Assembly: GCA_944388125.1 (NCBI GenBank)
Contig: CALXHO010000010.1
Location: forward strand, 1-50,031
Direction: 5' to 3'
DNA from: an uncultured Gemmiger sp.
GTDB taxonomy: Bacteria; Bacillota; Clostridia; Oscillospirales; Ruminococcaceae
DNA: 50,031 nt
Shown here: positions 1 through 50,031 of the stretch, piece after piece
How positions within the stretch are numbered: the first letter of the stretch is position 1
Layout of the letters: every line of letters starts with the position of its first letter
Made by a program: the position numbers and the translations under genes
Notes under the pieces: model-generated
Told to the model about the DNA's origin: nothing
What the model saw: only the letters and a program-made list of their open reading frames with translations
The model's database searches: none

Positions 1-82
1 ATGGTTAGTGTCGCAACTTCATTCTACCAGAGATCTGCAAACCATGTCTTTTTTATTTTTGCGAAACTTATTCTACCTTATC

Positions 83-154
83 GCGTTTTCCCGCGAAGAT
101 TTGAGGGCACAAAAAAATCGACGGTTGAGATTTTCTCAACCGTCGATCTTGTGG
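83..154. repeat. Direct repeat copy A (terminator-containing)
   Basis: About 72 nt that match 1330-1400 with only a few mismatches and one small indel. Both copies carry GATTTGAGGGCAC, an A-tract, the GACGGTTGAG/CTCAACCGTC hairpin and end in TGTGG. In copy B the final TGG is the encoded CCA end of the initiator tRNA; in copy A no tRNA follows. Hairpin-flanking bases differ but stay paired (ATCG/CGAT here, AACG/CGTT in B), so both copies are likely functional terminators. It may mark a duplication or insertion beside the tRNA. Confidence 0.8.
111..147 (-). terminator. Intrinsic terminator of the toxin-antitoxin transcript
   Basis: 13-bp perfect stem (117-129 with 135-147) and 5-nt loop, followed on the minus strand by a run of T (A-run 111-117 on the plus strand). 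It is the first terminator downstream of the toxin gene. Confidence 0.8.
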
Positions 155-379
155 CATGTCTTAACAAAAAAAGATATTTTGGGGGAATCTCAAGAAAACG
201 ATTGTACATCTTTTTCCAGCTCTGAAGCGGTTTTTACGATAAGCTTGTGAAAAGTTGTTTCAATATCGTCTTCCTTGCAACGAATTCCAAGCTGCGTGAG
301 CAAGTCACGCTTTTGTAAACTGATCGATCTTAGGTGAAAGCTCGGAACAATCAAAAGGACTTTTGCTGGCAATCACACA
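148..379. other. AT-rich stretch downstream of the toxin gene
   Basis: About 230 nt between the toxin stop and the terminator. A 60-codon minus-strand reading frame (372 to 190, TTG start) runs through it, but it has no ribosome binding site and no recognisable family. It is more AT-rich than the rest of the window. It may be a decayed gene remnant; nothing else is seen. Confidence 0.4.
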
Positions 380-706
380 CTACACTAGCTTTGTGTAATC
401 TCGATTTCCATAAAAAATCCTATGGATAATCACCTGCTGCCGACCCTCGTATACACGATACAGCACCACATATTTTTTACGCACAGTCAGCGCTCTATAC
501 CCTTTCCTGGCCAGAAGATCATCCTTGGCCTGTGGCGCTGAAAAAGGAAATTCCCGCAGGTTGGCAATGGAAGTTTCCACTTCCCGCATAAGTTCCCTAG
601 CAGCCTTTTCTGCGTCCAGTTCATAAGTAATGTATCGAAACATATCGTCGAGGTCCCGAGCGGCATGACGGGTAAAACGCACCGCATAAGGTTGATCAAT
701 ACTCAT
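380..706 (-). CDS. RelE/ParE-superfamily toxin
   Basis: 108-residue basic protein of typical RelE/ParE size. Family-like features are an N-terminal strand followed by a long helical stretch (ARDLDDMFRYI), and a C-terminal VVLYRVYEGRQQVIIHRIFYG segment ending in an R-x-Y motif, as in ParE/RelE plasmid-stabilisation toxins. Members either cut mRNA on the ribosome or poison gyrase; the sequence does not say which. The ATG overlaps the last 11 nt of the upstream antitoxin gene, so the two are translationally coupled. The module is less GC-rich than its surroundings and lies inside a repeat-bounded segment beside tRNA genes, which suggests acquisition. Confidence 0.85.
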   Translation of the reverse strand: MSIDQPYAVRFTRHAARDLDDMFRYITYELDAEKAARELMREVETSIANLREFPFSAPQAKDDLLARKGYRALTVRKKYVVLYRVYEGRQQVIIHRIFYGNRDYTKLV

Positions 707-956
707 ACTTAGCCCTCATTGCGGAGAATACGTCTTCGGAGTCCAGCAGTTCCCCTCGGGCCACGTCACCTTCCGCTTCCAGAAGCTTTGCATAGATTTC
801 TTCGCGGGCACAGCGGCGCTCAAATTCTTCGTTGCTCATAATGACTAAATCCTGATAGCCGTTTTTAGTAATAAAGACGGGCTCTGATGTGGCATGGCAC
901 AGTCGGGAAATAGCGTTGGTATCGCGCAAGTCGCGCATGGGTCTAATTTCCGGCAC
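696..956 (-). CDS. Phd/YefM-family antitoxin
   Basis: 86 residues from a GTG start at 956, chosen because a GAGGTG ribosome binding site sits 6 nt upstream; an ATG at 986 is in frame but lacks a site. The N-terminal part (VPEIRPMRDLRDT, then FITKNGYQDLVIMS) is the classic Phd/YefM DNA-binding fold: a 'PI-xx-L/R-x-x' start, and K-N-G-x-x-x-x-V-x-M-S. The C-terminal half is acidic (EEIYAKLLEAEGD) and would wrap the toxin. It is the first gene of the operon and overlaps the toxin gene by 11 nt. By family precedent it neutralises the toxin and represses its own promoter. Confidence 0.85.
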   Translation of the reverse strand: MPEIRPMRDLRDTNAISRLCHATSEPVFITKNGYQDLVIMSNEEFERRCAREEIYAKLLEAEGDVARGELLDSEDVFSAMRAKYEY

Positions 957-1357
957 GATAATCACCTCATGTTTAGTGTAGCACAATTATGCCACATCGT
1001 CAATTTTTGATTTCGCAAAAGACACATTTTTTCTCCTTCAATCAAAATCACCGGCTCCGCCGCCGGTAAATTTTGCATGGTATTTCGTGCAAAAAAGTCC
1101 GGCAGAAGTGCCCTTTCCCGGGCAAAACAGCCGCTTTTGTCCATCTGCCGCCGGTAAAAAACTGAATAAAACCAGCGGCTGCCAAAGAAAGGGCATCACG
1201 ACGGGCAGGTCACCCGGCAAGAAAAAACGGACAAAAATTACCGGCGGGGATTTATTTCTCCGCCGGTATTTTTTGTCCGAAACTTTTTCAAAAGATTTTG
1301 TAGCTGCGTATTTTTTCTATTTATGAACTGCATTTTTCCGCGCAGATTTGAGGGCAC
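957..1357. other. Gene-free stretch with several GC-rich inverted repeats
   Basis: No convincing gene. The left end should hold the toxin-antitoxin promoter and antitoxin operator. Further right, the motif GCCGCCGGTAAA occurs near 1059 and 1148, and a long inverted repeat lies at 1228-1279. It ends in repeat copy B. Confidence 0.5.
1228..1279. terminator. Long inverted repeat, probable bidirectional terminator
   Basis: Two 20-nt arms (1228-1247 and 1260-1279) match at 19 of 20 positions. The core is TACCGGCGG/CCGCCGGTA with A/T tracts on both sides, so it could terminate transcription in either direction. No gene reads directly into it, so it may instead be a remnant of an element. Confidence 0.5.
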
Positions 1358-1397
1358 AAAAAAACGACGGTTGAGATTTTCTCAACCGTCGTTCCTG

Positions 1398-1400
<3 letters not shown>
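1330..1400. repeat. Direct repeat copy B, abutting the initiator tRNA
   Basis: Partner of 83-154. It runs from the terminator side up to and including the CCA end of tRNA-fMet. Confidence 0.8.
1358..1393 (-). terminator. Terminator of the initiator tRNA gene
   Basis: 13-bp stem (1363-1375 with 1381-1393), 5-nt loop, then a T-tract on the minus strand. It lies 4 nt after the CCA end of tRNA-fMet. Confidence 0.85.
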
Positions 1401-1474
<74 letters not shown>

Positions 1475-1520
1475 ATATTTCCACCTGATCGGCAAGTGCC
1501 GTATCATATGCTGCTTATAT

Positions 1521-1549
1521 AATATACTGCACTGCAAACCATTTGTCAA
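1521..1549 (-). promoter_or_regulatory. Promoter of the initiator tRNA
   Basis: On the minus strand: TTGACA (1544-1549), 17-bp spacer, TATATT (1521-1526), about 40 nt ahead of the mature tRNA. Confidence 0.7.
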
Positions 1550-1586
1550 TAGTTTTTTTATATTTTTTTTGCAGGCCTTTGATTTG

Positions 1587-1620
1587 CAAAAAAACAACCG
1601 CCCAAATCTGAGCGGTTGTT
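1587..1620 (-). terminator. Terminator after tRNA-Ser(GCT)
   Basis: Hairpin ACAACCGC/GCGGTTGT followed by a T-run on the minus strand, directly after the CCA end of the tRNA. Confidence 0.8.
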
Positions 1621-1621
1621 T

Positions 1622-1712
1622 TGGCGGAGTAAGAGAGATTTGAACTCTCGCGGCCCTTTCGGACCCTACGCCCTTAGCAGGGGCGCCTCTTCGACCTCTT
1701 GAGTATTACTCC
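1622..1712 (-). tRNA. tRNA-Ser (GCT)
   Basis: 91-nt class II tRNA with a long variable arm (GTAGGGTCCGAAAGGGCC region), anticodon GCT, G discriminator and encoded CCA. It reads AGC/AGU codons. It lies 44 nt downstream of tRNA-Ser(TGA) and is probably cotranscribed with it. Confidence 0.93.
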
Positions 1713-1756
1713 ACAAGTCAAAGTGATAAAAAATATTCACTTGTTGTATCAATAAA

Positions 1757-1845
1757 TGGCGGAGAGGGTGGGATTCGAACCCACGGCGCATTGCTGCGTC
1801 ACTGGTTTTCAAGACCAGCTCCATAAACCACTCGGACACCCCTCC
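1757..1845 (-). tRNA. tRNA-Ser (TGA)
   Basis: 89-nt class II tRNA. The anticodon stem-loop contains CTTGAAA with anticodon TGA, the variable arm is long (GACGCAGCAATGCGCC), the T-arm is GGTTCGAATCC and CCA is encoded. It reads UCA-type serine codons and is the first gene of the tRNA-Ser pair. Confidence 0.93.
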
Positions 1846-1875
1846 ACAGTGGCACGCCATTCAGATGCGAGATAT

Positions 1876-1904
1876 AGTTTACCACGGTTGGCGTTCCTTG
1901 TCAA
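1876..1904 (-). promoter_or_regulatory. Promoter of the tRNA-Ser pair
   Basis: On the minus strand: TTGACA (1899-1904), 17-bp spacer, TAAACT (1876-1881), about 30 nt upstream of tRNA-Ser(TGA). Confidence 0.75.
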
Positions 1905-1955
1905 CCCCGCGCCAAAAAAATCATTGATTTTTTCTCCGCGCCCACGGGAAGCAGT

Positions 1956-1983
1956 TTGACAGTGCCCGGAAACATGCTATATC
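1956..1983 (+). promoter_or_regulatory. Promoter of the acetyltransferase gene
   Basis: TTGACA (1956-1961), 16-bp spacer, TATATC (1978-1983). It is 72 nt ahead of the start codon. Confidence 0.65.
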
Positions 1984-2055
1984 ATACTCTATATACATTG
2001 CCGTCTGTCTCCCCTCATTTGATCCGTCAAAACCTCGGGAAAGGAGCCCTGTCCT

Positions 2056-2682
2056 ATGAACCACATACAACGCCGCGATGCAGAACTTCCTTACATCTCC
2101 GACACCGCCGTTATGGAGGAGCAGCGTATCTGCCGCCGCATTCTCCAGCGCCTGAACACAGTTGACCGTTCGGATTTTGAGCAGATTGCCGCCATCGTCA
2201 AGGAACTTTTCCCTGGCGCACAAAATGCTGTGGTCAATCCCCCATTTTTCTGCGACTATGGCACGCACATTTCGGTCGGCAAAAATTTCTTTGCCAACTA
2301 CAACTGCACCATCATCGATGTGGCCAAGGTCACAATCGGAGACAACTGTCAATTTGCACCGAACGTTTCCATCTACACCGCCGGGCATCCGCTCCATCCG
2401 GAAATCCGCAATACGCTCTATGAATACGGCATCCACGTGACCATCGGCAACAACGTCTGGATTGGCGGCAATTCTGTCGTCCTGCCCGGGGTGAACATCG
2501 GTGACAACTGCGTCATCGGTGCGGGCAGCGTCGTCACCAAGGACATTCCGCCATGGAGCCTCACCGCGGGCAATCCCTGCCATGTCATCCGCAAAATCAC
2601 CGAGGCCGACCGGGAATTTTACTACAAGGACCACCGCTTTGACCCGGAAGCCTGGGCAGATATCTGCCGGATGCTGGGCTGA
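2056..2682 (+). CDS. Maltose/galactoside-type O-acetyltransferase (hexapeptide repeat)
   Basis: 208 residues, the usual length of the Maa/LacA/NodL family, which acetylates sugars from acetyl-CoA in the cytoplasm. The N-terminal helical region is followed by left-handed beta-helix repeats of the [LIV]-G-x-x-x-x type (VTIGDNCQFAPNVSI, VTIGNNVWIGGNSVV, VNIGDNCVIGAGSVV). The catalytic His lies in YTAGHPLHPEIR, near residue 111. AAAGGAG at 2039-2045 supports the ATG. It is a single-gene unit with its own promoter and terminator. The true acceptor sugar cannot be read from the sequence. Confidence 0.9.
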   Translation: MNHIQRRDAELPYISDTAVMEEQRICRRILQRLNTVDRSDFEQIAAIVKELFPGAQNAVVNPPFFCDYGTHISVGKNFFANYNCTIIDVAKVTIGDNCQFAPNVSIYTAGHPLHPEIRNTLYEYGIHVTIGNNVWIGGNSVVLPGVNIGDNCVIGAGSVVTKDIPPWSLTAGNPCHVIRKITEADREFYYKDHRFDPEAWADICRMLG

Positions 2683-2737
2683 TGTCTCATTTCCCCCGCA
2701 TTTTTTCACTCCGTTTTTCTCTGCTCTGCTACCCGAA

Positions 2738-2764
2738 ACAGCACTGTCCGGGCAGTGTTTTTAC
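2738..2764 (+). terminator. Weak terminator after the acetyltransferase gene
   Basis: Short hairpin CACTG/CAGTG with flanking G-T and A-T pairs followed by TTTTT. Confidence 0.55.
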
Positions 2765-2779
2765 ATGGCAGACAAAAAA

Positions 2780-2808
2780 TTGACACTCCAAATCAGATTT
2801 GCTATCAT
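2780..2808 (+). promoter_or_regulatory. Promoter of the YczE-like gene
   Basis: TTGACA (2780-2785), 17-bp spacer, TATCAT (2803-2808). Expected transcription start near 2815, leaving a ~160-nt leader. Confidence 0.75.
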
Positions 2809-2814
2809 AAAACA

Positions 2815-2921
2815 GTAGATCGTCCTTCGGCTGGCTTGCCGCTCCGGAGGACAGTCGGGGTACCGCACGGAAACAACGGCCCCGTGCTGATGCAGCCTGC
2901 TCTTGTCAGGCTGCTTTTTTG
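2815..2921 (+). ncRNA. Structured leader RNA with terminator, candidate riboswitch/attenuator
   Basis: Between promoter and gene lie a 9-bp hairpin (GTCCTTCGG with CCGGAGGAC, 2822-2855), then two mutually exclusive pairings that share one strand: CGGGG with CCCCG, or GCACGG with CCGTGC (within about 2856-2888). A canonical terminator follows (GCAGCCTG/CAGGCTGC plus six T, ending at 2921). The coding sequence starts 57 nt later. The design fits transcription attenuation by a ligand. I do not recognise the consensus of any named riboswitch class. Confidence 0.55.
2894..2921 (+). terminator. Leader terminator upstream of the YczE-like gene
   Basis: 8-bp stem GCAGCCTG/CAGGCTGC, 5-nt loop, TTTTTT. 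It lies between promoter and start codon, so it must be read through for expression. Confidence 0.8.
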
Positions 2922-2977
2922 CGCGCCTGCGCCGGCATCGCCTCCGGAGGGAAACAGTACAGAGAGGAGAATTCTGT

Positions 2978-3649
2978 TTGGAAAAAAAGCGGATCAGCGC
3001 AGCAAGATGGTGCATCTATCTCATCGGCATGGTGCTGCTGGCCATCGGCATCACCCTGAATTCACTGACCGGGCTGGGAGCATCGGCCATCGTATCGGTG
3101 CCTTTTACCGTCAGTGAGGCCACCGGTCTCAGTTTTGGTGACCTGACACTGGTCATATACGTTCTGTTTGTGGGGGCAGAGTTCCTCATCATGGGCAAAA
3201 AGAGCAGCTGGACCTTTCTTTTGCAGATCCCGCTCAGCATCGTCTTTACCCGCATCATGAACCTCATCAAGTCCGTTCTGCCTTACGAAAACGGGTATCT
3301 GCCGCTGGATCTGGGAATGCTCATCATTGCCATTCTGCTCACCGGCATCGGCGCGGCCATGACGGTGGACATGGCCCTCATCCCCAATCCCGGCGACGGC
3401 ATCGTGGCCAGCATCTCCGCCCGCAGCGGCAAGGAGCTGGGTCTGTGCAAAAACATTCTGGACCTGTGCTGCGTGTGCTGCTCGCTGCTCATCGGCACGT
3501 TCATGCAGGGCCAACCGCTGCTGGGCGTCGGCCTGGGCACCGTAATCTCAATGATCGGCGTGGGCCGCGTGATGGCCGTGTTCAATGCCCTGGCACGCCG
3601 AAAGCTGCGCATCCTCGCTGGTCTTGAGCCCGAGGCACAGCACGTCTGA
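2978..3649 (+). CDS. YczE/YitT-like integral membrane protein
   Basis: 223 residues from a TTG at 2978, selected because AGAGGAG (2963-2969) precedes it by 8 nt; a more upstream ATG would begin inside the leader terminator. About five hydrophobic segments are visible (CIYLIGMVLLAIGITL, LTLVIYVLFVGAEFLI, WTFLLQIPLSIVF, LGMLIIAILLTGIGAAM and a C-terminal one). The segment MALIPNPGDGIVASISARSG resembles the conserved loop of YczE/COG2364 proteins. Function in that family is not established; membrane transport is plausible. The probable RNA switch upstream suggests a small-molecule or ion substrate. It converges on the cyclase gene and shares a terminator with it. Confidence 0.75.
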   Translation: MEKKRISAARWCIYLIGMVLLAIGITLNSLTGLGASAIVSVPFTVSEATGLSFGDLTLVIYVLFVGAEFLIMGKKSSWTFLLQIPLSIVFTRIMNLIKSVLPYENGYLPLDLGMLIIAILLTGIGAAMTVDMALIPNPGDGIVASISARSGKELGLCKNILDLCCVCCSLLIGTFMQGQPLLGVGLGTVISMIGVGRVMAVFNALARRKLRILAGLEPEAQHV

Positions 3650-3665
3650 TTCTCCGGTCAAACAT

Positions 3666-3704
3666 AAAACCGGCCCCGGTTCAATGAACCAGGGCCGGTT
3701 TTTA
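3666..3704. terminator. Bidirectional terminator between convergent genes
   Basis: AAAACCGGCCC/GGGCCGGTTTT hairpin with an A-tract on one side and a T-tract on the other; it serves the YczE-like gene (plus) and the cyclase gene (minus). Confidence 0.85.
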
Positions 3705-3733
3705 TTTGGATGGCTGACAGTCTTCCTTCCCGC

Positions 3734-4504
3734 TCAGATCCGGGGAGTGATGGCAAAGACACGGCAGGGCAAACCGGTGGCGCCGTCAATGTTCGCCCAG
3801 GAGACAATGGCAACCGCACCGGCGGGCGCAACCTTGTCCAGATTGGCCAGCAGTTCCACCTGCAGGTGGCCGATGGAGAGCACGTAGCGCTCGGCGGCCA
3901 GGTCCCCTGCCGCTGCGGCCAGCTCGGAGGCATCGGTGTCCAGCGTCTCGTGGCCGTTCATGGCAATGCCGCGGTCCTCGTACAGGAAATGCAGCGCTTC
4001 CACCGACCAGCCGGGGAAGTTGTCGGCACCGTTTTCATCCGTACCGGAGAGGTTGCCCATATCCGGCCAGCGGCGGGACCAGTCGGTGCGCAGCGCCACA
4101 AAGGCATCCGCCGGGATGCGGCCGTACCGGGTCTCGTAGTCCAGAATGTCCTGGATAGTGACCGCGTAGTGAGGATCCTCCTTGACCTTGGCAGTGATGT
4201 CGATGACGCACAGCGGATACATCATGCTGTGGACACCGTACTTTTCCGACAGGGCGGCATCCCGCACAAAATGACCGGGAAAGTCGATGTGTGTGCCGAA
4301 CTGACCCGGGAACTTGAAGGTCTGGATCAGGCAATCGAGCATCTCATTGCCCCAGTCGTAAACCGTTTTGGCCAGCTCCACCGATCCGGCGGGGATGCCG
4401 CTCCAGACCGGGCTGTTGTTGTCCAGCGAATGGGTCAGGTCGACCCATGCATAGTTGGGCGAGCGCAGCTCGTCCAGAACCCCCCAAAGATGATACTCTG
4501 CCAT
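3734..4504 (-). CDS. Cyclase-family metal-dependent hydrolase (kynurenine formamidase-like)
   Basis: 256 residues. The ATG at 4504 follows a GGAGGG site, whereas the longer frame upstream has none. The family signature GTHIDFPGHF is present (residues 70-79), with H72, D74 and H78 as predicted metal ligands, and a later MNGHETLDTDA segment fits the second metal/active-site motif. Relatives open amide or lactone rings, for example N-formylkynurenine, isatin or cyclic imides. No tryptophan-catabolic neighbours are present, so the substrate is open. It is transcribed divergently from the MATE exporter gene, which might export a related compound; that link is only positional. Confidence 0.85.
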   Translation of the reverse strand: MAEYHLWGVLDELRSPNYAWVDLTHSLDNNSPVWSGIPAGSVELAKTVYDWGNEMLDCLIQTFKFPGQFGTHIDFPGHFVRDAALSEKYGVHSMMYPLCVIDITAKVKEDPHYAVTIQDILDYETRYGRIPADAFVALRTDWSRRWPDMGNLSGTDENGADNFPGWSVEALHFLYEDRGIAMNGHETLDTDASELAAAAGDLAAERYVLSIGHLQVELLANLDKVAPAGAVAIVSWANIDGATGLPCRVFAITPRI

Positions 4505-4705
4505 GTGAAACCCTCCATTTTTCCAGAAATTTCTTGGAATAACAGTTCCAGTATATCGGAAAGAACATTTTCTGACAAGAAAAAATTTTATGACGGCCTG
4601 TTCTCCCCTTGCGCAAACAGGCCGCACCGCCTATCATAAAATACGGTATTCCGGCGGTATTTTCTGCCCGGAAAGGATGTTTTTGTGAGAAAAGGAGGTT
4701 TTGCC

Positions 4706-6061
4706 GTGCACACAACGGCACGCTCGCTGACCAGCGGGCCCATTACCACCACGCTGCTGCGGTTTGCCCTACCCATGATGCTGGGAGATCTGTTGCAGCA
4801 GCTGTACAACATTGCCGACACACTGATTGTAGGGCGGTATGTGGGCGCTGACGCCCTGGCAGCGGTGGGGTCCTCCTACACGCTGATGACCTTTCTGACC
4901 TCCATCCTGCTGGGCCTGTCCATGGGCAGCGGCGTGGCGGTTTCCATCTCCTTCGGCCGCGGAGAGCAAAACCGTATGCGGCGGGAAATATTTCTCTCCT
5001 TCTGCATGATCGGTCTCACCGCCCTGGTGCTGAATGTGGGCGTCTTTGTCCTGACCGATCCCATCCTGGGGCTGCTCCAGGTCCCGGCGGAAATCTGGGA
5101 TCTGATGCGCCAATACCTGGTCATCATCTTTCTCGGCATCGGCGGCACCTTCCTGTACAACTATTACGCCTGTCTGCTGCGCGCGGTGGGAGACTCGGTG
5201 CGGCCGCTGTTCTTTCTGGGGGCGGCGGCAATCCTCAACATCGTCCTGGACATCGCCTTTGTGCTGGGCCTGGGAGCCGGAGTGGCGGGCGCCGCCTGGG
5301 CCACCATCCTGGCACAGTGGCTGTCCGGGCTGGGGCTCTGCGCCTACGCTCTCCTCACCCGCCCCGACCTGCGGGTGCGGCGGCAGGACATGCGCTGGGA
5401 CAAAGCCTGTGCCGGACACGTCTTTCGGCTGTCCTTTGTCACCGGCGCCCAGCAGTCCATCATGAACTTCGGCATCCTGATGGTGCAGGGTCGTGTCAAC
5501 AGTTTCGGCACCCAGGTCATGGCCGCCTTTGCGGCAGCGGTCAAGATCGATTCCTTTGCCTACATGCCGGTGCAGGATTTTGGCAATGCCTTCTCCACCT
5601 TTATCGCCCAGAACTACGGCGCCGGTCAGAAGGAACGCATCCGCCGGGGCACCCGCAGCGCCATCCTGACCAGCATGCTCTTCGGGGCTGCGGTCAGCGC
5701 GGTGGTGTTCGTCTTTGCACAGCCTCTCATGCTGATCTTCGTCCAGCCGGAAGAAGTGGAGATCCTGGGCATCGGCGTACAATATCTGCGCACCGAGGGT
5801 TCCTTTTACTGTCTCATCGCCCTGCTTTTCCTGCTCTACGGCTTCTACCGCGCCATCGAGCGCCCGGGCATGTCGGTGGTGCTGACCGTCATCTCCCTGG
5901 GCCTGCGGGTAGTATTGGCTTATGCCCTGTCCGCCATACCGGCACTGGGTGCGGCGGGGATCTGGGTTTCCATCCCCATCGGCTGGGCCATCGCCGATGT
6001 GGCCGGCTGTCTGCCCATGGCGGCATTCTTCCGCCGCCTGCGCCGGGAATCTGCCGGGTAA
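4706..6061 (+). CDS. MATE-family multidrug/metabolite exporter
   Basis: 451 residues with twelve hydrophobic segments in two homologous halves. The start is GTG at 4706, 7 nt after AAAGGAGG (4691-4698); an in-frame GTG at 4685 has no site. The N-terminal signature LPMMLGDLLQQLYNIADTLIVGRYVG is the DinF/NorM-like MATE opening, with the N-Q-x-x-x-I-A-D-x-x-x-V-G pattern. A matching half-repeat begins near QQSIMNFGILMVQGRVNSFG. MATE proteins export cationic drugs or metabolites by Na+ or H+ antiport. Single-gene unit with its own terminator. Confidence 0.92.
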   Translation: MHTTARSLTSGPITTTLLRFALPMMLGDLLQQLYNIADTLIVGRYVGADALAAVGSSYTLMTFLTSILLGLSMGSGVAVSISFGRGEQNRMRREIFLSFCMIGLTALVLNVGVFVLTDPILGLLQVPAEIWDLMRQYLVIIFLGIGGTFLYNYYACLLRAVGDSVRPLFFLGAAAILNIVLDIAFVLGLGAGVAGAAWATILAQWLSGLGLCAYALLTRPDLRVRRQDMRWDKACAGHVFRLSFVTGAQQSIMNFGILMVQGRVNSFGTQVMAAFAAAVKIDSFAYMPVQDFGNAFSTFIAQNYGAGQKERIRRGTRSAILTSMLFGAAVSAVVFVFAQPLMLIFVQPEEVEILGIGVQYLRTEGSFYCLIALLFLLYGFYRAIERPGMSVVLTVISLGLRVVLAYALSAIPALGAAGIWVSIPIGWAIADVAGCLPMAAFFRRLRRESAG

Positions 6062-6080
6062 TCATATTTCGCATTTTCTC

Positions 6081-6116
6081 CGGGGTACAGCTTTTACAGG
6101 CTGTACCCCGATTTTT
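6081..6116 (+). terminator. Terminator after the MATE gene
   Basis: 10-bp stem CGGGGTACAG/CTGTACCCCG, 10-nt loop, then ATTTTT. Confidence 0.88.
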
Positions 6117-6141
6117 GTGCGCCTTCTTTTGGGAAATGCTT

Positions 6142-6234
6142 TGACACAATTTCAGACATTTGTACAAAATCCGCAAAAAAATCGGTTTTCCCGGCAGAAA
6201 TCCATAAAGACTTTGAAATAAAAGAGTGGTATAA
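6142..6234 (+). promoter_or_regulatory. Promoter region of the activase-like operon
   Basis: Two candidates: TTGACA with a 16-bp spacer to TACAAA beginning near 6142, and a consensus TATAAT at 6229-6234 whose -35 is weak. Which one is used cannot be decided from sequence. Confidence 0.45.
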
Positions 6235-6329
6235 TAAGAAATTATGCAAAAGCATTCCGCCTGTCAAAATCCGCGGCGCGGCGGCGCCTGCCCCGCACCG
6301 TTTTCTGCCCCGAAAAGGAGGGAGCCTGT

Positions 6330-7253
6330 TTGAGGATCGGCATTCCGCGTGCCCTGTACTACTACCGCTACGGCGCGCTGTGGAAAACATTTTTCTCCTC
6401 GCTGGGATGCGAGGTGGTGGTCAGTCCCAAAACCGACCGTGCCATTCTGCAAAGCGGCATCCACTATGCCATTGACGAGAGCTGTCTGTCTGCCAAGATC
6501 TATCTGGGCCATGTGGCATGGCTGCTGGGCAAGTGCGATCTGATCTTTGTGCCGCGCATGGCGGACATGGGCCGGGACAAGGAGTTCTGCCTGAAATTCC
6601 GTGCCCTGCCCGACGTGGTGTACAACACTTTCCGCACCGAGAACGTCCGCCTGGTCACCTGCGACATTGCGGTGCGCAGCGGCGACAGCGAAATGAAGGC
6701 CTTTGCCGAACTGGGCAAAAAGCTGGGCTTCAAAAAGCAGCAGGTATTCAATGCCTATCTGCTGGCCAAGCAGGCGGAGCAGCAGGCCCAGGCCGAGAAC
6801 ACCCGCAAGCTGGAAGCTGCTCTGGCGAAAGATGACCTGAAAGTCCTGGTGTCCGGCCACGCCTACAACATCTACGACGATTACATCGGGCGTCCGGTCA
6901 TGGATGCCATCCGCGCCAACCACGCCCTGCCCATCCCCTCCGACTGGGTGGACCGGGACAGCGCCTGGCAGTCGGGCGGCGAACTGACCGACACCATGCC
7001 CTGGATGGTCAACCGGGAACTGGCTGGTGCAGCGGTACAGCTGCGCGGCAAGGTGGACGGCATTGTGCTGTTGTCCTCCTTCTCCTGCGGGCCGGATTCC
7101 ATGACCGACGAGATCATGAACCGTCGGCTCAAAAACATCCCCATCCTGACCATGACGCTGGACGGCCAGGACGGCACCGCCGGCATGGAGACCCGCATCG
7201 AGAGCTTTGTGGATATCCTGCATCTGAGAAAGGATGGTACGGTATGCCTGTGA
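6330..7253 (+). CDS. Acyl-CoA dehydratase activase-related protein (DUF2229-like)
   Basis: 307 residues from a TTG at 6330, preceded by AAAGGAGGG. The opening RIGIPRALYYYRYGALWKTF is characteristic of the DUF2229 segment of the large CoA-substrate-specific activase-related proteins, where it follows a BadF-type ATPase region. Conserved Cys residues in DESCLSAK, KCDLIF and SCGPDS could hold an iron-sulfur cluster, as in the HgdA/HgdB dehydratase subunits. It is the first of three coupled genes and its stop overlaps the next start. In many relatives these parts are fused in one ~1,400-residue protein; here they are separate. The substrate is unknown. Confidence 0.8.
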   Translation: MRIGIPRALYYYRYGALWKTFFSSLGCEVVVSPKTDRAILQSGIHYAIDESCLSAKIYLGHVAWLLGKCDLIFVPRMADMGRDKEFCLKFRALPDVVYNTFRTENVRLVTCDIAVRSGDSEMKAFAELGKKLGFKKQQVFNAYLLAKQAEQQAQAENTRKLEAALAKDDLKVLVSGHAYNIYDDYIGRPVMDAIRANHALPIPSDWVDRDSAWQSGGELTDTMPWMVNRELAGAAVQLRGKVDGIVLLSSFSCGPDSMTDEIMNRRLKNIPILTMTLDGQDGTAGMETRIESFVDILHLRKDGTVCL

Positions 7254-8341
7254 GCAAATATCGGCAGCCGCTGCCGCAGAACTGCAAGATCAGTTTTCCC
7301 CAGTTTGCAAGCTACGGCATCGCCATGGAGCATCTGATCCAGAAGGGCCTGGGTATGACCTACGTGATGCCGCCCCGCATGACCCGGCACACCCTGGAAC
7401 TGGGTGCCCGCTATGCCCCCGATTCGGTGTGTGCGCCCTTCAAACTCAATCTGGGCTGCTTTCTCGAATGCATCGACGAGGGCGCCGACACTCTGATCCA
7501 GACCGGCGGCACCTGCCGTCTGGGGTATTACGGCGAGCTGCACGAGCAGATTCTCCGGGACATGGGCAAGGATGTCCGCTTTGTCAACTTTGCCGAGTGT
7601 GATTTCAGCCATCCCAAGACCTTTGTGGATGAGTTCCGGGAGCTGAAACCGGACCTGGACCTCAAGCGATTCAGCGCCGCCGCGGTGGAGACGGTGCGCA
7701 TGGTCAACGCCATCGACGAGGTGGACGCCCTGTTTCGCCGCCGCATCGGTTTTGCGGAGGACCCCAAAGCCATGGAGGCCATCCGCACCAACTGGCTCAG
7801 GCAGCTGCGCCTGGCTGACGGCATCAAGCAGATCGAGCTGCTGCGAAAGGCTACCGTCCGCCTGCTGGAAAGCCAGAAAGTCAACATGCCCAAGCATCCC
7901 ATCCGCGTGGGCGTGGTGGGAGAGTTTTTCACCGTGATGGACCCCTTCTCCAACCACGACATCGAATATGAGCTGGCCCACATGGGCGTGCTGGTGGACC
8001 GGTGGATGGACATGTCCAACTGCATGTACCATTACCGCAGCCGCAAGATGCTGCCCCGCATCAAGGAATACGCCCACTACAACATGGGCGCCACCGCCAT
8101 GGCAACCATCGACGCGGCGCTGCACTATGCCAAATCCGGCTTTGACGGTATCATCCATGTCAAATCCGCCGGATGCACCCCCGAGATCGACGCGATCCCG
8201 GCATTGCAGAACATCAGCGCGGACTATCACGTTCCCATCCTGTATCTGAGCTTCGACACGCAGACCAGCGAGACCGGCCTGAACACCCGCCTGGAGGCTT
8301 TCTACGACATGATCTCCATGCGCAAACAGGCACACAAATAA
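7244..8341 (+). CDS. 2-hydroxyacyl-CoA dehydratase-like subunit (HgdB-like)
   Basis: 365 residues. The ATG lies 10 nt inside the previous gene, so translation is coupled. Cys-containing segments are DSVCAPFKLNLGCFLECIDE and TGGTCRLGYYGE. The C-terminal half contains RVGVVGEFFTVMDPFSNHDIEYELAHMGV, which matches the HgdB/FldB-type layout in which a [4Fe-4S] cluster is bound between Rossmann-like domains. A late segment (HVKSAGCTPEIDAIPALQNIS) matches family members that end in 'ETGLNTRLEAFYDM'. It probably accepts an electron from the activator encoded next. No CoA-transferase or acyl-CoA dehydrogenase lies nearby, so it may not be a classic fermentative dehydratase. Confidence 0.8.
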   Translation: MPVSKYRQPLPQNCKISFPQFASYGIAMEHLIQKGLGMTYVMPPRMTRHTLELGARYAPDSVCAPFKLNLGCFLECIDEGADTLIQTGGTCRLGYYGELHEQILRDMGKDVRFVNFAECDFSHPKTFVDEFRELKPDLDLKRFSAAAVETVRMVNAIDEVDALFRRRIGFAEDPKAMEAIRTNWLRQLRLADGIKQIELLRKATVRLLESQKVNMPKHPIRVGVVGEFFTVMDPFSNHDIEYELAHMGVLVDRWMDMSNCMYHYRSRKMLPRIKEYAHYNMGATAMATIDAALHYAKSGFDGIIHVKSAGCTPEIDAIPALQNISADYHVPILYLSFDTQTSETGLNTRLEAFYDMISMRKQAHK

Positions 8342-8419
8342 CTCAAAGGAAGTTTGCAGCAACCGTTTTCCTCCGTGCGCTCCACGGAAGAAGCCAAAAA
8401 GAAGAGGGATTACCTGAGT

Positions 8420-9373
8420 ATGGAAAAAGCATATCTTGGCGTCGACATCGGCTCCATCTCCACCAAGGGCGTGGTGCTGGATGCCGACAATCATATCCTT
8501 GCCAGCGACTATCTCTGGACCGAGGGCGACCCCATCGGGGCCACCAAACGTCTGGCCCGGTCGCTGGAAAAGCAGCTGGATTCCACCCGCTATCAGATTG
8601 TGGCGGCGGGTACCACCGGCAGCGCCCGCAAGCTGGTGGGCACCATGCTGGGCGCGGTGGTGGTGAAGAACGAGATCACCGCCCATGCCATCGGCACCAC
8701 CACCCTCTATCCTGATGTCCGCACCATCTTTGAGATCGGCGGTCAGGATTCCAAGATCATTCTCATCGAGAACGGGGTCGTGGTGGACTACGCCATGAAC
8801 ACCCTGTGCGCCGCGGGCACCGGTTCCTTCCTGTCCAGCCAGGCCCGCCGCCTGGGCGTGGCGGTGGAGGACTTCGGCGAGATTGCCCTGCAGTCCAAGA
8901 ACCCGGCTGCCATCGCTGCCCGCTGCACCGTCTTTGCCGAGAGCGATCTGGTCCACAAGGCACAGATCGGTTACAGCAAGACCGACATCATCGCGGGACT
9001 CTGCCGCGCTGTGGTGGTCAACTACCTGAACAACGTGGGCAAGGGTAAAAAGATCGTGGGGCCTGTGGTGTTCCAGGGCGGTGTCTCCAAGAACGCCGGT
9101 GTGCGTGCCGCCTTTGAGAAGGAGACCGGCCTGCCGGTCATCGTCGACCCCAACGGTCACCTGATGGGTGCCTTCGGCGTGGCCATTCTGGCCCGGCGCA
9201 GCGACCACGAAGCTCCCTTCAACTCCGATGTGGCCGACATGGAATTCGTGACCCGGGCCAGCAACTGCGGCCAGTGCGCCAACAACTGCGAGCGCATTCT
9301 GGTCTACCGGGACGGCAAGCTCATCGACGCCTGGGGCAACCGGTGCGAGCGCGGCGCCATCCGCATTCCGTAA
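8420..9373 (+). CDS. BadF/HgdC-type ATP-dependent activator (ASKHA ATPase)
   Basis: 317 residues from ATG 8420, chosen because MEKAYLGVDIGSISTKG aligns with the family N-terminus; a TTG at 8354 with its own AAAGGA site would add 22 residues. The ASKHA phosphate-1 loop DIGSISTKG (9-17) and the GGQDSK motif (107-112) are intact. C130 and C169 match the two cysteines that bridge a [4Fe-4S] cluster across the homodimer in HgdC. ATP hydrolysis drives electron injection into the partner dehydratase. The C-terminus adds a C-x-x-C-x-x-x-C motif (CGQCANNC, near 283-290) usually found in the fused giant activases, which supports a split gene origin. Confidence 0.85.
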   Translation: MEKAYLGVDIGSISTKGVVLDADNHILASDYLWTEGDPIGATKRLARSLEKQLDSTRYQIVAAGTTGSARKLVGTMLGAVVVKNEITAHAIGTTTLYPDVRTIFEIGGQDSKIILIENGVVVDYAMNTLCAAGTGSFLSSQARRLGVAVEDFGEIALQSKNPAAIAARCTVFAESDLVHKAQIGYSKTDIIAGLCRAVVVNYLNNVGKGKKIVGPVVFQGGVSKNAGVRAAFEKETGLPVIVDPNGHLMGAFGVAILARRSDHEAPFNSDVADMEFVTRASNCGQCANNCERILVYRDGKLIDAWGNRCERGAIRIP

Positions 9374-9387
9374 CCCAATCCATAACG

Positions 9388-9433
9388 AAAAACGCCCGCG
9401 GCTTCCTCACAGGGAAAGCCGCGGGCGTTTTTT
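9388..9433. terminator. Bidirectional terminator, activase operon and rpiR-type gene
   Basis: 14-bp stem AACGCCCGCGGCTT/AAGCCGCGGGCGTT with a T-run to the right and an A-run to the left. Confidence 0.9.
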
Positions 9434-9448
9434 GTTTGGAGAGATGCG

Positions 9449-10306
9449 TCACAGCTGTTTGGGGGCCAGAGCTCGCTTGGTGCGCACCTGGGCGATGGAG
9501 GCCAGTTCCTGGTTGTCCACCGTATAGCGCAGTACCAGGACCTCGGCGGCAAAAAGCATGGCGATTTTGGCGGGCAGGCTGCCGCCGTCCAGCGGGCTCT
9601 GGGCCGCGCCGCAGGGCAGCACCACATCAGCCAGGGCCGCACCGGGCACGTTGGGGCTGTGGGTGAGCAGAATCACCGACGCACCGTTTGCCTTGGCCAG
9701 GCGCAGTGTCTCCATCATGTCCCGGGTTGCGCCGGAATACGAGACAAAGAGGATGACGTCCTCCGGCGCCATGAGGCTTGCCGTGATGGCCTGCATATGG
9801 TTGTCCCCCGCCGTGTGGAACTTGGTGGACAAGGCCGAGAATCTGGCCCAGATGTCGTTGGCCAGCAGCTGGCTGCTGCCCTGGCCGAAGCAAAACACCT
9901 GTTTGGCCCGCTGCAGCAGTGCTGCCGCGCGGTCGACTGCCTCGGGATTGCTGGCGGACGCCGCATCGTTGATGGCCTTGACGGCAAGGGCCCCGGCATG
10001 GCGGCAAAGGGTGGCGGTGTTGACGCCGGGGGCCAGCTCCTCCCCCACCGGCTGTTCCACCGAGGCATTGGCCCGTGCCAGGGCAATGCGCATCTCGTTG
10101 TAGCTGTCAAACCCCAGGGCACGGCAAAAACGGGAGATGGTGGCCTCGGCCACGCCGCACTGGCTGGCAAGTACCGAGATGGACCAGTACTGCGCCTGCT
10201 GGGCGTTCTGGGTCAGGTACCCGGCAATAATGCGCCCGGACTTGGTCAGGCTGTCCTGTTTGGAACGCAGCAGCTGCCAGAAGTTTTCGTCCTGCGGTAG
10301 TGTCAT
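9449..10306 (-). CDS. RpiR/MurR-family transcriptional regulator with SIS domain
   Basis: 285 residues, start ATG 10306 after AAAGGAGG. An N-terminal HTH_6 domain (residues 1-77) includes the helix-turn-helix SVLASQCGVAEATISRFCRALG. A SIS sugar-phosphate-isomerase fold follows (about 130-235), with FGQGSSQLLAND and FVSYSGATRDMM as the phosphosugar-binding loops. Family members sense phosphosugars such as GlcNAc-6-P or MurNAc-6-P. No sugar-catabolic gene is directly linked, so its targets may lie elsewhere. The preceding 300-nt gap separates it from the GDP-fucose operon. Confidence 0.9.
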   Translation of the reverse strand: MTLPQDENFWQLLRSKQDSLTKSGRIIAGYLTQNAQQAQYWSISVLASQCGVAEATISRFCRALGFDSYNEMRIALARANASVEQPVGEELAPGVNTATLCRHAGALAVKAINDAASASNPEAVDRAAALLQRAKQVFCFGQGSSQLLANDIWARFSALSTKFHTAGDNHMQAITASLMAPEDVILFVSYSGATRDMMETLRLAKANGASVILLTHSPNVPGAALADVVLPCGAAQSPLDGGSLPAKIAMLFAAEVLVLRYTVDNQELASIAQVRTKRALAPKQL

Positions 10307-10627
10307 AGGGCTCCTCCTTTCCGGTAAAATCCGGAGAACCTCCGGGCAAAATTGAAATCTTTTTCCACTTTCAGTATAAAAGAATCCCGGCATTCTTGCA
10401 ACAAATTTATTTTTGACGGTTCATCATTATTATTCACAGCTTTTTCTTTTGAGTTTTCAGTCAAATGAAAATCCCTGTGCATTTTCAGATTCAAATGGTT
10501 CCATTCGGCCTGCCAGTCCGGTGTGCGGCGGGATTTTCATGCATTTCGGGGCAGAAAAGTGACAAAGGCCGGCGCCGCTTTTGAAAAGCGGCGCCGGTCT
10601 TTGGTTTTTCATCGGTTGGGTCCGGGT
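10307..10627. other. Intergenic region upstream of the rpiR-type gene
   Basis: Holds the AT-rich promoter region of the rpiR-type gene (around 10350-10500, several candidate boxes, none decisive) and the araC-type terminator at 10564-10602. No gene is seen. Confidence 0.5.
10564..10602 (-). terminator. Terminator of the GDP-fucose/AraC operon
   Basis: Very stable inverted repeat built on CCGGCGCCGCTTTT/AAAAGCGGCGCCGG, with 18 of 19 positions matching when the AAAG/CTTT ends are included. It lies 26 nt beyond the stop codon of the AraC-type gene. The T-tract on this strand is interrupted. Confidence 0.75.
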
Positions 10628-11512
10628 TCACCACATGCCGCGGTACTGCCGCGGAGTGACCCCTTCCACCTTTTTGAAGATGCGGGAGAAATAATTGGCG
10701 TCCTCCATCCCGCACTGGACGCCGATGGCGGCAATGGACTGATCGGTAAAGCGCAGCATCTGTTTGGCCCGGGTTATGCGCACCTGGGTCAGGTATCCGT
10801 TGACCGAGATGCCGTACTGTTCCTTGAACAGCCGTGCCAGATAATGCTTGTTCAGAAAAAACCGTTCGGCCACCGATTCCAGCGTCAGCTTTTCGGCACA
10901 GTGTTCCTCCAGGAACGCCCGGATGGGCGCTACATCTCGCCGGGCCGTATGGGGACGGCTCTGCCCCGCTGCCGGGTGCCAGGACTCCGCCATCAGACAG
11001 GCCAAAAGGGTGTTGAGCTTTTCGTTGAGCCACATATCCCGGATATAATCCTCTGTCCTGGCAGCGGTATAAATTTCCGACATCAGGGTGGCAAAGCGTT
11101 CCGGATCGGCAGGATGGATGACCGGACGGCCGCCCCGCTCGCAGTACTTTTCATAGATGGCTGAAACACAGGGCCCGTAAAAGTGACACCATTGCAGTGT
11201 CCACAGGGTTCCCGCCGTTCCACCCGTACTGTGGGCATAGGGGTGGCGGCAATCCAGAAACACCACATCCCCTGCCGATAACGGGTAAGTCTGGCCGTCG
11301 TAGGCAAGCTGCCCCGACCCGCTGCGCACCACAAAACAGAGAAAAGACTGAAGCTTTTCCCGCCGGCTGGTATGGGCCGCTGTGGCAGTCAGCCGGCCTG
11401 TCTCCTGCAGATGCACCAGGTTGGTGCGCGCAAAGGGAGAGGGGGTATAAAGCACGCGGTCCGACCGCACGCTGCCTCCATCGGCAAACAAAGTATCACG
11501 CTCTGCCGCCAT
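10628..11512 (-). CDS. AraC-family transcriptional regulator
   Basis: 294 residues from ATG 11512, 8 nt after GGAGG; tandem GTG codons at 11533 are less likely starts. An N-terminal cupin-like sensor domain (GSGQLAYDGQTYPLSAGDVVFLDCRHPYAHS) is followed by a C-terminal pair of helix-turn-helix motifs (residues about 200-294: LTLESVAERFFLNKHYLARLFK, then ITRAKQMLRFTDQSIAAIGVQCG). It is the last gene of the GDP-fucose operon, starting just after manA stops, so it may autoregulate or tune nucleotide-sugar supply. The ligand is unknown. Confidence 0.9.
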   Translation of the reverse strand: MAAERDTLFADGGSVRSDRVLYTPSPFARTNLVHLQETGRLTATAAHTSRREKLQSFLCFVVRSGSGQLAYDGQTYPLSAGDVVFLDCRHPYAHSTGGTAGTLWTLQWCHFYGPCVSAIYEKYCERGGRPVIHPADPERFATLMSEIYTAARTEDYIRDMWLNEKLNTLLACLMAESWHPAAGQSRPHTARRDVAPIRAFLEEHCAEKLTLESVAERFFLNKHYLARLFKEQYGISVNGYLTQVRITRAKQMLRFTDQSIAAIGVQCGMEDANYFSRIFKKVEGVTPRQYRGMW

Positions 11513-11533
11513 TCCGGTCGCCTCCGTCACCAC

Positions 11534-12550
11534 TCATCCCCGGATATCCAGCAGCTGTGCCTGTCCATGCAGATGCACTGTGCCGCTGTCCGCCGGGAAA
11601 AAGATGCAGTCACCCTTGAAGAAGTTATGCACCGTGCCGTCCTCCTCCTGCAGGGAGCCGCAGCCGTCCACGCACAGCAGAACCCGGAAGCTCTCCTCGT
11701 CCGCACGGTAGGCCACCATCTCCCGGCAGCGCTCGGTGTTGAGCAGCATGCGGTAGACCTCGAAATATTTGCAGCGGCCCAGCAATTCCCGGGCACAGCC
11801 GCAGGTATAGTTCAGCACACGGATGGGCTGTACCGGCGTACCGCAGGCCTTGCAGTTCGCCACAGCCAAAGCCTTCTCCACGTGGAGGGGCCGTTTCTTG
11901 CCGTCCTTTCCCACGCGGTCATAGTCATACATGCGGTAGGTCAGGTTGGAGCTTTCCTGGATCTCGGCAATCAGTGCTCCCGCGCCGATGGCATGGATGG
12001 TGCCCGCACTCACATAAAACACATCGTTTTTGTGGATGGGCACCTTCTGCAGGCAGCTTTCCAGCGTGCCGTTGGCAATCCGGGTGCGCAGATCCTCTGC
12101 CGTCATATCCCGGTTGAGGCCAAAGACCAGATAGGCATCCTTTGCCGCGTCCAGCACATACCACATCTCAGTCTTGCCCAGCTGGCCGTTCTCATGCAGG
12201 CGGGCGTATTCGTCATCGGGATGCACCTGGACCGAGAGATCCTGACGGGCATCAATGAACTTGACGAGAATAGGCAGCCCGTCCCGGATGGTGGGATGGG
12301 TGCCCAGATACTCGGGGTGCTCCTTCAGTACGTCGGCCAGGGTACGGCCGTCAAAAGGCCCGCCGGTCACTGTACTGGGGCCGTCGGGGTGAGTGGAACA
12401 CTCCCAGGTTTCGGCCAGGGGGTCCAGATCAATCCCCTTGGCAAAGTCATCGTTCAGGCGGTTGCCGCCCCACAGATAATCCTTGCCCGTCGGCTTGAGA
12501 AACAGCGGCGCGGGACGTTCAGGTTTCGAGGGGATATTTCTGTTTGTCAT
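11534..12550 (-). CDS. manA: Mannose-6-phosphate isomerase, class I
   Basis: 338 residues. It interconverts fructose-6-P and mannose-6-P, feeding GDP-mannose synthesis. Zinc ligands of the type I family are visible: Q108 and H110 in QVHPDD, E128 in KTEMWYVL, and H186 in GTIHAIGAG. The start ATG 12550 has an AAGGAG site and lies within the last 32 nt of manC, so translation is coupled. Length fits the short Firmicutes form (~320 residues). It completes the path Fru-6-P to Man-6-P; a phosphomannomutase is not in the window. Confidence 0.93.
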   Translation of the reverse strand: MTNRNIPSKPERPAPLFLKPTGKDYLWGGNRLNDDFAKGIDLDPLAETWECSTHPDGPSTVTGGPFDGRTLADVLKEHPEYLGTHPTIRDGLPILVKFIDARQDLSVQVHPDDEYARLHENGQLGKTEMWYVLDAAKDAYLVFGLNRDMTAEDLRTRIANGTLESCLQKVPIHKNDVFYVSAGTIHAIGAGALIAEIQESSNLTYRMYDYDRVGKDGKKRPLHVEKALAVANCKACGTPVQPIRVLNYTCGCARELLGRCKYFEVYRMLLNTERCREMVAYRADEESFRVLLCVDGCGSLQEEDGTVHNFFKGDCIFFPADSGTVHLHGQAQLLDIRG

Positions 12551-13835
12551 GGACACTGATCTCCTTGCCAAGCTGCACTTCGATGAGCTGGAGTTCGCCG
12601 TCGGCAAAGACGGTGTGGCGGCAGCCGGCCTGCATCGTGATCACATCGCCGGCATGCACTTTCTGCTCCATGCCGTCCACGATGGTGCGGCCGGTACCGG
12701 AGATTACCACCCAGACCTCATTGCGATTTTTGTGGCTGTGATAGTTCATGCTGTGGCCGGGATTGAGAGTGACCTTGATGGTCATGCTGGCATCCTCCAC
12801 GTCCAGGACGCGGAAGCTGCCCCAGGATTTTTCCGCAAACATGATCTGCTGATTGATTTTGTCCACAAAAGGCTTGATATAGCTGGACTGTTCCTTGTCC
12901 GAGACAAGGATGCCCTCCGGGCTGGCGGAAATCACCACATCATTCAGCCCCATGGCCAACACCGGAACGTCCAGTTCATTGACGATGTGGACATTCTTGC
13001 AGGTGTCGTTCATCATGCCTTCGCCGACAACATTTTCACCCATGGCTTCGGTCAGAGTGTTCCAGGTGCCAAGATCCTTCCATTCGCCGGCAAAGCGCAT
13101 GACCTGGATCTCTTTTTCCTTTTCCACCACGGCATAGTCAAAGCTGATCTTGGTCAGGGTGTCGTACTTTTCAAACAGATCCTGATAGTCGGTAAAGTCG
13201 ATCAGTTCATGGGCCTTGTCCAGCACATACTTGAGCTTGTAGGCAAAGACGCCGCCGTTCCACAGGGCGCCCTGCTCGATATACTTCTGTGCCGTGGCTC
13301 CATCGGGCTTTTCCTTGAAGGTGGAGACCTTGCTGACCTCTCCGCCGTCCGTCGGGATGATATAGCCGTACTTCTCGCTGGGGTAGGTGGGCTCAATGCC
13401 CATCAGAACGAGATTGGCCTCTCCCTTGGCGGCCTGCTCCCCCAATGCCTTGAGGGCACGGAAATAATCCTCCTCCACATAGGGATCCACCGGGCAGACG
13501 ACAACGCTCTCCTCCGGGGAAACACCCTGCACATCAGCCAGATAAGCAGTGGCCAGTGCGATGGCCGGGAAGGTATCCCGGCGGCAGGGCTCCACCGAAA
13601 TGCCCACCTTTTCTCCCAGCTGGTTGTGGATGGCCGAAACCTGGGTCTTGCTGGTGGCAATGGTGACGGTGGCGTCGGCATCCACCTTCTTGATCTGATG
13701 ATAGACACGCTGGACCATGGACTCATAGCCGCCGTCCGCCGTCTTGAAGATCTTGATGAACTGTTTGGAGCGGATATCATTGGAAAGCGGCCACAGCCGT
13801 TTGCCCGACCCGCCTGAAAGCAGCACGATATTCAT
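12519..13835 (-). CDS. manC: Mannose-1-phosphate guanylyltransferase with C-terminal cupin domain
   Basis: 438 residues from ATG 13835 (AAGGAGG site upstream). The N-terminal nucleotidyltransferase carries the LSGGSGKRLWPLS pyrophosphorylase signature, and VVCPVDPYV and GALWNGGVFAYK follow at the expected places. The C-terminal cupin (MNYHSHKNRNEVWVVISGTG) is like the mannose-6-P isomerase type II domain of bifunctional ManC/AlgA proteins. A separate manA follows, so this domain may be redundant or regulatory. It makes GDP-mannose, the substrate of Gmd encoded upstream. Confidence 0.92.
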   Translation of the reverse strand: MNIVLLSGGSGKRLWPLSNDIRSKQFIKIFKTADGGYESMVQRVYHQIKKVDADATVTIATSKTQVSAIHNQLGEKVGISVEPCRRDTFPAIALATAYLADVQGVSPEESVVVCPVDPYVEEDYFRALKALGEQAAKGEANLVLMGIEPTYPSEKYGYIIPTDGGEVSKVSTFKEKPDGATAQKYIEQGALWNGGVFAYKLKYVLDKAHELIDFTDYQDLFEKYDTLTKISFDYAVVEKEKEIQVMRFAGEWKDLGTWNTLTEAMGENVVGEGMMNDTCKNVHIVNELDVPVLAMGLNDVVISASPEGILVSDKEQSSYIKPFVDKINQQIMFAEKSWGSFRVLDVEDASMTIKVTLNPGHSMNYHSHKNRNEVWVVISGTGRTIVDGMEQKVHAGDVITMQAGCRHTVFADGELQLIEVQLGKEISVHDKQKYPLET

Positions 13836-13863
13836 AGCAGCTTCCTCCTTGATGGGGAATTTT

Positions 13864-14808
13864 TTACCGTTCGGCACGCATGGGGTTGTGGAGGAAATCC
13901 TCATAGGACAGGCGCAGGCCATCCTCCAGTTCCGTCTTGTAGGTCCAGCCCAGTCTGGTCGCCTTGCTGACGTCCAGCAGTTTGCGGGGGGTACCGTTGG
14001 GCTTGGAGGGATCCCAGCGGATCTCACCGGTATAGCCCACAACTTTGGCCACCAGTTCGGTCAGCTCCTTGATGGTCAGCTCCTTGCCGGTACCGGCGTT
14101 GACGGTCTCGTTGCCGGAGTAGTTGTTCATAAGGAAGACGCACAGGTTGGCCAGGTCATCCACGTAGAGGAACTCACGCAGCGGGCTGCCGTCGCCCCAG
14201 CAGGTGACGTAGGGCAGATTCTGCTCCTTGGCCTCGTGGAAACGGCGGATGAGCGCCGGCACCACATGGCTGTGGGTGGGATGGTAGTTGTCGTTGGGTC
14301 CGTACAGGTTGGTGGGCATGACGCTGATATAGTCGGTGCCGTACTGACGGTTGAGATATTCACAGTATTTCAGGCCGGAAATTTTGGCCAGGGCATAGGC
14401 CTCGTTGGTTTTTTCCAGGGCGGAGGTGAGCAGGCAGTCCTCCTTCATGGGCTGGGGCGCCATGCGGGGATAGATGCAGCTGGAACCGAGGAACTCCAGC
14501 TTTTTGCATCCATTCTGCCAGGCGGAGTGGATCACGTTCATCTCCAGCGTCATATTGAAGTACATGAAATCGGCCAGAGCTTCCTCGTTGGCCACAATGC
14601 CGCCGACTTTGGCAGCTGCCAGAAAGACATACTCCGGCTTCTCCTCGGCGAAGAACTTTTCCACCGCGTCCTGACGGCAGAGGTCCAGCTCCTTGTGGGT
14701 GCGGGTGATGATATTGGTATAGCCCTGGCGCTGCAGCTCCCGGACAATGGCAGAACCCACCATGCCGCGGTGGCCTGCTACATAAATTTTTGCATTCTTT
14801 TCCATCAT
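13864..14808 (-). CDS. fcl: GDP-L-fucose synthase
   Basis: 314 residues. NADPH-dependent SDR enzyme that epimerises and reduces GDP-4-keto-6-deoxymannose to GDP-L-fucose. The Rossmann loop AGHRGMVGSA (11-20) is the family-specific form. Ser109/Ser110 in GSSCIYP, with Y138 and K142 in YALAK, form the catalytic triad, and NLYGPNDNYHPTHSHVVPALIRRFHEA is a hallmark segment. ATG 14808 is preceded by GGAG; the next codon is also ATG. It sits between gmd and manC. Confidence 0.94.
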   Translation of the reverse strand: MMEKNAKIYVAGHRGMVGSAIVRELQRQGYTNIITRTHKELDLCRQDAVEKFFAEEKPEYVFLAAAKVGGIVANEEALADFMYFNMTLEMNVIHSAWQNGCKKLEFLGSSCIYPRMAPQPMKEDCLLTSALEKTNEAYALAKISGLKYCEYLNRQYGTDYISVMPTNLYGPNDNYHPTHSHVVPALIRRFHEAKEQNLPYVTCWGDGSPLREFLYVDDLANLCVFLMNNYSGNETVNAGTGKELTIKELTELVAKVVGYTGEIRWDPSKPNGTPRKLLDVSKATRLGWTYKTELEDGLRLSYEDFLHNPMRAER

Positions 14809-14870
14809 AGTTGTTTTCGCTCTCCCTGTCTGTTTGCCATGTTAGCCATGTTAATAGGAATGGAAACCAA

Positions 14871-15959
14871 TTATTTCACAACGCCCTTTTCCAGATATTC
14901 CTCCAGATTGCAGCGGATGTGCTCTTCGGCGCGCTCCACAGCCACCTTGGCCATGTCGTGCTCCACCATCAGCTTGACCAGCTCCTCGAAACTGGTCTTG
15001 GTGGGGTTCCAGCCCAGTTCCCGCTTGGCCTTGGAGGGATCGCCCCACAGGTTGACCACGTCGGTGGGACGGTAGAAGTCGGGAGACACCTCAACAAGGA
15101 CCTTGCCGGTAGCCTTGTCGATGCCCTTTTCCTCCATGCCCTCGCCGGTGAACTCCAGCTCGATGCCCGCATAGTGGAAGGCCAGCTGGCAGAACTCACG
15201 CACCGAATGCTGCTTGCCGGTGGCGATGACAAAGTCCTCCGGCTTGTCGTGCTGCAGGATCAGCCACATGCACTCCACATAGTCCTTGGCATAGCCCCAG
15301 TCGCGCAGGGAGCTCAGATTGCCCAGATAGAGCTTGTCCTGCTTGCCCTGCTTGATGCGGGCGGCAGCCAGGGTGATCTTGCGGGTGACAAAGGTCTCAC
15401 CGCGGCGCTCGGACTCATGGTTGAAAAGGATGCCGGAGCAGCAGAACATATTGTATGCCTCGCGGTACTCCTTGGTGATCCAGAAGCCGTACTGCTTGGC
15501 CACGGCGTAGGGGCTGTAAGGATGGAAGGGCGTCGTCTCCTTCTGCGGCACTTCCTCCACCTTGCCGTACAGCTCCGAGGTGGATGCCTGGTAGATACGG
15601 CAGGTATCGGCCAGACCGCACAGGCGGACGGCCTCCAGAACGCGAAGAACACCGGTGGCGACAACGTCAGCGGTGTACTCGGGCACGTCAAAGCTGACCT
15701 GAACATGGCTCTGTGCGGCGAGGTTGTAGATCTCGTCCGGGCGCACGCTGCCGATGACCGACACCAGGCTCATGGAGTCGCTCAGATCGCCGAAATGCAG
15801 GTGAAAATGCGGGTTGCCCTCCAGGTGAGCGATGCGCTCACGGTAGTCCACCGAGGAACGGCGGATGATGCCGTGTACGTCGTAGCCTTTTTCCAGCAGG
15901 AACTCAGAAAGATAAGAGCCGTCCTGACCAGTCACGCCGGTAATCAATGCCTTTTTCAT
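14871..15959 (-). CDS. gmd: GDP-mannose 4,6-dehydratase
   Basis: 362 residues, full length. It converts GDP-D-mannose to GDP-4-dehydro-6-deoxy-D-mannose, the committed step to GDP-L-fucose or related 6-deoxy sugars. NADP-binding loop [10 protein letters not shown] (8-17), catalytic T127 and E129 in STSELYG, and Y151/K155 in YAVAK are all present. AAAGAGG precedes the ATG. It is the first gene of gmd-fcl-manC-manA-araC. No fucosyltransferase or polysaccharide cluster is in the window, so the product is probably used by glycosylation genes elsewhere. Confidence 0.95.
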
Positions 15960-16092
15960 TCAAGACCTCTTTCCAGGGGATCTGGCACCCCTTTGTTTTG
16001 TTATAGTGCATATTTTATGGTACCCGTTTTTTCTGTCCGGGAAAAGTTCTTATCCTGCTCAATAATAGCACAGAATTGACTTTTATATATGA

Positions 16093-16115
16093 ACAAAGTA
16101 AAAATTTTACTTTGT
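16093..16115. promoter_or_regulatory. Perfect 23-bp palindrome, candidate operator
   Basis: Two 11-bp arms (ACAAAGTAAAA and its exact complement) around one central base. It lies about 135 nt upstream of gmd and 390 nt upstream of the MMPL gene, next to AT-rich promoter-like sequence. The form suits a dimeric TetR- or MarR-type repressor, but no such gene is adjacent. Confidence 0.55.
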
Positions 16116-16362
16116 CCCGAGATTGACGTGCCTTCGGCATTGACACTTTCTCCCCGATTCCCGCTTCCCCCCATCCGGGCGGTGTTTTTTCCTTCACGGG
16201 GAAAATTTCCGGCCAATCGTGTCGCGGGAAACGGCTGGTCGATACCGTCGGATGCCTGCCTTTTTCCATGGTGTGCCTCGGCCGTCCGGTCCGCGATGCG
16301 GGTCCGGTCATCCTGAACGTTTCCTATGGCATTGTACAAATTCGGCTGCCGTGTTCATTTAT

Positions 16363-16390
16363 TTGACAGATGTTCAATTTTGTCCATACT
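16363..16390 (+). promoter_or_regulatory. Promoter of the MMPL operon
   Basis: TTGACA (16363-16368), 16-bp spacer, CATACT (16385-16390), about 90 nt ahead of the start codon. Confidence 0.6.
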
Positions 16391-16479
16391 CTTTTTTTTC
16401 TCCTGCGTACTAAGATATTGGGATGATATTGAAAACCATACGGAGCAATTCCGTCACCCCAACACAGGAGGACCGGGAT

Positions 16480-18993
16480 ATGGAGGAAAAGAAACCGAAA
16501 GTCAGCGGCATGGAGAAGATTGCCACCTTTATTGTTGACAAGCGCAATCTGTTTTTCCTGCTGTATGCACTGGCGCTGATCTTCAGCGTTGTCGCATCGG
16601 GATGGGTCAAGGTGGAAAACGACATCACCACCTATCTGCCCGCCGACACCGAGACCCGCCAGGGCCTGACCGTGATGAACGACAATTTCACCACCTTCGG
16701 CACCGCACGGGTCATGGTGGCAAACATTGCCCCCGACACCGCCAATCAGCTGAAAGACCGCATTGCCGCCGTGGACGGCGTGTACAGTGTGGACTTTGAC
16801 GAAACCGATACCCATTATAAGGATGCATCGGCGCTCTACTCCGTCACCTTTGACGGCACCGCCACCGACCAGGTCAGCCTGGATGCCCTGGACGGCATCC
16901 GGGAAACGCTCTCCGGCTATGACACCTACATCGACTCCGAGGTAGGGCAGGACATTTCCGCCGACCTGGCCGACGAGATGGGGGTCATTCTGGTCATTGC
17001 GGCAGTCATCATCGTCGTGGTGCTGACGCTGACCTCCCGCTCCTACGCCGAGGTCCCCGTGCTGATCCTGACCTTCGGTGCCGCGGCCATCCTTAATATG
17101 GGCACCAACTTTCTGTGCGGGACCATCTCCTTCATCTCCAACTCGGTCACGGTGATCCTGCAGCTGGCGCTGGCCATCGACTATGCCATCATCCTCTGCC
17201 ACCGTTTCTCCGATGAGCACGAGACCAAGGATACCCGGGAGGCCTGCATCGCTGCCCTGGCAAAGGCCATTCCCGAGATCAGCTCCTCCTCCCTGACCAC
17301 CATCTCCGGACTGGGAGCCCTGGCCTTCATGCATTTCGGCATCGGCCGGGACATGGCCACGGTGCTGATCAAGGCCATCCTCTTCAGCCTGCTGTCGGTG
17401 TTCACCCTCATGCCCGGCCTGCTCATGGTGTTCAGCAAAAAGATCGACGCCACCCGCCACCGCAATCTCATCCCCCGCATCACCCTGCTGGGCCGGTTTG
17501 ACGTGGCCACCCGTTTCATCATTCCGCCGGTCTTTGTGGTGGTGGTCGTTGCCGCCGCCGTGCTGGCCAACAACTGCCCCTACTGTTACAGCTTCACCGA
17601 TCTGGTCACCCCCAAGCAGAGTGAAAGCCAGATCGCCCACCAGAAGATCAAGGCCGAATTCGGCAACGAAAACATGGTGGCCATCATTGTGCCCAAGGGC
17701 AACTACGACGCCGAGCGGGCCATCCTGCAGGAACTGGACCAGTGCCCCCAGGTCAAATCCACCCAGGGCCTTGCCAACATTGAGGCCATGGATGGCTACA
17801 TGCTGGCCGACGCCGTCACGCCCCGGCAGCTGTCCGAGCTTGCCGGCATTGATTACGAGGTTGCCGAGGGCCTTTATGTGGCCTACGCGGTGGACCAGAA
17901 CCAGTACGGCAGCGTGCTGAGCGGCATCGGCGATTACAAAGTGCCCCTGTACGACATGTTCATGTTCCTGCAGCGGGAGATGAAGGACGGCAACATCACG
18001 CTGAACGGCGACATCCAGCAGACGCTGGACGATCTGTTCGACCAGCTCAACTGGGCCCAGGTCCAGCTCCAGAGCGACCAGTACAGCCGGATGGTCGCCT
18101 ACCTCAATCTGCCCGAGGAGAGCGACGAAACCATGGCCTTCCTGGACACCATCCACCAGATCATCGGTCGGTATTACTCCGGCAATACTTACGTGGTGGG
18201 CAACTCCACCAATGTGAAGGACCTGTCCAGCTCCTTCGTCCAGGATAACGTCCTCATCAGTGTGCTGTCCGCCCTGTTCGTGGTGCTGATCCTGCTGTTC
18301 ACCTTCCAGTCGGTGGGTCTGCCCATCCTGCTCATCGTCGTCATCCAGGGCAGTATCTGGATCAACTTCTCGGTGCCCACCCTGCAGCAGGAACCCCTCT
18401 ATTTTCTCGGCTACCTCATCGTCAACGCCATCCAGATGGGCGCCAACATCGACTACGCCATCGTCATTTCCAGCCACTACTCCGACCTGAAACGGCGCAT
18501 GCCCATCCAGCAGGCCATGATCACCGCCCTCAACGAGGCCTTTCCCACCATCTTTACCTCCGGCACCATCCTGGCCGTGGCGGGCGCCCTCATCGGCGTC
18601 ATGACCACCAACCCGGTCATTGCGGCCATCGGCAGCTGCCTGGGCCGCGGCACCGTCATCTCCATCGTGCTGGTCCTGGCGGTACTGCCCCAGATCCTGC
18701 TGGTGGGAGACTTCATCGTCGAGCGCACCAGCTTTGCCATGAAGGCCCCCATCGACCTTGCCCGGATCAACCGCACGGCCAGCGGCACCATGCGGGTCAG
18801 CGGCCGGGTGCGGGGTTACGTCAACGGCGTCATTGATGCCGAGATCAAGGGCACCCTCAACGGTACCCTGAATGCCGCCGTGACCTCCGGCACCACCATC
18901 GAGCCCACGGCGCCCGACTACTATCTGCCGCCCAGCAGCGAGCAGGCGCGCGCCGAGTGGGCTCAGAGCTACACCGAGGGGGAGGAACTGTAA
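16480..18993 (+). CDS. MMPL/RND-family transporter
   Basis: 837 residues from ATG 16480 (AGGAGG 8 nt upstream; an earlier in-frame ATG at 16423 has no site). The layout is that of the RND-like MMPL family: one helix, a large extracytoplasmic domain, five helices, then the pattern repeated. Both halves carry the functional membrane motif with Asp-Tyr: LAIDYAIILCHRF in the first and GANIDYAIVISSHY in the second, the expected proton-relay position. Such proteins export lipids, siderophores or surface molecules. The stop overlaps the start of the GLUG-repeat surface protein gene, which implies that the two proteins work together. Confidence 0.9.
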   Translation: MEEKKPKVSGMEKIATFIVDKRNLFFLLYALALIFSVVASGWVKVENDITTYLPADTETRQGLTVMNDNFTTFGTARVMVANIAPDTANQLKDRIAAVDGVYSVDFDETDTHYKDASALYSVTFDGTATDQVSLDALDGIRETLSGYDTYIDSEVGQDISADLADEMGVILVIAAVIIVVVLTLTSRSYAEVPVLILTFGAAAILNMGTNFLCGTISFISNSVTVILQLALAIDYAIILCHRFSDEHETKDTREACIAALAKAIPEISSSSLTTISGLGALAFMHFGIGRDMATVLIKAILFSLLSVFTLMPGLLMVFSKKIDATRHRNLIPRITLLGRFDVATRFIIPPVFVVVVVAAAVLANNCPYCYSFTDLVTPKQSESQIAHQKIKAEFGNENMVAIIVPKGNYDAERAILQELDQCPQVKSTQGLANIEAMDGYMLADAVTPRQLSELAGIDYEVAEGLYVAYAVDQNQYGSVLSGIGDYKVPLYDMFMFLQREMKDGNITLNGDIQQTLDDLFDQLNWAQVQLQSDQYSRMVAYLNLPEESDETMAFLDTIHQIIGRYYSGNTYVVGNSTNVKDLSSSFVQDNVLISVLSALFVVLILLFTFQSVGLPILLIVVIQGSIWINFSVPTLQQEPLYFLGYLIVNAIQMGANIDYAIVISSHYSDLKRRMPIQQAMITALNEAFPTIFTSGTILAVAGALIGVMTTNPVIAAIGSCLGRGTVISIVLVLAVLPQILLVGDFIVERTSFAMKAPIDLARINRTASGTMRVSGRVRGYVNGVIDAEIKGTLNGTLNAAVTSGTTIEPTAPDYYLPPSSEQARAEWAQSYTEGEEL

Positions 18994-21900
18994 TGAAACA
19001 TTTTGCAAAACGCCTTCTTGCCGCCGCCCTGTGCCTTTGTCTGACAGTCAGCGCTCTGCCCGTCCCGGCCCTGGCGGAGGCAGACGCTTCTGCCATGCAG
19101 GAAACTTTCCACATTTCCACTGCCGACGATCTGCTGCAGCTGGCGCAGAACTGTCGGCTGGACAGCTGGAGCCGGAACCGCACCGTCCTGCTGGATGCCG
19201 ACATCGACCTGACCGGAATGGATTTTGAAGGGATCCCCAGCTTCGGCGGCGATCTGGAAGGCCAGAACCACATCATATCCGGTCTGTCTCTCACCGGCAG
19301 CGGCAGTGTACAGGGGCTTTTCCGCTACATCCAGCAGGGAGCCGTCGTGCGGGATCTGCACGTCAGCGGCACCGTCAGCCCTGCCGGCACCCGCGCCACG
19401 GTGGGCGGTATTGCCGGCCAGAACGCCGGCACCATCGAGAACTGCTTCTTTGACGGCACCGTGACCGGCACCACCCAGATCGGCGGCATTGCCGGCATCA
19501 ACACGGTGACCGGCATCCTCACCGGCTGCTCGGTCAGCGGCAGTGTTTACGGCAGTCACTTCATCGGCGGTGCCGCAGGCCAGAACGACGGCGTCATCTC
19601 CGCCTGCACCAACGACGCGGGCATCAACACCACCGTCAGCCAGAACGAAGTCAATCTGGAAGACCTGACCCTGGAAGATCTGCTCAAGACCGAGCGCGCC
19701 GCCGACATCACCGACATCGGCGGGATTGCGGGCAACTCGGCAGGCGTCATCCGGGCCTGTGTCAACCGCGGAACGGTGGGATACCAGCACATCGGCTACA
19801 ACGTGGGCGGCATCGCCGGCAGCCAGACCGGCTACATCGAGGGCTGCGTCAACTACGGCGAGATCAACGCCCGCAAGGAGGGCGGCGGCATCGTGGGCCA
19901 GATGGAGCCTTCCGGCATCCTGCAATACAATCAGGATACCCTGCAGCAGCTGCGCGGTGAGCTCAACACCCTTCAGGGGCTGATGAACAAGGCGACCTCG
20001 GATGCCTCGGCCTCCTCCAGCGAGCTGACCGGCCAGCTGGCCGACCTGCAGAACCGGGTGACCTCCGCCCGCAATGCGGTGGATACCCTGCTGGAACAGG
20101 TGGCCGACGGTATCGACATCGGCACCCAGAACATCACCCTCACCGACCTGACCAAGCTCACCGGAAGCGGCACCGCCACCGGCGGCGTGAGCAGCGGTGT
20201 GGCCGGCGGCGGCTCCGCCTCCACCGACGTGGACGTCGACATCACCCCTGAATCCACCCCCACGCCGGAACCGGAACCTGCTCCGGAACCTGCGCCCGTG
20301 CCGGAGGCCCCCGCTGCCTCCGAAACCACCGACGCCCCCACCCCGGAGGCCACTCCTGTTCCCGAGACCACGCCCCAGCCGGAATCCCCCGCCGGTGATT
20401 CCGCTGCCGGGACCGATGACGCCGGGGCCGAGAGCACTCCCCTCCCCCACGGCCGTCCCCGCCGCAATGCCCCCTCCCTGGATGTGGACGTTGACCAGAG
20501 CATCCAGGCCGGTGCAGGCGCAGGAGTGGGAGGCAGTGTCAGCCACGACGGCAGCCTGACCATCGACGGCGACCTGACCCTGACGGTACCCAGCATTGAG
20601 CTCAACAACCGGGATGCCATCACGGCGGCACGCAGCAGCCTCAACGGCAGCCTGACCTCCATCGTGGACGGCGTGGGTGCCCTGAACACCGACACCGGCA
20701 ACCACACCCAGGCCCTGATCCAGGACATCCAAGCCATCACCGACCAGATCAACAAGATCGGCAATACCCTGCTGGGTGCAGCGGAGAATACCGGCGACAG
20801 CACCCTGTTTGAGGATGTGTCGGACAGCGACACCGACGGCGACACCGAGGGCAAGGTATTCAACTGCACCAACGCGGGCCCCGTCAGCGCCGACATCAAC
20901 GCGGGCGGCATCGCCGGTGCCATGGCGCGGGAGAACGATCTGGACCCCGAGGACGACACCCGGATCTCGGGCAGCAGTTCCCTCAATGCCACCTATAAAA
21001 GCCGCATCGTCCTGCGCAGCTGCTCCAACACCGGCACCGTCACCGTCAAAAAGCAATGCGCGGGCGGCATTGTGGGCAGCATGGACATGGGTACCGTGAT
21101 GCAGTGTACAAACTTTGCCGATCTCTCCGAGGATACCGCCGATTACGTGGGCGGCATTGCCGGGCAGAGCAAGTCGGCCATCCGGCAGAGCAGCGCCAAA
21201 TGCCGTCTGGACGGCCGCCGCTATGTGGGCGGCATTGCCGGCAGCGGCAGCACCCTCACCGACTGCCGCAGCATGGTGCTGGCCGACGGGGAGGAATGGG
21301 TCGGCGCCATTGCCGGCGGGCTGGAAAGCGGCAGCTCCCTGTCCGAGCTTTTGCAGGACAGCGAGAGCGAGCAGTCCGGCAACTACTTTGTCAGCGAGAC
21401 GCTGGGCGGCATCGACGGCGTCAGCTATGCCGGGCAGGCCGAGCCCCTCTCCTTTGACGACTTTGCCGCCCTGGCCGTGGAGGAGAATCTGCCCGAGACT
21501 TTCTCTACCGTGACGCTGACCTTTGTGGCCGACGGCGCCGTGGTCCAGAGCATCCCGGTGGAGTACGGCAGCTCCTTTGACACCGCCTCCCTGCCCGACA
21601 TTCCTGCCAAGGACGGCTGCACCGCCCGGTGGGGGGACTTTGACGCCGGACACATTGTTTTTGATGAGACGGTCAACGCCGTCTACACCCCCTTTGTCTC
21701 AGTCATCGAGAGTTCTGAACAGCGGGATGGCCGGGCGGTGCTGCTGGCGGAAGGCTCCTTTGGGGAGGGGACGCTGTCCCTGACCCAAAGCGATGCCTCC
21801 CCTGCTGCCCTGCCTGTCACCGAGAGCTGGCAGTTTGCCCTGCCCTCCGGCACTGCGGGAGAGGTCCGACTCCACTACCTGCCTGCGGATGCCAATACCG

Positions 21901-22190
21901 ACATCTATCTGCGGGGCGCCGACGGCAGCTGGCGCAAGGCCGACGTTACCGGGGACGGCAGCTATCTGGTCTTTGCCATCCGGGACGGCGAGGACACTCT
22001 GGCCGCTGTGGCCCGCCCCACCCTGCCTCTGTCCCTGCTGGTGGGCGGCGGCGCTGCCGCACTGCTGCTGTTGGTGCTCGCCATCCGCGCAGGCCGCCGC
22101 AGACGGCACCGCCGTACCGAACGTCAGGCCGGACCGGAGGAGGCCGCCGCCCGGCGCCCTGCCGGAACTGCCCCGTCGGAGGAGAAGTAA
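18993..22190 (+). CDS. Large GLUG-repeat surface protein with coiled-coil and Pro-rich insert, C-terminal membrane anchor
   Basis: 1,065 residues; TAATG overlap with the MMPL gene and a GGGAGGA site fix the start. Visible parts in order: signal peptide (1-28, ALA cleavage site); GLUG-type repeats built on GGIAG (about 137-310); helical, heptad-like segment rich in L, Q and S (316-379); Pro/Glu/Thr-rich linker (417-484); second helical segment (536-599); a second GLUG block with GGIAG/GGIVG units (622-786); a beta-grasp B-repeat-like module (TLTFVADGAVVQSIPVEYGSSF, about 836-899); a membrane helix (1011-1033) and a basic cytoplasmic tail. No LPxTG motif. Probably an extracellular partner of the MMPL protein. 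Function is unknown. Confidence 0.85.
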   Translation: MKHFAKRLLAAALCLCLTVSALPVPALAEADASAMQETFHISTADDLLQLAQNCRLDSWSRNRTVLLDADIDLTGMDFEGIPSFGGDLEGQNHIISGLSLTGSGSVQGLFRYIQQGAVVRDLHVSGTVSPAGTRATVGGIAGQNAGTIENCFFDGTVTGTTQIGGIAGINTVTGILTGCSVSGSVYGSHFIGGAAGQNDGVISACTNDAGINTTVSQNEVNLEDLTLEDLLKTERAADITDIGGIAGNSAGVIRACVNRGTVGYQHIGYNVGGIAGSQTGYIEGCVNYGEINARKEGGGIVGQMEPSGILQYNQDTLQQLRGELNTLQGLMNKATSDASASSSELTGQLADLQNRVTSARNAVDTLLEQVADGIDIGTQNITLTDLTKLTGSGTATGGVSSGVAGGGSASTDVDVDITPESTPTPEPEPAPEPAPVPEAPAASETTDAPTPEATPVPETTPQPESPAGDSAAGTDDAGAESTPLPHGRPRRNAPSLDVDVDQSIQAGAGAGVGGSVSHDGSLTIDGDLTLTVPSIELNNRDAITAARSSLNGSLTSIVDGVGALNTDTGNHTQALIQDIQAITDQINKIGNTLLGAAENTGDSTLFEDVSDSDTDGDTEGKVFNCTNAGPVSADINAGGIAGAMARENDLDPEDDTRISGSSSLNATYKSRIVLRSCSNTGTVTVKKQCAGGIVGSMDMGTVMQCTNFADLSEDTADYVGGIAGQSKSAIRQSSAKCRLDGRRYVGGIAGSGSTLTDCRSMVLADGEEWVGAIAGGLESGSSLSELLQDSESEQSGNYFVSETLGGIDGVSYAGQAEPLSFDDFAALAVEENLPETFSTVTLTFVADGAVVQSIPVEYGSSFDTASLPDIPAKDGCTARWGDFDAGHIVFDETVNAVYTPFVSVIESSEQRDGRAVLLAEGSFGEGTLSLTQSDASPAALPVTESWQFALPSGTAGEVRLHYLPADANTDIYLRGADGSWRKADVTGDGSYLVFAIRDGEDTLAAVARPTLPLSLLVGGGAAALLLLVLAIRAGRRRRHRRTERQAGPEEAAARRPAGTAPSEEK

Positions 22191-22265
22191 CTGACTTGCC
22201 GGTAAGGGCGATGCCCGCGGACAGCATCCCCTCTTATCCCCGTTTTCTTTCGCCTTCCCGAAAAA

Positions 22266-22317
22266 GAGCCGGGCCCTTCACGGCAACCTGCCGACAAGGG
22301 TCCGGCTCAATTTTTTT
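22266..22317 (+). terminator. Terminator of the MMPL/surface protein operon
   Basis: 13-bp stem GAGCCGGGCCCTT/AAGGGTCCGGCTC (one G-T-type mismatch), followed by AATTTTTTT. Confidence 0.88.
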
Positions 22318-22328
22318 GCATTTTCATA

Positions 22329-22356
22329 TTGACATTTATCTATTTGTGGGTATACT
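22329..22356 (+). promoter_or_regulatory. Promoter of the arsR-permease operon
   Basis: TTGACA (22329-22334), 16-bp spacer, TATACT (22351-22356), 35 nt from the start codon. Confidence 0.75.
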
Positions 22357-22358
22357 GT

Positions 22359-22380
22359 CACATAGACGCTTATCAATGTG
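22359..22380 (+). promoter_or_regulatory. Candidate ArsR operator
   Basis: Imperfect dyad CACAT-12 nt-ATGTG straddling the expected transcription start, directly before the GAGGTGA ribosome binding site. Its position suits autorepression by the encoded ArsR-type protein. Confidence 0.45.
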
Positions 22381-22391
22381 AGGTGAATACC

Positions 22392-22691
22392 ATGTCCGAT
22401 ATGGATGCCGCGCTGATCTGCAAGGCCCTGGGCGATGCCAACCGTCTGAAGATCGTGCGCCTGCTTTCGGGCGGTGAAAAATGTGCCTGCAAACTGCTGG
22501 AGGCCTTCGACATTTCCCAGCCCACCCTGTCCCATCACATGAAAACCCTGTGCGAGTGCGGCCTGGTCTGCGCCCGCCGGGAGGGAAAATGGACCCACTA
22601 TTCCCTGTGTGGGGAGACGCTGGCGGAGTTCCGTGCTTTTCTGGGCGGCTTTGACTATCCCACGCAGGAAGGAGGCTGCTCATGTCACTGA
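22392..22691 (+). CDS. ArsR/SmtB-family metalloregulator
   Basis: 99 residues; ATG 22392 with GAGGTGA upstream. Winged-helix ArsR fold: KALGDANRLKIVRLL, then the recognition segment FDISQPTLSHHMKTLCECGLV. C31 and C33 in EKCACKLL occupy the place of the ELCVCDL metal-binding box of arsenic-sensing ArsR. Extra Cys residues occur at CECGLVC and in the C-terminal GGCSCH. It probably releases DNA upon binding As(III), Sb(III) or another thiophilic metal. It overlaps the permease start by 10 nt. Confidence 0.9.
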   Translation: MSDMDAALICKALGDANRLKIVRLLSGGEKCACKLLEAFDISQPTLSHHMKTLCECGLVCARREGKWTHYSLCGETLAEFRAFLGGFDYPTQEGGCSCH

Positions 22692-23686
22692 TCTGGAATT
22701 TTGTGCAGGACCAGCTGCTGGGCATGAAATGGCTCAATGCCCTCATCGGCCGTCTGCTGGCCGCCCTGTCGGTGGACGTGACCACCCGGGTCGGCGGCAG
22801 TATTCAGTTCTTTCTGTATGATGTCATCAAGATCACCATTCTGCTGTGCGTGCTGATCTTCCTCATCAGCTATATCCAGAGCTACTTCCCGCCCGAGCGC
22901 AGCAAGCGGCTGCTGGGGCGCTTCCATGGCATTGGGGCCAATCTGTTTGCCGCCCTGCTGGGCACCGTGACCCCCTTTTGCTCCTGTTCCTCCATCCCGC
23001 TGTTCATCGGCTTTACCAGCGCGGGCCTGCCCCTGGGCGTGACCTTCTCCTTTCTGATCTCGTCGCCCATGGTGGATCTGGGCAGCCTGCTGCTGCTCAC
23101 CAGCATTTTCGGCTGGCAAATCGCCGCGGCCTACACCGTGGTGGGACTGGCCGTGGCGGTGGTGGGCGGCAGCCTGATCGAAGCCATGCACCTGGAAGAT
23201 GAGGTGGAACCCTTCATCCGGGCTACCCGTGCCGCCGACATCGATGCTCCCACCCTCACCCAGGGACAGCGCCTGGTCTACGCCCGGGAGCAGATGGTCT
23301 CCACCTTCCGCAAGGTATTTCCCTATATTCTGGTGGGTGTGGGCATCGGGGCGGTCATCCACAACTGGATTCCCGAAAGCTGGATCGCCACCATCCTGGG
23401 CAGCCGCAATCCCCTGGGCGTGGTGCTGGCCGTGGCGGTGGGCGTCCCCATGTACGCCGACATCTTCGGCACCATCCCCGTCGCCGAAGCCCTGCTGGCC
23501 AAAGGCGCCCAGCTGGGCACCGTGCTCAGCTTCATGATGGCGGTCACCACCCTGTCGCTGCCCTCCCTCGTCATGCTGCGCAAGGCGGTGAAGCCCAAAC
23601 TGCTGGGCATCTTTATTGCCATCTGCACCATCGGTATTATTCTGGTGGGATATCTCTTCAATCTGTTTTCCTTTTTGTTCTTATAA
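22682..23686 (+). CDS. YraQ/ArsP-family permease (DUF318)
   Basis: 334 residues with about eight to nine hydrophobic segments. The hallmark of the family, TPFCSCSSIPLFIGF, lies in the third hydrophobic segment (residues about 98-112), and VPMYADIFGTIPVAEAL is the second conserved block. ArsP members export trivalent organoarsenicals; other relatives are of unknown substrate. It follows arsR with a 10-nt overlap and precedes a thioredoxin-like gene, the usual context. The loop around residues 165-215 is long and hydrophilic. Confidence 0.88.
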   Translation: MSLIWNFVQDQLLGMKWLNALIGRLLAALSVDVTTRVGGSIQFFLYDVIKITILLCVLIFLISYIQSYFPPERSKRLLGRFHGIGANLFAALLGTVTPFCSCSSIPLFIGFTSAGLPLGVTFSFLISSPMVDLGSLLLLTSIFGWQIAAAYTVVGLAVAVVGGSLIEAMHLEDEVEPFIRATRAADIDAPTLTQGQRLVYAREQMVSTFRKVFPYILVGVGIGAVIHNWIPESWIATILGSRNPLGVVLAVAVGVPMYADIFGTIPVAEALLAKGAQLGTVLSFMMAVTTLSLPSLVMLRKAVKPKLLGIFIAICTIGIILVGYLFNLFSFLFL

Positions 23687-23700
23687 GGAGGTTATTTATT

Positions 23701-24024
23701 ATGGGACTGTTTGGTAAAAAGAAAGAAAACACATCCTGCTGCGGGGCATCCGCGGCTCCGGCAGGGACTGCCGCATCCGGCAGCATGAAAGTGGAAGTGC
23801 TGGGTTCCGGCTGTGCCAGGTGCAACCAGCTGGAAGCCAACACCCGCGCTGCTCTGGACCAGCTGGGTATCGACGCCACCATCGGCCATGTGACCGATTT
23901 CACCCAGATCGCAGCCTACGGCGTCATGAGCACCCCCGCCCTGGCCATTGACGGCAAGGTGGTCAGTGCCGGCCAGGTGCTGACGGTGGCCCAGGCCGCC
24001 GAGCTCTTGCAGAAAGCGAGATGA
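23701..24024 (+). CDS. Small thioredoxin-fold redox protein (Thioredoxin_3 type)
   Basis: 107 residues; AAGGAGG lies upstream of ATG 23701. A Ser/Ala/Thr-rich, Cys-containing N-terminal tail (SCCGASAAPAG) precedes the domain, which starts at MKVEVLGSGCARC. C38-x-x-C41 is the redox-active pair and STPALAIDG carries the cis-Pro loop. Such 'redox-active disulfide protein 2' homologues are habitually encoded with DUF318 permeases and may deliver or reduce a metal/thiol substrate. The CC pair in the tail could bind metal. Confidence 0.88.
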   Translation: MGLFGKKKENTSCCGASAAPAGTAASGSMKVEVLGSGCARCNQLEANTRAALDQLGIDATIGHVTDFTQIAAYGVMSTPALAIDGKVVSAGQVLTVAQAAELLQKAR

Positions 24025-24233
24025 ACGCCATGCCCTGCTCCACCTGTGACAATGCCGCAGACTGTCTCTGCCCCAAGCAGACCTGCCCCAACCACGGCAA
24101 CTGCCGGGCCTGCGTCATCAAGCGCCGCACCACCGACAGCCTGCCCTACTGCCTGTTCCCGGACAACGGCGGGGACAAGTCCAACCGCCACCACTACGAA
24201 GTCCTGAAGCAACGGTTTGAAGGCAGCCAGTGA
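24021..24233 (+). CDS. Small Cys-rich protein of unknown function
   Basis: 70 residues, ATGA overlap with the thioredoxin-like gene. Eight cysteines lie in the first 44 residues (CSTCDNAADCLCPKQTC, then NCRAC and YC), suggesting a zinc or iron-sulfur knuckle. The rest is polar with two adjacent His. I do not recognise the family with certainty. The tight coupling suggests a metal-binding helper of the permease operon. A second in-frame ATG at codon 4 is a possible start. Confidence 0.75.
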   Translation: MNAMPCSTCDNAADCLCPKQTCPNHGNCRACVIKRRTTDSLPYCLFPDNGGDKSNRHHYEVLKQRFEGSQ

Positions 24234-24302
24234 GCAATCTTTCCACAAAATCTGCTCACATCTATCGCAAGAATTCCGGTCAGTCCGACAAAAGTGAAAA
24301 AA

Positions 24303-24336
24303 ACGCTTACGAAGCGGGTTTTGTGCGTGTTATACT
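24303..24336 (+). promoter_or_regulatory. Overlapping weak terminator and promoter before the DUF2798 gene
   Basis: Small hairpin CGCTT/AAGCG with TTTTG after it could end the arsR operon. The same bases supply TTACGA, and with a 17-bp spacer TTATAC(T) gives a promoter for the next transcript. Confidence 0.45.
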
Positions 24337-24361
24337 CCTGTACAAATGGTAGGTCGCGCAG

Positions 24362-24402
24362 ACAGAAGCAGCGAACGAAAGTTTGGCTGCTTCTGTTTTT
24401 TT
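24362..24402 (+). terminator. Leader terminator upstream of the DUF2798 gene
   Basis: 11-bp perfect stem ACAGAAGCAGC/GCTGCTTCTGT, 13-nt loop, seven T. It lies between the predicted promoter and the coding region, so it should act as an attenuator or release a short RNA of about 55-60 nt. Confidence 0.75.
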
Positions 24403-24456
24403 GCCCCTCTGCCACAGATATTTGCCGATCACCAAAACAATCAAAGGAGAAGAATC

Positions 24457-24945
24457 ATGCCGAAAACCTTATTTCAGAACATTGTTTTCACCATCATCAT
24501 GGCCCTGCTCATGGTCTATGGAATGATCTGCTACAACGTGGCCCTGGCCCGGGGCGGTGTGGAAAACATCACCTTCCTGCTGGCACTTCATGAACTGCCC
24601 ATCATGGCGCCCATCGCCTTCATCCTCGAGTTCTTTGTGGTGGAAAAGCTGGCCGTGCGCCTGGCCTTCACCTTCATGCGTCCCACCGACCGTCCCCAGT
24701 TCATCACCTACGCCACCTCCCTCATGATCGTCTGCATCATGTGCCCGGTCATGAGCCTGATCGCCACCCTGCTGTTCAAGACCCCCAGCTTCGGCACCTG
24801 GGTGCAGACCTTCGGTCTCAACCTGCCCATGGCTCTGCTGTGGCAGCTGCTCTACTGCGGCCCGCTGACCCGGCTGATCTTCCGCACCCTCTTCCGCAAG
24901 CAGCTGGCTGCCGACGCCGAAAAGGCGGCCCAGGCTCAGGGCTGA
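24457..24945 (+). CDS. DUF2798-family membrane protein
   Basis: 162 residues with four hydrophobic segments that look like two tandem DUF2798 units: NIVFTIIMALLMVYGMICYN with PIMAPIAFILEFFVVEK, then the paralogous FITYATSLMIVCIMCPVMS with LLWQLLYCGPLTRLIFR. AAAGGAG precedes ATG 24457. The family is widespread in Firmicutes, often controlled by MarR-type genes, and its role is not established. Here it is a single gene behind a terminator-containing leader. Confidence 0.8.
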   Translation: MPKTLFQNIVFTIIMALLMVYGMICYNVALARGGVENITFLLALHELPIMAPIAFILEFFVVEKLAVRLAFTFMRPTDRPQFITYATSLMIVCIMCPVMSLIATLLFKTPSFGTWVQTFGLNLPMALLWQLLYCGPLTRLIFRTLFRKQLAADAEKAAQAQG

Positions 24946-25048
24946 TCTTTGCTGCGGGCGACGCCCGTTTTTCTGCGCAGATTGCCCGGTTCCAGGGCAT
25001 ATCCGGTCTGTTTTTTCATGATTTCCGGTGATATTTGGGGATACCCCA

Positions 25049-25077
25049 TTGCGAATTGTGAAAAATTGCGGTATGAT
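25049..25077 (+). promoter_or_regulatory. Promoter of the CNNM/CorC gene
   Basis: TTGCGA (25049-25054), 17-bp spacer, TATGAT (25072-25077). Predicted start near 25085 gives a ~280-nt leader. Confidence 0.65.
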
Positions 25078-25111
25078 GTAGTAACATCTTACAGAACCGG
25101 AGGAATTGACA

Positions 25112-25156
25112 GTGGCCGACATCGACAGTGATGCCAACCCATACTGTTGCATATAG
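25112..25156 (+). CDS. Possible 14-residue acidic leader peptide
   Basis: GTG start 8 nt after a perfect GGAGG (25099-25103); the frame encodes MADIDSDANPYCCI and stops at TAG. Three Asp plus a Pro in 14 residues, followed at once by structured RNA, recall leader peptides whose translation senses Mg2+ (MgtL-like), and the downstream gene encodes a CNNM-type divalent-metal transporter. The ribosome binding site is what sets it apart from random short frames. No homologue is known to me. Confidence 0.4.
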   Translation: MADIDSDANPYCCI

Positions 25157-25273
25157 CAAAAGGCATGGCTCCCGCCTGAACGGGGCGTGCCGGGACAGAC
25201 TTTCCGCCATGGCGCGGCGGGCTGTTCCGGACGTCCAAACAGGCGAAGGGGCTGTGCCTTTTTGTTGTCTTTT
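25157..25273 (+). ncRNA. Structured leader segment, unknown class
   Basis: Hairpin GGCATG...CGTGCC (about 25166-25195), then a nested hairpin GGACAG...CTGTTCC enclosing CCGCC/GGCGG (about 25195-25232), then AGGC/GCCT followed by T-rich sequence (to 25273). It may be an attenuator coupled to the leader ORF. No known riboswitch consensus is recognised. Confidence 0.4.
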
Positions 25274-25366
25274 TCCGGCGCAGTCTCCCCCGCCGGAAGC
25301 TGCGGACAATGCTCCCGCAGCCGGGTAAGAGTTTCCCGCGGGGATCATCAAGGAAGGAATACATTC

Positions 25367-26623
25367 ATGAACGACGATACCGTCTCACTATTCATCATCA
25401 TTGCCTGCGTGGTCATGTCGGCCTATTTTTCGGCCACCGAGACTGCCTTCTCCTCGTTCAACCGCATCCGCATCAAGAACATGGCGGAAAAGGGCGACAA
25501 GCGTGCCCGCCTGGTGCTGCGCATGTCGGAGAACTATGACAGCCTGCTGTCCACCATCCTGATCGGCAACAACATCGTGAACATCGCCTGTGCCTCCCTG
25601 GCCACCCTGCTCTTTGTGGACTGGCTGGGCAGCGATGCCGGGCCCAGCGTCTCCACCGCGGTCACCACTGTGGTGGTGCTGATCTTCGGCGAGGTCTCCC
25701 CAAAGAGCATCGCCAAGGAATCCCCCGAGGCTTTCGCCAAGTTTTCGGCGCCGCTGCTCAACGTCCTGATGTTCGTGCTGACCCCCTTCAACTTTCTGTT
25801 CGGGCTGTGGAAAAAGCTGCTGTCCCTGATCTTCCGCTCCTCCGACAGCCAGGCCGTCACCGAGGAAGAACTGCTGACCATCGTGGACGAGGCGGAACAG
25901 GAAGGCGGCATCGACACCCAGGAAGGTTCGCTGATCCGCAATGCCATTGAGTTCACCGAGACCGAAGCCATCGACGTTCTGACCCCCCGCATCGACCTGA
26001 CCGCCGTGTCGGTGGATGATTCCAAGGAGGATATCGCCGCCATCTTTGCCGAGACGGGATACTCCCGCATTCCCGTCTACCGGGACAGCATCGACCACAT
26101 CATCGGCATTCTCTACCAGAAGGACTTCCACAATTACGTCTACCACACCGACAAGGACATTGCTTCCATCATCCGCCCGGCCATCTATGTCACCGGCAAC
26201 AAGCTCATCGGTGAGCTGCTGCAGGACCTTCAGAAAAGCAAATCCCATCTGGCCGTGGTTATGGATGAGTTCGGCGGCACGGTGGGCATCGTGACCATGG
26301 AGGACATTCTGGAAGAGCTGGTGGGCGAGATCTGGGACGAGCACGACGAGGTCGTGGAGGAGATCAAGCAGACCGGCGACAACGAATATGAAGTTCTGGG
26401 CAACACCAACGTCCAGAAGCTGTTTGAACGGCTGGACATCGACAAGGAGCTGGACGTGGTGACGGTGAGTGGCTGGGTCATGGCCGAGCTGGCCCGCATC
26501 CCCGAGGTGGGCGACACCTTCCAGTATGAAAACGTCAGCGTCCGGGTGCTGACCATGGACGGCAAGCGGGTGGAAAAGATCAAGGTCGTCGTCACCCCCG
26601 TTCCCGAAGAGGAAGAAAAATAA
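25367..26623 (+). CDS. CNNM/CorC-HlyC family divalent-metal transporter
   Basis: 418 residues; ATG 25367 with AAGGAAGGA upstream. An N-terminal CNNM/DUF21 membrane domain (1-190) has the signature SATETAFSSFNRIRIKNMAEKGDKRA, and the second block VVVLIFGEVSPKSIAKE. A CBS-domain pair follows (about 205-335: VLTPRIDLTAVSVDD, then HLAVVMDEFGGTVGIVTMEDILEELVGEI), and a C-terminal CorC_HlyC domain (GWVMAELARIPEVGDTF). Bacterial CNNM proteins export Mg2+ (and Co2+) under Mg-ATP control by the CBS domains. Single gene with a long leader and a strong terminator. Confidence 0.93.
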   Translation: MNDDTVSLFIIIACVVMSAYFSATETAFSSFNRIRIKNMAEKGDKRARLVLRMSENYDSLLSTILIGNNIVNIACASLATLLFVDWLGSDAGPSVSTAVTTVVVLIFGEVSPKSIAKESPEAFAKFSAPLLNVLMFVLTPFNFLFGLWKKLLSLIFRSSDSQAVTEEELLTIVDEAEQEGGIDTQEGSLIRNAIEFTETEAIDVLTPRIDLTAVSVDDSKEDIAAIFAETGYSRIPVYRDSIDHIIGILYQKDFHNYVYHTDKDIASIIRPAIYVTGNKLIGELLQDLQKSKSHLAVVMDEFGGTVGIVTMEDILEELVGEIWDEHDEVVEEIKQTGDNEYEVLGNTNVQKLFERLDIDKELDVVTVSGWVMAELARIPEVGDTFQYENVSVRVLTMDGKRVEKIKVVVTPVPEEEEK

Positions 26624-26648
26624 AATTTGCGGCATTTCCCCAGCACAA

Positions 26649-26704
26649 AAAGCCCGCCGGGCGTCCCCCTCCTGCATGGCAGAAGACGGGCCCCGGCGGG
26701 CTTT
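26649..26704. terminator. Bidirectional terminator, CNNM gene and crp/fnr-type gene
   Basis: 13-14 bp stem AAAGCCCGCCGGG/CCCCGGCGGGCTTT between convergent genes, with an A-run on the left. Confidence 0.85.
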
Positions 26705-26726
26705 GTCTGTTGTAAATGCTGCCGGC

Positions 26727-27386
26727 TCAGCGTCCGGCCAGTTTGGTAAGGGCATTGACGTCGGTCAGTTCCACAGTGCCCCGGGCGAGGCGGACCATTC
26801 CCTCCCCCTGAAAATAGCGCAGCATCCGGGTGACCACCTCCCGGGCGGTCCCCAGGTGGTTGGCGATCTTTTCATGGGTGAGGCTGAGCTGGTCGGATCC
26901 CTCGATGGCGCTCTCCTCCAGCAGGAACTCCGCCAGGCGCTTGCCAAAGCTTTTCCACAGGATCTGCTCCATCAGCCACATGACGTCGGACAGGCGGGTG
27001 GCCAGCAGGTCGTTGGTATAGCGGGCCGCCGCCAGGGACTGCTCGGTCAGGTCCCGGTAGACGGCGGGCGGGATTACCCAGAACTCGGCATCCTTTTCCA
27101 CCTCGATGGTCACATCGAACTGGAGATTCTGCATCATGCAGGAGGAGGTCATCAGGCAGATGTCCCGCTCAAACAGGCGGTAGAGGGTGATCTCCCGCCC
27201 CTCCCCCGACAGGCTGTATGCCCGCAGCCGTCCCGACCGGACGACCACCAGCCCCAGGCAGTCGGAACCGCCGCTGTACAGGATGGTCCCCGCCTTGGCG
27301 CTGCGCAGGGTCACGGCATCCAGAAGCATCTGCTGCTGCGCCTTGTCCAGCTTGTCCCACACAGGGAAGTATTCTGCAAACGACAT
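26727..27386 (-). CDS. Crp/Fnr-family transcriptional regulator
   Basis: 219 residues from ATG 27386; the site GGGGGT is weak, but the start fits the family (FPVWDKLDKAQQQMLL). An N-terminal cyclic-nucleotide-binding-like beta barrel (GTILYSGGSDCLGLVVVRSGRLRAY) is followed by a C-terminal HTH_Crp domain with LSLTHEKIANHLGTAREVVTRMLRYF. It lacks the four-Cys cluster pattern of classic FNR. It is divergent from ccdA-resA, so it may regulate this thiol-redox pair in response to redox or metabolites; that is inferred only from position. Confidence 0.88.
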   Translation of the reverse strand: MSFAEYFPVWDKLDKAQQQMLLDAVTLRSAKAGTILYSGGSDCLGLVVVRSGRLRAYSLSGEGREITLYRLFERDICLMTSSCMMQNLQFDVTIEVEKDAEFWVIPPAVYRDLTEQSLAAARYTNDLLATRLSDVMWLMEQILWKSFGKRLAEFLLEESAIEGSDQLSLTHEKIANHLGTAREVVTRMLRYFQGEGMVRLARGTVELTDVNALTKLAGR

Positions 27387-27595
27387 AGTCCGACCCCCGT
27401 CCCGGAAAAAATTTACTATGGTGAGTATAAAACGCTTTTGCCCCGATGTCAAACCGGGCCGTGCTGTGTGACAAGGTCACGGAAAATTCCGGGCAAACCT
27501 TATATAGTTATGATATACTGAAAGCCATCCCCGGCGATGTTGCCGGGGCAAAACACGGGTCTGTCCGCCCCGGAAATTCAAAAAGGAGCCTGCCC

Positions 27596-28258
27596 ATGCA
27601 GTATTTCATTCTCTTTCTGGAAGGCATCATCACCTTCATCTCCCCCTGTCTGCTGCCCATGCTGCCCATCTATATCTCCTACTTTGCGGGCGGCGGCGAG
27701 CGCAGCATCCGACGGACGCTGACCTGTGCCCTGGGCTTTGTGCTGGGCTTTACCGTCGTCTTTGTGCTGATGGGCGCCCTGGCCGGAACCCTGGGCAGCC
27801 TGCTGACCCGGTATCAGACCGCCGTCAACATTGTGTCCGGTCTCATCGTCGTCATCTTTGGCCTCAACTATCTGGGCGTGCTGCGGCTCAATCTGTTTGC
27901 CGGAGGACGGCGTTCGGTGGATACCTCCAACCTGGGATTTTTCTCCTCCGCCCTGTTCGGTGTGATTTTTTCCATCGGCTGGACGCCCTGTGTGGGCGCC
28001 TTTCTGGGTTCGGCCCTGCTGCTGGCCTCCCAGCAGGGACATGTGGGGGAAGGCATGCTCATGCTGCTGGCCTACTCCCTGGGCCTGGGGGTGCCCTTCC
28101 TCTTCAGCGCGGTGCTCATTGACCGGCTGAAATCCGCCTTTGACTGGGTCAAGGGCCATTACCGCATCATCAACGCCGTGAGCGGCGGGCTGCTGATCCT
28201 CATCGGCGTGCTGATGATGACCGGCCTTCTGGGCCGTTTGCTGACCGCTCTGAGCTGA
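27596..28258 (+). CDS. ccdA: CcdA-type thiol-disulfide transmembrane transporter
   Basis: 220 residues with six hydrophobic segments; AAAAAGGAG precedes ATG 27596. It moves reducing equivalents from cytoplasmic thioredoxin across the membrane. The two catalytic cysteines are in the conserved positions: C18 in [16 protein letters not shown] and C132 in [13 protein letters not shown], the paired Pro-Cys motifs of the CcdA/DsbD family. It is directly followed by a membrane-anchored ResA/TlpA-like acceptor. Confidence 0.93.
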
Positions 28259-28275
28259 CCGGAAAGGAGTTTTGT

Positions 28276-28938
28276 ATGAGAAAGATTCTGCCCCTCATTG
28301 TCGTGGCCGTCGCCTTTGTGCTGGTTCTGGGCGCCGCCGCCCTGCTGTACAGCCGTCTGGGCAACCAGTTTGCCCCCGACACCCTGGCAGCCGAGCCCGG
28401 CGCCTCACAGACTGACGACGCCGCGGAGCCGTCCGGCAGCAATTCCACGGACACCCCCGGGAGCACTTCCGAAAATGCCGCCGGGGATGCTTCCGACAGC
28501 GAGGCCCAGCGCATGTCCGCCCCCGACTTCACCGTCACCGACCTGGAGGGCAACGAAGTACACCTGTCGGACTTTCTCGGCAAACCGGTGGTGCTGAACT
28601 TCTGGGCCAGCTGGTGCGGCCCCTGCAAGAGCGAGATGCCCGATTTTGAGGAGATCTATGCCGAGTACGGCGATGACATCCACTTCGTCATGGTCAACGC
28701 CACCGACGGCTCCCGGGAGACGGTGGATGCTGCCTCCTCCTTCATTGCGGAGCAGGGATACACCTTCCCCGTCTACTACGACACCGAGTACGACGCCTCC
28801 ATCACCTACGGCGTGACGGCTCTGCCCACCACCTACTTCATCGACGCCGAGGGCTATCTGGTTGCCCATGCCTTCAGCGCCCTGGACAAGGAGACCATCC
28901 AGACCGGCATCGACATGATCCTGCCCGCCGCCGGGTAA
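28276..28938 (+). CDS. TlpA/ResA-type membrane-anchored thioredoxin
   Basis: 220 residues; AAAGGAG precedes ATG 28276. A signal anchor (1-26) is followed by a low-complexity, Ser/Thr/Asp-rich linker (35-78) and a thioredoxin domain beginning at [19 protein letters not shown]. The active site is [15 protein letters not shown] with C114 and C117; cis-Pro is in ALPTTYFID. It probably receives electrons from CcdA to reduce disulfides of exported proteins. Genes for cytochrome c maturation, a common partner, are absent here. Confidence 0.93.
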
Positions 28939-28961
28939 CGTTCTCCTCCCATTTCCTGCAA

Positions 28962-29001
28962 AACGCCCCGTCCCTGACCCATCGGCCAGGAACGGGGCGT
29001 T
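28962..29001. terminator. Bidirectional terminator, ccdA-resA and yedK
   Basis: 15-nt arms AACGCCCCGTCCCTG/CAGGAACGGGGCGTT with one mismatch, then T-rich sequence to the right and AAAA to the left. Confidence 0.85.
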
Positions 29002-29010
29002 CTTGTTTTT

Positions 29011-29586
29011 TCAGGTCAGATCTTCCAGGCGCAGCTGACCGTCCAGGCTTTCCCGGTCCAGCTCGGGCGGGATTTTTCCCAGCAGTGCCAGAGCCGCGGA
29101 GGGATCGCCCAGCCAGGGGCGGACCTCCTCCCTGCGCAGGATCAGGGGCATGCGGTCATGGATGGGCCGCATACAGCCGTTAGGCGCCGTGGTCAGGATG
29201 ACAAAGCGGCCCTCGGCGTTGCAGATGCCTGCCAGGTAGAGGGGCTCTCCCTCCAGGGCAAACCGGTAGGGATGGCGGCCCGCGTCCCACTCATAGAAGG
29301 AACTGGCCGGGATGACACAGCGATGCCGGGCAAAGTTGTCCCGGAACAGGGGCTTTTCGGTCACCGTCTCGGCCCGGGCGTTGATGATCTGTCCCCCCTG
29401 CCCGGTCCAGCCCCAGGGGCGCAGGCAGACCTGCGGGCCTGCCGCCCCCTGCACCACCACCAGGGCAGTCTGGGAGGGCTCCACGTCGCCCTCCGCAGGC
29501 AGGGTGCCCTCCACGCGCTGCAGCCGTCTGGCCAGTGCCTGCAAGGCCGGGCTGCCCGCCGTGGAAAAATGATACCGCCCGCACAT
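29011..29586 (-). CDS. yedK: HMCES/YedK-family SOS response-associated peptidase
   Basis: 191 residues. It shields abasic sites in single-stranded DNA by forming a thiazolidine crosslink. Every key residue is visible: Cys2 directly after Met (MCGRYHF), N69 in IINARAET, E99 in SFYEW and H143 in HDRMPLIL. Length is close to the usual 200-230. It sits 24 nt downstream of the metallo-beta-lactamase-fold gene, as the distal gene of a two-gene unit; the pairing has no obvious functional logic. Confidence 0.95.
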   Translation of the reverse strand: MCGRYHFSTAGSPALQALARRLQRVEGTLPAEGDVEPSQTALVVVQGAAGPQVCLRPWGWTGQGGQIINARAETVTEKPLFRDNFARHRCVIPASSFYEWDAGRHPYRFALEGEPLYLAGICNAEGRFVILTTAPNGCMRPIHDRMPLILRREEVRPWLGDPSAALALLGKIPPELDRESLDGQLRLEDLT

Positions 29587-29610
29587 GGATGTTTCCTCCT
29601 TTTGTCAGGT

Positions 29611-30459
29611 TCAGTCCGGCAGGTCGATGACCTGTCCGGTGGTCAGCGGCTGCAGGCGCTCCCCCAGCAGCGGGCGGAGCAGATCAAAGGCCACCGACCC
29701 GGTGCAGTGGCCGGTGTAGACGGTGGCCACACCGTGGGCAGTCACACAGTCGGCCACGGCCTGCAGCTCCTCCGGGGTGAAGGTGCAGATCTCGCACCCG
29801 TGGCTGCGGCCGCGCATGTGCAGCCCTCCCACAAAGGCCAGGATGGGACGTCCGGGAAACTGCTCCGTCACCTCCCCCAGCACCGCCTGCAGCCCTGCAT
29901 GGCAGCAGCTGTTGCAGACCACCAGCCCCCGGGAGGTTTCCAGGACCACGCTCATCTCATGGGAGAAATCGTCGGGCGTCACTCCATCCGCCGTGCCGCG
30001 GTAGAGTTTTTTGGCTTTGCCAATCTCCTCCAGGCCCGGTGTGGTATGGGGAATCAGCCACAGTCCCGGCAGGGGCTGCGCCACACGGTCCACCGGGTGG
30101 AGGCGTCCGGCCAGAGCGGCTTTCACCGGTGCAGGGATGCCGATGTCATGGCGCTTTTCCCCGTCTCCCGAATAATAGGCTTGGCACGCCCCGGCCATGG
30201 CATACACCGGTGCCCCGGCATTGCGGCGCAGAAACTCCCCCAGCCCACCCCCATGGTCGTAGTGGCCGTGGGAGAGCAGGGCGATCTGAATTTTGTCCAG
30301 AGGGATGCCCAGGGTATCCGCATTGGCGGCAAAGGCACCGCTGGCCCCCGCGTCGAGAAGACAGGGTGTGCCGCGGTATTCCAGATAGAGGCTCAGACCG
30401 TGTTCGGCGGTGAGAACTTTGGTGGGGGTGGTGTTTTCCACGAGAACGGTGATGCGCAT
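29611..30459 (-). CDS. Metallo-beta-lactamase-fold hydrolase (COG1237-like)
   Basis: 282 residues; ATG 30459 follows a GAAAGGG site and fits the family opening MRITVLVENT. The metal motif SHGHYDHGGGL (63-73) supplies H64, H66, D68 and H69. The later SHEMSVVLET and NSCCHAG give additional ligands, and VYTGHCTG closes the fold. The arrangement matches archaeal/clostridial proteins annotated as 7,8-dihydropterin-6-methyl-4-(beta-D-ribofuranosyl)-aminobenzene-5'-phosphate synthases, but that pathway is not expected here, so substrate unknown. Confidence 0.88.
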   Translation of the reverse strand: MRITVLVENTTPTKVLTAEHGLSLYLEYRGTPCLLDAGASGAFAANADTLGIPLDKIQIALLSHGHYDHGGGLGEFLRRNAGAPVYAMAGACQAYYSGDGEKRHDIGIPAPVKAALAGRLHPVDRVAQPLPGLWLIPHTTPGLEEIGKAKKLYRGTADGVTPDDFSHEMSVVLETSRGLVVCNSCCHAGLQAVLGEVTEQFPGRPILAFVGGLHMRGRSHGCEICTFTPEELQAVADCVTAHGVATVYTGHCTGSVAFDLLRPLLGERLQPLTTGQVIDLPD

Positions 30460-30569
30460 AGAGAGGCCGCCCTTTCCTGCCATGCGGCAGCCAGACTGTG
30501 CCGTTTGCCGCCGCACGCTTTTTCTTCACTATACCCCCAAAGCCGCGGGGCGTCAACGGGGCTCAGGGC

Positions 30570-30618
30570 AAAAAAACAAGCCGGCCCGGCGGACTTGCGT
30601 CCATTCCGGGCCGGCTTG
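30570..30618 (-). terminator. Terminator of the permuted GH3 gene
   Basis: 13-bp perfect stem CAAGCCGGCCCGG/CCGGGCCGGCTTG (30577-30589 with 30606-30618), followed on the minus strand by a 7-T run. Confidence 0.9.
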
Positions 30619-30672
30619 CCAACAAGGAGATTTGTATTCGTCAGGAGGGCCTGACCGATTCAGCAAAGAAAA

Positions 30673-33600
30673 TTACTTGGCTGCCTTTTCTGCCTTCCAG
30701 CGGCGGCGGATGGCCACAACGCCCCAGACGATCAGAGCGATGGCAACGATCCACTCACCGATGATGATGAAGTAGTAGTTTGCAAAGGGCAGTTCGCCGA
30801 CCACCGTGCCGTGGACAACGCCGTTCATGGCGTTGGAGTTGACGGTGGTGTAGAGGATGTGCTTGAGAGCCTGACGTGCATAGTACTGGGAGGCCGGGTT
30901 GGTGATGTCCAGAGGAGCATCCACCGCGTAGCCGGTCAGCTTGAGGTCGCCGCCGGCGCGGATGCACTGCTCGGTATCCATAACGCCGCCGCCGTCGTAG
31001 TCGGTGATGACGGAGCCGTCAAAGCCCCACTCGTTGCGCAGCACGCCGGTGATCAGGTTGTAGTTGCCGCCTGCCCAGGTGCAGCCCACACGGTTGAAGG
31101 CCGTCATGACCGCCATGACTGCGGGGATATCGGCCGTGGTCTCGGTGTAGGAGTCGGTCTCGGCGTCATACTGCTGAACTTTGATGGTGGTGGTGGGACG
31201 CTCTTCGATGCAGGTCTGGAAGGGCTTGAGGTAGATCTCACGAATGGCCTGCTCGTTGGCAAAGGTGGCAACGTGGCTGCGGTGGTCTTCCTGATCGTTC
31301 AGGGCAAAGTGCTTGATGTATGCGTAGACGCCCTTCTGAGAGCAGGCACTGACCGCCTGGAGAGCCATCTCGCCGGAGATGAAGCCGTCCTCGGAGTAGT
31401 ACTCGAAGTTACGGCCGGCAAACGGAGTGCGGTGGATGTTCATAGCCGGTGCGTACCAGCCGGAGATGATGCCGATGTAGGTATGATCGCCCCAGTTGCC
31501 GTCGGCAGCCAGAGCATCCTCGCCCACGTAGTAGCCGTGGAGGTAGGAGTTCTCACGATCCCAGCTGGCAGCCAGGTTGGTGGCGCAGGGATAGGTGATG
31601 GAGTAAGGCTCATGGGTGACACCGCCCTCGTTCAGGCCGGAGGGGCCGTCGAAGTCGATGGCACGAGGTTTGCCGGCAGCGGTGGAAGCCAGAGTCTGGT
31701 AACCGCCGTTGCGGATGATGTTCTCCAGCTCGCTGGCGTCCATCTGGTTGATCAGGGCGTCCCAGCCGCCCTCGGCCTCGACCTCGTCGAAGTCACGGCC
31801 GCGGAAATCGATCAGTTCCAGGTCGCCGTCCTGGCCGTAGACGCCGGCCTTGGAGGCAGCCTCTTCCTCGCTCATGGGGTTGAGGGATGCCTCAGCGCCC
31901 TTTGCCAGGATGGCATTCTTGATGCTGTCGGAAACTTCCAGCTCCCAGGTGTAGCCGTTCTTCTCGCTGAATTCGCTCTTGCGCTGGCTGTCCTGGTTGC
32001 CGTGAGTCTTGGGGAAGGTGCCGGTCCAGTCCTGACGGGTCAGGTACTGGTCACGGGGGGTAAATTCATCGTAGCTGGCAGTATCAAACTGGTTGGTGAT
32101 TGCAGCGCCGGTCTCGGAAGTGGAGAAGGTGACGTTGTCCACACCGCCGTTGGCAGCGTAGTTGTAAGTCCACTTTCCCACGAAAGCGGGATCGGGAGTG
32201 CCGAACAGGCCGTCGTTGGCAGCGCCCTGGTAAGCCAGGAAGTTGTTGACGGCGTGGTGGGCGTTGGTGGCGGCGGTCAGCAGGTAATCGCCGGCCTCCA
32301 GGATGTAGGTCTTGGCCTGGACATCATCGTAGGAGATGAAGTCCTTCTCGTTGACGGTGACGGTGACCGTCTCGGAAGCGCCGGGCTCCAGTTCGCCGGT
32401 CTTTTCGAAGCCGACCAGAGAAGCAGCGGCTTTTTCGATGTGGTTGGTGCGGTCGTAGTCGGTGTAGGGGGTGTTCAGGTAAACCTGGACAACGTCACGG
32501 CCGGCAACGGCGCCGGTGTTGGTGACCTTGACGCTGATCTGGATGTCACCGTTTTCATCCATGTTGCTCATCTGGAAATCGGACCACTGGAAGGTGGTGT
32601 AGGTGGTGCCGTAGCCGAAGGGGTACTGCACGGTGGTGGCGTAGTCGTAGTCACCGGCATTGCCCTGATCCAGCATCTTGTCAAAGTAGCGGGTCTCGTA
32701 GTACTTGTAGCCGACATAGATGCCCTCGTCGTAGAAGACGCCGGCCTCCACATCCTCGCCGTTGTTGACCAGCATGGTATCGCCCATGTTCTGCATGGCA
32801 GGAGAGGAGAAGGCATCGTAGGCGAAGGTATCCACCAGATGGCCGGAGGGGTTGACATTGCCGCTGAGCACGTCAGCGATGGAGCGGCAGGTATCGCCGC
32901 CGGCACCGGGTGCCCACAGGACAGCGGAGATGTTGGGATAATCTTTGATCCAGCCCAGCTCAAAGGCGTTGTTGGTGTTGACAACGATGATGACGTTGTC
33001 GAAGTTATCGTTCAGGTAGCTGATGACACCCAGCTCGACGGAGTCGGGCTCCAGGTAATGCTTTTCCTTATCTTCCTCGATGTCGGTCCAGTCGCCCATG
33101 TAGCGGCCCAGGTCACGGCCCTCGCCGCCGGTACGGGAGATGAAGAAGATGGGAGTGGTGCCCTGGGCTTCGGTCTTGGCCTCATCGGGGATGGCGTCGA
33201 TGGGCGCCTCGTTGATGGACCAGTCCTCGGCGCCGCCGTACATGATGGCGCCGCCGCCGCGGGTGTAGGTATCCTTGTTTTCGGTGTAGAAGTTCCACAG
33301 CGACTCATTGATGGAGAAGCCCTGTTCCTGCAGAGCGGTGCGCATGTCGCTGGAGATGGTGCTGACGCCGGAACCGGTGCCGCCGGCCAGCAGGTTGATG
33401 GAAGAAGCGGAGAACAGGCTCAGTTTGGAGCCAGCTGCAACAGGCAGGCCCTTGCCGCCGTCGTTCTTGTTGTAGAGCAGAACAAAGCCTTCAGCGCCGG
33501 CCTTGCGGGTGTAAGCCTGCTCGGCAGCCTGCAGCTCATCGGAATCGGTGATGTCGCGGGTGTAATACTCCGCGTCCACACCGTTGGTGGTGTCGCCGAA

Positions 33601-33765
33601 ATTGAATTCGGTCTCACCGAAGATATCGCGCAGAACCAGGTCGTAGGACATGGGCGCGATGGTGGCAAGTGCGATGGAGAACGCCAGCAGGATGGCCAGC
33701 AGCGGTGCAACGATCGCTGTGAAGACCTTGGCGCTCAGCTTTTTCTTCTTTTTCTCTTTTGCCAA
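30673..33765 (-). CDS. Circularly permuted GH3-type glycoside hydrolase with membrane helix at each end
   Basis: 1,030 residues. After a Lys-rich cytoplasmic start and a membrane helix (about 14-36), the GH3 C-terminal domain comes first (around 95-415, ending in YPFGYGTTYTTFQWSD), then a fibronectin-III-like domain (IQISVKVTNTGAVAGRDVVQVYL, about 420-500), a spacer, and only then the GH3 TIM barrel (about 640-990). The barrel has DGPSG, FAGRNFEYYSEDG, KHFALNDQEDHR and the nucleophile D922 in VITDYDGGG. A second helix near the C-terminus (IIIGEWIVAIALIVWGVVAI) is followed by a basic tail. The enzyme should sit outside the cell, tethered twice. It probably cleaves beta-glucosides or xylosides. 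AGGAGG precedes the ATG. Confidence 0.9.
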   Translation of the reverse strand: MAKEKKKKKLSAKVFTAIVAPLLAILLAFSIALATIAPMSYDLVLRDIFGETEFNFGDTTNGVDAEYYTRDITDSDELQAAEQAYTRKAGAEGFVLLYNKNDGGKGLPVAAGSKLSLFSASSINLLAGGTGSGVSTISSDMRTALQEQGFSINESLWNFYTENKDTYTRGGGAIMYGGAEDWSINEAPIDAIPDEAKTEAQGTTPIFFISRTGGEGRDLGRYMGDWTDIEEDKEKHYLEPDSVELGVISYLNDNFDNVIIVVNTNNAFELGWIKDYPNISAVLWAPGAGGDTCRSIADVLSGNVNPSGHLVDTFAYDAFSSPAMQNMGDTMLVNNGEDVEAGVFYDEGIYVGYKYYETRYFDKMLDQGNAGDYDYATTVQYPFGYGTTYTTFQWSDFQMSNMDENGDIQISVKVTNTGAVAGRDVVQVYLNTPYTDYDRTNHIEKAAASLVGFEKTGELEPGASETVTVTVNEKDFISYDDVQAKTYILEAGDYLLTAATNAHHAVNNFLAYQGAANDGLFGTPDPAFVGKWTYNYAANGGVDNVTFSTSETGAAITNQFDTASYDEFTPRDQYLTRQDWTGTFPKTHGNQDSQRKSEFSEKNGYTWELEVSDSIKNAILAKGAEASLNPMSEEEAASKAGVYGQDGDLELIDFRGRDFDEVEAEGGWDALINQMDASELENIIRNGGYQTLASTAAGKPRAIDFDGPSGLNEGGVTHEPYSITYPCATNLAASWDRENSYLHGYYVGEDALAADGNWGDHTYIGIISGWYAPAMNIHRTPFAGRNFEYYSEDGFISGEMALQAVSACSQKGVYAYIKHFALNDQEDHRSHVATFANEQAIREIYLKPFQTCIEERPTTTIKVQQYDAETDSYTETTADIPAVMAVMTAFNRVGCTWAGGNYNLITGVLRNEWGFDGSVITDYDGGGVMDTEQCIRAGGDLKLTGYAVDAPLDITNPASQYYARQALKHILYTTVNSNAMNGVVHGTVVGELPFANYYFIIIGEWIVAIALIVWGVVAIRRRWKAEKAAK

Positions 33766-34061
33766 AAGAAATCCCTCCTATTTCAGATCACCGCACTCTC
33801 CCTCTTGGGGGAAAGCGCAGTCTTTGCGCAGTCCACACAGAGTGTGGCTGCGGGCATCAAAGCCGGGACTGCGGGACTGTGGAGTTTCACCGTCTGTGTC
33901 CGGGGAACTTCGGGCAGGAAAGGTCTATCAGGAACGCCCGGAGTGCCGACGCAGACGGAGACTACCGCCGCCAGTTTCGCCGTTTTCTCCTTGTTGTGTC
34001 CTCCTTTGCTTGTCGTGACGGCGCCGTGTGGCAGAAGCGGAATCCCCCATGTTTCCACAAA
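33766..34061 (-). other. ~290-nt untranslated leader of the permuted GH3 gene
   Basis: No gene found. On the minus strand it follows a promoter and ends at the GGAGGG site of the GH3 gene. Hairpins include CCACAC/GTGTGG (33838-33852) and GCGCA/TGCGC beside it. No leader terminator and no known riboswitch consensus are seen. Confidence 0.45.
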
Positions 34062-34091
34062 ATTATCCCACAAATCTCAGCTCATTAGTCA
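34062..34091 (-). promoter_or_regulatory. Promoter of the permuted GH3 gene
   Basis: Extended -10 TGGGATAAT (GATAAT at 34062-34067) with TGACTA as -35 at an 18-bp spacing. It begins right after the terminator of the kinase gene. Confidence 0.55.
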
Positions 34092-34100
34092 CAATATAAC

Positions 34101-34131
34101 AAAAGAAACACCTGCTCTCAACAGGTGTTTC
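34101..34131 (-). terminator. Terminator of the first two-component operon
   Basis: 10-bp stem GAAACACCTG/CAGGTGTTTC followed by TTTTG on the minus strand. Confidence 0.8.
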
Positions 34132-34168
34132 CGGAACTGTACGTTTTTTTCGTATTCTGACGTTGGGA

Positions 34169-35539
34169 TCATTCTTTGCCGTTTGCACCGAACAGAATGT
34201 TCAAATGAAAGACGTCCCTCTCCGCATAGGTGGTCAGTGTGCCGTCGTATTTATGGACGATCATGCGGATGCTGCGCAGGCCGAAGCCGTGGTAATCCTT
34301 GTCTGCCTTGGTGGTCACCGGCAGGCCGTCGCGGAAGGTGAGGGTGCCGTCGAAATAGTTGTCCGCCTGGATCATCAGCAGATCTCCCTGCGCCTTGACC
34401 AGCAGGTTGATGACCCGGCGTTCCTGCTCCGAAATGGCCTTGACCGCCTCCAGTGCATTGTCCACAATGTTGCCAAACAGGCAGTAAAGGTCGCTGCCGT
34501 CGATAAAGTCCAGCTTTTCACCGTCCGCCATGCAGGAGAAGGTGATGCCGTTCTGCTCACAGTAAAGGCTTTTCTCGGTGAGAAGGACATCCAGCAGCTG
34601 ATTGCCCGTCTCCACCTTGGCGTCATAGATGGAGATGCTCTGCCGCAGATCCTCCATGTCCTTTTCCCTCAGACCGCCGTTCTGTGCTCCCAGGGCTGCA
34701 ATCTTGTAGCGGATGTCGTGGCACTTGACATTGATCAGGTCGATGGTGTCCTTGGCAATCTCGTACTGGCGGCGGCCCTGGCGGATGGCATACTGAAGGT
34801 ACTCCACCTCCTGCTTGAGCTCCCGCTTTTCCGCCGTGCGGCTGGCCAGCTGCAGTACAATGGCACAGCAGGTCACCGAAAAGAGGTTTCCGGTCTCCTT
34901 CAGCACCAGATAGTCCACGGGATCAAACTTCTGTTCCAGCTGCGTGCTGAGAAGCGTGAAGTAGATGTCCTCCACTGAGCACAGAAATACTGCGATCACC
35001 AGCACGAACACACACAGGGCCAGCAGCTGGCGATCCATCTGCCAGTTGTTGAGATGGCGCGTCGTACGGCGGATGAAAAGGAAATAGGCCAGAGCTGCCG
35101 TCGCCGCAAAGAAGATCACATAGACGATGCGATAGTACAGCAGGAAGTGCGGCACATCCCGTACCTGATCCAGTGCCCCCCGGCAGAGATCCAGCACCAT
35201 CAGCCGCAGCTTGTAGCACATATTCTGGGCTGCATAGGCCACACTGCAGCAGAACAGGATGGTGGAAAACTGCTGTGCGAAACAAAGGTACATGTGGGCG
35301 ATGGTAACGGCGAACAGGACAAGGTAGACCCCGATCCGTCCCAATACGGTATCCCCCCAGAGCCGGTAGGCCGCGGCTGCACCGATGGCCAGCACCAGGA
35401 CCCCGGCCGCACCGCCCAGCAGGCGCAGCCAGAACCGCGGCCGGCGCTTGAGGGTGAAAAAGGTCAGGCCGTAAAAAACATACAGCTCAAACAGGAATTC
35501 AAGGATGACTTCCCAATAGATAAAGGACAGTTCCGCCAT
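34169..35539 (-). CDS. GHKL-domain sensor histidine kinase (AgrC-like), module 1
   Basis: 456 residues; ATG 35539 with GGAGG upstream. About six hydrophobic segments in the first 230 residues form an AgrC-like sensor, then a coiled-coil linker (EKRELKQEVEYLQYAIRQG) and the phosphoacceptor H274 in INVKCHDIRYKI. The ATPase domain has the N-box FGNIVDNALEAVKAI and the G-box YHGFGLRSIRMIVHKYDG. It lies 2 nt after its response regulator gene. The ligand is unknown; AgrC relatives sense peptides, but no precursor peptide gene is seen. Confidence 0.9.
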   Translation of the reverse strand: MAELSFIYWEVILEFLFELYVFYGLTFFTLKRRPRFWLRLLGGAAGVLVLAIGAAAAYRLWGDTVLGRIGVYLVLFAVTIAHMYLCFAQQFSTILFCCSVAYAAQNMCYKLRLMVLDLCRGALDQVRDVPHFLLYYRIVYVIFFAATAALAYFLFIRRTTRHLNNWQMDRQLLALCVFVLVIAVFLCSVEDIYFTLLSTQLEQKFDPVDYLVLKETGNLFSVTCCAIVLQLASRTAEKRELKQEVEYLQYAIRQGRRQYEIAKDTIDLINVKCHDIRYKIAALGAQNGGLREKDMEDLRQSISIYDAKVETGNQLLDVLLTEKSLYCEQNGITFSCMADGEKLDFIDGSDLYCLFGNIVDNALEAVKAISEQERRVINLLVKAQGDLLMIQADNYFDGTLTFRDGLPVTTKADKDYHGFGLRSIRMIVHKYDGTLTTYAERDVFHLNILFGANGKE

Positions 35540-35541
35540 CG

Positions 35542-36258
35542 TCACTTTCCTCCCTGGAAACCTGCGTACCAGTTGGTCAGTTCCGCCAGGAAGGCCGCCC
35601 GCCGGGGGCGGCTGATCTGAAGCGTGGTGCTGCCCACCTGGACTGTGTATCCCTTGACTTTGACCACAAATTTGGGATTGACCAGATAGCACTTGTTGCA
35701 GCGCAGGAATCCGAAATCGTGCAGCTCCTGCTCCACATCGGAGAGCACGCCGGTGCGCTCGATGACATCGTCCACCAGATGATAGATCAAACGATGATTA
35801 AGGATCTCCACATACATCAGCTTGTCGGTGGAGATCCGGCAGATGCCCCCCGACGAACTGACTGTGAAACTGCGCTCCTCGTTCATCAGATAGATGTCCA
35901 GCGCCTTTTTGAATTTCAGCGAGAAATCATAGTAGCTGACCGGTTTGACCAGAAATCCCACCGCGTCCACCTCGTAGCCTTTCAGGGCATACTGAACCAG
36001 ATTGGTGGCAAAAATCAGGGAGACGTTGCGGTCCAGCTTCCGCAGGGCGGCAGCGGTCTCCATGCCGTCCCGGCCGGGCATCTGGATGTCCAGGAACACC
36101 ACTGCGTAAATGGGACGGTATTCCCGGAGAAATTTTTCCCCGCTCTCACTTCTGGTGACCTCAAACTCCTGGCCCGTTTCGGCTGCGTAGCGCGCGATAT
36201 ACTCGGTCAGGGTCTGGGCCGCCGGGGTTTCATCTTCAACTATGGCGATCTGTTTCAC
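35542..36258 (-). CDS. LytTR-family response regulator, module 1
   Basis: 238 residues from GTG 36258. Receiver domain: acidic pocket E8/D9/E10, phosphoacceptor D57 in VVFLDIQMPGRDG, and the conserved Lys in FLVKPVSYYDF. C-terminal LytTR DNA-binding domain (about 130-238) with YVEILNHRLIYHL and FLRCNKCYLVNPKFV. It closely parallels the module 2 regulator (41079-41789), including identical position of D57, so the two are paralogues. Confidence 0.92.
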   Translation of the reverse strand: MKQIAIVEDETPAAQTLTEYIARYAAETGQEFEVTRSESGEKFLREYRPIYAVVFLDIQMPGRDGMETAAALRKLDRNVSLIFATNLVQYALKGYEVDAVGFLVKPVSYYDFSLKFKKALDIYLMNEERSFTVSSSGGICRISTDKLMYVEILNHRLIYHLVDDVIERTGVLSDVEQELHDFGFLRCNKCYLVNPKFVVKVKGYTVQVGSTTLQISRPRRAAFLAELTNWYAGFQGGK

Positions 36259-36294
36259 GTTTCACCGTACCTTTCAGCCGGTCATTCTGTTTTT

Positions 36295-36323
36295 ATTATA
36301 CCGTTGTGCGCCCCGCTGCGCAA
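36295..36323 (-). promoter_or_regulatory. Promoter of two-component module 1
   Basis: TTGCGC (36318-36323), 17-bp spacer, TATAAT (36295-36300) followed by AAAAACA. Very similar to the module 2 promoter. Confidence 0.7.
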
Positions 36324-36344
36324 GGCGCACGGCGCCGCCCCCGG

Positions 36345-36405
36345 CAAAAAAAACGTCCCGGCATAAACCAACCCCCGTCCCACGGGACTGGCGTGAGCGG
36401 GGGTT
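36345..36405 (-). terminator. Probable terminator after the gtrA-like gene
   Basis: AACCCCCG/CGGGGGTT stem (36370-36377 with 36398-36405); a T-run on the minus strand (36345-36352) comes some 17 nt later. Not a textbook terminator. Confidence 0.45.
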
Positions 36406-36480
36406 GCTTGCGGCATCCGGAGTACAGGGATATTGATTCGGAAGGTCGGATCCCGCGGGGAAATGGTTCAGTTGTAGAAA

Positions 36481-37053
36481 TTATTCGGCGCTGCCGGAAG
36501 CCTTGGGGGCGCTGTCCGCCGAGGGGAAGATGATCTTGTTGACAAAGAAGAACACGATCATCGAGATGCCGCCGTTGAGCACCGTGGTGCCGATGTTGTA
36601 GATGAAGTCGGGAACCAGCAGACCGGCCACCGCGACCCAGATGCAGTTGATGGAGTTGACGATGCAGGTGATGACGCAGAACGCCAGCAGGTACCAGGCG
36701 ATCTGGGGGCCAAGCTTGCCCTTGGAGCGGAAGACGAAGTTGCGCTGGATGGGGAAGTTGATGCATTCACCGATGACCATGGCCACCATGTAGGCGCAGA
36801 AGTAAGCCAGACCGCCGTGAGCCTGATCGTAACCCAGAATGTTCCACTCGAAGGTCTCGCCGAACAGGGTGATGGGAATGCCCGGCCAGCCGAAGCTGGC
36901 ATCGCCCAGGCCCGCGAAAGCCGCCGGCAGGAACTGAAGCATCAGGTACTTGAATACCGTAATGACATTGCTGACGATGACAAACAGGCCGCCTTCACGC
37001 ACCCACTTGGCTGCCGCCGGATGTTTTGCGGCGAAATTAGACCAGATATTCAT
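36481..37053 (-). CDS. GtrA-like integral membrane protein
   Basis: 190 residues; ATG 37053 overlaps the TGA of the GH3 gene, with AAGGAG upstream. Four hydrophobic segments are present. GECINFPIQRNFVFRSKG matches the conserved GtrA/DPMS_TM motif (…N-x-x-F-x-x-x-R-x-F-V-F), and IVFFFVNKIIFP is the closing one. GtrA proteins are thought to flip or hold polyprenyl-linked sugars. Coupling to a GH3 enzyme suggests a role in handling a glycoconjugate or its sugar; this is inference. Confidence 0.8.
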   Translation of the reverse strand: MNIWSNFAAKHPAAAKWVREGGLFVIVSNVITVFKYLMLQFLPAAFAGLGDASFGWPGIPITLFGETFEWNILGYDQAHGGLAYFCAYMVAMVIGECINFPIQRNFVFRSKGKLGPQIAWYLLAFCVITCIVNSINCIWVAVAGLLVPDFIYNIGTTVLNGGISMIVFFFVNKIIFPSADSAPKASGSAE

Positions 37054-39482
37054 CACTTGCTCTCCTTTTTCTCTGCGATGCGCTTGTCCATGAACGAATT
37101 GAGCACCATATTGCGGACCAGCTCAAAGAGGACGCGCAGGATACCGATGATCCAGAAGCCCTTGAGTTCCATGACCAGGCCGTCCACCATGCCCATGCTG
37201 ACCATACCGCCCGTCATTTTGGCGATGGCACGCAGCGGCATATTGTAGTTGAACAGCAGGTTCAGGTCGGGGTTGCCGGCCTTGAGGCTCTTGTCCAGCA
37301 GATGCTTGTGGATGACGTGGACCAGCCAACCCAGCGGGCTGCGGCCGTGGCCGATCTCGCCCAGGGTCATGTTGCGGTCGATGGCCACCTTTTCCTCCAG
37401 GATGGGGCGTCCCAGAATGGCCGAGAACTCCACCTCGGGCACATCCTGCACCTGGCCGCTGACGTAGTGGGGCAGCGAGTTGCCCACATACGGGTTGGCA
37501 TCGCCGGAGGATTCCACCGTGACGGTGCCCTCCAGGCGGATATCCTCGCAGGAAGAACCCACGCGCACCACATAGCTGCCGCCTTCCACGGCCCAGTGAC
37601 CGGCGGGCTCGTTCCAGTAACGGAAAGCCTTGTCATCCAGCGGGATGGAGACGGTCTTGCTCTCCCCTGCCTCCAGCGAAACGCGGGCAAAGCCCTTCAG
37701 TTCCTGCATGGGGCGGAAAATCTCGGCATCGGGTTTGGAAATATAGACCTGAACCACCTCGTCGCCCGCACGGTCGCCGGTATTGGTGACCGTCAGCGAG
37801 ACGCCGGTGGGTGTGGCGTGGAGGTCCTTGTACTCGAAGGTGGTGTAGGACAGGCCGTAGCCGAAGGGCATGGCCACCGGCACGCCCGCCGTCTGGTAGT
37901 AGCGGTAGCCGACATAGAGGCCCTCGCGGTACTGGACGGTGCGGCCGTCCTTGCCGAAGTTGTTGTAGGAGGGGTTGTCCTCGCAGTGCAGCGGCCAGGT
38001 CTCGGCCAGACGTCCGGCGGGGTTCACCTTTCCGGTCAGCACATCCAGCACGGCACCGGCGCTCGCCTGGCCGCCCAGGCCCGCCCAGACCAGTGCCTGG
38101 CAGTGGCTCTGCCAGTTGGTCTCAATGGCGCTGCCGCAGCTCAAAATGACAATCAGATGGGGGTTGGCACGATGCACCGCCAGCAGCAGGTCGATCTGGT
38201 TTTTGGCCAGCTTCATATCGCTGCGGTCCAGGCCCTCGCTCTCCTTGACCTCATCCAGGCCGAGGAACAGCAGAACCGTTTCCGCCTTTTCGGCCAGCTT
38301 GACGGCCTCGGCCTGAAGGGCAGCGTCCGGCTTGCCGTAACGGTCGAAGCCCTTGGCAAAGCCCACCGTCTTGAGGCCGCTCTGCTCGAACACCTGCAGG
38401 AAGCTGTCCACCTTGGGAGCGTTGACCATACTGGAACCAGCGCCCTGATAGCGCGGGGTCTGGGCAAAATCGCCGATGACGGCAATGCGGTCCTCCGGGT
38501 TCAGCGGCAGCAGGCCGCCCTTGTTCTTGAGCAGGACGATGCTCTCCGCCGCGGCCTTGCGGGCCAGGGCATGGTGGGCATCCCAGTCGATGGTCTTGGG
38601 GGCCTTTTCCAGCGCCTTGCTGGTGGATTCCACCAGGGACAGGAATTCCTCCAGGCGGGCATTGATATCCGCCTCCGAGATCTTGCCGGCCTTGACTGCC
38701 TTGACCAGCTCCCGCACCGAATCCAGGCCGGGGGCGGGCATTTCCAGGGTGGAGCCGTTCTTGACGCCCAGGGCGTGATCGTTGGAGCCGCCCCAGTCGG
38801 TGACGACGGCGCCGTCAAATCCCCAGGTATCCCGCAGGATCTCCTTGAGCAGATGGGCGTTCTCGTTGGCGTAAGTACCGTTGACCAGGTTGTAGCTGGT
38901 CATGATGGTCTTGGGACGGCCCTCGGTGACGGCGATCTCAAAGTTGGTGAGGTAGAGTTCCCGCAGGGTGCGCTCATCCACCACCGAGTCGGTGGCCATG
39001 CGGCGCAGTTCCTGGCTGTTGGCTGCAAAATGCTTGGGGCAGGCGGAAATGCCGTTCTCCTGAATACCGCGGATGTAAGCGGCAGCCATCTTGCCCGCCA
39101 GGTAGGGGTCCTCCGAGAAGTATTCAAAGTTCCGTCCGCACAGCGGGCTGCGCTTGGTGTTCAGGCCGGGGCCCAGCAGTACGGCAACGTCCTGCGCGGC
39201 AGCTTCCTGGCCCAGCGCCCGGCCGATCTCCTCGCCCAGGGCAGGGTCCCAGCTACTGGCAACGGCCGACGCCGTGGGGAAGCAGGTCGCAGGCTCACTG
39301 GGATTGATGCCCAGATGGTCGCTCTCCCCTGCCTGCTTGCGCACGCCGTGGGGGCCGTCCGACAGCCAGATCGAAGGGATGCCGTACTGCGGCAGTCCCC
39401 GCGACCGGAAAGTATCCGCACCGGAAAGCAGTGCACATTTTTGTTCCAGGGTCAGGGATTTGATCTTGTCTTTCAAGCTCAT
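37053..39482 (-). CDS. GH3-family beta-glucosidase-like hydrolase, conventional domain order
   Basis: 809 residues; ATG 39482 was chosen because MSLKDKIKSLTLEQKCALLSG is the family opening, though its ribosome binding site (GAGAAAG) is weak. Domains: TIM barrel (1-~300) with SDGPHG (41-46), KHFAANSQE (150-158) and nucleophile D229 in VVTDWGG; alpha/beta GH3_C domain (~320-560); fibronectin-III-like domain (~590-660); and a C-terminal extension (~680-809) rich in hydrophobic residues, seen in many clostridial GH3s. There is no signal peptide, so it should act in the cytoplasm on imported oligosaccharides. Paired by a one-codon overlap with gtrA-like. Confidence 0.93.
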   Translation of the reverse strand: MSLKDKIKSLTLEQKCALLSGADTFRSRGLPQYGIPSIWLSDGPHGVRKQAGESDHLGINPSEPATCFPTASAVASSWDPALGEEIGRALGQEAAAQDVAVLLGPGLNTKRSPLCGRNFEYFSEDPYLAGKMAAAYIRGIQENGISACPKHFAANSQELRRMATDSVVDERTLRELYLTNFEIAVTEGRPKTIMTSYNLVNGTYANENAHLLKEILRDTWGFDGAVVTDWGGSNDHALGVKNGSTLEMPAPGLDSVRELVKAVKAGKISEADINARLEEFLSLVESTSKALEKAPKTIDWDAHHALARKAAAESIVLLKNKGGLLPLNPEDRIAVIGDFAQTPRYQGAGSSMVNAPKVDSFLQVFEQSGLKTVGFAKGFDRYGKPDAALQAEAVKLAEKAETVLLFLGLDEVKESEGLDRSDMKLAKNQIDLLLAVHRANPHLIVILSCGSAIETNWQSHCQALVWAGLGGQASAGAVLDVLTGKVNPAGRLAETWPLHCEDNPSYNNFGKDGRTVQYREGLYVGYRYYQTAGVPVAMPFGYGLSYTTFEYKDLHATPTGVSLTVTNTGDRAGDEVVQVYISKPDAEIFRPMQELKGFARVSLEAGESKTVSIPLDDKAFRYWNEPAGHWAVEGGSYVVRVGSSCEDIRLEGTVTVESSGDANPYVGNSLPHYVSGQVQDVPEVEFSAILGRPILEEKVAIDRNMTLGEIGHGRSPLGWLVHVIHKHLLDKSLKAGNPDLNLLFNYNMPLRAIAKMTGGMVSMGMVDGLVMELKGFWIIGILRVLFELVRNMVLNSFMDKRIAEKKESK

Positions 39483-39614
39483 CTTTCTCAACTCACACTT
39501 TCTTGATGGAAATGGTTTCGGTCGTCCTGTATGACACATCCTCGGGAGAAAACCGCCCCTTCCGCACGGCGGTCGTTCCCCTGTGAGGTTTTTTGACAAT
39601 GCTATTGTAGCATA

Positions 39615-39685
39615 CCCGTTTTGTTTTACACGGAATTTGCACAACCTGCCTTTTCTCCGGCAAACTTTGCATTTTCCCCGTTTTG
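39615..39685 (-). promoter_or_regulatory. Two CAAAACGGG direct repeats at the GH3 promoter
   Basis: Identical 9-mers at 39615-39623 (in the promoter spacer) and 39677-39685, about six helical turns apart. Possible binding sites for the adjacent LytTR regulator or another factor. Confidence 0.35.
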
Positions 39686-39753
39686 CGTCGAAAATTCTTT
39701 GTGCATACCTGACAAATACCGTCCGGTTTCCCTTGTGCACTTTCCCAAAGGGC

Positions 39754-39801
39754 AAAAAAACAGCCCCCGCAGCATCGCCCGGAAAGGCAGTGCTGCGGGG
39801 G
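39754..39801 (-). terminator. Terminator of two-component module 2
   Basis: 11-bp stem CCCCCGCAGCA/TGCTGCGGGGG followed on the minus strand by CTG and seven T. Confidence 0.9.
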
Positions 39802-39816
39802 TTTGTCCGCGCCCGA

Positions 39817-41082
39817 TCAGGTGCGGTTGGGAAGCAGAATGCGCAGGATGAACCAGTTATCCTCACAGTGGACGGTAACGGTGCCGCTGTACTTTTCGGC
39901 GGCGGCACGCACGGTACGCACCCCGTAGCCATGGGGCGGCATGCCGTCGGCATCCAGCTGCACCGGGATCTCGCAGTAATTTTCAAACCGCAGCATGACA
40001 AAGCCGTGCTGGGCATAGATGGCCACGCGGATCAGGCGCTTTTCCGGGTCGGCCAGGGTCTGCACGCTCTCGGTGGCGTTGTCCAGCGCCGTGCCCACAA
40101 TGGTACAAATGTCCCCCGTGGGCATGAAATCCAGCAGGTGACCGTCGGCCACGCAGGTAAAGTTGATGTCGTGCTGCTGGCAGTAGAGGCTCTTGGCGGT
40201 GAGCAGGGTGTCCAGCACCGCGTTGCCGGTCTTGTTCTGGGCCTCATACATTTGGATGCCGCTCTCCATCTCGTCCAGGGCAGCGGCCTTCTTGCCAGGG
40301 TCCTGCTCGGCACGGATGGCGGCGATCTGCATCTTCAGGTCGTGGCAGTGGCGGTTGATGAGGCGGATGCTCTCCCGGCTTTGCTGGTACTGCTCATACT
40401 GGCGGTGGAGGACGTTGTCCATGGCTTCCAGTTCCCGGTGGAGGCTGGCCTCCATCAGCTGTTCCTGCTGGATGGAAAGTACCAGCACGCCGGCCAGATC
40501 CACCAGCGTCCGGATATAAAAGACATCCATGGTCACGGTCCCTGCCCGGGTAAAGGCGAAGTTGCTCACCGCAAAGGCGGCCAGAGCCATGACCACAGCG
40601 CTGCACAGCGCCCGCCGCGTGATGCCCAGCTCGGGATTTTTGCGCACCCGCCGGAATTCAAACCGATAGACAAAACCGTATACCAGCCCGTAAACCAAAA
40701 GCAGCAGGATCAGGGACCGGGGTTCCCGGGCGCCGCTCTGCGGCCAGAGCAGGCAGTGGATCTGCCATTCCAGGCTGGCGGCAAATTCCGCCAGAATAAA
40801 AGCCCGGGCACAGCAGTACCCCGCCTCCCGGGCATTGACCGAACAGCACAGATACAGAAAGGCGTACATGGCGGCTACGGCAGCAGCCATGCAGGGAATC
40901 CACCAGGCAATGGGGACATTGCCGGTCAGCTGGAGAAAGAGGCTGAGCCCCGCCAGCCAGAACCCGGCAGATACCGCCGTGGCGGTGCGTCCGAACCGTC
41001 TGCGCAGGGCCAGGATGTACAGCAGGCAGGCCAGCCACTCGGCCAGGGCGGTGTACTGTCGGGGAATATCGGGCAGGATCAT
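39817..41082 (-). CDS. GHKL-domain sensor histidine kinase, module 2
   Basis: 421 residues; the ATG overlaps the TGA of the regulator gene (ATGA). About six hydrophobic segments (1-200), phosphoacceptor H247 in INRHCHDLKMQI, N-box GTALDNATESVQTL and G-box HGYGVRTVRAAAEKYSG. Domain plan equals the module 1 kinase, but the sensor region is quite different in sequence, so the two should respond to different signals. Confidence 0.9.
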   Translation of the reverse strand: MILPDIPRQYTALAEWLACLLYILALRRRFGRTATAVSAGFWLAGLSLFLQLTGNVPIAWWIPCMAAAVAAMYAFLYLCCSVNAREAGYCCARAFILAEFAASLEWQIHCLLWPQSGAREPRSLILLLLVYGLVYGFVYRFEFRRVRKNPELGITRRALCSAVVMALAAFAVSNFAFTRAGTVTMDVFYIRTLVDLAGVLVLSIQQEQLMEASLHRELEAMDNVLHRQYEQYQQSRESIRLINRHCHDLKMQIAAIRAEQDPGKKAAALDEMESGIQMYEAQNKTGNAVLDTLLTAKSLYCQQHDINFTCVADGHLLDFMPTGDICTIVGTALDNATESVQTLADPEKRLIRVAIYAQHGFVMLRFENYCEIPVQLDADGMPPHGYGVRTVRAAAEKYSGTVTVHCEDNWFILRILLPNRT

Positions 41083-41789
41083 CTGACGCCTCCCCCGATG
41101 TAGTCGGTCAGCGCCTCCAGAAAGGCCTTTTTCTTGGGACGGCTGATCTGCAGGGCATGGGGCCCCACCTGCACCGTGTTCTGCCGGACTTCCAGCACCT
41201 GTTCCAGGTTGACCAGATATCCGCTGTTGCAGCGGGCAAAGGGTTTGTCGGACAGTTTCTCCTCATAGCTTTTCAGGCTGCCGGGGGTGAGCACGTCCCC
41301 GTCCTCGGTGTAGAACCGGACGTAGTGGCCCTCACTCTCCAGGTAGTAGATGGTGGCCACGTCAATGCGCCGCAGCCCCCCCTCAATGGGCACCGTCAGA
41401 AAAACCTTCTGGCGGCGGCGCAGGCGGTCCACAGCCTTCTGCAGCTGCTGGGAAAAGGCAAAGTACGGCACCGGCTTGAGAATATAATCCAGCGCATCCA
41501 CCGCATAGCCCCGGATGGCAAACTGCGCCATATTGGTGATGAAGATCAGGATGACGTCCCTGTCCACCCTGCGGATGGCCTCCGCGGCAGCCATGCCGTC
41601 CATGCGGCGCATCTGCACGTCCAGCAGGATGATGTCATACACCGCCTTGTAGTCGGAGACAATCTCATCCCCGTCCTCAAAGGTGGTCAGCTCAAACATC
41701 TTGCCGAACTGCCGCTCATACCGGCGGATGTAGCCGGCAAGCTGTTCCCGCACCTGAGGGTCATCCTCCACTATGGCGATGTGGATCAT
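41079..41789 (-). CDS. LytTR-family response regulator, module 2
   Basis: 236 residues. Receiver with E8/D9/D10 and D57 in IILLDVQMRRMDG, a Lys in YILKPVPYFAF, and a C-terminal LytTR domain (YYLESEGHYVRFY, FARCNSGYLVNLEQV). First gene of module 2 and paralogous to 35542-36258. Its promoter has a near-consensus -10 element. Confidence 0.92.
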   Translation of the reverse strand: MIHIAIVEDDPQVREQLAGYIRRYERQFGKMFELTTFEDGDEIVSDYKAVYDIILLDVQMRRMDGMAAAEAIRRVDRDVILIFITNMAQFAIRGYAVDALDYILKPVPYFAFSQQLQKAVDRLRRRQKVFLTVPIEGGLRRIDVATIYYLESEGHYVRFYTEDGDVLTPGSLKSYEEKLSDKPFARCNSGYLVNLEQVLEVRQNTVQVGPHALQISRPKKKAFLEALTDYIGGGVR

Positions 41790-41826
41790 CTGCGCCGCCC
41801 GCCTTTCTCCTGTAACATTATTTTTT

Positions 41827-41855
41827 ATTATACCATGTCACCGCCTGCGCCGCAA
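41827..41855 (-). promoter_or_regulatory. Promoter of two-component module 2
   Basis: TTGCGG (41850-41855), 17-bp spacer, TATAAT (41827-41832) followed by AAAAAATAATG. Same design as at 36295-36323. Confidence 0.7.
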
Positions 41856-41939
41856 ACCCGGACCACGTCTTTTTTCCTGGATTGCCTGCGATACAGCGCC
41901 GGTTTTGTGCATCTTGCCCGGACCGGCAGGCACAAAAAA

Positions 41940-41971
41940 ATCCCGCAGACGAAAAACCTCGTCTGCGGGAT
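41940..41971 (-). terminator. Terminator of tRNA-Val
   Basis: ATCCCGCAGACGA/CGTCTGCGGGAT hairpin directly after the tRNA, with a T-run on the minus strand. Confidence 0.9.
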
Positions 41972-41974
41972 GCC

Positions 41975-42051
41975 TGGTGGAGAATTAGGGACTCGAACCC
42001 CAGACCCCTTGCGTGTGATGCAAATGCTCTAACCAGCTGAGCTAATCCTCC
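41975..42051 (-). tRNA. tRNA-Val (CAC)
   Basis: 77 nt with encoded CCA and A discriminator. The anticodon loop ATCACAC places T33 before CAC, and the stem is TTTGC/GCAAG. Acceptor arm GGAGGAT/ATTCTCC, T-arm GGGGTTCGAGTCC. Reads GUG. Confidence 0.92.
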
Positions 42052-42063
42052 GTAGCAGAAAAG

Positions 42064-42093
42064 ATTATAGCACAGCCGGGATTCAAAAGTCAA
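42064..42093 (-). promoter_or_regulatory. Promoter of tRNA-Val, overlapping the rnf terminator
   Basis: TTGACT (42088-42093), 18-bp spacer, TATAAT (42064-42069). The -35 bases overlap the 3' end of the rnf terminator stem. Confidence 0.7.
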
Positions 42094-42144
42094 GCCCCAG
42101 CCCCCACTTTTTTCTCAAAGAGAATCCGGCGGGTCCGGGGCTTG
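42086..42144 (-). terminator. Terminator of the rnf operon
   Basis: CAAGCCCC/GGGGCTTG outer stem (42091-42098 with 42137-42144) with a long loop, then CTTTTG on the minus strand. 22 nt after rnfB. Confidence 0.65.
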
Positions 42145-42166
42145 ATCTTATGGCATTGTCAGCCCG

Positions 42167-43012
42167 TCACAGCACGGCGTGCTCAGGCACGGGAGCGTCC
42201 ACCGACGTGGGGCCGCCCTCCACCCAGTGGATGACCTTCTTGGGGCACTTCTCCACGCAGGTGCCGCAGCCGTTGCACTTGGTGTAGTCGATGCGGGCCA
42301 CGTTATTGTGCAGGAAGATGGCCTCCTGGGGGCAGTTCTTGACGCAGATGCCGCAGGCGATGCAGCCGGTCTTGCAGGCCTTGACCACGGCAGCGCCGCG
42401 CTCCTTGTTGCGGCAGAGCACTGCAGGCTGGGATGCAATGGGCTTCATCTTGAGCAGGCCGCGGGGGCAGGCACGGGTACATGCCGTACAGCCGGTGCAC
42501 ATCTCACGGTCAACCACCGCCACGCCGTCCCTGATGCTGAGAGCGTGGAACATGCAGGCATTGACGCAGTCGCCGAAGCCCAGGCAGCCGAAGGAGCAGG
42601 CCGTGGGGCCGCCCGCCACGGCAGCCGCCGCAGCACAGCTCTGGATGCCGTGATACTCAAACCGGACGCCGCAGTTCTTGCCGCCGTTGCAGGAGACAAA
42701 GGCGCGCAGGCTGGGACGGTCGCTCTCCTCCGCACCCATGATGCGGTTGATGGCGTCGGCGGTCTTGTCGCCGCCGGGAGCGCACTTGTGGGTGGGTGCG
42801 CCGTCCATGACGATGGCCTTGGCGTAGTCGGCACAGCCGGCGTAGCCGCAGCCGCCGCAGTTGGCGCCCGCCAGGCATTCGTTGATCTCGGCAATGCGGG
42901 GATCCTCATAAACGGCCATGAACTTGGAGGCCAGAACCAGAATGACACTGCCTGCCAGGCCCAGCACCGCCAGCACGATCACCGCAAAGACGATCGGATT
43001 CGCTGTAATCAT
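42167..43012 (-). CDS. rnfB: Rnf complex subunit B, multi-cluster ferredoxin-like
   Basis: 281 residues. An N-terminal membrane helix (1-30) is followed by the characteristic 4Fe-4S domain CLAGANCGGCGYAGCADYAKAI and ferredoxin motifs: CLGFGDCVNAC, CTGCTACTRAC, CIACGICVKNC and CNGCGTCVEKC. It probably accepts electrons from reduced ferredoxin. It is the last gene of rnfCDGEAB; the order is the clostridial one. Confidence 0.96.
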   Translation of the reverse strand: MITANPIVFAVIVLAVLGLAGSVILVLASKFMAVYEDPRIAEINECLAGANCGGCGYAGCADYAKAIVMDGAPTHKCAPGGDKTADAINRIMGAEESDRPSLRAFVSCNGGKNCGVRFEYHGIQSCAAAAAVAGGPTACSFGCLGFGDCVNACMFHALSIRDGVAVVDREMCTGCTACTRACPRGLLKMKPIASQPAVLCRNKERGAAVVKACKTGCIACGICVKNCPQEAIFLHNNVARIDYTKCNGCGTCVEKCPKKVIHWVEGGPTSVDAPVPEHAVL

Positions 43013-43027
43013 ATCCTCAAATCCCCC

Positions 43028-43672
43028 TTACAAGATCGCGTTGATGATGTTTTCGACCAGACCGCCGAAACCCATGAAGCTCAGGGAGGTGATGGCCGCA
43101 GACACCAGCGTGATGGGCAGGCCCTTGAAGCTCTCGGGCGGGTCGGCGTTCTCCACCCGCTGGCGCACGCCGCAGAACAGCACCATGGCCAGCAGGAAGC
43201 CGATGCCTGCACCGGCCGCGCAGACCAGCGCCTCGGCAAAGGCAAAGCCGAAGCCGTGGGTGGCGATGTCGCCGGAGTAGTCCTGCACGGCCAGGATGGT
43301 CACGCCCAGCACGCAGCAGTTGGTGGTGATCAGGGGCAGGTAAACGCCCAGGGCGCTGTACAGCGCGGGGATGTAGCGCTTGAGGGTGATCTCGATGAGC
43401 TGGACCAGGACCGCAATGACCAGAATGAAGATGATGGTCTGCATGTAGCCCAGGTCAAAGGCATCCAGCAGGAAGATCTGGATGGGGAAGGTCACGGCGG
43501 TGGCGATCAGCATGACGACGATAACGGCCATGCCCATGCCCACCGAGGAATCCAGTTTCTTGGAAACGCCCAGGAAGGGGCAGATGCCCAAGAACTGGAC
43601 CAGCACGTAGTTGTTGACCAGGATCATGCTGAAAAGGATGGTGGCAAAGGTTGCAATATTCTGTGCGCTCAC
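43028..43672 (-). CDS. rnfA: Rnf complex subunit A, integral membrane
   Basis: 214 residues, six hydrophobic segments. GTG start 43672 with GGAGGTG upstream, overlapping the rnfE stop. NNYVLVQFLGICPFLGVSKK and LPLITTNCCVLGV carry the paired cysteines that hold the intramembrane [2Fe-2S] cluster between RnfA and RnfE. Confidence 0.96.
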   Translation of the reverse strand: MSAQNIATFATILFSMILVNNYVLVQFLGICPFLGVSKKLDSSVGMGMAVIVVMLIATAVTFPIQIFLLDAFDLGYMQTIIFILVIAVLVQLIEITLKRYIPALYSALGVYLPLITTNCCVLGVTILAVQDYSGDIATHGFGFAFAEALVCAAGAGIGFLLAMVLFCGVRQRVENADPPESFKGLPITLVSAAITSLSFMGFGGLVENIINAIL

Positions 43673-44361
43673 TGTTCAGCACCTCCTTCATTGGCAGCCT
43701 TGGCGGTCTCCTGCTCTTCCAGGAGGACCTCGCCGCAGGTCTTGCGCTCGATGGGATGGTTGGTCTTTTTCTCGATCCAGACGCACAGCGCCATCAGGCA
43801 GCCGAAGACGAAGAATCCGCCGGGAGCCTGGTTCATCAGCGTCATGCGGTCGACGGAGTCGGGAATGATCTGGATGCCCATCCAGCTGCCGTTGCCGATG
43901 ATCTCGCGGATGGAGGACATAAGCACCATGGTCAGGATATAACCGATGCCCATGCCCAGGCCGTCGAGAGCGGAATCCACAACGGTGTTCTTGCAGGCGA
44001 ACATCTCGGCACGGCCGAGGATGATGCAGTTGACGACGATCAGCGCCAGGAAAACGCCCAGTGCGTCATACAGTTCGGGAATGTATGCCTGCAGCACCAT
44101 CTGGACCACGGTAACGAAGGTGGCGATGATGACGATGTAGCAGGGCAGATGGACCTTGGCGGGGATGACCTTGCGCAGGGCGGAGATCACGATATTGGAA
44201 CCCACCAGAACGAAGGTCATGGCCAGACCCATGCCCAGAGCGCCGGAGACGGTGGTGGTGACGGCCAGAGCCGAGCAGCAGCCCAGGACCAGGCGCAGAA
44301 CGGGGTTTTCACGGATGATGCCGGCGGTAAATACACGCCATTTGCTTTGTTTTTCGGCCAT
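43669..44361 (-). CDS. rnfE: Rnf complex subunit E, integral membrane
   Basis: 230 residues, paralogous to RnfA in opposite topology. ENPVLRLVLGCCSALAVTT and FLALIVVNCIILGRAE hold the expected Cys positions. The C-terminus is long and charged (EEQETAKAANEGGAEQ). It overlaps rnfA by 4 nt and follows rnfG without a gap. Confidence 0.95.
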   Translation of the reverse strand: MAEKQSKWRVFTAGIIRENPVLRLVLGCCSALAVTTTVSGALGMGLAMTFVLVGSNIVISALRKVIPAKVHLPCYIVIIATFVTVVQMVLQAYIPELYDALGVFLALIVVNCIILGRAEMFACKNTVVDSALDGLGMGIGYILTMVLMSSIREIIGNGSWMGIQIIPDSVDRMTLMNQAPGGFFVFGCLMALCVWIEKKTNHPIERKTCGEVLLEEQETAKAANEGGAEQ

Positions 44362-44949
44362 TTACGCCACCCCCTTCAGCTCATTGTTGTAGCAGTCGAT
44401 GGCCTGATTGACTGCCTTGAAAACGGCATTGGAGGACACCGTCGCGCCCGCGATGGCATCCACAGGGCTGCCGCTGGAAACCTGCTGGGAACCATCCCAG
44501 CCCACAAAGCCGGAGTAGAAGCTCTCCTCGCCGGTCTTGGAACCGATGCCGGCGGTCTGGGTGGAGGCATCCACCTTGATGTTGGTGATGGTGCCGGTGG
44601 AATCAAAGGCCACATAGACGGTGACTGCCTTGCCGGAGTAACCGTTGGAGGCGGACCTGACGGCCACGGCGCCGTCGGCGGTATAGGCTGCGCCTTCCAC
44701 GCCGTCGGTCTGGAGAGCGTCTGCCTCCACCTGGGTCAGGCTGTCGGCCTGGGTGCCCTCGGGCAGGACCTCAATGTAGGAGTTGAGGGTCTCGAGGCGG
44801 GTGTTTTCCTCAATGATGGGAGCCGTCATGTCGTTGAGCACGGCCAGGATCGCGCTGCATACCACGCAGATCACAACCAGAACAATGACGGGAACGACCA
44901 TGGTCTTGACCACGCTTTCCTGGGGCGCGGCGTTCTGTTTGTTTGCCAT
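44362..44949 (-). CDS. rnfG: Rnf complex subunit G, FMN-carrying
   Basis: 195 residues with an N-terminal membrane helix (14-36) and an extracytoplasmic FMN_bind domain. T170 in DAIAGATVSS is the Thr that carries covalent FMN by ApbE-type flavin transfer; no apbE gene is in the window. It overlaps rnfD by 1 nt. Confidence 0.95.
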   Translation of the reverse strand: MANKQNAAPQESVVKTMVVPVIVLVVICVVCSAILAVLNDMTAPIIEENTRLETLNSYIEVLPEGTQADSLTQVEADALQTDGVEGAAYTADGAVAVRSASNGYSGKAVTVYVAFDSTGTITNIKVDASTQTAGIGSKTGEESFYSGFVGWDGSQQVSSGSPVDAIAGATVSSNAVFKAVNQAIDCYNNELKGVA

Positions 44950-45941
44950 TATGCTGCCCCTCCCTTTCCGGCGGAGGCTGCGGCCGCCTTATTTTCTGCC
45001 TTTTTCTTGGGCTTGACGCGGCCCAGCGGGATCTGATGGCCCCACTCGTTGAACCAGGGGGTCAGCAGGTTGCCCATGAGGATGGCGTAGCTCATGCCTT
45101 CGTTCATGCTGCCGAAGTTGCGGATGAGGAAGGTGAGCAGGCCGATGACAATGCCGTAGATCAGCTTGCCGCGGGTGGTGAAGGGGCTGGTGACATAGTC
45201 GGTGGCCATGAAGACGGCACCGAACATCAGGCCGCCGGACAGGATCTCGGCCACGGCGGTGTGCAGATCGCCGGAGGCAATGAGGGTCAGCACAAAGACA
45301 GTGCCCACAATGCTGCCGGGGATGGCAAAGCTGATGGTGCGGGTGAACAGCAGGAAGGCCAGGCCCACCAGGATGGTGAGGATGCAGGTCTCACCCAGCA
45401 TGCCGCCGTGCAGACCAAGCAGCAGATCCAGCAGGCTGACGGTGGACTGGTCCACGCTGCTGGAAAGGGGCGTGGCGCTGGCCAGGGCATCCACGGCCAG
45501 ATCGGGATAGACGTAGGCGGTCATGCGGGAGGTAAAGCCCAGAAACAGGACGATCCGGCCCACCAGCGCGGGGTTGGCCACATTGTAGCCCAGGCCGCCG
45601 AACATCTGCTTGACGATGACGATGGCCACAAAGGCGCCCACAATGCAGATCCACAGAGGCATGCCCACGGGCACGTTGAGGGCCAGGATGATGCCGGTGA
45701 CTACAGCGGAGAGGTCCCCCACCGGGTTGCGCTTGTGCATCAGGAGGGTGTAGAGATATTCAAAGCCCACACAGGCGGCGGTGGTCACGGCGACCACCAG
45801 CAGCGCGCGCATACCGCAGATGAAGGCCGACGCCACAACGGTGGGGATCAGTGCAATGATCACGTTTCCCATCAGGCTGCTGTTGGAGGCGCTGTCCCGG
45901 ATATGCGGTGAGGCAGTTACGATCAGGCGTTGTTCTTCCAT
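44949..45941 (-). CDS. rnfD: Rnf complex subunit D, FMN-carrying membrane protein
   Basis: 330 residues, about ten hydrophobic segments. T157 in DALASATPLSS is the predicted covalent FMN site. The C-terminus is Lys/Ala-rich (KPKKKAENKAAAASAGKGG). The site of ion movement is thought to lie in D with A and E; whether Na+ or H+ is used cannot be told from sequence. Confidence 0.95.
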   Translation of the reverse strand: MEEQRLIVTASPHIRDSASNSSLMGNVIIALIPTVVASAFICGMRALLVVAVTTAACVGFEYLYTLLMHKRNPVGDLSAVVTGIILALNVPVGMPLWICIVGAFVAIVIVKQMFGGLGYNVANPALVGRIVLFLGFTSRMTAYVYPDLAVDALASATPLSSSVDQSTVSLLDLLLGLHGGMLGETCILTILVGLAFLLFTRTISFAIPGSIVGTVFVLTLIASGDLHTAVAEILSGGLMFGAVFMATDYVTSPFTTRGKLIYGIVIGLLTFLIRNFGSMNEGMSYAILMGNLLTPWFNEWGHQIPLGRVKPKKKAENKAAAASAGKGGAA

Positions 45942-45944
45942 CTG

Positions 45945-47285
45945 TCATTTACCTGCCTTTTCAGATTTTTGTTTGAGATACCAGGCCTTTGCCAGCGCCA
46001 TGGTCTGGGAGACGGGGCGCTTGGCCGGGCAGGCGTAAGTACAGCTGCCGCAGGCGACGCAAAGGTCGATGCAGCGCTTCTGCAAGGCATCAAAGTCCTT
46101 GTTTTTGAAGTTTTCGGCGATGACCACCGGTTCCAGGCCCATGGGGCAGGCCTGGATGCAGCGGCCGCAGCGGATGCAGGGGTCGGCCTCGGGCAGGGTG
46201 GCTGCCTTGCGGCTGAACAGCAGCAGGCCGTTATTCTGCTTGAGCACCGGGAAGTCGGCGCTGGGAGAAGCGCCGCCCATCATGGGGCCGCCGAAGATGA
46301 TCTTGCCCAGCTCCACGTCGGGCTTGATGCCGCCGCAGGCCTCGATGACATCCCGGTAAAGGGTGCCGATGGGCACTTCCACGTTCTGGGGCTTGACGAT
46401 GGCGTCGCCGTCCACGGTGACGCGCTTGGAGACCAGCGGCATGCCGGTCTTGAGGTACTTGCCCAGAGTGGAAACGCTGGTCACGTTCATGACGACGCAG
46501 CCGCAGTCGGCGGGAATGCCCGCCTTGCCGGAGGGCGCCGTCTGGGGCACCTCACGGCCGGTGCAGGTCTCGATGAGGGTCTTCTCAGCGCCCTGGGGAT
46601 ACCGCATGGGCAGCGGCTTGACCGAGACGCCCGGCATCTCCCGGATGAGCGAGAACATCAGGTCGATGCACTCGGGCTTGTTGCGCTCGATACCAATAAT
46701 ACAGTTGGGAATGTTGCAGTACTTCATCACCGCGGTGATGCCCGAGATGATGGTATCGCTGCATTCCAGCATTTCCCGTGCGTCGGTGGTCAGGTACGGC
46801 TCACACTCGGCCGCGTTGATGATCAGCGTGTCGATGGTGTTGGCCGCCAGCTTGACGTGCGTCGGGAAGCCGGCGCCGCCCACACCCACCAGGCCGCAGT
46901 TCTGGATGGCAGCCAGCAGGCTGTCCTTGTCCGTGACCGTGGGCGGGGTGCAGGACGGGTCCACCGTCTGCTTGCCGTCCGTCTTGATGGCCACGGCCTT
47001 GCACACAGCACCGTTGACCATCCGCATGGTGGCGACGTCCAGCACTGTGCCGGACACGCTGGAATGGATGTTGGCGCTGACAAAGCCGCCGGCCTTGCCG
47101 ATCAGTGTGCCTACCATGACGGTGTCGCCCTTCTTGACGACGGGTTCCGCCGGTGCGCCGATGTGCATCTGCATGGGAATGACCACGTGTTCCGGCACCG
47201 GCATCTGTACCGTTGCCAGACCGGCGGTGGCTTTCTCATGCGGCACCCGGGCGCCCTTTGCGGAACGCTTGAGTCCTTTCAGCAT
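45945..47285 (-). CDS. rnfC: Rnf complex subunit C, NADH-binding
   Basis: 446 residues, first gene of the operon; GGGGAGG precedes the ATG. NAD/FMN-binding part with GLVGVGGAGFPTHVKL, and two 4Fe-4S motifs: CIRCGRCIQACPMGL (near 368) and CVACGSCTYACPAKRP (near 407). It hands electrons to NAD+. Together with the other subunits it couples ferredoxin oxidation to ion export, a main energy source of butyrate-type fermenters. Confidence 0.96.
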   Translation of the reverse strand: MLKGLKRSAKGARVPHEKATAGLATVQMPVPEHVVIPMQMHIGAPAEPVVKKGDTVMVGTLIGKAGGFVSANIHSSVSGTVLDVATMRMVNGAVCKAVAIKTDGKQTVDPSCTPPTVTDKDSLLAAIQNCGLVGVGGAGFPTHVKLAANTIDTLIINAAECEPYLTTDAREMLECSDTIISGITAVMKYCNIPNCIIGIERNKPECIDLMFSLIREMPGVSVKPLPMRYPQGAEKTLIETCTGREVPQTAPSGKAGIPADCGCVVMNVTSVSTLGKYLKTGMPLVSKRVTVDGDAIVKPQNVEVPIGTLYRDVIEACGGIKPDVELGKIIFGGPMMGGASPSADFPVLKQNNGLLLFSRKAATLPEADPCIRCGRCIQACPMGLEPVVIAENFKNKDFDALQKRCIDLCVACGSCTYACPAKRPVSQTMALAKAWYLKQKSEKAGK

Positions 47286-47311
47286 AAAAGCTCCTCCCCT
47301 GAATTTTCCAT

Positions 47312-47392
47312 GTCCCTGCCGCGCCGGGGGGCTGCGGCAATGGTCTCAAATAATACACAAAAGTATTGTAACATCTTTCCCGCAGAAGTCAA
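47312..47392 (-). promoter_or_regulatory. Promoter and leader of the rnf operon
   Basis: On the minus strand: TTGACT (47387-47392), 16-bp spacer, TACAAT (47365-47370). The 5' leader holds a hairpin TGCCGC/GCGGCA (47312-47335) ahead of the rnfC ribosome binding site. Confidence 0.7.
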
Positions 47393-47422
47393 CAAAAAAC
47401 CGCATGACAAGGCCTTTTGTCA
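47393..47422 (-). terminator. Weak terminator between the blaI-type gene and rnfC
   Basis: TGACAA/TTGTCA stem (47405-47410 with 47417-47422), then GCGG and a T-run on the minus strand. It implies that rnf is mainly transcribed from its own promoter. Confidence 0.6.
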
Positions 47423-47430
47423 AGGTTTTA

Positions 47431-47823
47431 TCAATCGTAGTCATACTCAGGACTTTCCGCCACGCGCACGTCCAGCCAGCGGGCCAGAGCCTCCATTTTG
47501 GCGTAACTCAGCCGCCCGGTGTCGGCCAGCGTTTTGACCAAAGAACGTACATCTCCATTGTATAAAACTTCCAAATGCTCTGCCGTGGCCGCGCCGCAAT
47601 ATGTCTCCCGCCGGACCAGGGGGGTGTACACATTTTTGTTCCCCTGCCGCTCGCTGCGGACAAATCCTTTTTTCTCCAGCCGCATCAGAAAATTCAAAAT
47701 GGTCGAGTCCGCCCACCCGCAGGCAGAGGGCAGTTTTGCCCCGATCTCCCGCCGGGTCGCCGCCCGGCCGTAGTCCCACAGGGCACACATGATGCGCTCC
47801 TCACTGATCGGCAGTGTCTGCAT
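47431..47823 (-). CDS. BlaI/MecI/CopY-family repressor without a linked sensor
   Basis: 130 residues; ATG 47823 with GGAGGAA upstream. Winged-helix domain with ISEERIMCALWDYGRAATRREI and the recognition segment WADSTILNFLMRLEKKGFVRSE, the BlaI/MecI pattern. The wing YTPLVRRETY and a C-terminal dimerisation helix follow. The BlaR/MecR metalloprotease partner is not adjacent. It lies upstream of rnf on the same strand and divergent from serC. ACATTTG(T/C)C sites around its promoter suggest autoregulation. Confidence 0.88.
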   Translation of the reverse strand: MQTLPISEERIMCALWDYGRAATRREIGAKLPSACGWADSTILNFLMRLEKKGFVRSERQGNKNVYTPLVRRETYCGAATAEHLEVLYNGDVRSLVKTLADTGRLSYAKMEALARWLDVRVAESPEYDYD

Positions 47824-47838
47824 CGCCGCATTCCTCCC

Positions 47839-47963
47839 ACATTTGTCTTTGATTCTGTGGTTTTTATTTTACATTTGCCGCAGATTTTTTGTCAACAGCT
47901 CCGGGCAGACAAATTTCCTCCTTGTTTTTGGGCATTTTTCCGGCACATTCTTTTACATTTGTC
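47839..47963. promoter_or_regulatory. Three BlaI-type operator-like half-sites
   Basis: ACATTTGTC at 47839-47847, ACATTTGCC at 47871-47879 and ACATTTGTC at 47955-47963. The bases ACATTTGT resemble half of the BlaI/MecI box (TACA-TGTA type). The second lies between the -10 and -35 of the repressor promoter. Confidence 0.5.
47866..47895 (-). promoter_or_regulatory. Promoter of the blaI-type gene
   Basis: TTGACA (47890-47895), 18-bp spacer, TAAAAT (47866-47871) on the minus strand. Confidence 0.7.
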
Positions 47964-48059
47964 TCTGTTTGTGTTTTTCAATTGGAGACAGTTGTACTTT
48001 TTGGCAGGCATTCCGGGTTTTGGGGCCGTTTTTTCGGCACTGTGCCGAAGGCTTTTCCA

Positions 48060-48089
48060 TTGAGATTTGTGCCGGGCAGCTCGTATAAT
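48060..48089 (+). promoter_or_regulatory. Promoter of serC-serA
   Basis: TTGAGA (48060-48065), 18-bp spacer, TATAAT (48084-48089). A small TGCGCT/AGCGCA hairpin (48099-48113) follows. Confidence 0.7.
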
Positions 48090-48156
48090 ACTGGTATGCG
48101 CTGACAGCGCAAGCATCCTGGTTGTGAGAAACCGGAAATTTGGGGAGGTTTTTTCC

Positions 48157-49254
48157 ATGAATCGTGTATACAACTTCAGCGCGGGCCCCTCGATGCTGCC
48201 CGTACCCGTTTTGGAGCGTGCGCAGGCCGAACTGCTGGACTACCATGGTTCCGGCCAGAGCGTGATGGAAATGAGCCACCGCAGCAAATGGTTTGACGAC
48301 ATCATCAAAAACACCGAGGCTTCCATCCGCCGGGTGCTCAATGTTCCCGACAATTACAAGATCGGCTTTTTCCAGGGCGGCGCCACCCAGCAGTTCGCCA
48401 TGGTGCCCCTGAACTTCATGACCACCGGCAAGGCGGACTATCTGGTGACCGGCAACTTCTCCAAGAAGGCCGCCGAGGAAGCCGCCAAGTTCGGCGAAGC
48501 CCACGTGGTCGCTTCCAGCAAGGACCGCAACTTCACCTACATTCCCGACGTCAAGGCCATCGACTACGATGCCGACGCCAGCTATGTACACATCTGCCAG
48601 AACAACACCATCTTCGGCACCCGCTTTGTGGAGGTGCCCGAGGTAGAGGGCCTGCCCCTGGTGGCCGACCTGAGCTCCATGATCTTCTCCGAGCCGGTGG
48701 ATGTGAGCAAGTACGGCTGCATCTACTTCGGCGTACAGAAGAACGTGGCCCCCGCAGGCATGGCCATCGCCATCATCCGGGACGACATGCTGGGCAAGAG
48801 CGCCAAGGGCATTCCCGCCGCCAACATTCCCACCATGATGAACTACACCACCCTGCTGGACAAGGACAGCATGTACAATACCCCGCCCTGCTGGTGCATC
48901 TACATGACCGGGCTGGTCATGGACTATCTGGAGCACGACATCGGCGGTCTGGCCGAGATGAAAAAGATCAACGAGGCCAAGGCCAAGGTGCTCTATGATT
49001 ATCTGGACAGCCAGGACTTCTACACCAATCCCGTGGAGCACAGATACCGCAGCATGATGAACGTCACCTTCACCAGCCCCAACCCCGACATGGACAAGAA
49101 ATTCTGTGCCGCCGCCACCGAGGCGGGCTTCGTCAACCTGAAGGGTCATCGTCTGGTGGGCGGCATGCGGGCTTCCATCTACAACGCCATGCCGCCGGAG
49201 GGCGTGGACAAACTGGTCGTCTTTATGGAGCAGTTCCGCAAGGAGAACGCCTGA
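48157..49254 (+). CDS. serC: Phosphoserine aminotransferase
   Basis: 365 residues; GGGGAGG precedes ATG 48157. It makes 3-phosphoserine from 3-phosphohydroxypyruvate and glutamate with PLP. Class V aminotransferase signature: NFSAGPSMLP start, GSGQSVMEMSHRS, GGATQQFAMVP, and K195 in YFGVQKNVAPAG as the PLP lysine. Substrate-binding HR motifs (SHRSK, RVEHRYRS region) are consistent. It is followed by serA, so both make serine from 3-phosphoglycerate; serB is not seen. Confidence 0.96.
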   Translation: MNRVYNFSAGPSMLPVPVLERAQAELLDYHGSGQSVMEMSHRSKWFDDIIKNTEASIRRVLNVPDNYKIGFFQGGATQQFAMVPLNFMTTGKADYLVTGNFSKKAAEEAAKFGEAHVVASSKDRNFTYIPDVKAIDYDADASYVHICQNNTIFGTRFVEVPEVEGLPLVADLSSMIFSEPVDVSKYGCIYFGVQKNVAPAGMAIAIIRDDMLGKSAKGIPAANIPTMMNYTTLLDKDSMYNTPPCWCIYMTGLVMDYLEHDIGGLAEMKKINEAKAKVLYDYLDSQDFYTNPVEHRYRSMMNVTFTSPNPDMDKKFCAAATEAGFVNLKGHRLVGGMRASIYNAMPPEGVDKLVVFMEQFRKENA

Positions 49255-49308
49255 TCGTCCCGCCCGCCCTGCCGGGCATTCCTATTTCAATAATGAGGTG
49301 TGATACCA

Positions 49309-50031
49309 ATGTATACCATTAAAACGCTCAACGCCATCTCGCCGGTGGGCCTGGCCAAGCTGCCCGCCACTCAGTTTGAGGTGGACAACGACTCCCCCAC
49401 TCCCCAGGGCATCCTGGTGCGCAGCGCCGACCTCCACGAAGTTCCCCTGCCCGACAGTCTGCTGGCCATCGCCCGGGCCGGTGCCGGCACCAACAACATT
49501 CCCATCGACAAGTGCACGGCGGCGGGCATCGTCGTCTTCAACACGCCGGGCGCCAACGCCAACGCCGTGGCCGAGCTGGTGGTGGGCGCACTGGTGGCGG
49601 GCAGCCGCAATCTGCCCGATGCCATTGCCTGGGCCCAGAACCTGAAAGGCAGCGAGACCCTGGCCAAGGACGTGGAGAAAGGCAAAAAGCAGTTTGTGGG
49701 TCCCGAGCTGCGGGGCAAGACGCTGGGCGTCATCGGCCTGGGTGCCATCGGTTCCCGGGTGGCCAACGCCGCCGTGGCCCTGGGCATGGAGGTCCTGGGC
49801 TACGACCCCTACATCAGCATTGACGCGGCCTGGAGCCTGTCCCGCAGCGTACAGCACTGCGTCTCCCTGGGCGATATGCTGCCCCGCTGCGATTACCTGA
49901 CCATCCATGTGCCCTACATGCCCTCCACCAAGCACACCATCAACGCCCAGACGCTGAACATGTGCAAGGACGGCGTCCGGGTCTTCAACTTTGCCCGCGG
50001 CGAGCTGGTAGACACCACCGCCATGCTGGCT
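49309..50031 (+). CDS. serA: D-3-phosphoglycerate dehydrogenase, truncated by window end
   Basis: The first 241 residues are present; the frame is open to the end of the window. GAGGTG precedes ATG 49309. 2-hydroxyacid dehydrogenase fold: ARAGAGTNNIPID, NTPGANANAVAELVVGA and the NAD loop GVIGLGAIGSR (140-150). FNFARGELVDT carries the catalytic Arg of the family. The order of the remaining parts (His-Glu pair, ACT domain) cannot be seen. Second gene of the serCA unit, 54 nt after serC. Confidence 0.95.
   Translation, partial: MYTIKTLNAISPVGLAKLPATQFEVDNDSPTPQGILVRSADLHEVPLPDSLLAIARAGAGTNNIPIDKCTAAGIVVFNTPGANANAVAELVVGALVAGSRNLPDAIAWAQNLKGSETLAKDVEKGKKQFVGPELRGKTLGVIGLGAIGSRVANAAVALGMEVLGYDPYISIDAAWSLSRSVQHCVSLGDMLPRCDYLTIHVPYMPSTKHTINAQTLNMCKDGVRVFNFARGELVDTTAMLA

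Follow-up and report, generated by a model that had tools for sequence, protein, structure and literature searches.

LytTR-GHKL regulatory pairs beside permuted and conventional GH3 genes in an uncultured Gemmiger: a putative sensor-plus-glycosidase module

GHKL/LytTR pairs of histidine kinase and response regulator are best known from peptide signalling. The AgrC/AgrA-type systems combine a polytopic sensor, a GHKL kinase core, a LytTR output and direct-repeat boxes, all common to the pairs described here; unlike those systems, the present units belong to a genome with no AgrB match (a weak control), and their cargo consists of glycosidases. In Butyrivibrio proteoclasticus B316, LytTR response regulators lie beside secreted GH3 enzymes with a C-terminal helix in three of three cases, and a common function was inferred (PMC2914790). 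The LytTR-GH3 neighbourhood is therefore already noted in passing for Butyrivibrio, with the regulator close to a membrane-held GH3 as in our locus, but that account, in its accessible parts, comes without a kinase lineage, a GtrA link, a permuted order, operator sites or a cross-phylum spread. Permuted GH3 enzymes are a known subfamily according to the available text on GlyA1 (PMC5104943; PDB 5k6l-o), which shares with a Paenibacillus barengoltzii enzyme (5wug, 5wvp) the order GH3_C, FnIII, GH3_N; a word search of that text returned no “transmembrane”, “operon” or “regulator”. Gram-positive polysaccharide utilization loci (gpPULs) are defined by a polysaccharide-degrading enzyme, a transcriptional regulator and a carbohydrate transport system in one locus, and the Roseburia gpPUL Ros-7 lists RR[LytTR] and HK (PMC5320581); our locus likewise joins glycoside hydrolases and regulators (two GH3, two regulators), but no carbohydrate transport system appears among the genes scanned on either side, three frames at 43028-44949 (Rnf region) being left out of that scan. 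Finally, GtrA/GtcA three-component glycosylation, as far as its source was accessible (PMC7389260), employs a small GtrA-family membrane protein, also present here; unlike in those systems, it belongs to a divergent branch coupled to a conventional GH3 (GH3c), and no GtrB-type GT2 stands beside the unit among the genes scanned.

The window, a stretch of 50,031 nucleotides from an uncultured Gemmiger sp. (contig CALXHO010000010.1), carries two LytTR-regulator/GHKL-kinase pairs, two GH3 genes and a gene for a GtrA-like protein (Table 1), an arrangement proposed in an earlier note and confirmed by open reading frames and Pfam. A terminator-like hairpin follows each kinase, as that note had also claimed: the one after HK1 was located by a hairpin scan, and the one between HK2 and GH3c was read by eye because its loop is longer than the scan permits. 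The stem of the former is retained in genome G008, with changes on both sides (alignment read by eye). The leader of the permuted GH3 gene (GH3p) gave no Rfam match, at the gathering cut-off or at E up to 1, and a known riboswitch was rejected on this ground; a repeated element was also rejected, as the host genome holds only its own copy.

Table 1. Features of the regulator-kinase-GH3 locus (positions in the window).
Feature	Position	Strand	Basis
RR2, LytTR response regulator, module 2	41079-41789	minus	Pfam Response_reg + LytTR
HK2, GHKL histidine kinase, polytopic membrane sensor	39817-41082	minus	Pfam HATPase_c_5, predicted model
Terminator-like hairpin and T run 3' of HK2	about 39754-39801	minus	read by eye
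Pair of LytTR-type boxes 5' of GH3c (period 21)	39638-39671	minus	matrix scans
Probable extended -10, GH3c-GtrA promoter	39604-39609	minus	28 nt past second box
GH3c, conventional, probably cytoplasmic GH3 with C-terminal extension	37053-39482	minus	Pfam
Divergent GtrA-like membrane protein, start overlapping GH3c stop	36481-37056	minus	Pfam
RR1, LytTR response regulator, module 1	35542-36258	minus	Pfam Response_reg + LytTR
HK1, GHKL histidine kinase, clade different from HK2	34169-35539	minus	HATPase_c_5, tree
Possible LytTR-type boxes of period 20 ahead of GH3p, weak	34129-34161	minus	block common to G008
Terminator-like hairpin between HK1 and GH3p, overlapping GH3p promoter	34104-34132	minus	hairpin scan
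GH3p -10	34093-34098	minus	-35 inside loop of hairpin 34104-34132
GH3p, permuted GH3, helix at each end	30673-33765	minus	Pfam order, predicted model

RR1 and RR2, both with Response_reg and LytTR domains, are 41% identical over 233 residues, and aspartate 57 falls within an LLD/FLD motif of each (hand count on the translations), so that the paralogy and the common position of D57 read from the letters hold. HK1 and HK2 match HATPase_c_5 alone in Pfam and do share a catalytic core (35% identity over 226 core residues). The idea of one design repeated twice stands insofar as two units lie side by side, but not as a plain duplication, the kinases coming from different clades of the kinase tree, which was used instead of a split by a regular-expression sensor motif judged too crude. 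H247 of HK2 is invariant among 20 aligned kinases, and the predicted HK2 model (pLDDT 85.6) contains six membrane-size helices followed by a long helix, with no extracellular domain seen. RR2 orthologues open the unit in three other loci (L051, L053, L055), and an RR1 orthologue occurs in G008 (84%). GH3 plus GtrA accompanies 16/22 kinases of the HK2 clade vs 2/31 other kinases, a count in which the 9-kb rule scored L053 as GH3p-only, though GH3c and GtrA lie beyond the three GH3p genes of that locus; the conventional GH3 accompanies these regulators mainly in one kinase lineage. An apparent kinase-GH3 fusion elsewhere in the host genome (contig 33, 1706-aa open frame) was rejected, because a shift in reading frame close to the 3' end of the kinase gene carries the open frame across the intergenic hairpin and into that of GH3.

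Pfam places GH3_C, Fn3-like and GH3_N in this order along GH3p, which together with Foldseek shows the permuted GH3 architecture, an (alpha/beta)6 sandwich and an FnIII domain with the (alpha/beta)8 barrel last. Its predicted model (pTM 0.86) matches 5k6o/5wvp across the permuted core, and Foldseek ranks 1-6 are 5k6l-o/5wug/5wvp, all over 961-984 columns; GlyA1 and the P. barengoltzii enzyme are thus its best structure matches, at 24-25% identity, from which GH3p differs in carrying a helix at both termini and in being linked to a two-component pair. The model helices lie at residues 12-49, with low confidence (block means 40-62), and 996-1029; both stretches are hydrophobic by eye and may lie in the membrane. 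E215 and D922, which we take to be the catalytic residues with roles assigned by analogy, are invariant in two alignments (16/16 and 20/20 rows). We infer that GH3p is a putative beta-glycosidase at the outer membrane face.

The second enzyme, GH3c, has the conventional order GH3_N, GH3_C, Fn3-like. Its nearest NCBIfam family is alpha-L-arabinopyranosidase (754.9 bits, below the cut-off of 1300), its PDB matches are 8j9f and 7ms2, and no N-terminal hydrophobic stretch was seen by eye; it is probably cytoplasmic. The GtrA-like protein qualifies as a family member (Pfam GtrA, 28.2 bits vs cut-off 26.1). Its divergent branch lies within 2 kb of a GH3 in 15/19 cases vs 0/26 for typical GtrA, figures to be read knowing that 4/19 divergent rows score below the Pfam cut-off, that another four weak rows, all of them away from any GH3, were tallied separately, that a few GH3 fragments were left out, and that in G022, G018 and G025 only the GtrA-adjacent GH3 was entered, leaving the GH3 list incomplete for 6/26 typical GtrA.

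The association between regulators and enzymes was counted in 11 genomes of the host genus, where a LytTR domain lies within 5 kb of 34/55 long (permuted-size) GH3 genes vs 2/42 conventional ones, both of the latter adjoining a long one; five LytTR rows are missing from this count (G026 1/6, G006 1/11, G027 2/11, G031 1/3), nine fragmentary GH3 rows (2/9 within 5 kb of LytTR) were excluded from both classes, and the window GH3c (open frame 992 aa) was assigned to the conventional class by hand. Given this difference, the pairing is not due to chance. In G004, 4/4 long GH3 genes are near a LytTR domain vs a random mean of 0.09 (0/50,000 draws), and in G026 2/2 (16/50,000 random draws); 21/55 long genes have no LytTR domain within 5 kb, among them all four of G012 (0/4, one near a contig start). 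The regulators are statistically tied to the permuted membrane GH3 rather than to GH3 in general. Contrary to what would have refuted the first reading, the units are kept together in relatives, and regulator-kinase-permuted GH3 units recur in Bacillota, Actinomycetota and Mycoplasmatota: outside the host genus, regulator and kinase both lie within 5 kb in 35/80 loci, and in 19/40 of those with 5 kb on either side of the anchor, while one or both are absent in 45/80, some cut by contig ends, under a regulator profile built from the host genus that can miss divergent regulators. Also, close GH3p orthologues stand directly before GH3c-GtrA in G022, G025 and G012, and paralogous GH3p genes do so in G018 and G027; the set of G022 follows RR2-HK2, and upstream of GH3p-GH3c-GtrA in G025 and G012 there is a short stretch or one without a regulator. 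These arrangements imply that the cargo has been reshuffled.

According to the accessible part of PMC6193735, the direct repeats of LytTR-type promoters are separated by 11-13 bp and lie a short way upstream of the promoter. From 36 candidate GH3 upstream regions, five with a gap of <50 or >400 bases and two near-duplicates (L057, L049 at 7418) were removed and the two window regions added, giving 31. Such repeats, which the earlier note had suggested looking for in GH3 promoters, were found with period 20 or 21 in 11/31 regions, five regions being related promoters from one genus, vs shuffle means of 0.70 + 0.60 (about 1.3); among the remaining periods between 13 and 40, none exceeded two regions. 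Against 760 control upstream regions, from mechanically called ORFs of which some are not genes, a leave-one-out matrix placed 13/31 regions at <=0.05 and 9/31 at <=0.01, leaving 18/31 not above controls at 0.05, and the 20/21 spacing outscored all six alternative spacings in 17/31 regions only. A matrix trained on 22 outside-genus regions recovered 6/9 genus regions at <=0.05, and reverse training on the nine genus regions recovered 3/22 outside regions at 0.05. With the outside-genus matrix, 0/760 controls beat the window GH3c site, which is the best pair in the whole window on either strand (20.8; next other place, 14.2) and likewise with matrices built without the window regions; the in-sample all-region matrix served for one window scan, significance being taken from leave-one-out and window- or genus-free matrices. 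The -10 lies 27-31 nt from the boxes in 12/17 regions vs 1.6 in rotations (L057 excluded, window GH3p not entered), and the spacing at GH3c is equalled in L055, L051 and L053, so this promoter fits the LytTR type. The GH3p candidate boxes belong to a block shared with G008 at a -10 offset of 30, with matrix scores of only 2.1 and 1.8, and the region is not above controls (0.061 by leave-one-out, from another site; 0.849 in the run with window- or genus-free matrices). Autoregulation through these boxes was rejected, as 0/64 regulator upstream regions contained them at score 14 (about 1 expected from controls). This differs from the LytTR Regulatory System, in which a LytTR regulator with an inhibitory membrane protein is autoregulated through direct repeats; the window pairs have, furthermore, a receiver domain and a kinase.

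Similar sets recurring in distant bacteria, with matching control sites before the enzymes, suggest a genuine regulated system that has gone largely unnoticed. We favour, with a probability of roughly 0.6, a recurring sensor-plus-glycosidase module in which a cue passes from kinase to LytTR regulator to the GH3 genes, with an outside/inside relay of enzymes. Judging from its family, the polytopic GHKL kinase would phosphorylate the regulator in response to a cue within the membrane or at its surface; the regulator would then bind the pair of direct repeats that immediately precedes the GH3 promoter, there being no such boxes before its own gene, and turn on the enzyme genes. The box and -10 anatomy argues, at the level of sequence, for the regulation of GH3 suggested in the earlier note. 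GH3p would trim glycosides outside the cell; the HK2 lineage would add the intracellular GH3c, its gene overlapping that of a dedicated GtrA-like protein that may be the membrane carrier of a sugar or of a lipid-linked sugar, and GH3c would complete the breakdown. The window holds an HK2-lineage unit beside an HK1-lineage unit, with the permuted GH3 now behind HK1. The earlier reading is in this way partly upheld, in unit conservation and promoter repeats, and partly revised, in plain duplication and the tie to GH3 generally. A bolder version, which we consider rather unlikely, is a novel signalling-glycosidase system over three phyla whose conserved kinase lineage senses a membrane-plane glycoside or lipid-linked sugar, whose doubly held GH3p makes or removes that cue close beside the sensor, and whose GH3-dedicated GtrA-like branch is a new type of transporter (of glycoside or polyprenyl-sugar) feeding the inner GH3.

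The best-surviving alternative, to which we give a little less than even odds, is an ordinary nutrient locus, where plant glycosides or oligosaccharides are the signal for the pair and GH3 is under its control for catabolism, the GtrA-like protein being incidental or a sugar porter. Kelly et al. interpret the same Butyrivibrio neighbourhood as carbohydrate sensing in the accessible part of their account (PMC2914790), beta-glucosidase or beta-glycosidase is the description given to structurally solved permuted GH3 enzymes, of which one comes from the rumen, and clustering of neighbour families in 100 loci places an MFS_2 sugar transporter family in 11 (named from its tested member) and a GH2-like family in 13 (judged by eye). 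However, no sugar import system lies beside the genes among those scanned in the window, the kinase model is devoid of an extracellular domain, and the usual membrane partner is the divergent GtrA branch, no known sugar porter. An appreciably less probable reading is the remodelling of a cell-surface glycopolymer, in which the GtrA-like protein, with GT2 and sometimes UDP-galactopyranose mutase (GLF), handles polyprenyl-linked sugars, the GH3s trim or recycle the product and the kinase senses the state of the envelope. The available portions of two sources (PMC7389260, PMC7117936) credit GtrA family proteins with flipping C55-P-sugars; a GT2 family appears in 7/100 loci (two members tested) and GLF adjoins the unit in two (L053, L140), which, with GtrA itself, are the only hints of the “glycoconjugate” handling envisaged in the first reading. 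Against it, the genes scanned in the window include no GT2 next to the unit, nor was a GT-C noticed there, the two GLF matches of the host genome are on other contigs, and the GH3-linked GtrA branch is divergent, matching the profile from position 23/24 onward only. Agr-kind peptide quorum sensing driving the enzymes is more doubtful still: the kinase core is nearest to AgrC in Foldseek (6e95, 6e52) and the regulator is of LytTR type, but HK2 reaches 21.4 bits with the NCBIfam AgrC model (cut-off 500) and HK1 no family, no small gene recurs among the neighbour clusters listed (ORFs >=60 aa only, so short peptide genes are missed), and the host genome G000 (86.75% complete) has no AgrB match, with one below-cut-off ring in 14 control genomes; an Agr-type circuit thus finds no support here, and sensing of other peptides is possible. 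Coincidence or hitch-hiking of lineage-specific paralogues, suggested by the many paralogues within one genus and by G012, which lacks the link, is highly improbable in view of the enrichment with conventional GH3 as control, the three-phylum recurrence and the period-specific boxes.

Gene position, promoter sites and lineage here connect a set of GHKL/LytTR pairs with putative surface glycosidases, of which the genomes of gut and rumen bacteria each carry many copies. This offers a reading, drawn from sequence, of how GH3 paralogues may be regulated, together with a defined putative operator, and gives a functional handle on the GtrA-like branch and its associated kinases.

The gene anatomy first described for the two modules is borne out by coordinates and Pfam domains (see table): each holds a LytTR response regulator and a GHKL histidine kinase (RR1-HK1 in module 1, RR2-HK2 in module 2), with a permuted, putatively membrane-tethered GH3 (GH3p) in module 1 and a conventional GH3 (GH3c) in module 2, encoded in overlap with a GtrA-like gene. 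The regulators, taken earlier for paralogues with aspartate 57 in both, share 41% identity across 233 residues, and a hand count on the translations places this residue in each; the kinases, said to have the same catalytic core, are 35% identical across 226 core residues. Further up, an Rnf-like electron-transport operon (42167-47285, minus strand; RnfC, NQR2/RnfD/E and Fer4 matches) ends just upstream of a tRNA-Val (41975-42051) and module 2.

Features of the two modules in the window
Feature	Coordinates	Strand	Remark
RR2	41079-41789	minus	Pfam receiver + LytTR
HK2	39817-41082	minus	Pfam HATPase_c_5
Box pair upstream of GH3c	39638-39671	minus	best of the 50-kb window, both strands
GH3c	37053-39482	minus	
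GtrA-like gene	36481-37056	minus	
RR1	35542-36258	minus	Pfam receiver + LytTR
HK1	34169-35539	minus	Pfam HATPase_c_5
GH3p	30673-33765	minus	Pfam order GH3_C, Fn3-like, GH3_N

Regulator-kinase-GH3 units, whose recurrence in relatives the earlier note had proposed to check, were found both within and outside the genus. The own genome (2.57 Mb, 115 contigs) contains 11 LytTR domains, 14 HATPase_c_5 domains and 13 GH3_C matches, with further regulator and GH3p groupings on contigs 25, 33 and 1 (two sites on contig 1). On a common map of 80 LytTR and 106 GH3_C rows, drawn from 11 genomes of the genus, a LytTR lay within 5 kb of 34/55 long GH3 genes (open frames of at least 950 aa, a proxy for the permuted order that was alignment-checked for fetched loci only), of 2/42 conventional GH3, both of which likewise lie within 5 kb of a long GH3, and of 2/9 GH3 fragments. 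Seen from the regulators, a long GH3 is present within 5 kb of 36/80 LytTR rows and absent there for 44/80. All four long GH3 of the single-contig genome G004 are near a LytTR (random mean 0.09; 0/50,000 draws), as are both of G026 (16/50,000 draws). The nearest regulator of the 34 linked genes is mostly upstream on the same strand (27), otherwise upstream divergent (5) or downstream (2). Counter-cases are G012 (0/4, with a contig end ~2.5 kb from the start of one gene) and G027 (4/12, where some of the genes come later in multi-GH3 rows). In each of three loci (L128, L053, L056), GH3p paralogues form a row of three or four genes. Partial GH3p-like frames beside regulator-kinase pairs on own contig 1 (L041 5874-6389, 171 aa; L042 13826-15274, 482 aa) look like decayed copies. 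An apparent kinase-GH3p fusion on own contig 33 (L040 8400-9300, a 1530-aa ORF) was discarded: near the 3' end of the kinase the reading frame shifts and continues into that of GH3p, a sign of either misassembly or kinase decay.

Outside the genus, the GH3p alignment was scanned against named bacterial genomes. Among the best 80 of 589 relatives, regulator and kinase both lie within 5 kb of GH3p in 35 loci (19/40 where the sequence extends 5 kb to either side of the anchor); the same distance takes in GH3c in 19 loci and GtrA in 17. Among these 80, the full row RR-HK-GH3p-GH3c-GtrA appears in Anaerobium acetethylicum (L129) and a Clostridiales MAG (L132); all five genes, in other order or interrupted, were found in Fusibacter (L140), Butyrivibrio and Pseudobutyrivibrio (L142, L143), Streptococcus ovis (L193), and Cellulomonas, Demequina and Cellulosimicrobium (L133, L134, L139), the last three being GC-rich, with long, overlapping mechanical frames. 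A GGDEF and an EAL protein stand between kinase and GH3c in Butyrivibrio (L142 7537-8658) and Pseudobutyrivibrio (L143 4413-6314). The LytTR-GH3 neighbourhood itself is not new, since Kelly et al. (2010) noted, in the available part of their report, that the three LytTR response regulators in Butyrivibrio proteoclasticus each lie near a secreted GH3 with a C-terminal membrane helix (PMC2914790); the permuted GH3 is likewise a defined subfamily, according to the part available of PMC5104943. By the published definition, as far as available (PMC5320581), the locus does not qualify as a gpPUL, since a carbohydrate transport system was looked for in it and not found. Among the papers listed from the open-licence full-text literature on LytTR with GH3, glycoside hydrolases or GtrA, none describes in its title or the start of its abstract the operator sites, the link to a kinase lineage or the GH3-dedicated GtrA branch treated below.

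That one design is repeated twice, as the earlier note had it, holds for the gene layout and fails as a simple duplication. In a quick maximum likelihood tree of 53 kinases (supported by SH-aLRT alone, and with several long branches flagged), HK2 belongs to a clade of 22 covering Bacillota, Actinomycetota and Mycoplasmatota, in which 16/22 lie within 9 kb of GH3c or GtrA vs 2/31 outside it; this label changes 7 times on the tree vs 15.3 in shuffles (0/500 as low). HK1 lies elsewhere, grouped with its G008 orthologue and L172, and the window therefore combines one unit of each lineage. In G022, G025 and G012, close orthologues of the window GH3p (86-92% identity) immediately precede GH3c-GtrA, and the one in G022 follows RR2-HK2; GH3p paralogues occupy this place, behind RR2-HK2, in G018 and G027. 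G008 has a GH3p paralogue before GH3c-GtrA and a 94% orthologue behind RR1-HK1, like the window. Given this varying placement and the two kinase lineages, the two modules are reshuffled neighbours. The HK2 promoter is kept, with the same spacing of 28 nt between boxes and -10 before the window GH3c and the GH3p of G018, G022 and G027 (31 nt in the HK2-type promoter of G008).

Direct repeats in GH3 promoters, another check proposed in the earlier note, were also found. In the 31 stretches from regulator or kinase to the next GH3 that were left after exclusions, five of them related promoters of one genus, 11-base repeats with at least 9 matches occur at period 20 or 21 in 11 regions (4 and 7, respectively; dinucleotide-keeping shuffles average 0.70 and 0.60, 0/200 reaching these counts), the remaining periods from 13 to 40 giving at most 2 regions each. 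The box weight matrix approximates TACAGTTTGTGCC (in-sample). Scored leave-one-out against 760 control stretches that precede other ORFs, called mechanically, in the same loci, 13/31 regions reach <=0.05 and 9/31 <=0.01, those at <=0.05 outside the genus being L167, L193, L137, L162, L129, L192 and L132; the score is better than at six alternative spacings in 17/31. A matrix from the 22 non-genus regions recovers 6/9 genus regions at <=0.05 (L051, L055, L053, L039, L049 and window GH3c), and only 3/22 outside regions pass with the reverse training. With the outside-only matrix, the window GH3c site is matched or exceeded by 0/760 controls and scores 20.8 (next other place 14.2); with both window regions removed from the matrix it scores 18.9 (next 17.1). 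The best -10-like hexamer begins 27-31 nt past the second box in 12/17 strong-pair promoters (rotations 1.6; 0/5,000). Upstream of regulator genes, boxes reach score 14 in 0/64 cases (controls 14/760). The sites match the operators of LRS LytTR regulators, whose repeats, in the part of the source available, are 11-13 bp apart, close upstream of -35 (PMC6193735).

In the window, the promoter of GH3p carries candidate boxes that are less clear than the GH3c site: an upstream block also present in G008 contains two box-like words at a spacing of 20 bases, the -10 following 30 nt later, with low matrix scores for the words, and the region is not above controls either leave-one-out or with the outside-only matrix. 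Its hairpin terminator holds the -35 in the loop, and by eye the pairing is kept in G008 with the stem changed on both sides. The GH3p leader (33766-34090, minus strand, 325 nt) has a fold stability z of -2.87 (0/100 shuffles as stable), no match in Rfam and a single copy in the own genome.

The GH3p model (pLDDT 82.1, pTM 0.86) has a helix at either end, the first at low confidence, and a core matching the solved permuted enzymes 5k6l-o and 5wug/5wvp. Glu215 and Asp922, invariant in 16/16 and 20/20 rows, are what we take, by analogy, to be the catalytic pair. GH3c matches solved conventional beta-glucosidases in sequence; its nearest NCBIfam model is alpha-L-arabinopyranosidase, at 754.9 bits far under the cut-off of 1300. 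The GtrA-like protein is a member of a divergent branch whose match to the Pfam profile starts only at position 23/24. Across 14 genomes of the genus, three with only neighbouring GH3 on the list, a GH3 lies within 2 kb of 15/19 and within 8 kb of 18/19 divergent genes, near 0/26 typical GtrA and near 0/4 other weak rows. According to the available parts of PMC7389260 and PMC7117936, typical GtrA proteins are regarded as flippases of polyprenyl-linked sugars. A GT2 glycosyltransferase family was found in 7/100 clustered loci, and a UDP-galactopyranose mutase adjoins the regulator-kinase-GH3 unit in L053 (17007-18119, same genus) and L140 (6218-7324, Fusibacter).

The HK2 model (pLDDT 85.6, pTM 0.59) shows six membrane-size helices followed by a long one that leads into the kinase core, without an extracellular domain; its best Foldseek matches are to the AgrC kinase core, and a search of the own genome for AgrB, with a weak control, found none. 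Going by the anatomy of the sites, the regulator-kinase pair would activate GH3 promoters through binding at the two boxes. GH3p would work at the outer face, as both end helices suggest, and the inner GH3 of the HK2 lineage, together with the GtrA-like protein, would act on whatever crosses the membrane. The purpose of the module may be nutrient capture or surface glycan turnover.
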